In this document: piece by piece, positions 1 to 64,000 of the stretch
Position numbering within the stretch: the stretch's first letter is position 1
Layout of the letters: every line of letters begins with the position of its first letter
DNA from: Lineus longissimus
Taxonomy: Eukaryota; Nemertea; Pilidiophora; Heteronemertea; Lineidae
Direction of reading: 5' to 3'
Length of the DNA: 64,000 nucleotides
NCBI RefSeq assembly: GCF_910592395.1
Contig: NC_088322.1
Coordinates: forward strand, 12,457,431 to 12,521,430
Notes under the pieces: model-generated
What the model saw: the letters and a program-made list of their open reading frames with translations, nothing else
The model's database searches: none
Told to the model about the DNA's origin: nothing
Made by a program: the position numbers and the translations under genes

Positions 1-149
1 AAATAAGGTTGCTTTGGTTATTGGTGTCAGAGCTAACCAATTTTGACCCCCCTTTAATGTCAGCGAATTGTTGCATTAAACATTACAGATACATTTTATT
101 AAAATATGAAAATGTACATTTGAATGTAAAAAATATCAGTCAATCTTAC

Positions 150-234
150 CTGCTATAAATGCGAAAGCCCCACCAAACAGCATGCAAGATACGAACAGCG
201 AAACGAAAGCAACAGTACTCCACGTGGCAGCCAT
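150..234 (-). CDS. First coding exon of an unidentified membrane or secreted protein (gene continues off the left edge)
   Basis: On the minus strand an ATG at 234-232 in good context (AAAGC before, GCT after) opens 28 codons ending GCA G, followed by a strong donor GTAAGATTG at 149-141 (phase 1). The peptide starts MAATWSTVAFVSL and is one hydrophobic helix ending in a Gly/Ala-rich stretch, so it is a signal peptide or first transmembrane segment. A TATA box lies about 160 bases upstream. The rest of the gene lies beyond position 1, so the family cannot be named. It does not match the start of the neighbouring SLC35G-like proteins. Confidence 0.5.
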
Positions 235-394
235 GCTTTAATTTAAATCCTGAAACTTTCCAATAAATAAACAAATAGATCCGAAATTATAAACAAAGAA
301 TTAAAAATCACAGTATAGTCCAAGAGTGATTTGATTTTCGTGTGCAGCTGGACAAGCTTAGGCGGATATGATGGTTTGATGCAGACTCCGTGAG

Positions 395-541
395 TTTTAT
401 ACGGAGAATGTGATTTTCACTCATTGCTAGTTTCTGACTGTCACCTCAAGTTCTATTTGGATTGGACTGTCAGACACTTAATCCGCGAGACTCGGTGGGG
501 GATTGGGCACTGACATGACTGAGCCGTGATTGCGCTGATTG
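395..541 (-). promoter_or_regulatory. TATA/CCAAT promoter for the left-edge gene
   Basis: Read on the minus strand, TATAAAA lies at 401-395, with CCAAT boxes about 65 bases upstream (465-461) and near 540-536 (GCCAATCAGCGC). The spacing predicts transcription starting near 365-370 and a 5'UTR of about 130 bases before the ATG at 234. Motifs are seen directly; function is inferred. Confidence 0.45.
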
Positions 542-1316
542 GCATATTCGTCCCCAGGGTGTGAATGGGCCTGGGGACAATTATCACTGACTTGGTATTA
601 TTTTAGATGTTTTGATTATCTAATTTGAATGCAAACTCCATTTATGTGATATTATTGGCTGTTTTTGCCGAAGGCGAAAAAGGTATTCTGAAAAATATGC
701 ATGAATGATGTTTTATTCTTTCTGACCTTGAAAAGGGAATGTGCCCCGAGTGTGGGACTTTTCTAGAAACCATGGGCGAAGTTTATTTTTAGAATTTGAT
801 GGTACTTTCCCGATGTCAAAACCGATACGGGGTAGGTTAATACATCGTACTGCACTAAGCGTCGCCATGTAATTGGCATTGGCCTTTTGGAGTACAGAAC
901 ATACACGTTCTAAACACACATCAATGGTAAAAAAACATGCCTTTGTCGAGTTAAAGTGAGCGAGTTTTTATGTTCCCTTTCATTTAGATGCATCGTCTCT
1001 AAAGCATGGGGTATTCATTGGCTTCAACTATTGAATTTCAATCTACTTTTCGAATCTTTAACCAAGTTTTATTCTAAACAGCCATATTTATTCTATTATC
1101 ACATTTGCAGTAACATGAAATTCCTCTAATCCATGTAATCTTGGAGACGAGGGCAGCACCAATCCGCTCTAGCCTGCGGTCTCCCGACCCAGATAATTAC
1201 CCTAATTAGCATACCTGACTCCTAATTAGCATACCGCACGATTTAGATCTGAACACAACTCACTCCTGACCGAAATAGCATCACTTTTTTAGGTGTGATT
1301 TACTCTAAAATTTGCT

Positions 1317-1712
1317 GTAGTTTACAGTAAAACAGTGTTAAAAATTAAGTCTTTCGAACCCCGCCCCACAGACAAATAAGCTTTGAAAGCACTTCTGTTG
1401 ATCTTATTAACAGTTTCATGAGAATAGTGTTGCCAATATTTTACGGCGTTTAGCAGGCCCGTCGTCAGACCAATTTTGGCGCCTGCGCTATCTGTTGTCA
1501 TAGAACTCGGCACGCGCTTATAAAGTACGTGTAGTTTACATTCATTATAAAACAGTTTTAAAAACTAAGTCTATCGAAACCCGCCCAATTAACGACAAAA
1601 TAAGCTTTGGACGCATTTCTGTTTATTTTATTAACAGTATCATGGGATTAGCGTTGCCAATGTTTTCACGGCGTTCAGCGGTCACGTCGTGAGGCAAATT
1701 TGGGACCTCGGA
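1317..1712. repeat. Diverged direct repeat, two units of about 200 bp
   Basis: Units starting near 1317 and 1531 share GTAGTTTACA, AACAGT.TTAAAAA.TAAGTCT, CGAA.CCCGCCC, AATAAGCTTTG and TTGCCAAT.TTTT.ACGGCGTT in the same order. They have diverged substantially and no coding pattern is conserved between them. From 600 to 1316 and from 1713 to 1850 nothing else was recognised. Confidence 0.6.
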
Positions 1713-1853
1713 TTCTAATGGCAAGTGCAAATCAGGCCATGTTTGTTTGGTAATAAGACGTAGGAATAACATGTAACGATATTCTACGGGAGACGTTTCT
1801 GACTTGGATTAATTGGCAACAAAGGTACTCTCCTCGGGCTGATTATGCGTCTA

Positions 1854-3085
1854 TCAGCAACCGTTACCGTCCTCATCACTTCTCTCCAATTCCTTTCCGC
1901 GAACACTTGTTCTGGTCAGCGAACCAGTCAGGGCTACAAGTTCCACCGAATCAACACAGTTCATTTTCTCGGCAGCCAACTTCTTTTGCTTTTCGGTCTC
2001 TCTTCGTTCGCGCCGGTATCTCAATAAACTAAACACCAGCGCGCCACAAGTGATTATTACAGCGCCCACTAAGGGCAGCACCGTTGGGTAATGTCCAAGA
2101 ACCACGAGTTGTAAACAATACGTCATCGGGATACTTGAAACTAAGACTGTAGACACCAAAGCTGCAGGAGCTTTCCAAAAAGCCGCCAAATATAACGTCT
2201 GAGCAAGCAAGGAAAAGAATATGTAGCAAGAGAGATAAATCCATTGCAAGGGGCTTGGAGGGAATTGCCACAACCCGAGTGCGGTGGCTGGGATAGCCGA
2301 GAGAACTGCATTGGTAAGACTACACTGTGCCAACGCCGTCGGAAAGAAGACTTTCCCACAACGCCGGATAAAAATGTAGTTGCAGGAGACAGCAATAGCC
2401 GAACCGAATGCTATTACTCCTGCAATCTCGCGAGAAATCACCAGACCCCGTGGTTTGTTATTTCCCCCAATTTCCGTGAAATTCTCAGTTCTGTTCACGA
2501 TGTCGTTGAAGGAAAGAGTCATGTTGATGAATCCTTCAGATGTGTTCAAATTATTTTTCAAAATGGATACAAAAGCTTGACGAGAAACTCCGGCTGGATA
2601 ACCAGCAGTACGCCGAAAATTATCACAACAGTGATTACAGCGTCCACCTTAGTGAAGAGTTCCTTGAGATAAAAATGCCCGATTATGCCTATCAGAATGA
2701 GACAAAGAAGATTTATTGCACTTGTGTCCCCATAGTTCATATGCGACGCAGCCAAGTAGAAGAGGGCGTTATTGAGCGCATTTCCTGTCGCAGCAAACCA
2801 AAGATAGCGATTTTTCATCAGTAGCACTGATTTCCTCTTGTAAAGCGAGCACGACACAGCTAAAACAAATATCGCGAGGCCACGAAATACTAGTATTTCG
2901 AATGAATCCATTTCACCTGTTAGTTTGAAGAACATACCCCCGATAGCACCCGATAATGCTGACAATAAAGCGAGAGAAACTCCCGCTGTTCGGATTATGA
3001 ACTTCTTGGCATTCTCTTTGAGCGTTGCCCGCTTTCCTGATGTGGGATCTTCACCCTCTCTCTCGTGGTCCCCTTTACATGGCAT
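1854..3085 (-). pseudogene. SLC35G/EamA-like transporter copy 1, broken by a 55-bp deletion
   Basis: The first 170 or so codons (3085 down to about 2560) match the start of copies 2-5, from MPCKGDHERE through TM1-TM5 to the QPEFLVKLLYP motif. The frame then runs into a stop. Compared with copy 3, 55 bases equivalent to 9530-9584 are missing between ...AAAATGG and ATACAA, with a TGG microhomology at the break. The second half (about 2561 to 1854) continues in another frame with the glycosylated loop and TM6-TM10. The deletion removes loop codons and shifts frame, so a full transporter cannot be made. The C-terminal tail also differs (ends ...DEDGNGC). The N-terminal half and TM7-TM9 resemble copy 2, while the loop and TM6 resemble copy 3, so it is a mosaic. 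A short N-terminal fragment could still be translated. Confidence 0.8.
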
Positions 3086-4225
3086 TTGGTTGTGTTCTAG
3101 AATCGTCTCTCAGAGACATGCTACCTGTAAAAGGTAATGTGTAAGGTATAATAGGTAAAAGGTAAAGGGTAATCGATTGATGTCCGATTGTCTCACAAGA
3201 TACCACCAGCCAAGAGGACGAAGGCCAATCGATTTCGACTACCTTTTTATGTAACTATGTGTCTAAAATATGCCAATTCAATTTCGTTCCCTTCCCAGAT
3301 GCTAGTGGGTACCCGCCATGCAGAGCAGCCTGCACGTTACCATCGGTATTTACCACGCCACACACCCACTTTTCTTGGTGCCCTCTTGCAGTGTCAAGCT
3401 ATTTGTACACGGAACACCATAGACCGGCCTGACCCGTCCCCTACACGAGGTCTGGTATCATGCGTTGCATCAGTTAATGTCGTTGCCGTGGTAATCATAA
3501 TGGTATTTACCGACGTGTACCCTTGAACTCGCGCGGTGGACGGCGCGACCGACATGTTATCGGATAGGAAGTGTCATATCATACTTGTCACATGTCGTCC
3601 TGAACCTCATGGTCTATACTCCCTAACATAGCCGGGGTGTATCTTGATGAGATGAAAAAAGCTTGGCGGTCAAGATGGTTACATGTCGACCCATTTGTTT
3701 TAGAACACCCTACAATTTACTCACCTCCCTGCTCTGCTCCATGTCTGAGGAAATGTTAAGACGGTCAACTTGTATGTAATTGCGCTGTCGTATCATAATT
3801 TGGATAGGTCTATGTAGGGCTACTACATATCATGTATGATGTAGGCCTTGTTTGCACAACTGGTGCAATCACGGTGTCTAATTCATATGGCAATTTGATT
3901 TCGATTGGGTCAGAATGATTGTTTATCATATCATATAGTTCAAAGGATGTCATTGTTTTGCGAAATTCGCGGAGTTACAATAGTCCCTGACTGTTCCATT
4001 TTGACGTATTTCACGAGACAGGACAAGTTCGTGATCATATAATTCGCAAGAGTCATCGACCTTCGCGCCAGAGGGCGAGTGTGCGTGGCGGGCCTACGAG
4101 AAAGCCTTGGTCTGGCCTGTCCAAGTAACAACGGCAGAAGAAGATGAAATGGCGGCACTGTCAAGATCCCAGACACATGCCAAGAAGACAAAACAGCAGG
4201 AGTATTGGTGCATCGTAATACTTAC

Positions 4226-4387
4226 ATCTGGGAACCTTGATTCGTAAACTCCTCCTCCTTCTCCATACATGATCCCTTCCGCTTACTCATCTGACAGACA
4301 TACAGCATGATGACGCCCAGGAAACCATTTATTGTAGAAAGGTCGAGTTGGACACAAGAGAGAACAAGCCAAGGGTGAACTAAAGCT
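4226..4387 (-). other. Candidate 5' exon of transporter copy 1
   Basis: On the minus strand a near-perfect donor, CAGAT|GTAAGTATT, ends at 4226. The matching acceptor is 1.1 kb downstream at 3126-3125, after a TTACC-repeat pyrimidine tract (TTTTACAG), 39 bases before the copy-1 ATG. Both sites are kept in copies 2 and 4. The exon start is uncertain: an ATATATAT box at 4405-4412 suggests initiation near 4380. An open frame (starting MFRALVHPWLVL, 57 codons) crosses the exon but hits TAG two bases into the next exon, and is stopped earlier in copies 2/4, so the exon is probably untranslated. Confidence 0.4.
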
Positions 4388-4404
4388 CTGAACATGTGGT
4401 TTAG

Positions 4405-4412
4405 ATATATAT
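4405..4412 (-). promoter_or_regulatory. TATA-like box upstream of transporter copy 1
   Basis: ATATATAT lies 20-30 bases before the inferred 5' exon. The equivalent place in copies 2 and 4 reads TGTATATCTAAAC (around 8090-8100 and 15729-15739). Motif only. Confidence 0.3.
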
Positions 4413-4755
4413 GTACGAGAACCTAAAACTATTCTTTGGTATACGTTTCGAATTTCGCAGACTTGCTTTGCACGCGTCGACCATATTTGTTTTTGATGTC
4501 ATTTTCAATCAACTACCGATTTCAAAGCGTTTATATTTGACCTTTATATGCGAACTGTCAATGCATGTGAGACACCGCTTCCCTTATTATTGGCAAGAAT
4601 TAATTTGGAAGCAATACATCGGGATCTTGCCTAGTACTCGGCACCACATTCTGACAGTCAGAGTTGATGAATAGAGTCGGAGTTCTGGAATAGTTGGGGC
4701 AGCTTTTTGAAAAAAAGAAGAATTTTTGCATTACTGAAGTTTCAAATTACTAATC

Positions 4756-4761
4756 TTTATT
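4756..4761 (-). terminator. Poly(A) signal of transporter copy 2
   Basis: AATAAA on the minus strand, about 60 bases after the copy-2 stop codon. The same signal is at 12377-12382 for copy 4. Copies 3 and 5 lack an exact AATAAA at this place. Confidence 0.5.
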
Positions 4762-4821
4762 ATCTTTTTAAAATACACATGTACATTACACGACTACAGA
4801 ACTGCGTGGGGTGTGTATCTG

Positions 4822-6111
4822 TCAGCCACCGTCATGACCGTCGTCAGCACTTCCCTTCTCCCTATCGTGTCTGTTAACCCTTGTTCTGGTCAGCGAACCA
4901 GTCAGGGCTACAAGTTCCACCGAATCAACACAGTTCATTTCCTCGGCAGCCAACTTCTTTTGCTTTTCTGTCTCTCTTCGTTCGCGGCGATATCTCAATA
5001 AACTAAACACCAGCGCGCCACAAGTGATTATCACTGCGCCCACTGAGGGCAGCACCGTTGGGTAATGTCCGAGAACCACGAGTTGTAAACAATACGTCAT
5101 CGGGATAATTGAAACTAAGACTGTAGACACCAAAGCTGCATGAGCTTTCCGAAAAGCCGCCAAATATAACGTCTGAGAAAGCAGGGCAGATGATATGTAG
5201 CAAGAGAGATAAATCCATTGCAAGGGGCTTGGAGGGAATTGCCACAACCCGAGTGCGGTGGCTGGGATAGCCGAGAGAACTGCATTGGTAAGACTATATT
5301 GTGCCAACGCCGTCGGAAAGAAGACCTTCCCGCAGCGCCGGACAAAAATGAAGCTGCAGGAGACAGAAATAGCCGCACCGAGTGCTATTACTCCTGCAAT
5401 CTCGCGAGAAATCACCAGACTTTGCTGTTTGTCATTTCCCACACTTTCCGTTGAATTTTTAGTTCCATTGACGATTCCGTTGAAGGAAATCGTCGTATTG
5501 AATCCTTCAGAGGTGTTCGGATTATTTTTCAAAATGGTGGCGTTTGTTATGTTCCTGTTGGTGACGTCTTTGAAGTTGTCATCGTTATTCGGATATAAAA
5601 GCCTGACGAGAAAGTCCGGCTGGATAACCAGCAGTACGCCGAAAATTATCACAACAGTGATTACAGCGTCCACCTTAGTGTAGAGTTCCTTGAGATAAAA
5701 ATGACCGATAATGCCTACCAGAATCGGACAAAGAAGAAAGATTGCGCTTGTGTCCCCATAGTTCATATGCGACGCAGACAAGTAGAAGAGGGCGTTACTG
5801 AGCGCATTTCCTGTCGCAGCGAACCAAAGATGGCGATTCTTTACTAATAGCACTGTTTTCCTCTTGTAAAGCGAGCACGTCACAGCTAAAACAAATGTCG
5901 CGAGGCCACGAAATACTAGTATTTCGAATGAATCCATTTCACCTGTTAGTTTGAAGAACACTCCCGCGATAGCACCCGCTAATGCTGACAATAAAGTGAG
6001 AGAAACTCCTGCTGTTCGGATTATGAACTTCTTGGCATTCTCTTTGAGCGTTGCCCGCTTTCCTGCTGTAGGATCGTCGCCCTCCCTCTCGTGGTCCCCT
6101 TTACATGGCAT
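4822..6111 (-). CDS. SLC35G/EamA-like drug/metabolite transporter, copy 2 (429 aa)
   Basis: Intact single-exon CDS with the DMT/EamA fold: ten hydrophobic segments near residues 29-53, 61-82, 93-115, 120-140, 147-170, 234-257, 264-288, 298-319, 325-348 and 352-373, i.e. two repeats of five helices. Family-like landmarks are FEILVFRGL (62-70), DTSAIFLLCPILVGI (120-134), the LKE after TM4, and VIQPDFL closing TM5. A 65-residue loop between TM5 and TM6 holds six N-glycosylation sequons (N187, N190, N199, N205, N215, N219), so it should face outside or the lumen. A charged cytosolic tail (RRERRETEKQKK) follows TM10. Family knowledge suggests transport of a small metabolite or nucleotide-related solute; the substrate cannot be read from sequence. 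SLC35G1-like is the closest name I can offer. Confidence 0.85.
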   Translation of the reverse strand: MPCKGDHEREGDDPTAGKRATLKENAKKFIIRTAGVSLTLLSALAGAIAGVFFKLTGEMDSFEILVFRGLATFVLAVTCSLYKRKTVLLVKNRHLWFAATGNALSNALFYLSASHMNYGDTSAIFLLCPILVGIIGHFYLKELYTKVDAVITVVIIFGVLLVIQPDFLVRLLYPNNDDNFKDVTNRNITNATILKNNPNTSEGFNTTISFNGIVNGTKNSTESVGNDKQQSLVISREIAGVIALGAAISVSCSFIFVRRCGKVFFPTALAQYSLTNAVLSAIPATALGLWQFPPSPLQWIYLSCYISSALLSQTLYLAAFRKAHAALVSTVLVSIIPMTYCLQLVVLGHYPTVLPSVGAVIITCGALVFSLLRYRRERRETEKQKKLAAEEMNCVDSVELVALTGSLTRTRVNRHDREKGSADDGHDGG

Positions 6112-6836
6112 TTGGTTATGTTCTAGAATCGTCTCTCAGAGACATGCTACCTGTAAAAGGTAATGTGTAAGGTATAATAGGTAAAAGGTAAAGGGTAATA
6201 AATTGGTGTCTGATTGTCTCACAAGATACCACCAGCATTAACCACCATCTTATTACGCCACATAAGCCGCATATTACTTCATACAACCACCTTTCTTAGT
6301 GCCCCCCTTGCAGCGTCAAGCTATTTTACATGGACACCACAGACCGACCTGGCCTATCCCACTACAAGAGGACGGATAATCATAATGGCATTTACCGACG
6401 TGTACCCTTCATCTCGCGCGGTGGACGGCGGGACCGACATGTTCTCGGATAGGCAGTGTCATATCATGCTTGTCACATGTCGTCCTGAATCTCATGGTCT
6501 ATAATCCCTTTAACCATAGCCAGGGTATACTCCCATTAAACATAGCCAGGGTATATCTTGATGAGATGAAAAAACCCTGGTGGTCAAGATGGTTACATGT
6601 CGACCGAGGTGTTTCGGAACACTCGACAATTTACTCACCTACCTGCTCAGTTCCATGTCTGAGGAAATGTTAAGAAGGTCAGCTTGAATGTAAAGTGCGC
6701 TGTCGTATCATAATTTGATAGGTCTATGCAGGGCATGTAGTTGGCCTTGCTTGCACAACTGGTGCAATCACGGTGTCTGATCAATATGGCAATTTGATTT
6801 CAATTGGGTCAGAGTGATTGTTTATCATATCAAATA

Positions 6837-7626
6837 CAGTAGAGCCTCCCTTAGCCAGGCGGACACCTCTACATTACGGACACGTCCGGCCAGTCCCGAT
6901 TTTTTCTAAGTCATTTCCAATAACAAAAACCTCTGCACGGCGGACACCTCTCTACTCCGAATTGCGGACAGGGCGATGGCCAATTTTTGGTCCAATTCCC
7001 TCCCAATTACAGATAGTAGGCAAAAACAATGGTTTCCCACGTGCGCTTGGAGAGTTGAGTAGGCCCGACAGGTGTGATATTTGCGTAATTAATCAACGTA
7101 ATTACCCCATGGCGTTGTGTTTTTGTATCCTAATTAAGCCGCAGCATTTGTTTACTCATTTTTTCAACTAATCACATAGGCCTATTGTGTCAACGGACAC
7201 TCATAAATCCACGCGGTTTTGTCAGTATTGCGGCGAATATGCGTTAGTAGAGAAATTAGAAAAAAATAATTATTAATCAAAGGTGGCTGATGGACAGAAA
7301 TTATGGTGTTTTTTCACACATTATGACATGTCGAGGAGATTTTGCAATAAAAGGGGCACCTTTTACTCGAGAGATTTATATATTCACTCTCTGAGTTCCA
7401 AAGTAGCTCACGTCATTCAACGCAACATTACAAGCAAATACCGATCAGCCAACAGGTTTAAAGTTTCTACGCTAGATGTCGACACAGAGAAAACCAAGAC
7501 CTGCAAGGCGGGAACTTCAAATCCACCTATCGGACGATTTAGCATAACCTCTCTATTGTGGACACCTCTCTATTGCGGACACCTGGGCCCAGTTCCATGG
7601 GTGTCAGCAATAGAGAGGTTGTACTG
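6837..7626. mobile_element. Tc1/mariner-type MITE (790 bp), flanked by TA
   Basis: Starts CAGTAGAGCC and ends GGTTGTACTG (inverted: CAGTACAACC), with TA on both sides (6835-6836 and 7627-7628). Subterminal GGACACCTCT motifs recur at both ends. The equivalent place near copy 1 (about 3930-3945) reads ...ATCATATAGTTCAAAGG with no element and a single TA, so it is an empty site showing a TA duplication. No transposase is encoded; it is presumably mobilised in trans. It lies in the presumed 5' intron of transporter copy 2. Confidence 0.8.
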
Positions 7627-7914
7627 TAGTTCAAAGGATGTCACTGTTTCGCGAATTTCACGGACTATTCAAACAAAGGTCCCCAACTCTTCCATTTGAT
7701 GTATTTCGCGAGACAGGACAATCGTCATCGATCATATAATTCGCAAGAGTCATCGACCTTCACGCCAGAGCCCGTGATGGGCCTACGAGGAAGCCTTGGT
7801 CTGGCTAGTCGAAGTAACAACGGCAGAAGGAGATGTAATGGCGGCACTGCCAAGATCCCAGACACATGCCAAGAAGACAAAACAGCAGGAGTATTGGTGC
7901 ATCGTAATACTTAC

Positions 7915-8076
7915 ATCTGGGAACCTTGATTCGTAAACGCCTCCTACTTCTCCATACATGATCCCTTCCGCTTACTCATCTGACAGACATACTGCATGAT
8001 GACGCCCAGGAGACCATTTATTGTAGAAAGATGGTGTTGAAAACACGACCGAACAAGCCAAGGGTGAATTAACGCT
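7915..8076 (-). other. Candidate 5' exon of transporter copy 2
   Basis: Counterpart of 4226-4387. The donor CAGAT|GTAAGTATT is identical, and the acceptor at 6152-6151 (TTTTACAG) is kept. The open frame seen near copy 1 is stopped here by TAG within the exon, supporting a non-coding role. The intron would be 1.76 kb and contains the MITE. Confidence 0.35.
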
Positions 8077-8810
8077 CTGAACATGTGGTTTAGATATACA
8101 TGTACGAGAACCTAAAACTATTCTTTGACATATGTTTCGAATTTCGTATAATTGCTTTGCCCGTGTCGACCATCTTTGTGTTTGATGACATTTTCCATCA
8201 ACTGCTGACGAAAAATAGCCGTACTACACTGGCTTTTGTTGATCTGATATACAGTATGCGAACTGGCGATGGCTGTACGATACCTTTGCCATTGATATAA
8301 ACAAGAATTAACGTGGAAACAATTGTACAGCATCTTGTCTAGCACTCGGTACCGAATTCGGACAATAGAGGGCTTTTACAATATATTTTGTCAACTATTC
8401 CATCGCTACTAATGGCCGGTTTTTGTTTGATTTCTGTCATTGTTTGTTTATTAACCAAATGAGGAAATCGTATTCAAATGGGGTACCATTAACTCAAAGA
8501 CATGCAAGCACCCATTGTCGAGCTCTTGCACTTCAAATGAAATAAATGTACATGTAGGGCAGTTTGTACTTTGACGAGGTCGAAATGCCCTGCATCTCCT
8601 TCAACTTTAAGGAGATCAGAGCTAGATAAGGCATTGTATCATTATGCTAATCTTGGTGATATATTTACAGTCAGAGTCGATAATTCGATCGAAGTTCTCG
8701 AATAGATGGACAGCCTAGCGTTTGGATAACGGAAGTTTCAAATTTCTAATCCTTATCATTTTTCATATCAATACACTACTAGGCCTACTACTGCGCCGAA
8801 TATGCATCTG

Positions 8811-10103
8811 TCAGCCACCGTCATGACCGTCGTCAGCACTTCCCTTCTCCCTATCGTGTCCGTTAACCCTTGTTCTGGTCAGCGAACCAGTCAGGGCTAC
8901 AAGTTCCACCGAATCAACACAGTTCATTTCCTCGGCAGCCAACTTCTTTTGCTTTTCTGTCTCTCTTCGTTCGCGCCGGTATCTCAATGAACTAAACACC
9001 AGCGCGCCACAAGTGATTATTACAGCGCCCACTAAGGGCAGCACCGTTGGGTAATGTCCGAGAACCACGAGTTGTAAACAATACGATAAAGGGATATCGA
9101 ACACTAAGACTGTAGTCACCAAAGCTGCAGGAGCTTTCCGAAAAGCCGCCAAATATAAAATCTGAGAAAGCAGGGCAGTTGATATGTAGCAAAAGAGATA
9201 AATCCATTGCAAGGGGCTTGGAGGGAAGTGCCACAACCCGAGTGCGGTGGCTGGGATAGCCGAGAGAACTGCATTGAGGAGACCATATTGTGCCAACGCC
9301 GTCGGAAAGAAGACCCTCCCGTAGCGCCGGGTAAAAATGTAGTTGCAGGAGACAGCAATAGCCGAACTGAGTGCTATTACTCCTGCAATCTCGCGAGAAA
9401 TCACCAGACCCCGTGGTTTGTTATTTCCCCCAATTTCCGTGAAATTCTCAGTTCTGTTCACGATGTCGTTGAAGGAAAGAGTCATGTTGATGAATCCTTC
9501 AGAAGTGTTCAAATTGTTTTTCAAAATGGTGGCGTTTGTTATGTTCCTGTTAGTGACGTCTTTGAAGATGTCATCGCTGTTTGGATACAAGAGTTTGACG
9601 AGAAAGTCCGGCTGGATAACCATCAACACGCCGAAAATTATCACAACAGTGATTACAGCGTCCACCTTAGTGTAGAGTTCCTTGAGATAAAAATGTCCAA
9701 TTATGCCTACCAGAATCGGACAAAGAAGACTTATTGCACTTGTGTCCCCATAGTTCATATGCGACCCAGCCAAGTAGAAGAGGGCGTTGCTGATCGCATT
9801 CCCTGAAGCAGCGAACCAAAGATAGCGATTTTTCACTAATAGCACTTTTTTCCTCTTGTAAAGCGAGCACGTCGCAGATAAAAGAAATGTCGCAAGCCCA
9901 CGAAAAACTACAATTTCGAATGAATCCATTTCACCTGTTAGTTTGAAGAACACTCCCGAGATAGCACCCGCTAATGCTGACAATAAAGCGAAAGAGACTC
10001 CCGCTGTTCGGATTAGGACCTTCTTGACATTTACATGGAGCGGGGCCCGCTTTCCCGCTGTAGAAACGTCCACATCCCTCTCGTGGTCCCCTTTACATGG
10101 CAT
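8811..10103 (-). CDS. SLC35G/EamA-like transporter, copy 3 (430 aa)
   Basis: Intact paralogue with the same ten-helix layout as copy 2. The conserved ATG at 10103 (MPCKGDHERD) is chosen; the frame is open further upstream but only from a TTG. Differences from copy 2 cluster in the N-terminal tail, TM2-TM3 and the TM5-TM6 loop (FINMTLSFNDIVNRTENFTEI), which still carries several NxS/T sequons. TM9 reads VFDIPLSYCLQ instead of VSIIPMTYCLQ, which could change the substrate path. A 3' splice site (TTTTTCAG, 10144-10143) precedes the ATG by about 40 bases, as in the other copies. Sequence upstream of about 10,690 is unrelated to copies 1 and 2, so its 5' exon or promoter must differ. Confidence 0.85.
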   Translation of the reverse strand: MPCKGDHERDVDVSTAGKRAPLHVNVKKVLIRTAGVSFALLSALAGAISGVFFKLTGEMDSFEIVVFRGLATFLLSATCSLYKRKKVLLVKNRYLWFAASGNAISNALFYLAGSHMNYGDTSAISLLCPILVGIIGHFYLKELYTKVDAVITVVIIFGVLMVIQPDFLVKLLYPNSDDIFKDVTNRNITNATILKNNLNTSEGFINMTLSFNDIVNRTENFTEIGGNNKPRGLVISREIAGVIALSSAIAVSCNYIFTRRYGRVFFPTALAQYGLLNAVLSAIPATALGLWHFPPSPLQWIYLFCYISTALLSQILYLAAFRKAPAALVTTVLVFDIPLSYCLQLVVLGHYPTVLPLVGAVIITCGALVFSSLRYRRERRETEKQKKLAAEEMNCVDSVELVALTGSLTRTRVNGHDREKGSADDGHDGG

Positions 10104-10689
10104 TTGGATGTGTTTAAGCAACGTTCCTTAGAGACATACCACCTGAAAAAGGTAACGTGTAAGGTAGTAAAAGAAGAAGTAATAGATTGATGTCCGATTG
10201 TCTCACAAGAGCAAGCAGGACAGAGGACTAATATGGTGGCATTTACCGACGTGTACCCTTCATCTCCCGCAGTGCATGCGGGGACCAACATGTCCGCAGA
10301 TGGACAGTGTCACATTTCATCCTGAACCTGACGGGCTAAACATAGGTGGGGGTTTATGTTGATGAGATGAGATGAAAAAACCTTGGTGGTCAAGATGGTT
10401 ACATGTCGACCAAGGTGTTTTCGAATTTACTCACCTTCCTGCCCAGCTCTATGTCTGAGAAAATGTTTAGAAGGTCAGCTTGAATGTAAATTGTGATCTC
10501 GCCATATCATCATTTCGATTGACCTATGCAGGGCTTACATAGTAGGCCTTGCATGTGCACGGCTGGTACAATCACGGTGTCTGATAAATATGCATATGGT
10601 GATTGATTTCGATAGGGTCAGAGTGATTGTTTTATCATATCAAAAAGTTCAAAGCATGTTATTCTTTTGCAATTCTTTAAAAGAAATAG

Positions 10690-11280
10690 TCCCCGCACTA
10701 GACGGTTATAAACCCCTGAGGTCATTCGCGGTGATTGGTGGAGTGCCCAGTGCAGCAGCGAAAGCGCTCAATCAGAAGTCAGCTCACAAGTCGTGTCGTC
10801 AAAACAGCTGATAAGGAAAACATCCGGGACTTTCCTCGGCATCGGCCTTGTAGCGCGCATTTCTATTAACAAGCATATTATATACCCGTGGCGCGGGCTG
10901 TTCGAGGTTTAAAAATCGGATTGTGTTGGTGCTGGTATTTTGTGGGTTTGGTGTAAATGGGGTGCTGGTTTGTGATAGGTTGGAGGTGGTTGTGACTTTG
11001 TTTTCATTTTGAGGTCCTCTGGCGAGAGGTGGGGTGTGGGGTGTTCTCCAGCAAGCGCATGAAATGTGTGCTGATGACACGTTTTGTTGTGAATTCTCTG
11101 GACACTGGGCTGAAGTTTCCGTTGTTGTCCTTTATGAGGCGCCCGAAGTATGATGGAGCGTCTTTATGAGTGACGCTCTTGGGTTTGATGTTTGAGTGTT
11201 CTGTTGATAGTGGTGGAATTGTTTTGAAAGTGGACTTTGGGATGGAAGGCATTGATCGCATTAGGATCCTGGAAAGGGGG
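10690..11280 (-). other. Unit-specific region with exon-like ORFs, unidentified
   Basis: An acceptor-like CCCCCTTTCCAG lies at about 11279, followed by an open frame to TGA at 11004 (MRSMPSIPKSTFK... to SRQRTSK, 85 aa from the first ATG). A Pro/Thr/Ser-rich frame occupies 10799-11080. Against unit B (18638-18911) the three clearest codon changes are all amino-acid changing (H to Q, A to V, I to M), which argues against purifying selection. About 70 bases near 10,790-10,865 also recur at 20,520-20,605. It may be a decayed transposon or gene fragment; I do not recognise it. Confidence 0.25.
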
Positions 11281-11737
11281 TGTCAGCTATGAAGGTTTAT
11301 ATATAATAACATGTTGATAATATCCTTGATACTTTGTACTGTAAAGACAGTGGTGGCATCATGAGAATGCTCCTTGACTTAATTAGGAGTTTCTTTGAGC
11401 ATTGGGGGTTCATTTGCTGTCTTTTGAGGAAGGTATTGTGCAAGACTGAAATAGATTCTGGGTTGGACACGTAAGTGCATCATTTGGCTATGTTTCATGT
11501 GCAGATATATCAGTTGGCACAATTATGAGGTAGTTATTAAGTAGTGTTGTAGACATACAATACATGTTAACATTTTCAGCAGCAGGTTTGACTATGAATG
11601 TAGTACCCTTGGGTAATGAATTTTGGCAGGAGTTGTGTGTCTACAGAGCGGCGAGTATTCAAACATGCACCACATGCGCATGCACCACAAAACAGTAAGG
11701 GCTTCAGGGACGTTTCTTTCAAGTAAATAAACATTGA

Positions 11738-12045
11738 CTAAAGAGACTTCTTTGCAATGTAGTCTCCCAGACTGTAGAGAGTGGTGTCAGCCTCTTGCAG
11801 ATATGACGCTGTTGTCGCTTGGACGGACATGCGGAGAGAAGCTAAACGTTCTCTTGTGCGTGTGAAGATGGATTGATGAAGTTTATATCGTAACTCATGC
11901 ATTGTAGTCTCAGTGGCTGCTGTGTTGTTCTGGCGTAGATTAACCTCAAGGTGGGCACTATTCCGCAGCCACGCATTCAGGGCTTCAGAGATGTCTGTAA
12001 TGATGGACATCAGGATGTTGTGGTGAGGTATGAAAAATGCCATAT
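11738..12045 (-). CDS. Hypothetical exon-like ORF, coiled-coil-like (unit A)
   Basis: A good acceptor (CCTCTTGCAG) precedes 12045, followed by about 102 codons to a TAG at 11738: MAFFIPHHNILM..., then a helical, Arg/Leu-rich part (RTRERLASLRMSVQ) ending YIAKKSL. No family recognised. Upstream exons would fall across the duplication junction at 12,200-12,218, so any gene would be cut. The unit-B copy has an internal stop. Confidence 0.25.
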
Positions 12046-12190
12046 CTGCAAGAGGAAAGAATCATTTATTACAGTTAATGGTGGAATGCAATTGTGCTGG
12101 GGATGCTGGTTATAGGAAGGTATGAGTAAGAGTCGGGACATAGGGAGAGCTGTGCATGTAAATATTATGATAAGGTGCTTCGAAATGAAG

Positions 12191-12230
12191 TTGATACCTA
12201 ATTTGGATACCTAATTTGAATTAATTTGGA
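12191..12230. other. Tandem-duplication junction with a short templated repeat
   Basis: Unit A stops matching unit B after GTTGATACCT (12200). A second GATACCTAATTTG follows the first (from about 12194 and 12207), then the unit-B start GAATTAATTTGG at 12218. A 13-bp direct repeat at the breakpoint suggests template slippage during end joining. Confidence 0.7.
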
Positions 12231-12376
12231 AGCAATACATCGGGATCTTGCCTAGTACTCGGCACCACATTCTGACAGTCAGAGTTGATGAATAGAGTCG
12301 GAGTTCTGGAATAGTTGGGGCAGCTTTTTGAAAAAAAGACGAGTTTTTGCATTACTGAAGTTTCAAATTACTAATC

Positions 12377-12382
12377 TTTATT
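12377..12382 (-). terminator. Poly(A) signal of transporter copy 4
   Basis: AATAAA on the minus strand about 60 bases beyond the copy-4 stop, identical in placement to copy 2. Confidence 0.5.
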
Positions 12383-12442
12383 ACCTTTTTAAAATACACA
12401 TGTACATTACACGACTACAGAACTGCGTGGGGTGTGTATCTG

Positions 12443-13732
12443 TCAGCCACCGTCATGACCGTCGTCAGCACTTCCCTTCTCCCTATCGTGTCCGTTAACC
12501 CTTGTTCTGGTCAGCGAGCCAGTCAGGGCTACAAGTTCCACCGAATCAACACAGTTCATTTCCTCGGCAGCCAACTTCTTTTGCTTTTCTGTCTCTCTTC
12601 GTTCGCGGCGATATCTCAATAAACTAAACACCAGCGCGCCACAAGTGATTATCACTGCGCCCACTGAGGGCAGCACCGTTGGGTAATGTCCGAGAACCAC
12701 GAGCTGTAAACAATACGTCATCGGGATAATTGAAACTAAGACTGTAGACACCAAAGCTGCATGAGCTTTCCGAAAAGCCGCCAAATATAACGTCTGAGAA
12801 AGCAGGGCAGATGATATGTAGCAAGAGAGATAAATCCATTGCAAGGGGCTTGGAGGGAATTGCCACAACCCGAGTGCGGTGGCTGGGATAGCCGAGAGAA
12901 CTGCATTGGTAAGACTATATTGTGCCAACGCCGTCGGAAAGAAGACCTTCCCGCAGCGCCGGACAAAAATGAAGCTGCAGGAGACAGAAATAGCCGCACC
13001 GAGTGCTATTACTCCTGCAATCTCGCGAGAAATCACCAGACTTTGTTGTTTGTCATTTCCCACACTTTCCGTTGAATTTTTAGTTCCATTGACGATTCCG
13101 TTGAAGGAAATCGTCGTATTGAATCCTTCAGAGGTGTTCGGATTATTTTTCAAAATGGTGGCGTTTGTTATGTTCCTGTTGGTGACGTCTTTGAAGTTGT
13201 CGTCGTTATTCGGATATAAAAGCCTGACGAGAAAGTCCGGCTGGATAACCAGCAGTACGCCGAAAATTATCACAACAGTGATTACAGCGTCCACCTTAGT
13301 GTAGAGTTCCTTGAGATAAAAATGACCGATAATGCCTACCAGAATCGGACAAAGAAGAAAGATTGCGCTTGTGTCCCCATAGTTCATATGCGACGCAGAC
13401 AAGTAGAAGAGGGCGTTACTGAGCGCATTTCCTGTCGCAGCGAACCAAAGATGGCGATTCTTTACTAATAGCACTGTTTTCCTCTTGTAAAGCGAGCACG
13501 TCACAGCTAAAACAAATGTCGCGAGGCCACGAAATACTAGTATTTCGAATGAATCCATTTCACCTGTTAGTTTGAAGAACACTCCCGCGATAGCACCCGC
13601 TAATGCTGACAATAAAGTGAGAGAAACTCCCGCTGTTCGGATTATGAACTTCTTGGCATTCTCTTTGAGCGTTGCCCGCTTTCCTGCTGTAGGATCGTCG
13701 CCCTCCCTCTCGTGGTCCCCTTTACATGGCAT
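12443..13732 (-). CDS. SLC35G/EamA-like transporter, copy 4 (429 aa)
   Basis: Near-identical twin of copy 2: I see six base differences in 1290, five silent and one changing residue 413 (Arg in copy 2, Gly here; copies 3 and 5 also have Gly). The excess of silent changes fits two functional genes under constraint. All ten helices and the six loop sequons are kept. The 3' splice site at 13773-13772 and the donor of the upstream exon are retained, so it probably has the same transcript structure as copy 2. Confidence 0.85.
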   Translation of the reverse strand: MPCKGDHEREGDDPTAGKRATLKENAKKFIIRTAGVSLTLLSALAGAIAGVFFKLTGEMDSFEILVFRGLATFVLAVTCSLYKRKTVLLVKNRHLWFAATGNALSNALFYLSASHMNYGDTSAIFLLCPILVGIIGHFYLKELYTKVDAVITVVIIFGVLLVIQPDFLVRLLYPNNDDNFKDVTNRNITNATILKNNPNTSEGFNTTISFNGIVNGTKNSTESVGNDKQQSLVISREIAGVIALGAAISVSCSFIFVRRCGKVFFPTALAQYSLTNAVLSAIPATALGLWQFPPSPLQWIYLSCYISSALLSQTLYLAAFRKAHAALVSTVLVSIIPMTYCLQLVVLGHYPTVLPSVGAVIITCGALVFSLLRYRRERRETEKQKKLAAEEMNCVDSVELVALTGSLTRTRVNGHDREKGSADDGHDGG

Positions 13733-14457
13733 TTGGTTATGTTCTAGAATCGTCTCTCAGAGACATGCTACCTGTAAAAGGTAATGTGTAAGGTATAATA
13801 GGTAAAAGGTAAAGGGTAATAAATTGGTGTCTGATTGTCTCACAAGATACCACCAGCATTAACCACCATCTTATTACGCCACATAAGCCGCATATTACTT
13901 CATACAACCACCTTTCTTAGTGCCCCCCTTGCAGCGTCAAGCTATTTTACATGGACACCACAGACCGACCTGGCCTATCCCACTACAAGAGGACGGATAA
14001 TCATAATGGCATTTACCGACGTGTACCCTTCATCTCGCGCGGTGGACGGCGGGACCGACATGTTCTCGGATAGGCAGTGTCATATCATGCTTGTCACATG
14101 TCGTCCTGAATCTCATGGTCTATAATCCCTTTAACCATAGCCAGGGTATACTCCCATTAAACATAGCCAGGGTATATCTTGATGAGATGAAAAAACCCTG
14201 GTGGTCAAGATGGTTACATGTCGACCGAGGTGTTTCGGAACACTCGACAATTTACTCACCTACCTGCTCAGTTCCATGTCTGAGGAAATGTTAAGAAGGT
14301 CGGCTTGAATGTTAAGTGCGCTGTCGTATCATAATTTGATAGGTCTATGCAGGGCATGTAGTTGGCCTTGCTTGCACAACTGGTGCAATCACGGTGTCTG
14401 ATCAATATGGCAATTTGATTTCAATTGGGTCAGAGTGATTGTTTATCATATCAAATA

Positions 14458-15265
14458 CAGTAGAGCCTCCCTTAGCCAGGCGGACACCTCTACATTACGG
14501 ACACGTCCGGCCAGTCCCGATTTTTTCTAAGTCATTTCCAATAACAAAAACCTCTGCACGGCGGACACCTCTCTACTCCGAATTGCGGACAGGGCGATTC
14601 CCTCCCAATTACAGAGAGTAGGCAAAAACAATGGTTTCCCACGTGCGCTTGGAGAGTTGAGTAGGCCCGACAGGTGTGATATTTGCGTAATTAATCAACG
14701 TAATTACCCCATGGCGTTGTGTTTTTGTATCCTAATTAAGCCGCAGCATTTGTTTACTCATTTTTTCAACTAATCACATAGGCCTATTGTGTCAACGGAC
14801 ACTCATAAATCCACGCGGTTTTGTCAGTATTGCGGCGAATATGCGTTAGTAGAGAAATTAGAAAAAAATAATTATTAATCAAAGGTGGCTGATGGACAGA
14901 AATTATGGTGTTTTTTCACACATTATGACATGTCGAGGAGATTTTGCAATAAAAGGGGCACCTTTTACTCGAGAGATTTATATATTCACTCTCTGAGTTC
15001 CAAAGTAGCTCACGTCATTCAACGCAACATTACAAGCAAATACCGATCAGCCAACAGGTTTAAAGTTTCTACGCTAGATGTCGACACAGAGAAAACCAAG
15101 ACCTGCAAGGCGGGAACTTCAAATCCACCTTTCGGACGATTTAGCACGTGGAGGTATTATTAATAATACCTCCATGTTTAGCATAACCTCTCTATTGTGG
15201 ACACCTCTCTATTGCGGACACCTGGGCCCAGTTCCATGGGTGTCAGCAATAGAGAGGTTGTACTG
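14458..15265. mobile_element. MITE copy in unit B (808 bp)
   Basis: Orthologous by duplication to 6837-7626, not an independent insertion. Same CAGTAGAGCC/GGTTGTACTG ends and TA flanks. It lost 19 bases near 14598 and gained 37 bases at 15146-15182; 790 - 19 + 37 = 808, matching its length. Confidence 0.8.
15141..15182. mobile_element. 32-bp palindromic insertion with a 5-bp target duplication
   Basis: TTAGC at 15141-15145 and again at 15178-15182 flank a 32-base near-perfect palindrome (15146-15177; left arm ACGTGGAGGTATTATT, right arm AATAATACCTCCATGT). Unit A has a single TTAGC and no palindrome at the same place (about 7540-7544). It has the form of a minute transposon-like insertion, without coding capacity. 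Confidence 0.65.
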
Positions 15266-15553
15266 TAGTTCAAAGGATGTCACTGTTTCGCGAATTTCAC
15301 GGACTATTCAAACAAAGGTCCCCAACTCTTCCATTTGATGTATTTCGCGAGACAGGACAATCGTCATCGATCATATAATTCGCAAGAGTCATCGACCTTC
15401 ACGCCAGAGCCCGTGGTGGGCCTACGAGGAAGCCTTGGTCTGGCTAGTCGAAGTAACAACGGCAGAAGGAGATGTAATGGCGGCACTGCCAAGATCCCAG
15501 ACACATGCCAAGAAGACAAAACAGCAGGAGTATTGGTGCATCGTAATACTTAC

Positions 15554-15715
15554 ATCTGGGAACCTTGATTCGTAAACGCCTCCTACTTCTCCATACATGA
15601 TCCCTTCCGCTTACTCATCTGACAGACATACTGCATGATGACGCCCAGGAGACCATTTATTGTAGAAAGATGGTGTTGAAAACACGACCGAACAAGCCAA
15701 GGGTGAATTAACGCT
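15554..15715 (-). other. Candidate 5' exon of transporter copy 4
   Basis: Exact counterpart of 7915-8076, with the CAGAT|GTAAGTATT donor preserved; the intron to 13773 would contain the unit-B MITE. Confidence 0.35.
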
Positions 15716-16449
15716 CTGAACATGTGGTTTAGATATACATGTACGAGAACCTAAAACTATTCTTTGACATATGTTTCGAATTTCGTATAATTGCTTTGCC
15801 CGTGTCGACCATCTTTGTGTTTGATGACATTTTCCATCAACTGCTGACGAAAAATAGCCGTACTACACTGGCTTTTGTTGATCTGATATACAGTATGCGA
15901 ACTGGCGATGGCTGTACGATACCTTTGCCATTGATATAAACAAGAATTAACGTGGAAACAATTGTACAGCATCTTGTCTAGCACTCGGTACCGAATTCGG
16001 ACAATAGAGGGCTTTTACAATATATTTTGTCAACTATTCCATCGCTACTAATGGCCGGTTTTTGTTTGATTTCTGTCATTGTTTGTTTATTAACCAAATG
16101 AGGAAATCGTATTCAAATGGGGTACCATTAACTCAAAGACATGCAAGCACCCATTGTCGAGCTCTTGCACTTCAAATGAAATAAATGTACATGTAGGGCA
16201 GTTTGAACTTTGACGAGGTCGAAATGCCCTGCATCTCCTTCAACTTTAAGGAGATCAGAGCTAGATAAGGCATTGTATCATTATGCTAATCTTGGTGATA
16301 TATTTACAGTCAGAGTCGATAATTCGATCGAAGTTCTCGAATAGATGGACAGCCTAGCGTTTGGATAACGGAAGTTTCAAATTTCTAATCCTTATCATTT
16401 TTCATATCAATACACTACTAGGCCTACTACTGCGCCGAATATGCATCTG

Positions 16450-17742
16450 TCAGCCACCGTCATGACCGTCGTCAGCACTTCCCTTCTCCCTATCGTGTCC
16501 GTTAACCCTTGTTCTGGTCAGCGAACCAGTCAGGGCTACAAGTTCCACCGAATCAACACAGTTCATTTCCTCGGCAGCCAACTTCTTTTGCTTTTCTGTC
16601 TCTCTTCGTTCGCGCCGGTATCTCAATGAACTAAACACCAGCGCGCCACAAGTGATTATTACAGCGCCCACTAAGGGCAGCACCGTTGGGTAATGTCCGA
16701 GAACCACGAGTTGTAAACAATACGATAAAGGGATATCGAACACTAAGACTGTAGTCACCAAAGCTGCAGGAGCTTTCCGAAAAGCCGCCAAATATAAAAT
16801 CTGAGAAAGCAGGGCAGTTGATATGTAGCAAAAGAGATAAATCCATTGCAAGGGGCTTGGAGGGAAGTGCCACAACCCGAGTGCGGTGGCTGGGATAGCC
16901 GAGAGAACTGCATTGAGGAGACCATATTGTGCCAACGCCGTCGGAAAGAAGACCCTCCCGTAGCGCCGGGTAAAAATGTAGTTGCAGGAGACAGCAATAG
17001 CCGAACTGAGTGCTATTACTCCTGCAATCTCGCGAGAAATCACCAGACCCCGTGGTTTGTTATTTCCCCCAATTTCCGTGAAATTCTCAGTTCTGTTCAC
17101 GATGTCGTTGAAGGAAAGAGTCATGTTGATGAATCCTTCAGAAGTGTTCAAATTGTTTTTCAAAATGGTGGCGTTTGTTATGTTCCTGTTAGTGACGTCT
17201 TTGAAGATGTCATCGCTGTTTGGATACAAGAGTTTGACGAGAAAGTCCGGCTGGATAACCATCAACACGCCGAAAATTATCACAACAGTGATTACAGCGT
17301 CCACCTTAGTGTAGAGTTCCTTGAGATAAAAATGTCCAATTATGCCTACCAGAATCGGACATAGAAGACTTATTGCACTTGTGTCCCCATAGTTCATATG
17401 CGACCCAGCCAAGTAGAAGAGGGCGTTGCTGATCGCATTCCCTGAAGCAGCGAACCAAAGATAGCGATTTTTCACTAATAGCACTTTTTTCCTCTTGTAA
17501 AGCGAGCACGTCGCAGATAAAAGAAATGTCGCAAGCCCACGAAAAACTACAATTTCGAATGAATCCATTTCACCTGTTAGTTTGAAGAACACTCCCGAGA
17601 TAGCACCCGCTAATGCTGACAATAAAGCGAAAGAGACTCCCGCTGTTCGGATTAGGACCTTCTTGACATTTACATGGAGCGGGGCCCGCTTTCCCGCTGT
17701 AGAAACGTCCACATCCCTCTCGTGGTCCCCTTTACATGGCAT
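16450..17742 (-). CDS. SLC35G/EamA-like transporter, copy 5 (430 aa)
   Basis: Twin of copy 3 with the same predicted protein. The one coding difference I found (Leu codon CTT to CTA, at about 17362) is silent. ATG at 17742, 3' splice site at 17783-17782. It is more similar to copy 3 than copy 4 is to copy 2, either by chance or by later gene conversion. Confidence 0.85.
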   Translation of the reverse strand: MPCKGDHERDVDVSTAGKRAPLHVNVKKVLIRTAGVSFALLSALAGAISGVFFKLTGEMDSFEIVVFRGLATFLLSATCSLYKRKKVLLVKNRYLWFAASGNAISNALFYLAGSHMNYGDTSAISLLCPILVGIIGHFYLKELYTKVDAVITVVIIFGVLMVIQPDFLVKLLYPNSDDIFKDVTNRNITNATILKNNLNTSEGFINMTLSFNDIVNRTENFTEIGGNNKPRGLVISREIAGVIALSSAIAVSCNYIFTRRYGRVFFPTALAQYGLLNAVLSAIPATALGLWHFPPSPLQWIYLFCYISTALLSQILYLAAFRKAPAALVTTVLVFDIPLSYCLQLVVLGHYPTVLPLVGAVIITCGALVFSSLRYRRERRETEKQKKLAAEEMNCVDSVELVALTGSLTRTRVNGHDREKGSADDGHDGG

Positions 17743-18437
17743 TTGGATGTGTTTAAGCAACGTTCCTTAGAGACATACCACCTGAAAAAGGTAACGTGTA
17801 AGGTAGTAAAAGAAGAAGTAATAGATTGATGTCCGATTGTCTCACAAGAGCAAGCAGGACAGAGGACTAATATGGTGGCATTTACCGACGTGTACCCTTC
17901 ATCTCCCGCAGTGCATGCGGGGACCAACATGTCCGCAGATGGACAGTGTCACATTTCATCCTGAACCTGACGGGCTAAACATAGGTGGGGGTTTATGTTG
18001 ATGAGATGAGATGAAAAAACCTTGGTGGTCAAGATGGTTACATGTCGACCAAGGTGTTTTCGAATTTACTCACCTTCCTGCCCAGCTCTATGTCTGAGGA
18101 AATGTTTAGAAGGTCAGCTTGAATGTAAATTGTGATCTCGCCATATCATCATTTCGATTGACCTATGCAGGTCTTACATAGTAGGCCTTGCATGTGCACG
18201 ACTGGTACAATCACAGTGTCTGATAAATATGCATATGGTGATTGATTTCGATAGGGTCAGAGTGATTGTTTTATCATATCAAAAAGTTCAAAGCATGTTA
18301 TTCTTTTGCAATTCTTTAAAAGAAATAGTCCCCGCACTAGACGGTTATAAACCCCTGAGGTCATTCGCGGTGATTGGTGGAGTGCCCAGTGCAGCAGCGA
18401 AAGCGCTCAATCAGAAGTCAGCTCACAAGTCGTGTCG

Positions 18438-18911
18438 TCAAAACAGCTGATAAGGAAAACATCCGGGACTTTCCTCGGCATCGGCCTTGTAACGCGCATT
18501 TCTATCAACAAGCATATTCCCGTGGCGCGGGCTGTTCGAGGTATAAAAATCGGATTGTGTGGGTGCTGGTATGTTGTGGGTTTGGTGTAAATGGGGTGCT
18601 GGTTTGTGATAGGTTGGAGGTGGTTGTGACTTTGTTTTCATTTTGAGGTCCTCTGGCGAGAGGTGGGGTGTGGGGTGTTCTCCAGCAAGCGCATGAAATG
18701 TGTGCTGATGACACGTTTTGTTGTGAATTCTCTGGACACTGGGCTGAAGTTTCCGTTGTTGTCCTTCATGAGGCGCCCGAAGTATGATGGAACGTCTTTC
18801 TGAGTGACGCTCTTGGGTTTGATGTTTGAGTGTTCTGTTGATAGTGGTGGAATTGTTTTGAAAGTGGACTTTGGGATGGAAGGCATTGATCGCATTAGGA
18901 TCCTGGAAAGG
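18438..18911 (-). other. Unit-B counterpart of the unidentified exon-like region
   Basis: Matches 10799-11277 with scattered substitutions and small indels (for example ATATTATATACCCG versus ATATTCCCG near 18515). The 85-codon frame stays open (18638-18895) but with amino-acid replacements only in the variable part. Function unknown; probably not a maintained gene. Confidence 0.25.
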
Positions 18912-19063
18912 GGGTGTCAGCTATGAAGGTTTATATATAATAACATGTTGATAATATCCTTGATACTTTGTACTGTAAAGACAGTGGTGGCATCATGAGA
19001 ATGCACCTTGACTTAATTAGTAATTTCTTTGAGCATTGGGGGTTCATTTGCTGTCTTTTGAGG

Positions 19064-19322
19064 AGGAGCTGCATGACGTGGAGGAAGCATTTTTGTTATG
19101 ATGCCTGTGTTGGACTGTTTTGAGAAGGAAGGTGGACGTAATTTTGGAGATAAAACTTTTATTCTATTGTTCTTGGACTATAAAGAATTAAAAATATGAA
19201 AGAGGTTCTTTGCTGTCAGCAGGAAAGGCTGTTCTATACGGAACAACAATGCATGGGATGCATGGACAAATGAACACTTGCAAATGTAATCAGAAATGTG
19301 GCTAATGAATAAGGTACATTTG
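19064..19322. other. About 259-bp segment present in unit B, absent in unit A
   Basis: Between ...CTTTTGAGG and TATTGTGCAAG, unit A has only a few bases (around 11430) where unit B has about 259. The short AAGGTA shared at the edges fits a microhomology deletion in A, but an insertion in B is not excluded. No ORF or terminal repeats recognised inside. Confidence 0.6.
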
Positions 19323-19619
19323 TATTGTGCAAGACTGAAATAGATTCTGGGTTGGACACGTAAGTGCATCATTTGGCTATGTTTCATGTGCAGATATATC
19401 AGTTGGCACAATTATGAGGTAGTTATTAAGTAGTGTTGTAGACATACAATACATGTTAACATTTTCAGCAGCAGGTTTGACTATGAATGTAGTACCCTTG
19501 GGTAATGAATTTTGGCAGGAGTTGTGTGTCTACAGAGCGGCGAGTATTCAAACATGCACCACATGCGCATGCACCACAAAACAGTAAGGGCTTCAGGGAC
19601 GTTTCTTTCAAGTAAATAA

Positions 19620-19930
19620 ACATTGACTAAAGAGACTTCTTTGCCATGTAGTCTCCCAGACTGTAGAGAGTGGTGTCAGCCTCTTGCAGATATGACGCTG
19701 TTGTCGCTTGGACGGACATGCGGAGAGAAGCTAAACGTTCTCTTATGCGTGTGAAGATGGATTGATGAAGTTATCGTAACTCATGCATTGTAGTCTCAGT
19801 GGCTGCTGTGTTGTTCTGGCGTAGATTAACCTCAAGGTGGGCACTATTCCGCAGCCACGCATTCAGGGCTTCAGAGATGTCTGTAATGATGGACATCAGG
19901 ATGTTGTGGTGAGGTATGAAAAATGCCATA
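19620..19930 (-). pseudogene. Unit-B copy of the coiled-coil-like ORF, with an internal stop
   Basis: Same sequence as 11738-12045 but three bases are missing near 19770. Although the deletion is a multiple of three, it turns CGA TAT AAA into CGA TAA and stops the frame about halfway. Either the gene died in this copy or the ORF was never coding. Confidence 0.4.
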
Positions 19931-20086
19931 TCTGCAAGAGGAAAGAATCATTTATTACAGTTAATGGTGGAATGCAATTGTGCTGGGGATGCTGGTTATA
20001 GGAAGGTGAGGGTAAGAGTCGGGACATAGGGAGAGCTGTGCATGTAAATATTATGATAAGGTGCTTCGAAATGAAGTTGATACCTA

Positions 20087-21030
20087 TTAATTGGTCGGCT
20101 ATCTATATCGACCTAGGTGTTCCCGAGAAATTCCGGCTGTTCTCGCAAGTGATCTTTTCCCTCCGCAAATTGAGGAACTGTCATTATATACGCTCTAAAC
20201 AGCGTTTATCAACTGTTTCTTACTTACTTCCCAATGAGATAACGATAAGGGAATAACAGAAAACCAATACATTTTATTTTCTTACAAAAATCGTGAATAA
20301 TTAATCAAGAAGAAGATCTCATACCGTTGGTATGCACAACTGATATACCAGCCTTCTAACTTCCCTGAACGCCGCGAATGACCTGAGGGGATTTTGTGGT
20401 GAGAGAGCAACGAATCCTGAAATTTCTGATATTCTCAGGATGGATAGTAGTGACGCAAAAGCATGATAATCAGGATGCGACGGTTCAACCTTTAGTATCT
20501 CCAAATTATTCGCAGTCAGCTCACACGGCGTTTCGTCAAAACAGCTGAGAAGGAAAACATCCGGGACTTTCCTCGGCATCGGCCTTGTAACGCGCATTTC
20601 TATTGGTCGGCTATCTATATCGACCATGGTGTTCCCCGAGAAATTGCAGCTGTTCTCGCAAGTGATCTTTTCCCTCCGCAAATTGAGAAACTGTCATTAT
20701 ATACGCTCTAAACAGCGTTTATCAACTGTTTCTTACTTACTTCCCAATGAAATAACAATAACGGAGTAACAGAAAACCAATACTTTTCATTTTCTTACAA
20801 AAATCGTGAATAATTAATCAAGAAGAATAACTCATACCGTTGGTATGCACAACTGATATATCAGCCTTCTAACTTCCCTGAACGCCGCGAATGACCTGAG
20901 GGGATTTTGTGGTGAGAGAGCAACGAATCCTGAAATTTCTGATATTCTCAGGATGGATAGTAGTGACGCAAAAGCATGAGAATCAGGATGCGACGGTTCA
21001 ACCTTTAGTATCTCCAAATAATTCGCAGAA
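20087..21030. repeat. Tandem direct repeat, unit about 515 bp (second unit truncated)
   Basis: ATTGGTCGGCTATCTATATCGACC begins units at about 20088 and 20602, and ATACCGTTGGTATGCACAACTGATAT recurs at about 20321 and 20834. The second unit ends after TCTCCAAAT.ATTCGCAG near 21028. A 120-codon minus ORF (20319-20681) spans the repeat and is partly repeated at 20832-21017. Because the ORF crosses repeat boundaries and shares sequence with 10,790-10,865, it is probably fortuitous. Confidence 0.75.
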
Positions 21031-22085
21031 ATTCGCGTAGCGAATAGCCACGAACATCGTTTTTGACACTTTTTTCAAGAAACGAATTTTCGTCGCTGGT
21101 CACAAATTCGTTGCAGATTCTTTTCATTTTTAGCGCTGAACTTGAAACGAATTTTCACTGCGCATATTCAGAGGTACAAAATCGTTGCATAACCGCCACA
21201 TCATATTATGGTGGCGAATTTAGCGTCGCTTACAATGTATCATTTCGTAGCGCAAGAGAATTATGTCGACGTTCACGGGAAAATGCAGGTGAAAATTACG
21301 GGTGGCTGATTATTTTTAAACGAAGTTTAGAAACTGCAACACATTCCATCATAGGCCTACGCACTGGTACACTTCACCCCAAACTGTACACTACATCCAA
21401 TGATTGGCCATAGCGATCAGTAATATGGGTCGTGATCACGTGATGTGACGTCACTGCGGCATCCTCCTTGCACTACATCGTAAAGCATCATTTACATCAA
21501 AAAGATCGGAAACAGGTGTTTATTTGCATAACAAGTGATTCCTCAGTGTGGGTCATCGGCCATCCAATCTCTTTTCGTAGAACCAGAACCAGGCAAGCGG
21601 TCTTTTATTAATTGACAGGTGTCAACAGACGTCATGACCACCATTGAAAGCCGATTGGTCAAAGCAGCGGACAAGATGAGAAGCCGGGATCGGGGAAGGT
21701 TTTCACGTCAACATTTATAGCGGCGGGTCTTCTGATGTGGCGACACCTCATTAACCTCTAAAGATGCAGGTGGCCGACCCCGATTCCAGGAAGATAGCGT
21801 GGTAAAAAGTGTAGGCAGAAGTGTAGATTCTAGATTGAACTGGATGCGAGGCCGCTATTGTTGGGAAGTTGCAAGTTTTGAAATATCGTGACACGTGTAT
21901 GGTATATGGTAGGTCAAATGCTTTTGGGGAGCTTTGGAGTTGTCAACTGCAGCTACTCACGTAGGTACGCTAAAGTATTCATGTGTTCTGAAATTACCTT
22001 CGCCCCACACATCCGGCATTGCGACATTATTGGCGACACGGCCCGTTCACTAAGTGCAACTTAATATTTTTCGTTTTCCTTTCTG
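21031..22085. other. No recognised feature
   Basis: The start (21030-21130) is rich in TTCGC/GCGAA words resembling a foldback-element end. The rest shows no gene, RNA or clear repeat that I can support. Confidence 0.4.
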
Positions 22086-22650
22086 TGACATCGTGTGTAT
22101 AGCAAGGCAGACGATAAACTGGGATTTCCTGAGATATCCTGCATCTTGTAAGGACGACTGCGAAAATGTGAGGATTGCGACCGGATGTCTACCTGGTGCG
22201 GGAGAGGTAGGTGTGATTTCTGGATCGTTTCTGAGACATCCTGTGTCTGGTAAGACAGATTGCAACATCATATCTAATCGGTGTGGGAGAGATAGGGTGT
22301 GACGATGCCGGGTGTCAATGTTGCCATGTCGGGCCCTTGACTTGATTATAAAGCTTTAGAGATCCTTTCTGAGACGTCCTGTATAGCATGGACGGTTGTG
22401 ACAGTAAGTCCGATTGGTGTGACAATTATAGATTGAGCCGATGTTGCCATGTCGGGGCCATGCTTAGGCTTCATAGATCGTTTCTGAGACATCCGCTGCA
22501 TAGCAAGATAGATTGAACAGTTTGAGTTACGACAGTGATTGGTTGTGACCATGTCTTCATGTCTGGCACTTGTGACTCTATAGCATCATTCAGAGACATC
22601 TTGCATAGCCAGGTAAATTGCAATATATTGCAGGTACAAGAGGAGATGTA
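22086..22650 (+). repeat. Degenerate tandem repeat, five units of about 105-140 bp
   Basis: Each unit begins TC(T/A)GAGACATCCTG.. (about 22122, 22229, 22366, 22483, 22590), followed by ATAGCAAG.(C/T)AGATTG-like words, with TGTTGCCATGTCGG(G)CC kept in the middle units. There is no common open frame. CTGAGA cores could suggest box-D-like elements, but no matching C boxes or terminal stems are evident. 22651-23140 shows nothing recognisable. Confidence 0.5.
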
Positions 22651-23144
22651 CATGTAAGTTGTGCTGATGTCTCTTTGTCAGGCCCATGGTTTTTTTTGGT
22701 CAACCAGGTATTTGTCATAACAAGAATGTCCAGTATTCACCTGGTCCCTGGCTTGCACCCAATAGAGTTCATGTGTCCATCTTCAAGAGAAGCTCCCCTT
22801 ACGAAAAAGATCTCGGATTTACGATGCTCACCATGGTGAATGTAGGATTTACCATGGTGAAACTGAGACACCTTTTTTCCTAAGGGTAAGGAGGAGGACA
22901 TGCATCTTTGACTACATCATTTCTTGACAGACAGCTAGTAGAGACCACCAGCCTAGATGGGATTTGTTAATAAACAACCTTGTACCCAGGATCAAAAAAT
23001 GAAAACTGCAGGTGTAATCTATCAAGAACTTTTTAACTTTTTCCTAGGAACAAGGTTTCTATTAACCCTCTCATCCCGTTTGGCTCTGACCGTGGGAATA
23101 TTTTATTTTTGCAAAATGTCTGCCTTATGAAAAGGATAAACCTT

Positions 23145-23385
23145 TTTGACTCACCTGTGAGCCTTTACAATTACGCAGTGTCCGTCATCCGTCGTCGTCC
23201 GTCGTTAGACATGGGTGGCACATTTCATTACCGCTAAAAATATGCCATTATTCGCTTCATACTGGTCAGAAAAGTTAGAAAAAATATGGTAGGTACTTCT
23301 AGCAATGATGCATCATATATCATCTGCAGTTTTTTTACCTAGTTTTCAAGGTCCTTTGACACAGGTGAGCACATGGTTCCTGGAC
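23145..23385. mobile_element. Foldback-type repeat with GTCCGTCGTC core
   Basis: ACTCACCTGTG at about 23150 is mirrored by CACAGGTGAGC near 23360. The interior begins with the low-complexity GTCCGTCATCCGTCGTCGTCCGTCG. This arrangement is typical of non-autonomous foldback repeats in marine invertebrate genomes. From 23386 to 23880 only a weak duplication of GAAGCTCTG.TTAAGACAG (about 23411, 23740) was seen. Confidence 0.4.
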
Positions 23386-23880
23386 CATTTCTTTTCTCTC
23401 AAAATTAGATGGAAGCTCTGATAAAGACAGGAGTGCATCTTGTTGGTGTTGTTGGTGGTGCTACTGCAAGTCTTACTAGGGTGGGAATGGATAGGGCTCT
23501 CTACACTAGTAGAGTATCACGTCATGTGGGCGTCTTCAAGAGCTGAGTGATATACACCTTTCCAGAAATGGGGCGCTGAGTGTCCGAAATAGTGGTGTCA
23601 GAAGGGGAAACTAGGCCTTATGGTGGAGGGACGAAGGAGATAGTCATGGTTGACCAACACACTTGAATGCCTTTAATGACGGACAAGGGGGAAAAAGTTA
23701 GTTCCAATGCAAGCCACCAATTTCGGGAAGCATGTATAGAAGCTCTGGTTAAGACAGTAGTGTCCTGTTGTTGTCTTTTGCGCTCTAAGGCTTCTGATGC
23801 TGGCTCAGATATATGGCCTACGCCAAGTCTGAATTGGGTAGGGATCCCAGTGTGTTCCATGTATTTCACCCATGTGAAAA

Positions 23881-24042
23881 TACAATAGAACCTCTCTATT
23901 AAGGACACCCTCGGGACTGGCCATTGCTGTCCTTAATGGAGAGGTGTCCTGATTAGAGAGGTCAAATTGAATGGAAACAACCATTTTGGGATCAACACTA
24001 GTGCCCTTAATAGAGAGGTGTCCGTTAAGGGAGGTTTTCTGA
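23881..24042. mobile_element. Short MITE of the AACCTCTC/GGACACC family
   Basis: Begins TACAATAGAACCTCTCTATTAAG and ends AAGGGAGGTTTTCTG, with internal GAGAGGTGTCC in both orientations. It shares termini with the 790-bp element at 6837 but is only about 160 bp. Confidence 0.5.
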
Positions 24043-27000
24043 ACAAGATATACGAAGAAAATCAGTCAACAGATCACATACATTAAGATAACTTTTATTT
24101 AAAAAAACAGAAGTATAATACATCATGATATAGAGAAGTGTGGTTTAATAAAATCTTTATTAATCATTATTGACATTATCTGAGACCGAAACATTAGGAG
24201 AACTTATTATGACATTTATGCAAATGACGAACTCTTAATGCAATTGACCACTTCTTTTATCAAATTATGTATGCTAATCACACTGAATGATAAAATCAAT
24301 CATTATATACAAGTAAAGGACTATGAAAGTTACTAATCCGTTTTATTCTATGAAAAAATTGAAATGAAGGACTGAATATCAAAAATTAACAGTTAAATAA
24401 TTGGGTATTTCAAGATTTTAGAAAAAAACTTTAAAATGAGCCAAAAGTTAAAAGAGAGAAAAGAAAGTTAGGCTGATTTTCTGTTGCCTGTGTGTCATAC
24501 TTTAAAGGGGGTATGTTGTTTATATTGTATAAACTTGTGGCTCACAAAAGCACAAAATACCCAATGCCGCCGGGCAGATCAAGTATCATGCATGAAAATC
24601 TGCTGAAACTTGGCATTGCTGACATTTGCGTATTTACACCATTAAAAATTTTCAAATTCAATTCTAATTTTCAAATGATTTAACGAACGGAGTAGGCCTC
24701 AAAGGGTCCTGCCATCCATTGGCAGAGCTTGTTTCCATGTGATATGGAAATCTTAAAAACATCGGTCACATTGTCACTATCAAGCACGAGATCTTCTGTT
24801 AAGATTTTGAACTAGACGCTCTAAGTGTACTCTATCGTCTACTATTAACATACCTTTATTTACAAAACTATTTAGTATTATGTACAAAAGTTTACAAGTA
24901 GTTACATAATAATTCATTGGCGTTGTCTCTCTAACTAACGAACCTGCGCCACAAGGTCTTCGAAATTCATCGCATATGAACGACTAAATCAAGGGCGACA
25001 GCGGCAGCGAAAAAACTGTTACGCTGATTGGTAAAAAGTACATGATGATTTATTGGTGTTGTGTGTCAGTTAGTCTACTGACTGAGGGGACCATCTGACA
25101 CAAAAATGTAAAGAGTCAACTGAATACTTTTATTTTCTCAGACAATGGAAGGTTTCTGTCATGTTCAGTTAGATTGCCTTTTGATTTAGTCGCCCATGTA
25201 GAATGAACTTTTGACAAAAAAGCCCCTGAATAAATCAATCCACAAAGGCTTCGCAGACACAAATGCCCCAATTAAAATAACTGCCCCAAGCTGCTTAAAA
25301 CATCTGAACATGTTTTATACGAAAACTTCTGAACTTCCCCCTTCAAGTTACCCCCAATAGCTCAGGAAAACAAAGCCTATGGTTGAAACCAGCAGTGACG
25401 AAAACCAAATTGACCAATTCAACCACACTCACTGCACATGTGTTTCGTGGAAAAGAAATATGACTTCAGTTCAGAAAGCAGGGAAAACTGGGCATCCCTG
25501 CCAACTGGACTGGGGCCAGTAAGATTCATGGCATAAGTAACGCCATCAATTTTACTATCATTAAAGACATGGAAAGGTAACCAGTCGAGCTATGGGTGTC
25601 CCAATACCCTTGGGGCATTTTTGGGTCCAAAACAATACATCAGTACAATCATTTTAGAACAAAGCCAAAATTGGTACATCTGTCACATGCTTAGCTAATC
25701 TTAGTCATAATCCTACCATTCTTCAAAGAAATCAGCAGCCCCTAATACGCACCAAGGAGAAATTTAGATGATCAAATCAATATATCATTTTAACAAATAT
25801 ATTCATAATTATACATACATATACATGTACATTCTCATTTAAATTAAAATTTAATTTAGTCAATAATTTTAAAAGTAATTAGCTTAAATGTGTTAAAATT
25901 TCAAAAATGAACAGCATTTTAATACATTTTCTTTCTTAAAGAATCAAATAATTCACATTTATTTAGAAATCAAACATAAAAATTCATGATCAATATATTA
26001 TTCATACAAATTCCTCCTTACACACTTTATCACCAACATTTCAAAAAGTACCAGTTAGTGACAGCTGACAGTAAGTGGAAATGCCCCACAAATGAATAAG
26101 TGGACAATGGGCTGAATCTCATTTTCCTTTAATACCATGACTAGGCTCATTTTTCTGTGACATCCTGTGGAGACATACCTTCTGCAATTGAAAGAGGACT
26201 TACATTTCCACATTCTGGCAGACTTACATGCACTGATTTACACAATCTAATTGAGTCAAACACTTGTGGACATGTTCATGGAATCAATAATATACTTAGC
26301 TGTTTCATCAAGGCAATATCACAAAAGTTCCATATCTGGGAAAAGATAGTCGGTAGAATTTCCCAGTTCGTTCATGTACATTTAGCACTTAAATAGTTAA
26401 AACCATTATCATTTAACATAATATTTTGATAAATTGATGTAATTTATACACATATTTTGTTCAAATAAAAAACATTTCATTCAGAATCGTCATTAAAATC
26501 AGTTTTTGAATTATATATCATATTATTCTGTGTAGAAGAGTGTGTTCAATCATAGATATTTATAACATTTTGAAAAGAGGCAAATAAAATCACGCTGTTC
26601 AAAGCGTCTTCCCATTTCTACTGTACCAGCACAATGGTCTTAACAAAATTTCCACACCGAGCGGTCAAACACAATAATCTTGCCTCAAAGCCAACTTCTA
26701 ACCATTGAGCACTATTTAAGCCAACACTGCTTCCATTTTTACAAGAAAATATCCAGAAAAGAAATGAACTTTTCCTAGTACAACCTCAGAGTTATGTTGA
26801 TGACAATATTTCACAATCTTTAGTTTCCATTAATGTTGCATTTCAATGGGCTCATACATTATTACTGGAATATTTAATGACTCCCATCAACTATGTACCA
26901 AGGTCAAAGGTCATATGATATTTACAATCGCTATTTACACGTAAGTGTGGAGTCAAATTTTCTAGTACTCAAGGGAGGTTGGGGCAGCACCAATTTATGT

Positions 27001-29650
27001 GACAGAGACCTACTTGCCTAGTTTAACAGTGGCAGAGGTATTAAAGCAAGAAAAAAAACTCAGAAAGATTAGAAAACCATTCAGCGTAATCAACCTTCAG
27101 GTTTTTTGCCTACTTCATTCATTCCTTATTGATTTCATACCGATGGATAGCTTTAAGAGGACATAATTGAAAAAACCAAGCTTTTCATCTTCAATTTAGG
27201 TCTTACAGTGAACTTGAATAAAACCCTATTTCAAAATAAACTAAGGAAAACCAAGGAAAAAAGAAAATATAAAGGAAAGGGGCTAAGGCCAGCAACAGAA
27301 AACTAACACAAACGGAAGACATGAATTTCTGAGTTCAGTTTGGAAGGCAAGGATACAAAAGATGTTAATTTAACTGGTCCTGGCATCACCATGGATGGAA
27401 CTTCCTTGGCAACTATCAGCCATGGTAACAATGGAATGAGTTGCTTGGCTACCACAGGACGAAGCTTATTGTTGCTATGCAACACGTTTCTAGGCAACCA
27501 CAGGATGAAGCTTATTGTTGCTGAGGAACATTTTGATATTTCGAAGAGCTAGTAAGAATTAAACTAAATTTGTGAAATGATTGTCTGCTGCAGCATCAGC
27601 ATGTTTTGGAATTTTAGTAATATATCTGCAGGGTGAAGAAAGCAAAACTAAAAATATAAATTGTAAACACAAAAACAACAGACGTGAAACAACATGGACA
27701 AAGTCGACATTTTTCTACAAAAATGAAGAAAAAAATGTATTAATTCTTGACTGCTGCCACTTGTCTGTGATTGGTACTGCCCAACTTGTTTGAATAAGAA
27801 ACATTTTCTCCCTCTATCATAATTTGAACATTAATTGATTATAAAAGTGATCAACAAGTTTAAGTGTTAGGGCAGACAATTCCCAATTTTCTTTCTTTAA
27901 GCTGGCATGGGTGATTACAATGTACTTGCTTCAAACAATGTACAGTACATGTCTGCCTGGTTAATAAGTAACCAATAAGTAACCAACATTTATACCAATT
28001 ACAGCACTAGTCCATTGAATTTACATCAAACTGAGTATTTTCGACTCTGAGCTAATAATTTACATTTATAACTTCTTCAATTTATACAGTTTGACCCGTT
28101 TTAAAGTTGAAATCAAACAGAATCTGACGATCATCATCGAATGTGAAATAATTTACGCAAAGTTCTTGTGACCAACCTGTTTCATAAACCATTTACATGT
28201 AGATGAAAATAGGGAAATGTTCTTGAAACTGGCTGAAATTATCAGGAAATTTGTAAAATTTCTTGAAATTTATAGGTTTCTGTATTAATTTGAGTTCGAC
28301 TCGTAAAACAATCAGAGTTAATAATGTAACCTTGCAAAATGAGTATCAATGCATTTCTGACTGAAGCACACCCACAAACATTGCAATGTGCATTAGGTGA
28401 AACTCTTCAGAGGTTTACAGCGTTGTCCAAAATTTTAAACTGATTTTTAAAAATTTTTAAATTTCAAAATTGCTGTTGTGTATAACGATATGAATATAGT
28501 CTTCTTCATGTTGAATATCTGGCAAGTTTGATGTCTATTACTTATTGCACAATACAGCAGAATGAACACGGAACGACATAGGCCTCTAGGAATGAGAATA
28601 ACACTTTTCGAGAGGCACTTTTTCCTGAACATTTGTTTGACAACCAGATTTGTGAGTGTGCAACAGGCATAGTTGTGCGTATGCAGTATGTCAATAACTA
28701 TTATACACTCAAGAGAGTTGAAAACTTGAAACTATGTACACATACTTAAAATTTACTTTGGGAAAACAAAACATTTGGTTGCTTGGTAACGATATGCAGG
28801 TTCCCTAGCAACCATTATGTTTCATATCAACTGCATATGGTTGCTTGGTAACCATTGCAAATGAGCAACCCAAAGTCAGTTTCATAGCAACTAAAATTTT
28901 CAACCCCATTTCTAAATCATAGCATCTATCTCAATATAATCCACATGAGTTGCAGATGCATCGGCCGACAGTGCCCTTGCATTAATCCAATCTGTATTTC
29001 AAAACCCAAAATATGTGATAATTCAAAATCTTTATGATAATCCAGGAGAGCCTCTCTGATGATTGTGCAGCTAGAAAGTCAGCTTGGCAAATTAGTAGAA
29101 CGATTAAAAATATTGAAAGACGGCGCTCCTTGGTGAAGAAATTGAACCATTCAAATGTCTCAGTTTAAAACTTCATTGACAATACATTATCAAGTAGTAA
29201 ACAATGACCCGGGTAATTTTCCCCATGATAACTCACACAATGTGTGAATAATATAAGAGCAGGGAATTTAACACACTCCAGAATACTCTACAAACAAATA
29301 CTTCTTATACAGTTTCAACGCAGAGCACATTCCTTGATTATATACACATATGTACGGCAGACTTATATGGTTAAGTTCCGAGAAATATTTTCTTGTACAC
29401 CTAGTAGTTTATAGATACGATCACAACCATATTTTCACAAAATACTCCTGCACCCCTATATAAGAGTGGGGCTACGCCAGACATTCTGTGTTAAGTCCAC
29501 CCCTCTTAAGAATAGGACACGTCCATATATACACACTAACTTGGGCGGGATAGCTGAGCACGTGCAAATAGTTAGTTCATAAGCTGCGTAAAAATTGCAG
29601 GTTTTGATACTGCTGCCTTAACTTCAATGAAGTCATGTGACCTAAACCAT

Positions 29651-29705
29651 GTGACCATGGTAACCATATGGTTGTCATGGTAACATAACTGGACGCCATG
29701 GCAAC
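29651..29705. promoter_or_regulatory. RFX X-box-like motif cluster
   Basis: GTGACCATGGTAAC (29651-29664) fits the RFX X-box consensus GTNRCC-N0-3-RGYAAC exactly. GTTGTCATGGTAAC (29671-29684) and GCCATGGCAAC (29695-29705) are close variants. Related motifs occur at 28777-28790, 28804-28813 and 28839-28853. Motif evidence only. Confidence 0.35.
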
Positions 29706-30205
29706 ATGTTTGCATCCTCTTTAGTCTTTTGTAGTGTAGTCTAGTATACTCCATAATGAGAAAATTCCGAAGTTAAAAATTTACTCTCAGAGTAATTTAC
29801 CGCCAATATCCCAGAATGCAACGCAGCATCAATCGAATTTGCTTATACTTCCTCTAAAATTACCAATGAAATCGTATGATTTTGGCACTTTCAAAATGGT
29901 CAACCACAATGTCCATCGCAAATAACATCACAGCGCTGGTAAATCCCTTATTCTGACACAGCCATATTCTCGTTCCATTGAGCCATAGAATCACAGAAAT
30001 TCCTTTTCCAACGATATCGTGACACCGCATTTGTCGAGGCGTGGCACTGCCTCCGATATGGTAAACAACAGTCCATTTTTCAAATACTCCAAATCCTAGC
30101 ACAAAGATAGTGACACCTATCAGCCATTTACAACACTTTCTAACATAGTCTTCCTTGTAATCTTAATTTACCAATGAAGGTAACAAAATCCTCGCATATC
30201 ACCTT

Positions 30206-30286
30206 TGACGTCACTCCTCACATCACTAATGACATTGCTATGACATCACTTTTATGACATCACTCATGTCATTACTTATGACATCA
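30206..30286. promoter_or_regulatory. CRE-like motif array
   Basis: A perfect CRE TGACGTCA (30206-30213) is followed by TGACATCA at 30241-30248, 30255-30262 and 30279-30286, with half-forms between, all within 300-400 bases past the ErbB stop. It could be a CREB/ATF-bound element or a degenerate microsatellite. Confidence 0.35.
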
Positions 30287-30596
30287 CTCGCGACATCCTG
30301 CACACACACGGTATCTCACTGGCAGCATTTTCACACGGGAACCGATCATGCACATCAACAACTGGCCAACAGTTGACTCTGGAATTCTTAGGGTCTCCTT
30401 AACTCCGAATTTCTCCACCAATCAGCAGCTGAGATAAGTGAGCCAATGAAAAGGCTGGAATTCAAAGGGCATAGCACTGCGCTCCTTCTAATATATTTTC
30501 CTGCCTAAGACCCGAAATTCCGTAGAGTGATTCCGAATTTATCACCGATTTCTCGATTTAGTTTTAGTTACAGATATGTACACGAGGGGCGCTGAA

Positions 30597-30829
30597 CTAC
30601 ACAGTCGTCTCACCGGGATGCAGAACCGATGGGTCGGATTGCTGTAGTCTATTGTACTCATTATAATATTCATGCCCTGGTACGTCACTGTCCGGTGAAC
30701 TCGAGTCTAACCGTAATTTTGTTTCTGACGTTGGGCTCGCAGGTAAGTTATCATGGTGTCCATTTTGGAAATATTCCGGGTTATCGACAGAGTTTGGCTC
30801 CATTGAACGAGGATTGCAATACATATCAG
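30597..30829 (-). CDS. EGFR: ErbB exon 20: end of C-terminal tail and stop
   Basis: Acceptor TGATTTTTCAG; 77 codons including TAG at 30599-30597. It contains SVDNPEYF, an NPxY motif expected to bind Shc/PTB proteins, and HEYYNEYN, where Y-x-N fits Grb2 SH2 binding. Confidence 0.9.
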
Positions 30830-33800
30830 CTGAAAAATCAAAAAAGACATGTCACTTTTATCACGTACTCAAAAGATATGCGAAAGGATTCTATGGAGTA
30901 CAACAAAATTGTTTTTGTAACCTTATTTAAACAGATATTTTTAGAAAATAAAAGGCATGCAAATACTCTGGTTTACACTATCATTTTAGGTCTCATTCAA
31001 ATAACGAGGCAAGTGAAGTGACTTGCCCAAGATAACACGTTCTAATCTCTGCCCATATTACTTACTATCTATGATGTCCATGTAGTGAGCGGGTTTCGAT
31101 GATTTTGGCGTTAGGTAATAATCTTCATCAACTGGCAGATGTAGGGCATAGTCTTTCATTGGGTCACGGCCAAGAAAGTCGTTATGATCATCTGCAATGA
31201 TGAACAAAAAGGGTTAAAGGGAAACAGTATTAAGCACAAGCAAGATGGGGCAGATCAAAGTTGCACAAAGTGGCCAATAGGAGTCGCACAGACCGTCAAG
31301 ATTATTCACGTTTGTATGATGAAGATTTTTAAGCGAATCAAACCAAGGTTTCTGAATGTGCATGTCACGGACCTAGAAACCTTGAATTGGACCCCATCTC
31401 CTGCCTGTGGTCCGCCTTTGATAAATATATTTAAAGGGTACAAAGGTCACCATCCCCTAAGCTTACTTACCTCTGGGATCTTTTGTTGATAATATCTTGC
31501 ACGGATCTGAACTGTACCGGGACCCACCATTGCTGCCTCTGTCTCGATTGAAGTTGCCCTCGAGGTGGGCGTATTTCTTGTCACGTTTCGTCGGCGTGAT
31601 CAAGAACTGGTTTTCCCGTGCAGGGCTGTTTGCGGGTGTCCGTTCGTCATAATCTGATGGTATGTGCACCTAAACAAGAATAAGTGAAAAAATGATAAGA
31701 GACCTGTTCAATGGTACCACTAACCGGGCCGATTTTCCACAAAATCCTACTCCGGCTTGGTCAGTTTGCAATGGACACCACAAACTGATCTGTCTGGAGG
31801 GAGGTTGAGGATTCCAACGGGTGTAAAAATCCTGATGATACCTACCTTTCCATTGCTGATGCCATTCATGCCATTCGCCAGGACTGGGCTGTCGATCTCA
31901 TCTGTTGTTTCGGTCGACTTTGGCATCAGATATTCCTCAGCATCTATCACCTCCTCCGGCCCGTCGACCGCTATGCTCATATTCCGCACGAGATCTTGAG
32001 TATCAACGTTGTGACTTGGCAGACGCATTAGCTTATCACCCTGGAGAGACAGAGCAAGGTCGAGGTCACTTTGTGTACCAAGGTCATTCACAAAGTCAAG
32101 GTTAAAGATTGAAATCAAGGTCAAAGGTAAGGCTCAAGCGAACTATCTATAAATTCATAGAAGTGTGCAAACTATTTGAAACTGAACTCCATAGCAAATA
32201 AGGCACTACAGTTTGGTAAAAATCGACGGCTTTGAAGAAAACCGAACTTGTCACAATTAGTTCACTAATCCTAGTCTACAAACTACAGCAATATGTCAAA
32301 TAATAGAAAGATTTAGTATTAACGCAACTTAGTTATCAGAATGGCTAATAAGCTGGTAATGATTGATATTTTGAATTATTTGGGCAGTCTTCCAGCTACA
32401 TGTACCCCTCAGTTATGCCAGTTTTTGTACTACATGTCATGCAACAATCAGAATACATCTATACACAGAATACAGAGACATTCTATTTTTTCAATTTAGG
32501 TGCATAAAGAAGTGCAGAGAGGATGCTTACATCTGGGAATAGAAAGAAAGATGTGTTATCAGAGAATCTCACATCATGGTGATGTAAGCTACATCATGAT
32601 AGGAAGACAGGTTTGGAAAAGTCTCGACCATCAAGGATTTTACACAGACAAAAGAACTTCTCTTCCCCAACCTATTCAAGCTAAGGACACGGGTAAGTGG
32701 GTTATCCAGTCAGCACCAATGCTATTTACAGAGTTCCTGTTTAGGTAGTAGTTCTTCAATGCATCAAAAAATGTACTCATACATTCTTCTAACTGTTGTA
32801 AACACTTTCAAATGGATAAAAGCGCCCTCTATGCGATTGATTTCCTATAAATCCGATCAAAACTTGTGAACAGACAGTAAAAGAGCGGGAAACATAACAA
32901 ACATGCAGGCGCCATGCATCACAATGCCGAGACAAAAAGACAAACTGACGGCTACGGTGTCATAGGCGTGGCCGGGAATATTAGCGCACGAGGACGAAGC
33001 GTATGACGCCCAGCTGACAGACTTGTGGTCGCAGACGTGTGGGTAAAAGTCCGCCATCAGTAAATTGGGCGTGCTGAGGCTGGCAACCGTTGCCAGGTCT
33101 TCAAAACGACACAGCTCGTCGTGCTGTGGGTGGAAACAAAACGTGGGGTTGTTGACGGATGCGAAAGCAACAATAAGGTTAAATGCTAAAATTTTGTGGG
33201 CTATTTATTTTTGTGGATTTTGCAAATAACCTAGATTCCCGAAAATGAAAACGGCAAAAAACTTTTTTTTTAGGAAAATTCCGAAAGAGTTTGCATCAGG
33301 AAAAAAATTGTGAAAATGTTTTTTTCAGAAATTTTCGCAAATCGCAAAAATAAATAGGCACGAATAATTTACAGTATGCAAAGTATGGTTGGATTGAATG
33401 TAAATATCAACAAAATACCGTTTTTAAATTTGGAGTTGTGTTGGTCAAAAGTGATGTATACCAATGTAGGATACAATGATATGATGGTATGAAAGTATTT
33501 CAGCAGTTGTGCTTGTATTCTAGATTTGGGCATGTTTTAACGAATAGGAAGCAAATAAAGGACAACAAAAAAGGCCAGCAAAATATTGCAAGAAGGGGTA
33601 TTTCAAAAGCTGCTAATACTATTGGTTCAGGTACACGTGTGACTATTGGTGGTGTGACATTTGGTGCATGTGCGCGCACATGACTATTGGTGAAAATGTT
33701 ATTGGTGCAGGTACACGTGTGGGTAAATTTTTTAAGGTGGTTCTTTGAAGTTTGTGGATGTGTAGGCACTGGATAAGCATGCAGAGAAATCTCCAGTTGA

Positions 33801-36800
33801 AACCACATGGGCTAAGCGAAGAACATTACGTGGTTCTACAGAAAAATATGCCATAGGTTTTTGATCGAATAGATACTGAGCCAAGCCTTGGAAGGCAAAG
33901 CCTGGAATCTGTCATGCTGTGATTTTGGTTTGTGGTATAGTTCTTGCCGTAGTTTCAATCGAAGCAATTTCTCTGCATGCATGCTAGTCCAGAAGATGTT
34001 AGTGGAAAAATGTGGTTGGGCATAACAAGAAATTCACAAAATATTAAAAGCATGAATGGAGAATTACAAGGCGAAAAGCTTTACACATAGTTACAGATAC
34101 AATAGAAAGGTTACGGAATCAAACATATGGCTTTATTTGTAACTTCGCTTGAATCATGAGTATTCCCCGATTTATTCAAGTTTTTGGCAATTACAAATTT
34201 GGGTTTAGAGTCGAAGCTGTTAGTCTTAACGAAAGGGTTAACAGGTCATTGCAAGGTCACATCCTGAACATCATAAAGGGCATTGCAACGTTATAAGCAT
34301 TTATTAAAGCAGCTCTCAAGATTGGAAAATCTCATTTACCGTTATTACGAGATATCTTCCCGGGTCTCGCGCCATTTTTTCAAATTCGTCCGCTAATTCT
34401 CGGAACGAAGGCCGGCTCTCTGCGTCCAGCATCCAACCTGGAAATTATATAATTTGTAGATTGAAAAGAAAGTAACGTCTGGCTTTACATTTCTATTGAC
34501 CAAGATCGACCCTTGGGCTAGATCCCAAGCGACTTTGGTGGCCAAAAAAAGAGATTCATCTTCAGGACCTCTATCTCTGTGGGAAACCACTGCTGGACAT
34601 TCCTTTTGAGATAGAATTTCTTCGAAAGTCAGAAATTATCAAAACCTATTAACATGACCCTTTGGTGGAAAGCGCTCAATAAGCACTCTCCGATGACTTA
34701 CATTTTTAGATTAATCAGAATTTCTCAATATTTTGGAACTTACATTTTATCATGATCATGTATACGTCAATCGTACAAATGCTTGGCTGTGGAAGACGTT
34801 CGCCCTTCTCGAGGAGGTCCGGCACATCTCGCGCCCGGACATTCTCGTACGGCCGCTGACCGTATGTAAACAACTCCCAAACAGTAACACCTGCAAAGTA
34901 AGGTATGGTTTCAAAATCTATCATTTTCTTAAAGGAAGTGACTATTTGGCAAGCCCGGCTCACCAAACAGCGCCTTTTTTCTGCCCAAGATGGAGAGCCG
35001 AACTCATGCATATTCAACCATCCAGGAGCTCATTATCATTTGTGGCAACACGGTCAGCAACACCGGAGTTACAGTGAAACGCCTTTAGAAATGCACACTA
35101 ATGCATTTAACATGTTTATCAGTTAAATCACGTTTATGACTTTTTTGTAAATCCATACAGTCATGTACATGTACATGCCTCTTCATGGATTATTGACCAA
35201 AACCCGAGTTTGGTAACAGAAATTGAATCGAGAGCGGGAAGTCGGCCATTGTTAAATATGCGCATATAAATTCGAATATGACGTCACTGCTCTCTGATTG
35301 GCCAACATGTTGTAACCTCTCCGGCTCGCCAAAGAGGGTAGTATTTTTGCCCTGTTTGGCAAGCCCGGCTTGCCGAACAGGGTGGCTTTTTAGTGCTGTT
35401 TGGCAAGCGGCTCTCCAAACAGAACAAAAAAAGATGCCTGTTTGGCGAGCGGCTTGCCAAATAGACCCGGCCTTTCTTAAAAGTAACAAAAATAGGAAGG
35501 GTTTATATCACATCACCTATAGGAGGTTGAAAAAGACCGCGGATGACGGAGCTAACGGGTATAATGTCAAGGAACTCACCATAACTCCATACATCACTTT
35601 TGTGTGTAAAAACTCTGTGTTGAATACACTCTAATGCCAGCCATTTAATCGGCATCTGAAATAACGTAAAATTTCCATAAATACCCTGTAGATACATGTA
35701 TCACCATTTAATGGACATTAGGCTGTAACTGGGTGGGACACACAGTCTATAATAAAAGAACAGATGATGACATCTGTGGGTGGAATATACCTTAAGGCTT
35801 GTCAAACATATCAACATGACCATTTATTGGAAAGCTCTCGAAGTGCACTTTCCGATGGTGCTATTATGTCTTAGTTGATAATTTTTTTAATAATTTGTAA
35901 ACTTTGCTGAATTTTGTTCTGAAACTGTCTTACTTTTCCCCCAGCTGCATGGTACTCCTCTTCATCATAGTCTAACAGTTTTGCCAAGCCAAAATCTGTG
36001 ATCTTCACCAGGGTGGGACTTTGCACTGAAAAACATGAAAGAGATGACTCTGATAAGAAGTTAGTTTCATCTGTTAAGACAAATCTCGAACAGATGGCTT
36101 TAGACATGATTCGAAGATATCCATTCAATGTTACACTCTCTGCCTAATTTTGGAGATGCATGCAATAAAATTGTAGAAAATCATCCCATTGGCTCACCCG
36201 ATGTCACGTGGCATAGCATCGTCCAGAGCAATATAGCAATGTAAATTTACTTTCACGTTACAAGCAAGATCGTTCTTAACCTTACCCAGGACATTCCTCG
36301 CAGCCAAGTCACGATGTACAATCGCCCTGTCCTCCAAATACGTCATCCCCTTAGCGATCTGCGTGCACCAATTTAACAGCGCCTTGGAGCCAATATTTGC
36401 CTTATTCTTGCGTACGTAATCCAAGAGACATCCTAACGGCATCAGCTGTGAGACCAACATCATCTGGGCCGTCATACAGACGGCAAGAATCCGGATACAA
36501 TATGTGTTATCAACTGACGTCATGATGCGCGCCTCCTCAAGTAATTCCTTATTCTGACTCGGGCATGTTCCTTCCGACAAGACCTTGATCGCGACAGGTA
36601 TTTTGACATTCTCGCCCTCGGGTACCCAGACTCCTTTGTACACAGTACCGAACGCGCCCGAACCGATGATGCCACCTTTACGGAGTTCAGACTCCTTGAT
36701 GAGGCGAAGTTTCGCCAAGTCGGGCTTTGCATCTGTTGGGGTAAGCGGCTGCAAAAAAGACAAAAATTGACTTTGAAATAGATATATTTTGAATCTTGAT

Positions 36801-39800
36801 TTTATTAGGCATTGCTAAGACAAATCATTGCTAAAATAAAGAATAGTCTCCAAGATAGAGACAAACCAAGCTATCGTACTACTCACCACAGATTCGTCAT
36901 AACCGCTCATCCTCGCCGTCAGCTTCAACATGTTCTCCTTGGCGAGCATTCGCTGGCGACACCAATAGGCAATGATGATAATACCGATAATCACAATCAA
37001 GATACACGCCACAGACGCACCGATGACGATGTTCATTTTTCTGCAAATCGAAAAGATAAAATTTGATTGAATGTGGCATTAAGTCCACACCTACAGAATG
37101 CAACATCTTTTCCTTTCATTTTACCTCAAAAGTTCGTCTACGTAGCATCATACGTTGAAAACTGAACATTCCGTATTATGTGATTGTTGCTAAACGATCC
37201 TTGCTCAAATCGTTTCGTCATTCAGGAATACTCGTTTGAGTCCTTTGAATCAGAACGTCAATTGACACAAATCAAATAGGATTGAACCCTAGACCTCTTG
37301 GTCAGGACCCCAATACACCACACCACTGCGCCCCCTATTGTGATGAATCTTTGACCTGCATACTGGTTCGATCTGTGACGTTCTAAAAGAGAATGAAAAT
37401 ACCCATACCTTGCCCTCAGTTTTCTGCATTAAGAAAATGAACAAATGAAAAAATAATGATTCTGTCGATGGTATAACAATTCAAATGGTCTTTTTGCTAA
37501 TTCAAACTTATGTTGATCATAAATAAACTTGGACACTAACAAAAATGATTTGCAATCATCTCTGTTGCAGTTGTCCAGGTCCTTACGTGGTCAACAATAT
37601 CACACCTTTAGCATTCATACAATGTGTTTCAAAGAAGATGATTTTTGAGACACGCAGTATGATTTGGTTAAATAAAAGTATGAACTAAATAGGAGTTAAC
37701 AGTATAAGAAAGAGATAAAGTTCAAGAAAGTACAGAAAGAGGAAGGATTGTGAAGGATAACTTAAAGATGAATGTCACTCTATAAAGCTAACTTTTTTTC
37801 CAACATGCTCATATATTCCATTCGCAGATATCTGCCAGCATCCAGTTATAGTTACTTAAGGGTTGAAAATATTCAAAGAAATTAACTTTAAACAGTAGGT
37901 GTATACATTATGTGCTGAACACAGAAGAAGTGCTTGAAACTTAAAGCGGACATGTGATTTTGAGACAAGAGTATAAAACAGGCCATACAAGATCAGTAAG
38001 GGATATAATAGTCCTGTGACAAAACTGAATTCTGTGATCATGTCTCAAATCTATTTCATGAAAGTGACACTCTCATTTGTAACATTTGAACAATCATGTT
38101 TCATCAGCAACCTCAAAGTCCGAGGTAGCTACAGGGACTGCAAGCTGTGTAGATCAGAGAGAGTCAATAATTCCATACATTTGTGAGAAACAATAAGAAG
38201 TGCAAAGCCGGAAAAACACTGCCACATAAACATGCCACAGAGTTCATGAAATAAAGTGTTTGGCTTATATTTTGCAGGGCAGGTTAAACATCACTAATGG
38301 ATATAACACTACGATGATAGAGATAAAACAATTAAGCATGCCTTTGGTGTGAAATGCTTTGAATTTGCAACGAGACCATTTTGATAATTTCATACACTCA
38401 GCATATTGCCTGCAGCAAATGTGAGACTGTACATTGGTGACACCTAGTGGCCACAGCACAAAACACCTTCACACGAGGCTGTGGTGCCCACTGATAACGA
38501 AATCGACGAACTTACGATGAATTCAGTTCTCCGACGCAAAGATCTTCGCCAGTTTCTGGGTCACTTTCGACATATGGTAATTCCTCTGGACAGGCTTGTG
38601 TACAGTTGTGCTGAAAATACAAGGCATCACGTCATATAAACCAAAGTTTTTATAGCATGGAAAACCATTTCTTCGACAAAGTTGTTATCCCAAAGTATTG
38701 ACACAAACTGAGGTATATATTTGAATAAACTGAGTACTTTCTGCAGAGTCAGAGGACATTTCTCGACCATGACAGCGACACTTACAGTTGTGCGAATCTC
38801 CCCGGTGACATCATCCTGATATTCCGTCACGATCTTCACATTCGCGCAGTATTTACACTGCGTCGACGACGCACCATCACACCCTCGCTTGCACTGGACA
38901 TGGCACCGTCCGCACTCAATGTCGAACCCCTCCTTCTTCATGGGGTAGGTGTCCTGGGTCGGGCACTCACTGAAGCAGCTGTGTTGGAAGCGATAGTAGT
39001 GGCAGATGGGGCAACTGTAGGTACCGTAACCCAGACAGGTCTTGCACAGTTTGTGGCATTTGAAGCATTTCTGGAAGGAAACATTGAAATAAACTTCAGG
39101 ACCTTTTGAGTAACTATTTGTGAGCATCAGAGAGTGATGGAGTATACTTCTTTTATCTATTGGACACTACAGTTTCGTGAACAGGCCCATTTGACATCAG
39201 TGTTTGCAGAATAATTGTCTTTTGCCTTGGTGGACCAGCTTCTAGCTTGAGGGCTAAAATGTATTGAGTTACGATTATTATCTCAAACTCAAAGAGAAAT
39301 ATGGAAGGAAACGAGAGACCTTGGAGGAAACCAAATATGATGAAGGGAGTCAGCCTCTGTGTTGCTATTCCATATGACGAGGTGGTCCAAAAATGACAGA
39401 CCCCCTTTGAATTCACACTATGAGCTGGAGCCTTTGTATTCTCATTGTACCTACCGGTAAACCTTTCCACATATTTGTTGGCGTCGCAGTGTCTTTCCCA
39501 CCCTGGCCCGGCTGCAGATAGTAACCGTCTGGGCAGAAATACTCTGTCGGGTTCTTATCGAGACACTCGTCAATCGTATTACCATCCTCCTTCATCTTCA
39601 AGAAGCCACATTTGTTACAGGCCCCCTTGCCGATGTTATTTGCAGGACCGGTGCAGCTACAAAAGAAAACCGACGCTGACTTTTTTGTCATATTAGGAAA
39701 ACATTACGCCCAGGGAGCTAATCTCAAGCGTCTCGTATTTCTCATATCAGTAGGGTATCTTGCATTCGAGGATCTAGCAATGGATTTAGCAAAGGCAATT

Positions 39801-42800
39801 ACGTCATTTGCCCAAGATCACAAGCAATGAAGATGGATTTTTCACCACGTTCAGATCATGAGTCTTACACCTCAACCACTAGACCATTGCCGAGGTAGCA
39901 ACACCTCTTTGGAGATGGAAATGCAGATGTGAGCTTTCTTCAAGGCTCTGGTTGCTGTTCCTGTTTGTTCAATACTACAATGCTTTCCACAGAAAACCAT
40001 GATTTCAAAAGTCGACCAATTTTAGGCTTACCCTCCAACACAGTTTTCATGACATGGCTGACATTGCTTATTCGTGTCCGGGTACTTTTGGATGGGGCAC
40101 GTCGACACACAAACAGGCCCATCGTTGAAGTTCTTACAGTCGCCAGTACAGTTACGAGGACCCTGAAAGATGTAAACAGCCGTGAAGAGCGTGATGTGAC
40201 CAAAAGGTGCCACCTGTTAGACATGGAAGTTTGAGTTCTTAAGCTTGGTGGGAATTGTTAGAGAAACTTACCGGCCCACGACAACCCTTCGAGCACTCAT
40301 CATCACATTTTTTACAAGTCTTATTCCCGGCGTCGTAAAGTCTCGGTTGGGATTTGCAGGATCCAATACACAGACCGTTGAAAGTGTAGTTGTTACAGGC
40401 CTGACACTGGCTGTTCCCCGGGCCCCAACACCCATCACACTCCACGCTGCAGTTCTGGGCGTCTTGGTCTAGAAATGAAAATAAACGAATTAAGAAACAG
40501 CACTGAATCTGAATCTGAATCTTGCAGGGGCTGGCGATGTGGTTTTAACCTGTTAATCAACCAATATGTTCAAAGAAACTAGTCATGTAATGTAAAAGGA
40601 TAAGCATGGTGTTTTCGAAAGTAAGCAACTTGTCGCATTCATCTAATGGTGTTTCCTGAAAGTAAACAACTTACCACATTGATCCTTTTTCCGATTCTCC
40701 TTCAAATACAGATACTTGTTTGGTATTGTGAACAATTTTGGATCCTTGATGATTTTCTCCCATTTGACGGTCATGGCGTAACACAGCTTACGGTTGTCAA
40801 AGATCATGACGCCTCCTGCCATGATACTCCGTAACGACTTGAGCCCAAGCGATGTGATGCTGGTGTAGAGGATTGAAAATGACAGATGCGTGCTGAAAGG
40901 AAGGGGAGACTGTTAAACATCTGACCCATGCAGTGTATTTACTGTCCACTCATTCAAGATGCAAGCAGACGGCTGACTCAAGCAGACCACATCGACTGGC
41001 CATGTTTTCTCAGGAATTATGTCACTGGTGGGAATATATTTGAAGAAAAGTTGATTTTCATAAACACCTGATGAATGATGGTTCAGTTTTGTTTTCAAAA
41101 CGATGTAAGACATCTACAGGTCCAACCCAACTCTTCTCAATGATTAAGACATGTATGTAAAAAAATATTTTTGATCTATCATTCATTTTGTCAAAACAGT
41201 GGAACCATAACCGTGTAACATGGACACACCAACAAAAATTGCACAAGATTTCTACATGTCCGTGGTGTTTACACTATAACAAATTGCAATGTCTTGCCTC
41301 GATAATTTGCATTTATGACGTAGATCTACCTCACTGAGCACCCAAGATGATAAGATTCGACAAGCCAAAGGTTGTGATGCTTGTCTTCTCTTGAGAGGGG
41401 AGGGTACAAAATACAGGTTGAGAGTAGCATAAATCTCCTGCTTAGATTCATGCACTGACAGATAGATGCAATGGCATGCTTTTAGATAATAAAAATAGTC
41501 AGCCAAAAGTCCACTACACACAAAGATACATGTATCTTCAAACCAGACAGGATGCGATTTAATCATCACCCCATGATATGAACCAAACCAAATTGGAGAT
41601 TTAAGTCCTGCAGCTTGCGGTGGAATCGTCTGGATATTTCTGGCATACCATCTTGATGAGGGAAGACAAAATTATTACTGGCATGCCTCTGTAACTTTAG
41701 ACATGTGCCTGTGACAGTTATGGCAGCCTTTAAATCTTAGCTTCCACAGCAAGCTGGTGCGCACCTTATTTCCACAGCAAGATGGACATTCTACTTTAAC
41801 ATGCATGAAGCAGAGGTTGAAGTTCTCATTCCGTAGGTATGTTGGGATCTCCAGCCACACTTGCTTTCATTTTTGACATTTCCTCAACGGCTAAATGTGT
41901 AAATGTGTAAATCCATGACTACATTGTTTTTGGGATGCCCTGTATAACCGATTCCAGCATACCTTCAGGATGAGATGAACTTCATCGCAAGTTGAAACAA
42001 AATGTGAATACTTATCCACCACTGTCATCAAACAAACAAAGTACACAAACAAATGAATAAGACGTTGGGGTGAACTAAACAAATAAATACAAAATAATCC
42101 GGGGAATAACAGCAAAAACTATCTTAACAATGCAAAACCAATTGATGCTACAAAGGAACATTTGATATCAGAGACCCCTGTTTTGGAACACTCGTCCAAT
42201 TAGCTTTTTTTGTAGCTGTTCGGTCTCTTGGATACCCTGTCCAGCACAACACATTTTGGGTGACCAACCTTTCACATTAGCGTATAAAGAGAGCCTTCCG
42301 ACAAAGGAAAGAGCAAAGACCTGAATGGGTAATTGGTGACCGCAGACTCTTCGATCTGTTGTTACCCAATCTCGGAGGAACAGGTTTGCATTCCTATTAA
42401 CAACCACCATCACCACATCAAAGATTCCCACTTCAACTGGAACAGTCTTGTGTGTCAAGGTGATGTCAACATCTCAAAACGTCGCCGCTAACAGTCGCTA
42501 AATCACTCACCTCAAGACATCCCTGCCCGACACTTTCTCCAGATTCCCAAGAAATGACAGATTCTTCACCTCCAGAGGCAGATGCTGAATCGTCAAATAC
42601 CCGGTTATCTCCTTCACTGTTGACAACTTAAACAGTTTCGCTGGGTCCAGAGCAGTCAGATTCTTGTACGGATCGTTATCAAAAGTCGTCTTCAAGATGC
42701 GCAGATTTCCGTCAATAATGGTGCAGTTTGTGAAATTGTGTATGTTCACCTCATCGAGATATTCCGATTTCATTCCAGGGCATTTTTTCGGGCACGGGCC

Positions 42801-45800
42801 ATCACAAGGGACGCACTTTAAATCTGTCGTGGCGAGTTTATCCGGCGGGCAAGACTTCACACACGCACTCCGATCCGTTAACATGTTATCAGGGCATTTC
42901 TTTACGCAGATAGAGCCGTACGTGTACCGTGCATTTGGATTTGGGACGGTCTTGAACTCTGATTTGTCATAGATTTCCAACGGCGGGCAAAACGGTTCGC
43001 ACTGGCCATCATTGAAGAAATTCTGGCAGGCTCGGCATTCTGATTTCCTTGGTCCAGTACATCCTGCAGCGCATTGCGCGTGGCAACACTGGTTGGGGTT
43101 AGGCCCAAAGCATCGTCCATCGCACTGGGGACTGCACATTTTCTTGAACACTGAAATGAAGAAATGATGTGGTAATGACTGTGGTGATGAGATATAAAGT
43201 ATCTACTGCAATACATCTGGAGTGAAACCTCTGTTTTTAGTACCAACTTGGTCATTTCCACTCAACTTGACCTGCATAGCAAGGGCACCGACTTCAGCTT
43301 CAGCCTGTGGCCAGAGGAGAAGTCCATTGCAAGCTACTGTCCACTTGGGTGCTGTTGTACGCCTCAATCCAAGGACGAAGCAATCTAAGTTAAGTGATTT
43401 GCTCAAACAAGTGACAGTACTGGGAGTCTAACCCCACTGAAACCAACTTACATGTTTGGCAATAGTCCGGTCCGCTCCCCCAGCATAGTCGTCTGCCATC
43501 CACGTCGCATGCTTTAACACAAGGGGTCGTACCTGAAACAAAACTGGCCAGATAAAATCGTGCAGATTAGGAAATACTGGTACCCGGTGGTAAAACACCA
43601 TAAAACCATAGAATTATTTCACTCCTCCTGATCTGCCAAGGCCAAGGAAGTATTTCCACTGCTTTTACTCCAAAACAAAGTTTTTTCACCACATTTACTC
43701 CAAACTAAGTATTTTTACTGTCTTTTATGCTTTTTCTCCCAGGGAAGTATTTTAACCACTTTTACTCAAAAATTAAGTAGATTCACTGCTTTTACTCCAA
43801 CGTAACAAAATCTTTGAATATCTATTACAGTTTTTCTACAATGCCATGCAGAGAACTATCAAATGGTTTTAAACTATAGTTAACTAGTGTACAACAAGCA
43901 GTCAATAGTTGTCATCAAAATGCAAGAAGCAAGCACAGAATGGCTAGGAAGTTCCAAACGGTAAACGTTTAATCTATTAGTTCAGCCCCCCCCCCCCCCC
44001 CCCCCCATGACAGACATGGCCCATTACTCAAAATTTCTGACTAGGTGAAGATATGGTATTTTTGTCAAGAATGGTAGATGATTGTTTTCAATAGAATAAA
44101 AGCTAGACAGATCACTGCCCCCCCCTCCCCCCCCCCCCCAACCTCCCCCGACTACCAGTCCAAAGTAAGTGAAATCCCAGGTGTTGCACTGTGTATGTTT
44201 CTCCTGAACTAGACAACTCATGAACACCGTATCTTCTAGCATGTTTGCCCCATTGTGTGGGCAATTATTGTGTAAGCATAGGCATAGGATATGGAGAGGA
44301 CGAAGCTCCAGGAGAACAGGACTCATTCCAAAATTTTCCATATTTACACAGATTCTCGCATTGAAATTTCATCAGCTTTAAAGATGGACTTTGAAAAAAA
44401 ATTCATGCTGTGGCTTGTTATACCTGTTTTCACTTCTTTTTAGGGCCTGATTGTTCAAGACATGGTAAGTTGGGTATCAACTTCCAATATCAAACCAAGT
44501 ATTCAACTAAGAGTTTTGAACGACCTGGCCATGATCATTCGTAACTTAGATATTATCTTCAAGGGTCTTAAAGGGTTAAAAAATACTAAAGACTCCAAGT
44601 TGTGGCATGCGTCAGTAACACAAAAATACATGCAAAACATCACAAAATGTGCACAGGAACATGCAGAATTTTAACATTCGACAAAATTTTTGGGACTCCA
44701 TGCAAATTCACCTAAAACCAGTGATATTAGTGTACACAGTTGTACGGAATTAAAGAAACTAAACCAAGCTCTGTTAGACAATGACCAGTCGATTTCACCA
44801 ATTTCATAAATCTTTTCCGTCCCAATCGGGTTTTTTTCACCGATTTTTTTAAAAACTATTATGTTTAATTTCAGCAATAGCTCTACATGTATACCACATG
44901 TGATAGAAATTGTGACCAGCTACGGGATTGCAGGTTTCCTCCTACCTCTTCATGGGAAAAGGTAAGTCAGAGGACATAACATCTTTTTGATCAGTTCCAT
45001 TTCTGGTCATTGCTGTTAGCGTTAATTAGAAACAAAACCACATGCAACCAAATTTATTAGAAAAACATGTTCATCCTTAAAGCCTGTGTTACTAAGCCTC
45101 CATTCAAATTCAAATTGTCTCATTGATATGAATTTTTTTGATTTTTCATTGTCGGAAAATGATATTTTGAATTTGAATGTAAAACTCAGGTGAACTTAGC
45201 CACAGAATGAGACATGTAAATCCTTAAAGCCTTTTGTTATATAAAGCCGCCATTCAAATTCAAATTGTCATTGATATGAATTTTTTGGAGTTTTCATTGT
45301 CGGAAAATGATATTTTGAATTTGAATGTAAAACTCGGCTGAACTTAGCCACAGAAAAAGACAAAAGTGGAATTAGATAGTCAATATATTATTTAAACCAA
45401 TTTTCTGACCTAATTAATTGAGAAAACTAAATGTTTTCTGAACCAAACAGTCTGATTCTAGCAATTTCATTTAGGATTAACTCGGACAAATGTTTAGTTC
45501 AGAAAACAATTTAACATCTCAATTAATCAAGAGAGTAACTGACATAATTAACTTATTGACCATCATAATTAAGGTAATTAATGATACAAAAATAAAGCGA
45601 GAAATTAAAAGTGAGAAAAATCAAGAAACGAGCGTGCGAATATAAACAAGCCCACCTGTTACATCGAGAAGTCACGACGGCCATGTTAGTAGATGCCTAC
45701 AGGTCAAGGGTCAAGGACATACTTACACGGCCTTCGATAATATGTGCTATCGAATTTAAAATTTACATCGCCATCAAGAATATCCTGCCAGTTTATTTGG

Positions 45801-48800
45801 TTTTCATAACAGAGCAGGTTATTGTTGTGAAACATGATCTCCCCACGCAGGATCTCTGGAAAGAAACGTGGAGAATAAGACGTTGAGAATAGTTTCTTCG
45901 TTGTCGTGGCGACGGTCGTCGTGGCAACGGTTGCTACCGGCGACCAAGATGGCAGTACACGCAACTTGACTGCTGATGAATGCATGGCAACAGATTAAGG
46001 GAATTTTTTGTGATGCTTTTTTTAGAAAATCTCGGAAGGATAAGAAAAGTGTTTTGATATTGGCAATTTGCCAATTTTGGTAATTTATTTTCATAACGTC
46101 GCCAAACATTTTCTCAACAGTTTACGGACTGCCAGGTACCTGAAGCGCAGCAGACAATGACCCTGATCACATGACAGGTGGCGGAACAAATCAAAATAGC
46201 GGAAAAGATTCAAAATTTGAATATGATTTGCGTATTTCGATAACATCTTGATCAAAATAATGAGCAAGACTAAAATTGTATGCAACCAGTGAACGTATTC
46301 AAGGTCACGTCTGCTGCTGTGGGTGGCGGTTCAAGGTCAAAGGTCAAAGCCCGCTGACCCATAACCAGCCAATCATAGCGGGTTCGGTATAAAAATGGCC
46401 CAATGGGAACATACTTACAATCGCTCACAAAATAAGATGTGTCTGAAATTATGGACACAGTCTTGTTTACTGGACCTAAAATGTCGGTCCAGTCAATGGT
46501 CGCCGCATGACAGAGAAGGTTGTTATTCACAAACTCTATATCGCCATTTAGGATGTCTGCAAAAGAGCATGATGGGTAATTGAGATTATCTAGGTCATGT
46601 GAGAATAGGGTAAGGGTAGCCATGTTGCAAGGTTGTAACACCATAGTTGATTTTCGTCCAAACTAACCACCCAATATTGCTCAAGATCGATGGCACTGTA
46701 GGATGCAAGCATTTTGCTTTGTTAGTTCTGCTGTCAAAACCCAGGAGGCACCACCATGCAAGAAAATGTCTTCAAGGAAGGGTTTTAAAGGCTGTCTTCG
46801 TAAAAACACTTTAAACTTAAATTCGAATCTATTTATGTATTGGCATGTCTTGCATCTTGCAGAATTTTCATGAGCTTGAGTCATTAAAAATTTGCTTGGG
46901 TACATACCGGGTGGGGGAGGGGGAGGGGCAAGATGGGTTGGATAGAAGGTGGGATGATCTGAGCTGCAGAGACTTCACCGGCAGGGGGGGGGCTGAAATT
47001 TGTTGGGAAGGGAGTACCCTCTAAACTTGATCTAAAGCCAAGATGAGAAAGGTCATTCTACATAAGACTATCTTATAGTTCTTACATGGAACGAGACACT
47101 TTTCCCCGGACTTCAGATGAAAAATATAATTTTGGTTTGGGTGGTTAGTTTGGACGTTTCGGACGACTTTTTGTTATCAATCAAATTTGTGGGAAATTTA
47201 ATGTTTGGGCAAATCCAGAGATCACGAAACACAAATATCCAAATTCTGATTGCCCTTTATGTACAGAGCACTTTCTTTTGAATGAGACAAGCCCTAGACC
47301 CCCCCCCCCCCCATAATTTCTTTTTGAATTCTAATGCACAACCTTGCAATGGACTCGTATGCTTTGAATAGAGAACTTAAAGTCTAACCTTTTTCGGCTA
47401 TTGCTAACTCGCGACTGACATTTTTTTACGATTTTATCTGCAGTGTATTGCACTAACACTCATCATTGAAAACTGCTTTTTTCAACCAGAGCAGTTTTGA
47501 TTTTTCTCCTTTTTTTAAAGAGAAATTCCAAGATCTTCTAAAATTTGCCAGAAAAATAAGATTTAAGTTCCCTACCTAAAGAATTGGACATGGGGCGACA
47601 TTTAGGCATCGAGGCATTGGTTATGATATGCTACTAGGCATATCAAATATGAGGGAGAACATTCACTGGGTGGCTTGACGCAATATCTCATTTCCATGAA
47701 ATGGAGCCAAAAAAGTCTCGCACCACTGCCGAAAATATTGTCTACGCCATTTTGATCATCTTCCCACAGAAGGCTGTCATATTATCGTTCCTAAAATACA
47801 CTCAATCGAATAGCACCTATCCAGAGGCCTACTATGAGGCGATAATGATGATAGCCGACGAAAGCAATGGAAGGCTCACAGAGGTTTAAAATTGGCCACG
47901 GTAGTATGCAGGCAACTGACAATGCCTGCAGACATCACTGCTTAACTGCATCCACAACTTCCCCTAATAAAACACCTGTGAATCTTCATGATTGACAGTA
48001 TCATGCAGACATGAAAAAGAGTTTGTAGAAGGAAAAGGGTTCAGATGAGTAGGTTAGTTGATGATACCATGACGAACAAGGAGTTAGATGATACATATAT
48101 ATCAGAATTGTGCATTGAATGTAGGTCACTCTGATTCTCAGATTGACCTTGGCAAAAGTGAATGCCAAGGTCATCTAATTTAATTCCCAGAAGGACCTTG
48201 AGCAAGTAGAACAAAGGTCAATGGGAATCGGCAAGTGACCTTAAAAATGTTGAATGTCAAATGAAACTTGACACACAAACTATCAGAGTGACCTTGACAT
48301 AGAGGGATGAAAGGTATATATAAATTGCTCTAAACATACAGATAGTGAAACGAAATACTCTTGTTTCAAAGATCTAAGACTGGACAACTTGGTGTTGTCA
48401 ACCCATTGTTTATTCAAACTAAACATGTTATCAAACAACCATGCGCATGGTATCAAGCTTAAATCAGTCTTGGGTCAGTGAACCTGGAGTATTTTAGGGG
48501 TATCCATAATTACCAACATTTTCCAAAGGGTACCAATTCTTGGGGTCAGTGATGAATGTATACTTCTGAACTTTTTTATCTTCAAATGTTAATAAATATC
48601 CTAAGTAATCCCAATTTCCAAAAGTACTATTTTAGGAGAAGTAAGAGGGTTTTCAAAAAGAGTATCTTTTGTACCTTTTTGAAAATGCTGATGATTATGG
48701 ATGACCACATTGTGTGTACATGTATCTGAAATTGAATGCAAAATAGTACAAATACCCACTGGTATTTAGAATAGTATTTACTTTTGCTGGACACGCCCTT

Positions 48801-49460
48801 CTCCCCTCCCCCTCCCCCCCCCCCTGCAAAAAAGGCCAATGTACAGATCAATAAGTATGCAATGTTGATTGAAAATTAGAGGAAGATTCTACTCCAGGAA
48901 CTGCTGACACCTGGTGATGGAATGATCAACAAGAAAGCTAGTTCTTTCTTCTTTGGGTCAAAAAAACCAACACAAACTATGCCACCTGCTGTTTGGTAGA
49001 ACACATGCTTTTTGATTGTTTACCTAGGTTTCCACAACCCCCCCCCCCCCCCCCCCCCAGATCAACCAATGAATCCCAGATTTTACCACCTTACCTCTCA
49101 AATTGATGAATCTGAGTTCCTTCAGTCCAACATTCTTATCATTCGGTTTCACGTTGGCCACCACGTATAAGCTGTATTTCTTCGGCTCGCCTCTCCGCGC
49201 GCTAAACAGCGTCTGCCCGCGTATGATCTCCAACTTCTTGAGTGGGACATAGTCGGCGTAGACGTATGCAATCAAGACGTAGCCCGTCACCTCGCGAATA
49301 TTTTCCAAGAAGCCCAAGTCATAATTTATTGTCGGGTCGTCTAAGAAGGTAATTTCTAAGTTTCCATTGACGTACGTGCAGTTCGTGTATCGTTCTCGCA
49401 GGAAGTCGTATCTGAACTTGGCCGGGCGCGATTGGAGACCTTCGTGTGTGCCAGCACAAA
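30597..49460 (-). CDS. EGFR: EGFR/ErbB receptor tyrosine kinase, 20 constitutive exons plus one alternative (signal-peptide exon not placed)
   Basis: Exon-by-exon reading gives one frame through 20 exons, all splice phases agreeing, for about 1378 residues. Layout, numbered from the first residue seen: L1 (1-168), CR1 and L2 (169-481), extended CR2 (482-784), TM helix (about 787-808), juxtamembrane, kinase (about 860-1125), tail to 1378. Kinase landmarks: [11 protein letters not shown] loop, VAIK Lys891, helix-C Glu908, gatekeeper Ser936 (Thr in human EGFR), HRD Asp983, DFG Asp1001, activation-loop Tyr1015. The spacing between these residues equals human EGFR without gaps. By family it sits in the plasma membrane, binds EGF-like ligands, dimerises through the CR1 arm and signals to Ras/MAPK through tail tyrosines. 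CR2 is about twice the vertebrate length, as in Drosophila EGFR. The mature N-terminus is essentially complete, but the first exon is missing or beyond the window. Confidence 0.95.
31066..31191 (-). CDS. EGFR: ErbB exon 19: C-terminal tail
   Basis: Acceptor CATTGCAG, donor GTAAGTAA, phase 1 to 1. It carries several acidic tyrosine sites: [16 protein letters not shown] and HYMDIID. Confidence 0.85.
31471..31669 (-). CDS. EGFR: ErbB exon 18: C-terminal tail
   Basis: Acceptor TCTTGTTTAG, donor AGAG|GTAAGT. Contains RYSSDP, conserved in vertebrate EGFR tails, plus SDYDERTP and KYAHLEG tyrosines. Otherwise polar and probably disordered. Confidence 0.9.
31846..32040 (-). CDS. EGFR: ErbB exon 17: start of C-terminal tail
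   Basis: Acceptor CTCTCCAG, donor AAAG|GTAGGT, 65 codons in phase 0. GDKLMRLPS matches the segment just after the EGFR kinase, and [10 protein letters not shown] matches the conserved VVDADEYLIP autophosphorylation site. Confidence 0.95.
32857..33123 (-). CDS. Possible alternative 3'-terminal ErbB exon
   Basis: Within the intron between exons 16 and 17, a strong acceptor (TTTGTTTCCACCCACAG) opens an 88-codon frame ending in TGA, starting [13 protein letters not shown] and ending in a hydrophobic run ([19 protein letters not shown]). The phase is 0, matching the donor of exon 16. If used, it would replace the whole phosphotyrosine tail. No family recognised and no good donor inside; it could also be chance. 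Confidence 0.25.
   Translation of the reverse strand, partial: HDELCRFEDLATVASLSTPNLLMADFYPHVCDHKSVSWASYASSSCANIPGHAYDTVAVSLSFCLGIVMHGACMFVMFPALLLSVHKF
33192..33375. mobile_element. Small foldback MITE in an ErbB intron
   Basis: CTATTTATTTTTG near 33202 is mirrored by CAAAAATAAATAG near 33345, a perfect 13-bp inverted pair. The outer part ends in ATTTACAGTA. A diverged relative is at about 60,060-60,130. Confidence 0.5.
34340..34437 (-). CDS. EGFR: ErbB exon 16: end of kinase C-lobe
   Basis: Acceptor ATAATTTCCAG, donor [24 protein letters not shown] and [14 protein letters not shown] match the last kinase helices of EGFR. The donor lies in phase 0, before GDKLMRLPS of exon 17. Confidence 0.95.
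34744..34890 (-). CDS. EGFR: ErbB exon 15: kinase C-lobe
   Basis: Acceptor CTTACTTTGCAG, donor [37 protein letters not shown] and [12 protein letters not shown] are diagnostic of the ErbB family. Confidence 0.97.
35580..35655 (-). CDS. EGFR: ErbB exon 14: activation segment / helix F
   Basis: Acceptor CGTTATTTCAG, donor [22 protein letters not shown] carries the P+1 loop and ALE motif; HKSDVWSYG is the helix-F start. The first residue Met replaces Val of human KVPIKWM. Confidence 0.97.
35934..36025 (-). CDS. EGFR: ErbB exon 13: DFG and activation loop
   Basis: Acceptor ATGTTTTTCAG, donor AAA|GTAAGA. Encodes [12 protein letters not shown] and [10 protein letters not shown], with the Mg-binding Asp and the conserved activation-loop Tyr. 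Confidence 0.97.
36286..36748 (-). CDS. EGFR: ErbB exon 12: juxtamembrane end and kinase N-lobe to catalytic loop
   Basis: Acceptor CTTTTTTGCAG, donor CTGG|GTAAGG. Runs from [10 protein letters not shown] through the Gly loop, VAIK, helix C, the [12 protein letters not shown] hinge (Ser gatekeeper before Gln) and [10 protein letters not shown]. All catalytic residues present. Confidence 0.97.
36887..37040 (-). CDS. EGFR: ErbB exon 11: transmembrane helix and juxtamembrane
   Basis: Acceptor CGATTTGCAG, donor GTG|GTGAGT. One hydrophobic span of about 22 residues ([20 protein letters not shown]), followed by the stop-transfer segment [11 protein letters not shown]. Small residues near the helix start (GASVA) resemble the dimer motif of ErbB helices. 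Confidence 0.95.
37270..37340 (-). mobile_element. tRNA-derived SINE head in an ErbB intron
   Basis: Minus strand shows an A-box-like GGCGCAGTGGTGTGG and a B box GGGTTCAATCC (37289-37279) at tRNA spacing, but no cloverleaf with a clear anticodon. Confidence 0.5.
38516..38610 (-). CDS. EGFR: ErbB exon 10: extracellular stalk
   Basis: Acceptor GTATTTTCAG, donor TCATC|GTAAGT. Starts [10 protein letters not shown] and ends LCVGELNSS just before the membrane; three cysteines close the last CR2 module. Confidence 0.9.
38786..39070 (-). CDS. EGFR: ErbB exon 9: extra cysteine-rich modules of CR2
   Basis: Acceptor TTTCCTTCCAG, donor ACT|GTAAGT, 95 codons in phase 0. Furin-like CxxC and CxxxC spacing ([20 protein letters not shown]-like, [12 protein letters not shown]). 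This length of CR2 has no counterpart in human EGFR but resembles the extended region of Drosophila EGFR. Confidence 0.93.
39455..39656 (-). CDS. EGFR: ErbB exon 8: CR2 module
   Basis: Acceptor TTTTCTTTTGTAG, donor CCG|GTAGGT (an alternative GT lies four bases further on). Cys-rich: [33 protein letters not shown]. Confidence 0.9.
39720..39905 (-). mobile_element. Decayed tRNA-derived SINE in an ErbB intron
   Basis: The A box TGGTCTAGTGGTTGAGG (39886-39870) is clear but the B box is eroded. The body keeps CTTGGGCAAATGACGTAATTGC (39816-39795), a motif common in animal tRNA-SINE bodies. Confidence 0.45.
40032..40162 (-). CDS. EGFR: ErbB exon 7: CR2 module
   Basis: Acceptor CATCTTTCAG, donor GGAGG|GTAAGC (phase 2). 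[15 protein letters not shown] and QCQPCHENC fit the furin-like repeat; NCT is a glycosylation sequon. Confidence 0.92.
40272..40468 (-). CDS. EGFR: ErbB exon 6: start of CR2
   Basis: Acceptor TTCATTTCTAG, donor [22 protein letters not shown] corresponds to the GCWGP signature at the start of EGFR domain [14 protein letters not shown] follows. Confidence 0.95.
40675..40892 (-). CDS. EGFR: ErbB exon 5: second half of L2 (ligand-binding domain III)
   Basis: Acceptor CTTCCTTTCAG, donor [21 protein letters not shown] and [16 protein letters not shown] match the last turns and cap of the L2 beta-helix. Confidence 0.95.
41675..41860 (-). other. Unplaced ORF with paired-cysteine pattern inside an ErbB intron
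   Basis: A 61-codon open frame includes [11 protein letters not shown] and [11 protein letters not shown], i.e. CxxCC ... CxxCxxH, like a small zinc ribbon. No flanking splice signals that fit the ErbB frame were found. It may be a transposon or gene fragment, or chance. Confidence 0.2.
42511..43150 (-). CDS. EGFR: ErbB exon 4: CR1 with dimerisation arm, and first half of L2
   Basis: Acceptor TTCATTTCAG, donor TTGAG|GTGAGT; 640 bases. The segments [12 protein letters not shown] and [13 protein letters not shown] form CR1. The arm region runs from [12 protein letters not shown] to [11 protein letters not shown]2 begins at about [15 protein letters not shown] and continues to [11 protein letters not shown]. 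This one exon covers what is several exons in vertebrates. Confidence 0.96.
43452..43532 (-). CDS. EGFR: ErbB exon 3: start of CR1
   Basis: Acceptor TTTGTTTCAG, donor ACAT|GTAAGT, phase 1 to 1, 81 bases. [18 protein letters not shown] matches the first CR1 module (GSCWG in human). Confidence 0.93.
43986..44142. repeat. Poly(C) tracts in an ErbB intron
   Basis: A run of 21 C at 43986-44006 and an interrupted run near 44118-44140. Other C runs are at about 47300-47312, 48806-48823, 49038-49058, 61171-61186 and 61474-61486; G runs are at about 46985 and 53465. On the transcript several would be G-runs. Confidence 0.7.
45065..45360. repeat. Tandem 147-bp repeat, each unit with a perfect 14-bp inverted repeat
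   Basis: Units at about 45065-45211 and 45212-45360. In each, CATTCAAATTCAAA (45101-45114 in unit 1) is mirrored by TTTGAATTTGAATG (45166-45179), enough for a long RNA hairpin. It lies in the intron just downstream of alternative exon 2b. Confidence 0.75.
45414..45526. repeat. 36-bp imperfect inverted repeat
   Basis: Arms 45414-45449 and 45491-45526 match as inverted copies at roughly 30 of 36 positions (shared TTAATTGAGA and GTTTTCTGAAC). The loop is 41 bases. About 200 bases downstream of the donor of alternative exon 2b on the transcript. Confidence 0.65.
45727..45855 (-). CDS. EGFR: ErbB alternative exon 2b: C-terminal end of L1
   Basis: Acceptor CGTTTCTTTCCAG, donor CCGT|GTAAGT, 129 bases, phase 1 to 1. 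It encodes [20 protein letters not shown]... to YYRRPC and aligns along its length with exon 2a (NNNLLC, I.W.DIL, final Cys) at roughly 45% identity, three residues shorter. It joins exon 1 and exon 3 in frame. It lacks the NKT sequon of 2a. Confidence 0.9.
46299..46346 (+). promoter_or_regulatory. Nuclear-receptor-type motifs between the alternative exons
   Basis: TCAAGGTCA (46299-46307) is a perfect monomeric ERR/SF-1 type site, and AGGTCAAAGGTCA (46334-46346) a perfect DR1. Motif evidence only. Confidence 0.35.
46419..46556 (-). CDS. EGFR: ErbB alternative exon 2a: C-terminal end of L1
   Basis: Acceptor GCTCTTTTGCAG, donor GATT|GTAAGT, 138 bases, phase 1 to 1. It encodes [20 protein letters not shown]... 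to SYFVSDC, matching human EILHGAVRFSNNPALC and the following cap. It carries an NKT sequon. Spliced to 2b it would read T+AG = TAG stop; spliced to exon 3 it reads T+GT = Cys. Confidence 0.92.
48116..48300. promoter_or_regulatory. Cluster of AGGTCA/TGACCT half-sites in an ErbB intron
   Basis: At least six half-sites in both orientations, including CCAAGGTCAT and GTGACCTTGAC (ERR/SF-1-like), within 185 bases. They could be receptor-binding sites or a degenerate repeat. Confidence 0.3.
49095..49460 (-). CDS. EGFR: ErbB exon 1 of those seen: most of L1 (ligand-binding domain I)
   Basis: Acceptor GCTTTCTGTCTTTACAG, donor [20 protein letters not shown] is the mature N-terminus signature. [25 protein letters not shown] and [10 protein letters not shown] are classic L1 beta-helix turns. 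The acceptor is phase 1, as in vertebrate EGFR after the signal exon. An in-frame ATG at 49491 ([14 protein letters not shown]) lies upstream, but the intact acceptor makes it less likely as a start. Confidence 0.95.
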
Positions 49461-52400
49461 CTGTAAAGACAGAAAGCGATAGTTTTAACATACATGAAAG
49501 CTACTGTGAAATATTTTTCTTAAAATATTTATCATTTGATGGCAACATTTTAACTTATAAGTTCAAAATATAAAGTGTTTGGCTCAAGTCACCCTTTGAT
49601 TCCGAAAAGTTTACATCTTCCATCCTCATGCCCCCCTCATTACCACCCCTGTCATAAATAAAAGTTTATGCTACGGGCACATTCAAAAGTAACATATTAT
49701 AATAATGGTTCCACAAAACATTGAATCTATGAAGATCAGACATTCCACAGACAGCATTCAGTTTGAAAGGTACCTCAGATAAGGTTCAAAAGAGTTGCAA
49801 AACTGTGTGTACGACAAGGGACATTACCTCTGTATAAACAAGGGAGTTTAATTCTGACCAGTACAATGCACTCTGTTTCTCCTAAGAAGCTTGACAGAAA
49901 GCAATAAAACAATCTTAAGATTGCAAAATTTATGGATAAAACACCTCCTGCCTAAAATTCAACGAAGCAATTTTTTCCATCAAAAATGCCAAACTCAATT
50001 AACAAATCCTCAGTTAAACTTCACACATAAAATCAAAAATTGATTTTCAAGGCAACCGAGGGTACTGAACGACCCCTAGTGAGCAAGAAAAATGACACCT
50101 CTGTCGTTTCGAATAATAAGTTACTCAACGTGAAAATACGTTTTGACAAAACAGTCAATTTTTAACGCATCACTTCTCCCCGAGTCCCAGGGGTTGGTGT
50201 TTGCAGCTCAATTCGCATAATTTTCTTGGCAAATTGAATGATTTCTCAATGCCCGTGCCGCTGCTGGGATTGTGCGATATGCTGCATGATTATCCCAGAG
50301 AAAAGGTGTGGTTCTGCGTGATAAGTTTGCAGCGAGCGTAGAGACCCTGGGCATTAACCCTTCAAGTGTGAGGTGCAGTGGATGACAATAATTCACAGAG
50401 TAATCAGAACTGTAATGAAAACTTTGAAGTTGAAGTTCTGTGGCGGATTTAGGGGGGAACATTAGGCGTGTGCCCTCCCACACATTTTGGTGGAGAAAAA
50501 CGATTAAAATATTTTAGCCCAGGGATGATAAATATAACTTCTAATTTCAACCATAAGCTCCAACCTCAGGAAAACTGAAGCAAACTGAAGAGAAATCCAT
50601 ACGAATCATTGTAATCTAAACAGTTTAATCAAACCAGGAAGTACATCCTGGGTTGAGGTAATTTTGCTTAGTTCCAGCAATGTTTGCATGGACTTTTGCT
50701 CCTAAGAAACTAAAATAAACTTTTCTTTCACTGGCTGGAAAGTGATGAAATATTTGTTAATAAGAGCTTGGCGTGTGTCCTCCATGCAGGATTTAGATAT
50801 TCACAACAAATATAAAGTGCTTTTCGTAGATTTTCTGGCGACACCATTACCTCTAGGCCATCAAAAGGAAATGGCGCAGACCTCTCTTCATTATGATTTT
50901 TTTAATCATCTCTGGTTTATTTCGTGCAAAATCGCATCAAATAAATCAGCGATGGTCCGTTAGTTTGTGACATTTTAACACCTAAATATGAAGAACACAC
51001 ACTCAACCATGGGGTACCGGAAGTTGCAATCCAAAAGTCAAACAAATTAAAAGGAGCAATCAAAAGAGAATGGGTTAACCTGGCCATAATACGGAAATCT
51101 CACAAAGTACCTCAAAAGAAAGGAAGTTTACTTAGATTCATTGACTCAGAAATGTATCCTGAAAAACCACTCCAAATTAGAATTGTTGGATTAAAGTGTT
51201 CACAGTGTGGACAAGCTGACTATTCCATTGTTTAGTTGGTCAGTTTGGGTTTTTCATTAACCCTCGCATCTTGACACGCAAGGTAAACTGTCTGTTTTTT
51301 GCCAAGACCCAAGACTCTGATCTCCAATTTCAAAATAGCCTTGAAGAAGTAATTCCCTATTTCAATATTGATAGATTTCAAGGCTGAATCCTAAGACCAG
51401 TAAACCTGCCAATCCCATCACAATTTCCTAAAATTAGGATAACATAAATCAAATGGGGAGTCAGTGCGTCAAAGACCATGAAAACCAAACCATCGGGAAC
51501 CTCGCGTTATCTTCTGTTTTTCAACCGGGAGCCTAACACTTCATCTTCATTCGGAAATAGCTGAAACTCGATGCCGAAAATCGGCGTAAGATTTCAAGAT
51601 GCAAAGTTGCGTTTTGATGCAATCTAAAACCAGGCAGGATGGGACAATTTGCAGTTTAGCATCTCACATTTCGGTGGTTAGTAGCGATTACTGCACGATG
51701 CATATTAATTAGCGGCGATTTCACAACCAGTGATCAGAATGATCATTTTTTTGCGCAGCATTTTGTGCCATTTCTCTAAGGATGTTTTGAAGACTCCAGT
51801 AATAAAATCAGCCAAGGTTTTTCAGAATCTAGCGAAGAGAATGTTCCAGATTCGAAATAAATATAGCTATTATAGCTGTTTTGCGGCAATTTCATTATTT
51901 TATCAAGGCAATTTCTGATAAGTGATCAAATTCAAACTGTTTTTGTGGAAAATCTCTACAATTTCCCCTATGAGCTACATGTAAACAATAACATGTCATG
52001 TGTTATATAAATGATTCTAAACAACTGAATAAAATCAACATTCCCTGAACTGAGTAACCCCAACTGGCAAATTTCTTTTTCACAATTAACAGATTACATT
52101 CCAAAGTTGCCAATCTATTTATTATTGAATGCAATTAATAAATTTTTAACGATTTTTTTCTCTCCAGTATGTCCAGACTGTGCAGGAATAATTGATTGCT
52201 GATTGTTTTAATTAATGAATTAATTAGAGAATCGGAGCAAAAACATTAGAGGTTGACTATTTCGGAGACTTTTAGACTCCAAATCCAATCTTCAGTTCAA
52301 AATTCTAAGAAATTGATATGACAGAACTGCTTTGCATTTAAGTTAAAATTGGTGTGTTTCCAGAATCAGCTCAAAATATGAGACAATCAGTACAAATCTT

Positions 52401-53460
52401 CATTTTTAGAAAAGAAATGAATCGGCCTAAAAAAGCTTGAAAATTTACATTTAGAACAACTGATTTTCATCTTGTATGGTACATGTACTAATTGCTATTG
52501 TATCTGAGGTATTTTAGAAAAACAACTTCTCAAATTGATAGTTATGAATTGTTTACTACACTCTATTTTTAGGCCAAAGATATTTTTGGAATAAACTTTG
52601 GCCATTCATGAATTTTTTTGCCAATTTTGTCTATTCTGTAGGCGGTCTGGCTATTTCCATCACTAAGTCTCTAAAATTAGATTTGGCTTAGTCGATAAAT
52701 CGTTTGTCGTTTGATGCCGATTATGCCTGGTGATGTCATAGATAGACAAATCAATAATCACGCACTTGTATCAAATTTTTGCCATGATTTCTGATGTGAT
52801 ATTTGCTACTCAGTCACTCTTTATGGTTTTGGTTTAAAAAATTATTATTAACCCTTCAAGTTACACACACACTTTGGACAAAATGACCAAGGACAGGAAA
52901 ACATAGTTTTGAGGAAGTTTTCAGGGTCCCCCGAAAATGACAAACAAATTGATACGGGGTAGTGCACAACCTGCGCCTTTCAACAAGCGGCTTCACCGGG
53001 AAAATGTTTTGTGTCATGCCAACACGATGGACCAAACGTTGTCCCGCGCAAAACTGCCATACATTTCCCATTGAGATAATCGACCATGAAATGAAGCTGC
53101 AACCAAGCAAAACAATACAGCTTTCATTTTGATTTAAACCAGAACTAAAAACAGCGCAGCTATTTTTGAACGACTTCAATATACGAAACTGATCAAAGAT
53201 TTATAGGTGAAATCCCCTAAAGATCGTGAGAGCAGAAGTCAATTGTGGTGAGCAGAAATGCTAGGAGGAATTTCCGTGATATGGACAGCTTTGAAATGTC
53301 CCAGGGGAGACTGGGTATCGAATATGACGATTAGTTCAGTCAGTGCAAGTTATTGCTTTCAGTTTATACTCCTGTAAAAAAATGAGATTTAAATCGCTCT
53401 TTGCAGGATGTTTCAAGCTCCATCAACACTACAGGTTTGGAATCAAAATCTGTGTCCTTG
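49461..53460 (-). other. Probable first intron or 5' region of ErbB; no feature recognised
   Basis: AT-rich, low-complexity stretches and no open frame with acceptable splice sites that continues the receptor. ErbB first introns are commonly very large, which fits. Confidence 0.4.
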
Positions 53461-53464
53461 CAAG

Positions 53465-53515
53465 AGGGGGGGGGGGGCTTAATTGAGAGGTGTCCAGTAA
53501 AAGAGGTTCCACTGG
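53465..53515. mobile_element. Fragment of the GAGAGGTGTCC MITE family
   Basis: After a G-run, CTTAATTGAGAGGTGTCCAGTAAAAGAGGTTCCACTG matches one end of the elements at 23881 and 6837. Only a terminus remains. From here to 54,850 nothing further was recognised. Confidence 0.45.
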
Positions 53516-54854
53516 AGAGGCATACAGTTATCAGGAATACAGGTAACTTGACACATTGATATCGCAATTATTCTGTGCCCTTCGACCTGGACAAAATCCA
53601 TCCTCCTTCAAAAATATTATCACTATGTAACTTGGATATCTATAAACATACGGTGAACTAGTATGTTGAAACTTGCAAAAAAGACCGCTGAGATAAACAG
53701 ATCCGAAATTTATGCGAACAACCCTGGAGAATTAACGATAGCAATGTAACTTACAGGCAGTACAGCAGGCCTACTGAACCTGATAACAAAACTTTTTCTT
53801 CTCTGCCAAATGTAACCATCTTGACAACTAAGTTGTCCTAGCGTTTTTCAAAGGTTGAATGGACTACATTACTACTGTACATGTATTAAATAATTAGTCA
53901 AGCAAGAAATCATTTAGAGCTCGTGACTAATTAATAATCAGTAAATTTACACCTAATTAACATCACAAAACTACAAATGTACAACTACTGCTGTATCAAA
54001 TACATAGTAAATTGTATTGGTGGTAAAAAGCATGACAGTTAATTTGCATAATTTTGATATGCGCTAAAAGTAAAAGCAGCATACAGCAGTTACTGATTGT
54101 TGAAAGCAACACTCGCATCAACCTGCGAAAGCACCCATCTTCCAAACCTTATCAGACAGACAGATACAGCATAGGACTAAATATAAGCACAATACATGCA
54201 TCGCATACTGTAGGCATAGCTTTTAATAACCAAGCTAGACTATTACACCAGATTTTTAAATTCTAATTTCGAATTCCAAATCTTTAATCAGAGCAGTGCA
54301 CCTTTAATGGCAACAAAGCACCTGAATTACTCATGACCCAACTCAAAACAAATTCAACAAAGTCCAATATTACCATAAAACAAGAGCAGATTTTGAGAAA
54401 TAGTTCAAAAACAATTTTTATGACTCTGCCATTCTGCATCATTCTTAGCTTTTTTTCTTCAGAACGGAGTTCAAGAACACGAAACCTTTTCCTCCTGGTT
54501 GCAAAGATTGCAATTCCCGCTGTTTAAGATTCTCGCCGCCTCCCATCTCAATCCTCGGAGGCCGTTCCACGGTAGCTTAATGTTCCACATAAATTCCAAT
54601 AGCCATTTCGTTAATGAAATGTTGAATAGAAATGTGCATTAAACTCGACTTTGCGGAGAAAGAAGGTAGCAGGATTTGAATGGGTGGTTCAGAAGTGGCC
54701 GTGGTACCAGACTCCAGCAATTCCATCATATGGGCATATGGGTTCCATCTTGTTTGATACCTGACAAATTTAACTCAGCTTGTGACCTAAAGCAAGTCAC
54801 TTACATCAATTTCCTGTTGGTGAAACATAATAATTGTCCAACAAAGATTTCAAG

Positions 54855-55078
54855 ATATCAGAAATTTGCCCAAACCTATTGACACAACCATTCACTAGAA
54901 AGCCCTCGGTATTAACCTCATTTGATGGTACCATAATACATGTAGTAAACCTATTGACATGACCATTCATTAGAAAGCCCTTCATGAGCTCTTACTGTTG
55001 GTGTACCATAATATTAAACCTACTGACGTGACCTTTCATTTGAAAGCTCTTATTGAGCACTTTCCGATGATGCTGTTC
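54855..55078. repeat. Three tandem copies of a dispersed repeat of about 85 bp
   Basis: AAACCTA(T/C)TGAC...ACC(A/T)TTCA.T.GAAAGC(C/T)CT recurs at about 54873, 54949 and 55015, each followed by .GATGGT(A)CCATAATA or a variant. Single relatives occur in ErbB introns at about 34645-34700 and 35803-35866. Confidence 0.65.
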
Positions 55079-55249
55079 GCTTTACAGATACCAGACTCTG
55101 GCCTAAAAGGGTTAATCAATGACTTGGCCATGAATCACCACACGCTTCGCAATAAGCAATTTGTCAATCGACAATCCAAAGGATGTTGAGAATGAGATTA
55201 ACTCATCAAGATGGCTTTCACGAGAATACAATCCTATTGTTCGCTAATT

Positions 55250-55503
55250 AAGAGCAGCGCAGGCGACCTGAGTGAAAAAATCTGCATCCTTGGAAAGAGC
55301 GGTATGTCTTGTTGAATTGCGTAAAATGCTTTTTGACAGACCTTGAAAAGTGGAATATGGCGTTGTGCTGTGAAGCGGCAGGAATTTTAGTTCCTTGAAA
55401 GCCACGCCGGTTCATCCAGACATACGATCCTGGGTTCTCCCCGGGATCGAACCCGGGCCCTATTGCGTGGTGGCCAGCAGTGTAAACCACTAGGCCATGA
55501 GGC
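55250..55503 (-). mobile_element. tRNA-derived SINE
   Basis: The head (55503-55432) starts GCCTCATGGCCTAGTGG (A box) and has a B box GGTTCGATCCC with a flanking GGGCCCG...CGGGG stem, most like a Gly-type tRNA but with an eroded anticodon arm. A body of about 180 bases follows. Best read as a SINE rather than a working tRNA gene. 55504-56600 has no further feature. Confidence 0.6.
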
Positions 55504-56603
55504 TCCTTGTTAAGATGACAATTAAATTGATCACCTTTTGTCTAAAGAGAATGCACTGGGATACCATTATGCCTGTTCGAAATGTAAGATATTTGTAATC
55601 TTCAATCTCACTAAGATTCAACTGGATAATGCATTAATATCTTTACATTGGAAATCAAATCAGTCTTTCATTTATTTGGTCATTTAAAAAAAATCTAATA
55701 ATTGCAAATTTTTGGCAGCTTTTTGCAGATATTAGGCTCGGTTACAGTAAATCGACTACGTATTTTGGTATATTCACACTTAAAACATAATGGTGCCGTT
55801 CCTTCTCATTAGCACCCTTTTCTCACATTTTCTGAAAACGGGCGAATTCTTGAAAGTCATATTTTTGAAACACCCAGTAGCCTCGCTGCCAGCAATAATC
55901 ATTCACGCTCGCCACTAATCACATGACGGGTATCTACCTCGTTATCGCCGCCCGAGAGAGCCCTGATAATTGGTTACAAGAAGATCCACACAAATTAATT
56001 ACTGTCTCATTAAACGACTCGTTAATGTGATCTGTTTGTAAGAGACTTTTTACAAGCAAGTTGAGAGTTTTCAATTTGGTTGGCACAATGTTTTGGGCAG
56101 GCCCATATTTGTGCAACTGCCTGCACTTGATTGTGTTCGTCAGCGTCCCAAAAATCTGCATTTGGAAGTCCATTTTCTGTATTTTTTTCATTTGATCAAA
56201 GTTAAGTGCTTTCGAGTGAGTCTATGGAGGAAAAGTTGGCACTATAGTCAGTGTGGAGGAATATCTCCTCAGTATTCCACCAAGCCAGGGCCAAATGCCA
56301 AATGATTTAAATGTAAGTATTAGTGTATCTTACGCCCTCCACCTCAAGGAATGACAGTATTTTGATGTACACACCAACCAAAATTAACACAAAGATTTCG
56401 ACAAACCTCAAGTATTGGAATGGTTGTCAAAGATTCACTCACAAATCACCAATAATAAATTACCACTTGAGAATTGACAGTGTCTAATATTTAGAGGGTA
56501 TGATACATGCTGAAACATGCACAAAAGGTCTATATTTCGATCATAACAACCCAGTCAAGTCAGTCGTATGTACTTTATGCAAAAGTCACACACAAAGCAC
56601 ATG

Positions 56604-56783
56604 CAGTTGAACCTCCCTAAATAGACACCTCATAGGCAAGGCACCCTCACTCTTAGGGACACTGCTTTTTGTCTAATATAGGTCATTTTTTCCATTCAAT
56701 ATGACCTATGTAATCAGGACACCTCTCCATAAAGGATAGCATTTGTCAATCCTAACGGTATCCTTTCTAGAGAGGTTCTGTTG
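56604..56783. mobile_element. Short MITE of the AACCTCCC/GGACACC family
   Basis: CAGTTGAACCTCCCTAAATAG at one end and CTAGAGAGGTTCTGTTG at the other; internal AGACACCTC, GGACACCTCTCC. About 180 bp, non-coding. Confidence 0.55.
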
Positions 56784-59320
56784 TGATCATTTACAACAAA
56801 ATATCTTTTGATAGGTTTATGCACATGACATGGTGGTGTATTACCAAAAGACTATTTCTGGCAAGGTGCCCGGCTATTCTAAATTTTGGCACATGGCCAC
56901 TTTGGTTCCTGGCTCTATGTATAAAATAAATCACAAAATACGACATGCGACAAAAAATGATAATGTTTTTTTTCCTCTGCATATCACAAAGATATTGACA
57001 GATTTCGACTGATAATAAATGTCTGTATCTATCAGTATACCTTAGTGCAGTACACCCAGGTTTGAATACCGTTCATGTTGTCACACGTGATGTCACACTT
57101 TCAGAACGAATGAGTCATTCCAAAGAGCAATCTACATATGATTCATGATGTCAATTTCCCCCAACTTGTCATGATATGTCATGTTATCAAGTGCAAGTCA
57201 GTCAGTAAATGAACAGGTATGTCACTAGTCACATGTGACACACGGCCTACCACAAGACAACGATATACCTGACATTAAACAAATCAGCCATTTCCAAAGA
57301 GCAGGCTGAATAGACGTCTCTTTTTTACCATCCCGACACATCAAATTTACTTAATAAGATTTTTTGCCCTACAAAAATATTTTCCTTGTGTTGTGCATTT
57401 TTAAAGATCCGCTCAGATGCTGCGCCTGGGCGTGCGGATGCAGCGACCAGGCATCGAATGACCCGCTACTCATTATCGCCTGCAGTGGCCATGGCCGATC
57501 TGATTCTTTGATGGCGCATTGTCTATCTTGTAACAATTAGGATCTTGTTTCATAACATTTTGTCTTGCCTTTTATCAATAAACACTGCATTAATGTCGTT
57601 TTTGATGCCTTCTAAGAAATTCGCGGAGTGATAGCATTGTTCTGGGTTAACCCTTTCTGTCACGAGAAAGAGTATATCAAAGTCGAGTGCACACAAAATA
57701 GATCAAGACCATACATTTGAGCTCTTCCGCAGTCCCACATTATACACCGCAGTAACTTTATGCTCCCGTAAATGACAATATATTGACCCTCCCCTTGACT
57801 GAACGAGCTCTTCGAACCGCTGACGACAAAACGGCATCATAAAAATATCGCCCTGTCATGATTAAGGACCAATCGGGCTGGCGACAAACCAATCAATTCT
57901 CCTATTAAACACTTTCTAAACACTGTCAATTTCTACAATAGTGTGCGGAGAACTCATGAAAAGAAATGTAATATTTACACATTTAATAATTGAGCGCAAA
58001 CCAATCTTTTGACCGGTAAGGTGTTACGGGCTGATACAGTCCTCGGATGATTCCCGGTGGTTGCCCTGGTGTGCATTGATTGCCCGTGATGGGTGCTGAC
58101 AGGCGCATTATTCAGCATTTGGAATAAGATGCAGAATTTCTAATTCTTTTGACATTATCGTCACATCATCCGTCTGAGCTGTGCTGAGTCCATACTCCAA
58201 TCCATCTAATTTTTTCATGTTCGTATTTTACATGGTGTGCCATAATTGATTCACTATTGTTGAACAAAACAATTCATGTTTATCTTAAATCAAAAAGGTA
58301 GCCAGTGTTTTTTTTATTGAGGCATTTTGAGGGTGCAACTGTGCAACAGATTCAAATTCTGTCATTTAATTCGATCCATCTATCAAAAAGCTTTCTTTAT
58401 GATATCCGGCAAGAACGATAAAGGTGTCGGAGCTTTTCCTAAATGGACACACGTGTGCTTTTTAGAAAATAGATTTGGAGGATGGACATTTTAACATTTC
58501 ATTGAAATGTTTTGTAATTTTTCAAGTTATGCAGTTGTCGGTGTCTATGCTTGACCGACATTGGATTCTTTGTACATAATTATTTGCATTTGCCACAAAT
58601 TTGGTAAGATGTAAAGATGTCAGTGATGACAATGGCACAGGATGCATTTAATCAGCGATTGACACTGACAAGATTTGATAGCTGGGTGCGGATGAAACGT
58701 GGCATTGTTGCATCATCATCCGTCATTCTGTGAGACAGGATAAAAGGTGGGCATACTAGTCAAAAGTCACAATCATTTGTATGTGCACAGCATTTTTGCA
58801 ACATTTTATGGTACAATTTCATCGAAAATCTACTGCACGAGGTGGAATTTCGATTTATGGACCAATTGATTTCATAAAACCTCTGTCATGCAGTCAGAGA
58901 AAGTCTCTTTGTTAAAGCAGAGTTTACCATTTATCATCGACTGCACAATTATGTCTCCCCCTCCATAATTCCGACCCATCATATTCAAAGCCAAAAGAAA
59001 ACAATGCATTTTCCTTGACACAGCAACCTTTTTAGAGGACACTGTGCAAATCAGGTGCCCTAATTAAGTAATGGCCACGTAACACGTTGATGTAATAATG
59101 CTGGCAATCTTCATCATCTCATTTTCTCATCCACCTCACATGATAGTGATGGGCTTCCGCTGCTCTAACGGAAATCAAGAATCTACGATAACATGATAAG
59201 GACAGGTTTCCTTCTTACATCATCATCTTTTCTAGTACTGTTATGCCCATAGGTGGCGCCATGATTTGACGATAAGTTTTTCCACCTTCGTTGTATACCA
59301 TGAAGGTGGTCGTCTTGAGT
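56784..59320. other. No recognised feature
   Basis: No supported gene, RNA or clear repeat; only short chance ORFs. Confidence 0.4.
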
Positions 59321-59325
59321 GAATA

Positions 59326-59480
59326 AAGTTACTTTGCTTTACTTACTTTTACTTTTCTTTTCTAGATATTTGTCAAGTTACTTTACTTTACTTACTTTTA
59401 CATTCTTTTTTTCTAGATATTTGTTAAGTTGCTTTACTTTACTTACTTTTACATTTCTTTTCTAGATATTTGTTAAGGCA
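59326..59480. repeat. Tandem pyrimidine-rich repeat, three units
   Basis: AGTT(A/G)CTTT.CTTTACTTACTTTTAC followed by TTCTTTTCTAGATATTTGT(C/T)AAG repeats at about 59328, 59391 and 59428, with 60-70 bases per unit. From 59,481 to 61,170 nothing else was recognised apart from a foldback relic at about 60,060-60,130. Confidence 0.7.
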
Positions 59481-61269
59481 GCTTTTTGATAATCTGTATT
59501 GCTACAAGAAATTATAGGTTGCTGCATTTATCATGAAATATTACAGTACTGCCCATATGGATCTTGTCTAACGCGCACAACATCCACACCACACTGTATT
59601 CTAGACAGGTCACTACGGACAAATATGTTGGAAGGCAAACTTTTTCAACATGTTTTTCCATTGATCGAGAGTAAGTGGCTTCCTGAATGGTACAAGACCC
59701 TCGGCTATAATAACCCCGATAAATATTTATCCGAATCAAAACGGTAATTTTAGGTGGCATACCTGTATGACTCCCGCCTGTTCCATACTCAGTGATGATT
59801 GATCTTTAATTGGCTTCTAGTACATGTCTTCAAAAAGAGTATATCAATTGTAAATAGCTAAACAAATTGTGATTCTTGCGAAGAGGTGGTCTCACAGGCG
59901 GTCTGGCCAACTCTGCTTTTTCTTACCTCTGTAAGTCCACTCAGGCAGTTCTGAGAGCGTGTTAAAGGGACTATGCGATCACTCACCCTTCTGTGTCAAG
60001 ATGCTTTTCCTAAACTTTTGAACAAAGTGCATCGTTGCTAAAAATGGTGTTGCAGGTTGAGGGTGTTTTTTCATGAAATTTTTGTGAATCGCAAAAATAA
60101 AGAGGCTGAAAATTTGGTTTACCGTAATCTCATTAGTGAGCTTCCTCATCAAGAGTGGTTAATTAGTAATTAAGCGACCCACAGCTATTAACCTCGTTTG
60201 CCTAATTCTTCTTTCTGTTAATTATTTATGGAAAATCCAAAGTGAGGAATCAAATAGAGTTAATTATCCCAGAGAGGCTCTTCATGGTTGTGGAAATGGC
60301 TGGTATTGTCTCTTGGGGTATTTCTCTATTGTTATTTGTGTGAATTCTATTTGCATTTTTCGGTAGTTCTGAGGTCAGGTTTTTGTGAAAGCGGAAAAGT
60401 TCTTGGTCGAATGATGAAGGTTGCATTCAATCATCCAGGCCTAAGAGTGCTGCAAACAAGTGATTTTTGTGGCCCCAACCTGTGATCATGATGGCATGCA
60501 ACAAAAATCATATGTAGAAATGAAGAAGATTATTTCAATCTACTTCAAATAAAACTCCCAATCAGCACAGTACAACAAAGCCATCGAACAGACAGATCAT
60601 TATACACATCGTTGCAAATTTCACAAATCAGCAGCCTTGACAAACGTAGATCATTCCAACCTTCAGGCAGACTCCACCCTGCCCAGAGGCTGCAACAGAC
60701 GCGGACTTCAAATTACAAAAGCATCCAACTGAATCAATAATATTGAAAACTTTAAATCGTTTCTGTTAACATCATTTATATTTAGAAACTTCCGAGCTAT
60801 TTTTAGGGCAGAAACCGCAACGTTTTTTTCCGTGAAGTATTTTTGGCATTGTTGCTAAAATTAGTCGTCGGTTTATGGATACTGCTATTAGGTATGATTG
60901 ATCTAAATGATCAATCACTATTTATACAAATCTGTTTGATTATTGATTATGATATATTTTAGAGTCTAATTGGAAACTACGGATTCAGATGTATAGATTT
61001 TTTGTCTATGTCTACAAAGTGTCCAACATGTACATTTCACTGAGATGTTGCTACATGTATGGCAGTGAGGAAAAATAGAAAGAAGAAACTTGACCTGAAA
61101 CCTACCTTAAACCATACCAGGGGTAGAATTACACTTAGCCCTGGTCAAATATTGGCCTTCATCAATTAGTCACCCCCCCCCCCCCCCGTCAATGACAGAC
61201 ATCTAACCACATAAAGACATAAAGACAGAATATTTTGCCTTCTTGGACCACCTAAATTGACTCATGCTC

Positions 61270-61473
61270 GGACTACATTCGAGTAATCTAGGTATCCACT
61301 CATCTTTCTGACCAATGTTTGATACAACCATGCCCCTTTTATACCAGCATGCCCCTACCCAACTATCAAATGGACTACATTCGAGTAATCTAGGTATCCA
61401 CTCATCTTTCTGACCAATGTTTGATACAACCATGCCCCTTTTATACCACCATGCCCCTACCCAACTATCAAAT
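61270..61473. repeat. Near-perfect tandem duplication, 102-bp unit
   Basis: GGACTACATTCGAGTAATC starts units at 61270 and 61372; the visible difference is CCAGCAT versus CCACCAT. Flanked by poly(C) runs at both sides. Very recent. Confidence 0.85.
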
Positions 61474-62449
61474 GTCCCCCCCCCCCCATTCCAGCATCAA
61501 CAAACTACAATGACACCAACACACAAAACTCTCTATGAAAGTCAAAGACAGATGATAAATAATCCAAACTGCTTTTCATAATACATCGATTACACATCCT
61601 CTCTCCACAAGACCCTGCACCAGCGTACAACCCACGTCAATAAAATGACACATCCCAACGACACGGGCCAAAATCGACTAATTTGAAAACTCATCAATAA
61701 CGAACCAGGAACTATTTAATCTGGAATCAATGGAATTAAGTTTATCCCACCCTGCACTGAGGCGATATGTGGGCAATTTTTTTTCAAAACGTTAGAAGGG
61801 TTTATATAGTATTTTCTCGAGAATCTTTGAATGAACATAATCTATGTTGCAGGAATCGCAGAGGTTTTACTGAGAAATCCTGCTGAATTTAGATATCACA
61901 AAAAATCAATGGAAGATCTGCTTTACGCAGAAGGTTGCGTGTGGAGTTCTTTGCAATTAGTTAGTGTGCATAGGGCAGTGTGACATTGGCTTGAAGCAGG
62001 GGTAGTACTAAGGGACCTGGTCACAGAACCTAGAGGCTGTTGGTTCAATTCGACCACTGAACCACAAGAAACTTGAGCTGCACGCCAGCCATGTTTTCCC
62101 GGGCCTACCGCACACAATCAGATCACCGTGCATCGTTCTCAGGTTCTTCACATCCCTCCCTGATTATGCGCTGCATCAACGATGAACCTAAACCAACGAG
62201 TTATCAAAACATGGCGGCAACCTGATACCCTCGTTCAGCTAACGAGAAAAAATGCTGCAAAACATGTCCGGGTTCGTGTAGCCGTCGTGTTAGCTTGAAA
62301 AATACAACCGTTATCTCGAAGATGCCAAGAGGTGGGTACTGAAGTGGAGTTGAGTGCCGCTAGAATTACGGCGGAGTAGATGCACATGATCGCTCCAACT
62401 TCAAAACTTGGCAAAGATGGGATTGGAGAACCGTATGAACAGGCATGAA

Positions 62450-62528
62450 GTATATTCCTACGCCATCTAATATTAAAAACTGGCAAAGCAGAGCTGGCGA
62501 ATAACATGACAAAGAAGCAAACATACAT
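62450..62528 (-). CDS. Weak candidate for the ErbB signal-peptide exon
   Basis: ATG at 62528 (context CAAG-ATG-T) opens MYVCFFVMLFASSALPVFNI, a plausible signal peptide. A GTAGGA donor after ...AGATGGC would give phase 1, matching the 49460 acceptor. The donor is weak and 13 kb away; the true exon may lie outside the window. Confidence 0.15.
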
Positions 62529-62531
62529 CTT

Positions 62532-64000
62532 GACAACATGAACCTCTCCTAAAAGGAACTAACATCATCTGCATGGCAGGTCAGACAACACCATATTGGA
62601 AGACCTGGCGAAGGTGTTTGGACACCATCATTGTGTAAGAGGAAGCATTCCCTTATTACCTGGCATGACTGTTGTACGTAGGTGATGTCACCAGCTTCTA
62701 AGAACTGAACACATTATACTCTATCAGTCAGAACTGAATTATTCAGACATATTAGTTGTTTCATTGATAGAGAGCATGTTACAGAATGATTCAATTCTCA
62801 TCAGCACAAATATACCACATCTGACAGATGGTCTAGCAGTTACAGGCATCCTATTTGGTATAAAGATGGATTCTAGACAAAGATAGACTTAATCACTCCT
62901 CCGTACTTTGCTAAAGGTTTGTTTTTCTCGATGACAACAACAAGCCTTAAAGCACAGCCTTCGATATCTTTACAAACTATTGAGCATTTAAAACAAAATG
63001 GACCTCAATATTCTGCCATGCCATTTACTGCAAAACTTTGATATCATTTGCCATCAGCAAGGCAGAGATCAAAGGGTATGATAGGAGGAAGTGATGTCAT
63101 GTTACCGTGGCAAAGATGGCCGCCAGGGCGGAGAGTTGCAAAGGACAATTAGCTGTAGTTACAACCAATTTAGTCAAGCAGGGTAAAAGGTGAAATTCGC
63201 CAAATGTATCTTTTGGAAATGATGGCACTTTTTCTCGGGGGAACAGATGTACTTTGATTAACGTTTCGTAAAGAAAGATGGCCTATATAAATATCATTCA
63301 CCGGTGCTGCAACAATACAGGGAGACCTGTTATAGCCGCCAAGCTAAGACAAGATTACCCTTTAAGATCAGGTATGAAAATGCTGTGGACGAACTGAGGC
63401 AATGCATTTTGAGACTTCAAAGTGCATCTTTCTATGATGACATCATCTATAAATTCAAATATTTTCATCTTTTCCAAGAAATATCACGGTCAGGACAGTG
63501 AACCCAGCAAATCTTACAGCACTGTCATCACAGTTTTTTATCACTATGAGCAAATACTACTATGATTTCTGAGAATTATTTCTTACAACGTCATATGAGG
63601 GTTAATTTTTTCCACACACTCGCGTTGATCCCCAGCCAGTTTCCACTCTAACGTGACCAAATCTCAATAGAACTCAACACAATCTAACAGTCGTATGCAC
63701 TACAATCATGAGGTGGAACGCAACGAGGTCATGAGAAGATGTCATCTCAAGATGAAAAGAAATGCATCTTTAGATCTTTGTTGACATAGCGGCCTTTGTC
63801 GTGGACAAAACATGTCATAGTTGACTTCAAAGATGCTAAAGACTGATTAAGGTGTCCGTGATGCTCTCCCCAGTCACGCAGAAAATACTATGCAGAAATA
63901 TCAATGTTTGGCGATGCGTAAATCCTAAGGTTGATGAAGCAAGTGTAGAATATTTGCACAGGACTTTTCAACACAATTTTAAGACAGTAACCTTGACTGC
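62532..64000. other. No recognised feature
   Basis: AT-rich non-coding sequence; short ORFs lack splice or family support. Confidence 0.4.

Follow-up and report, generated by a model that had tools for sequence, protein, structure and literature searches.

The IIIb and IIIc forms of the FGFRs have been described as differing in affinity for FGF ligands, and in an FGFR2 splicing reporter the double-inclusion form was engineered without an early stop so as to escape decay. Within the ErbB family, ErbB4 has been described with alternative juxtamembrane versions, JM-a and JM-b, while de4 EGFR, i.e., human EGFR with exon 4 skipped, is given in a review as reported to be ligand-independent and self-dimerising. 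In a human survey (PMC5740500), tandem mutually exclusive exons are defined as neighbouring internal exons of similar sequence which differ in length by no more than 20 amino acids, share the same frame, are bounded by GT-AG sites, and contain no stop; what counts there as a guard against double inclusion is that the length of an exon is no multiple of three (377 clusters, 60%).

The original prediction for the locus described here was a pair of mutually exclusive exons, 2a and 2b, in the L1 domain of an ErbB receptor, with the remark that no ErbB gene with this arrangement had been described. The terms ‘EGFR’ and ‘ERBB’ are absent from the main text of two surveys (human and Drosophila) of tandem-duplicated mutually exclusive exons, and no description of such an ErbB gene was found in the part of the literature covered, in agreement with the remark; ErbB4 JM-a/JM-b and de4 EGFR are, however, known ErbB splice alternatives.

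The EGFR gene of Lineus longissimus

The window, a stretch of 64,000 nucleotides, contains the EGFR gene of the nemertean L. longissimus minus its 5’ coding end (about 122 residues); all exons lie on the minus strand. The NCBI model "isoform X2" (P0001, from a cluster of 5 members) is identical to the window gene across residues 123–1497 and includes exon 2b. Its residues 1–119 fall outside the window and match C15:12546657-12547013, further upstream, at 98.3%, with residues 120–122 unplaced; the exon that had been taken as the first coding exon is thus not the first. The domains of P0001 (PF01030, PF00757, PF14843, and PF07714), together with the exact map from residue 123, identify an ErbB receptor gene with L1-CR1-L2-CR2-transmembrane-kinase-tail in one protein, and both the 2a form and the 2b form match EGFR/ErbB structures end to end (318 and 321 aa).

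The upstream shared exon (‘exon 1’; 49095..49460) encodes the start of the mature ectodomain and most of L1, matches residues 123–244 of P0001 exactly, and ends in AGAG in phase 1. It is followed by exon 2a (46419..46556; 138 nt, 46 codons), which encodes (D), 45 residues and (C), by a GT-AG intron of 563 nt (45856..46418), and by exon 2b (45727..45855; 129 nt, 43 codons), which encodes (E), 42 residues and (C). The downstream shared exon (‘exon 3’; 43452..43532) starts with GT, completing a Cys codon (T/GT), and opens CR1, the remainder of which is encoded with the first part of L2 by the next shared exon (42511..43150). The other 16 coding blocks (30600..40892) provide the L2 end, CR2, transmembrane segment, kinase, and C-tail in an exact map of residues 528–1497; the split codon of residue 1421 falls outside them.

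The predicted coordinates, lengths, GT-AG sites, and phases (1-1) of both exons proved exact, the boundaries being cag/ACATCC...GCGATT/gtaagtatgt for 2a and cag/AGATCC...GGCCGT/gtaagtatgt for 2b. Their sites, which had been called strong, lie inside the range of the other sites of the gene, with acceptor scores of 10.1 (2a) and 11.8 (2b) against 2.8–13.6 (16 of 19 used) and donor scores of 9.4 (2a) and 7.9 (2b) against 5.5–11.2 (13 of 19 exon ends used). As expected, exon 1 joins exon 3 in frame through either copy, since both G+2a+GT and G+2b+GT are open, and the two exons show the sequence features by which PMC5740500 defines tandem-duplicated mutually exclusive exons. A direct join of exon 1 to exon 3 would also keep the frame, but the protein would lose roughly one quarter of the L domain along with the two cysteines that the segment holds.

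A transcript with 2a followed by 2b carries an in-frame TAG at the joint, about 290 codons in and with 18 more exon junctions beyond it; the reverse order, 2b-2a, would read open. As read from the frame, the presence of both exons in one mRNA is incompatible with a full receptor. The stop is real, but it is not purpose-built, as the original wording of a built-in guard implied: it arises because the introns split a Cys codon (T/GT) and a Glu codon (G/AG). Glu occupies the latter position in all 15 members of a homologue set chosen as lophotrochozoan-like and looks like the starting state at the 5’ end of the segment. An exon between introns that split a Cys codon (T/GY) and a Glu codon (G/AR) would be safe to duplicate, in that a copy-copy join gives an immediate stop with no new mutation.

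Homology and constraint of exons 2a and 2b

The two exons encode alternative versions of the same 44–47 residues at the end of L1, a segment that we take to correspond to human EGFR exon 4. The proposed homology at roughly 45% identity holds, with 20 of 44 aligned residues identical. At the nucleotide level the identity is 0.54 across 44 codon pairs (0.64, 0.61, and 0.36 at codon positions 1, 2, and 3), so that third positions are the most diverged. Against an ErbB profile made from 119 homologues, Lineus excluded, 2a scores 53.7 bits and 2b 55.5 bits; of 1000 shuffles of each, 955 (2a) and 967 (2b) scored at all, with maxima of 9.3 and 10.8 bits. Both exons retain all 8 columns that are at least 95% conserved among the 119 homologues. 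Neutral decay of 2b was simulated 20000 times down to a nucleotide identity of 0.62, short of the real 2a-2b value of about 0.54; the frame remained open in 4611 runs, the highest score was 28.7 bits, and 50 bits was never reached. With 2a, the match to the Pfam L domain covers positions 1–111 of 112 (84.4 bits); the score is 92.3 bits with 2b, and skipping the segment cuts the match to 1–83 (58.7 bits). Profile scores, near-invariant positions, decay simulations, and third-position bias together bear out protein-level constraint on both exons. Among the homologues, P0221 gives two adjacent profile hits.

The nearer copy is 2a for 44 of the 119 homologues and 2b for 74, with one tie. Codon usage is weakly coding-like in 2a (-5.4, a value reached by 10 of 307 intron windows) and stands at 2.5 in 2b; third-position GC is 0.48 in 2a, 0.49 in 2b, and 0.61 in the gene. 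A six-frame profile scan of stretches of at least 20 aa revealed no third copy in the window, the next best scores being the L2 counterpart (41.8) and 7.5, and the 2a protein, searched against the genome at E values up to 1, matched only two places, 2a and 2b.

Of the properties said to change with the choice of exon, net charge (K+R minus D+E) is -6 in 2a and -3 in 2b, and a single N-glycosylation sequon (NKT) is present in 2a and none in 2b. The EGFR positions Arg125, Ser127, and Asn128, which in a simulation study bond with some ligands and not with others, fall inside the exon (numbering checked on chimpanzee EGFR), and the first two of them are occupied by different residues in 2a and in 2b. 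Ligand contact at the Arg125 position is an extrapolation from vertebrates, because at least 111 of the 119 homologues have no Arg there. Based on the Arg125/Ser127 positions, the glycosylation site, and the charge change, the resulting two receptors would differ in ligand preference or activation; that ligand retuning is the main effect is a tentative suggestion to which we give slightly less than an even chance.

Origin and control of the pair

The pair would derive from the ErbB exon that encodes the C-terminal end of L1, duplicated in tandem long ago. In a tree of 29 segments (47 columns), a sister grouping of 2a and 2b was neither recovered nor rejected (p-AU 0.185). The end branch is 1.73 for 2a, a long branch, and 0.39 for 2b, and 2a is the faster-evolving copy; 2b is the conserved and probably the default form. 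The best alignment score for 2a among 239 proteins is to the nemertean Tubulanus (106, with Lineus 2b at 92), as would fit a copy that arose along the nemertean lineage, whereas the highest identity on the columns of the tree is to Branchiostoma P0062 (47%), which argues against it. No orthologue of 2a was found in a 2a-region search, which yielded one protein among 13 candidates at E values up to 10, P0001 itself.

Protein P0002 groups with Lineus (100% SH-aLRT) and adjoins Tubulanus on the tree. Its flanks are 70% and 66% identical to those of Lineus, and its segment shares 39% with 2b and 29% with 2a; this is the only pair with segment identity of at most 0.42 among 4259 homologue pairs with upstream-exon identity of at least 0.65, as if the P0002 transcript used yet another copy. 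That this exon is a diversifying cassette site in nemertean EGFR, with several alternative L1 ends in one gene and several ligand specificities reached through FGFR-like splicing, is conceivable and rather unlikely. Candidate pairs of similar kind were rejected: the ‘isoforms’ X1/X4 of Fopius arisanus and X1/X2 of Argonauta (78% and 74% identical overall) differ along their full length and were read as separate genes. A screen for near-identical proteins differing mainly in the segment flagged one pair in the first 120, Culex/Anopheles, which are two species, and, in all 239, 20 of the 198 pairs whose upstream sequences resemble each other; these were judged ordinary divergence of a fast segment.

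Among the RNA structures and splice-site classes tested, no feature enforcing exclusivity was found. Competing structures of the Dscam type are unsupported, the best I1-I2 and I2-I3 complementarities being matched by 7 and 10 of 60 shuffles; that of I1-I3 was matched by none of 60 but is merely poly-G against a C-rich run. The 563-nt intron is too long for simple steric blocking, the donors of both exons are gtaagtatgt, leaving no incompatibility, and there is presumably no U2/U12 mix. A perfect inverted repeat of 20 nt (arms 46655..46674 and 47137..47156; loop 462), whose nearer arm ends 98 nt before the 2a acceptor, is a weak candidate for an RNA stem. No other non-simple inverted repeat within 3 kb in the window is as long; this one has no third copy there at up to 3 mismatches, and its 511-bp stretch matches the genome only at itself; we place little weight on it because another 66-kb genome stretch has much longer ones. 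TGCATG, which we take to be a Fox-type site, occurs 5 times in the intron downstream of 2b (within the stretch 43845..45046, minus strand; reached by 0 of 300 shuffles), twice before 2a (48 of 300), and not between them; this weak excess must be read with the 11 sites in 9.3 kb of the other introns of the gene.

Alternative readings and comparison with known receptors

Inclusion of 2a before 2b might serve only to add the TAG, so that the mRNA decays and the receptor level falls, the protein sequence of 2a itself hardly mattering. The position of the stop far upstream of the last junction, the place of 2b in the NCBI isoform, and the faster evolution of 2a are consistent with such a poison exon; a pure one would not retain the ErbB profile score, the eight near-invariant residues, and third-position-biased divergence, nor would its donor be expected to join exon 3 in frame. 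We regard this as improbable, a dual use of 2a, poison and coding, being possible. Marginally less probable still is that 2a, left over from the duplication, was silenced not long ago and has fallen out of use. Its codon-usage signal is weak, it has lost an Arg kept in 108 of the 119 homologues, and no 2a-like protein was found elsewhere; but the open frame, the in-range splice sites, the 84.4-bit L domain, and the failure of neutral decay to give such a sequence leave room only for a very recent silencing. An assembly artefact, e.g., a misplaced haplotype or paralogue exon, could be suspected from blocks of 98.9–99.4% identity in the left part of the window, which indicate duplications or assembly problems nearby. 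We give it hardly any credence: 24 of the 44 aligned residues differ, the flanking introns show no homology above shuffles in the first 300 nt on each side, the genome search with 2a matched just these two places, and the other ErbB-like gene found (C11) has a single copy of the segment, which is a different one.

The explanation that we favour, and consider likely, is that 2a and 2b are tandem-duplicated ErbB L1-end exons used one at a time, giving receptors that differ in ligand preference or activation; mutually exclusive use by itself is a shade more secure. Exon 2a would be spliced into mRNA, RNA-binding proteins would choose between the copies, and double-inclusion errors would be removed by decay. 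The worm probably makes two receptor versions, which may sense different signals. EGFR signalling is thought to have diversified via gene duplication in vertebrates and via the choice of ligand in invertebrates; a splice switch within the ligand-binding domain, if true, would be a third route, and the natural receptor pair, differing in one stretch of 44–47 residues, would help to learn which residues set ligand preference.

By analogy, the locus is most likely an FGFR-IIIb/IIIc-like switch inside an ErbB gene. As in those receptors (exons 8/9) and in nematode egl-15, a receptor tyrosine kinase has tandem alternative exons in the region that binds ligand, and double inclusion ends translation as in FGFR-IIIb/IIIc. 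In contrast to FGFR, where the segment belongs to Ig domain III, the Lineus segment is the end of an L domain of the ErbB family; both exons are multiples of three, unlike the guard of the human survey, and the stop is produced by codons that the introns split. For the UGCAUG (Fox) control sites and unbalanced acceptors of the FGFR switch, the counterparts here are Fox-type sites that are not clearly enriched and acceptors scoring 10.1 and 11.8. In ErbB4, too, splicing selects between extracellular versions of an ErbB receptor (JM-a/JM-b), but these lie in the juxtamembrane region, outside the ligand-binding domain, and are not known to be homologous tandem copies. The same protein segment is affected in de4 EGFR, and skipping yields a receptor without it; human EGFR, however, has one copy, skipped in tumours, whereas Lineus has two alternative copies.

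The host gene and its tandem exons

The window, positions 12457431-12521430 of contig C15 in a 391-Mb genome, finds its best protein match in P0001, the NCBI model named 'epidermal growth factor receptor-like isoform X2 [Lineus longissimus]'. On the minus strand, from 49461 to 30600, it matches residues 123-1497 of P0001 exactly in 20 blocks, with residues 315 and 1421 falling in split codons outside the blocks, and a region upstream of the window (C15:12546657-12547013) aligns with residues 1-119. Judged from this match and the mapping of the blocks, this is the EGFR gene of a ribbon worm, complete with kinase and tail. Elsewhere in the window (1838-20086) lies a tandem array of near-identical genes, which we take to encode EamA/SLC35-type transporters; blocks 4597-7544 and 12218-15146 are 98.9% identical, and blocks 7538-11430 and 15177-19064 are 99.4% identical, which could reflect either a recent duplication or a two-haplotype assembly.

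Exon 2a (46419-46556, minus strand) and exon 2b (45727-45855, minus strand; the copy in P0001) are each a multiple of three with phase 1-1, and are separated by a 563-nt GT-AG intron. Both G+2a+GT and G+2b+GT are open, the order 2b-2a would be open as well, and the frame is kept via a Gly codon if both exons are skipped, while the 2a-2b joint reads TAG. The original prediction of tandem homologous exons of one phase, each joining its neighbors in frame, is real and accurately placed, and the TAG that it noted is present. The terminal T of either exon forms a Cys codon with the GT of exon 3, and the partner of this Cys is presumably the Cys inside the exon (EGFR Cys157-Cys187). A splice-site matrix was built from the gene's own exons. 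Usable sites were obtained for 16 of the 19 acceptors and for 13 of the 19 exon ends, the others being excluded since their coordinates did not fall on an AG or GT; the final exon end is the stop. Acceptor scores were 10.1 for 2a and 11.8 for 2b (other exons, 2.8-13.6), and donor scores were 9.4 and 7.9, respectively (other exons, 5.5-11.2); the first ten intron bases after the two exons are identical (gtaagtatgt). Since these scores lie inside the gene's range, both exons look usable.

Homology, constraint and descent of the two copies

The segment encoded by 2a or 2b was compared with a profile of 119 ErbB homologues (120 listed of 207 matches, minus P0001). Exons 2a and 2b score 53.7 and 55.5 bits, respectively, against maxima of 9.3 and 10.8 in 1000 shuffles of either exon, 955 and 967 of which received a score; when the window is scanned in six frames, the L2 counterpart comes next (41.8), followed by a match at 7.5. 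The two share 20 of 44 residues, with identities by codon position of 0.64/0.61/0.36 and a dN of 0.54; dS, for which no value was computable, is taken as saturated. When neutral decay of 2b was simulated, 4611 of 20000 sequences stayed open, the top score was 28.7 bits and none reached 50. All eight columns conserved at 95% or more are retained in 2a, 2b and P0002, a nemertean-placed EGFR homologue, and a genome search with the 2a protein (E up to 1) returned two matches, 2a itself and 2b. Counter-evidence comes from the weak codon-usage signal of 2a, equaled by 10 of 307 intron windows; third-position GC of both exons is below the gene's value. By these measures of the sequence, the resemblance is neither chance nor decay.

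Exon 2b is the conserved copy, with a branch length of 0.39 vs 1.73 for 2a (unresolved tree; 29 rows, 47 columns). Among the proteins compared from outside Lineus, the best match to 2a is from the nemertean Tubulanus by score and from Branchiostoma by identity. The Tubulanus protein, P0004, is the sole member of its cluster, and Tubulanus is therefore represented by one form. A search by exact five-residue words, among few nemertean proteins, gave one hit (P0001) and no 2a-like protein from other organisms. In the full-length tree P0002 is sister to Lineus, and its segment is anomalously different from both Lineus copies: identities are 0.70 and 0.66 in the flanks, but 0.39 (with 2b) and 0.29 (with 2a) in the segment. 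Such low segment identity is found in this one of 4259 comparable pairs, many of which involve insect rows and are not independent. P0002 may carry another exon copy or may have diverged fast.

A second, diverged ErbB-like gene (L005, L008 and L010; C11, about 4640251-4647627, minus strand) includes L1 (51% identical over P0001 residues 123-187), pieces of CR1 and L2, and one exon-4 counterpart, whose sequence continues without a break into that of the next exon. A search of the downstream 61 kb at E 0.01 gave neither a transmembrane nor a kinase match; the gene could represent a secreted decoy or else a remnant. Receptor L domains are also present at L001, L004 and L006 (C2, 3777432-3789214), in a gene that we assume to be insulin-receptor-type.

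The joint stop and probable exclusive use

The joint reads TAG because the introns split a Glu codon upstream (G|AG) and a Cys codon downstream (T|GT). The first position of the segment is Glu in 26 and Asp in 93 of the 119 homologues, and Glu in all 15 of a hand-picked lophotrochozoan-like set; the C11 gene has AA ATC after the acceptor, which, as judged from the acceptor side, would agree with a codon split in the same way, as G|AA. If Glu was ancestral at the split codon, a duplicate of the exon would therefore have made the joint stop from the start. The stop, which had been read as a special built-in device, needs reinterpreting: it follows from the split codons and is a by-product, rather than a later addition, whose protection against double inclusion is incidental. 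The guard is still in place in the order 2a-2b, despite 2a now starting with Asp.

Mutually exclusive use of 2a and 2b is likely on this sequence evidence. Steric blocking was rejected, the 563-nt intron being too long, as was a conflict of splice-site class, both exons having ordinary GT-AG sites. Complementarity between the introns before 2a and between the exons, and between the latter and the intron after 2b, shows no excess (matched by 7 and 10 of 60 shuffles, respectively); that between the two outer introns exceeds all 60 shuffles, but solely through a poly-G vs C-rich run. The intron after 2b contains 5 copies of TGCATG (reached by 0 of 300 shuffles), yet 11 are present in 9.3 kb of other introns of the gene. 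Lying 98 nt upstream of 2a, a perfect 20-nt inverted repeat (46655-46674/47137-47156; loop 462 nt, duplex -35.6 kcal/mol) is the window's longest non-simple one within 3 kb, the next being 15; the 511-bp stretch around it has one match in the genome, and longer inverted repeats occur in another 66-kb genome stretch. The choice between exons could be made by RNA-binding proteins, and an mRNA joining 2a-2b would be removed by decay. The first 300 nt of the flanking introns have no clear homology (equaled by 137 of 200 shuffles upstream and 16 of 200 downstream), which suggests an old duplication.

The introns around the pair (window 43987-49079) also hold long sense-strand poly-G runs, e.g., near 43995, 44130, 47305, 48815 and 49045, and the one downstream of 2b includes a 148-bp unit in two tandem copies, 88.9% identical (45065-45362).

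Possible consequences and known systems

In EGFR, the counterpart of the segment is precursor residues 142-187, within which fall Arg125, Ser127 and Asn128 of the mature protein (numbering verified on chimpanzee EGFR, P0179). At these three positions 2a carries Glu/Val/Asn and 2b carries Met/His/Asn. Net charge is -6 for 2a and -3 for 2b, and 2a, unlike 2b, includes a glycosylation sequon. The L domain match is complete with 2a (84.4 bits) or 2b (92.3) and cut without either (58.7). Conservation of the segment is below that of the remaining L1 (mean 0.54 vs 0.64; lower in 6511 of 7022 homologue pairs), which fits a receptor part free to be tuned. A molecular dynamics study describes bonds of Arg125 and Ser127 to Glu27 of betacellulin and TGF-alpha, not EGF, and of Asn128 to HB-EGF (PMC3554757), and structural work describes a Domain I interface hydrophilic with TGF-alpha and hydrophobic with EGF (PMC8716103). 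By analogy, these vertebrate ligand contacts might carry over to the worm receptor; the Arg125 position lacks Arg in at least 111 of 119 homologues. Skipping of human EGFR exon 4 is reported to give a self-dimerising, ligand-independent receptor (PMC3775402).

In open-licence PubMed Central we recognised no description of an ErbB gene with alternative exons for its ligand domain; the known ErbB4 JM-a/JM-b splicing choice concerns another part of the receptor. Judged from sequence alone, 2a and 2b have the features by which tandem-duplicated mutually exclusive pairs are predicted in published work (PMC5740500). They resemble the IIIb/IIIc exons of FGFR (PMC5343918 and PMC2880598).
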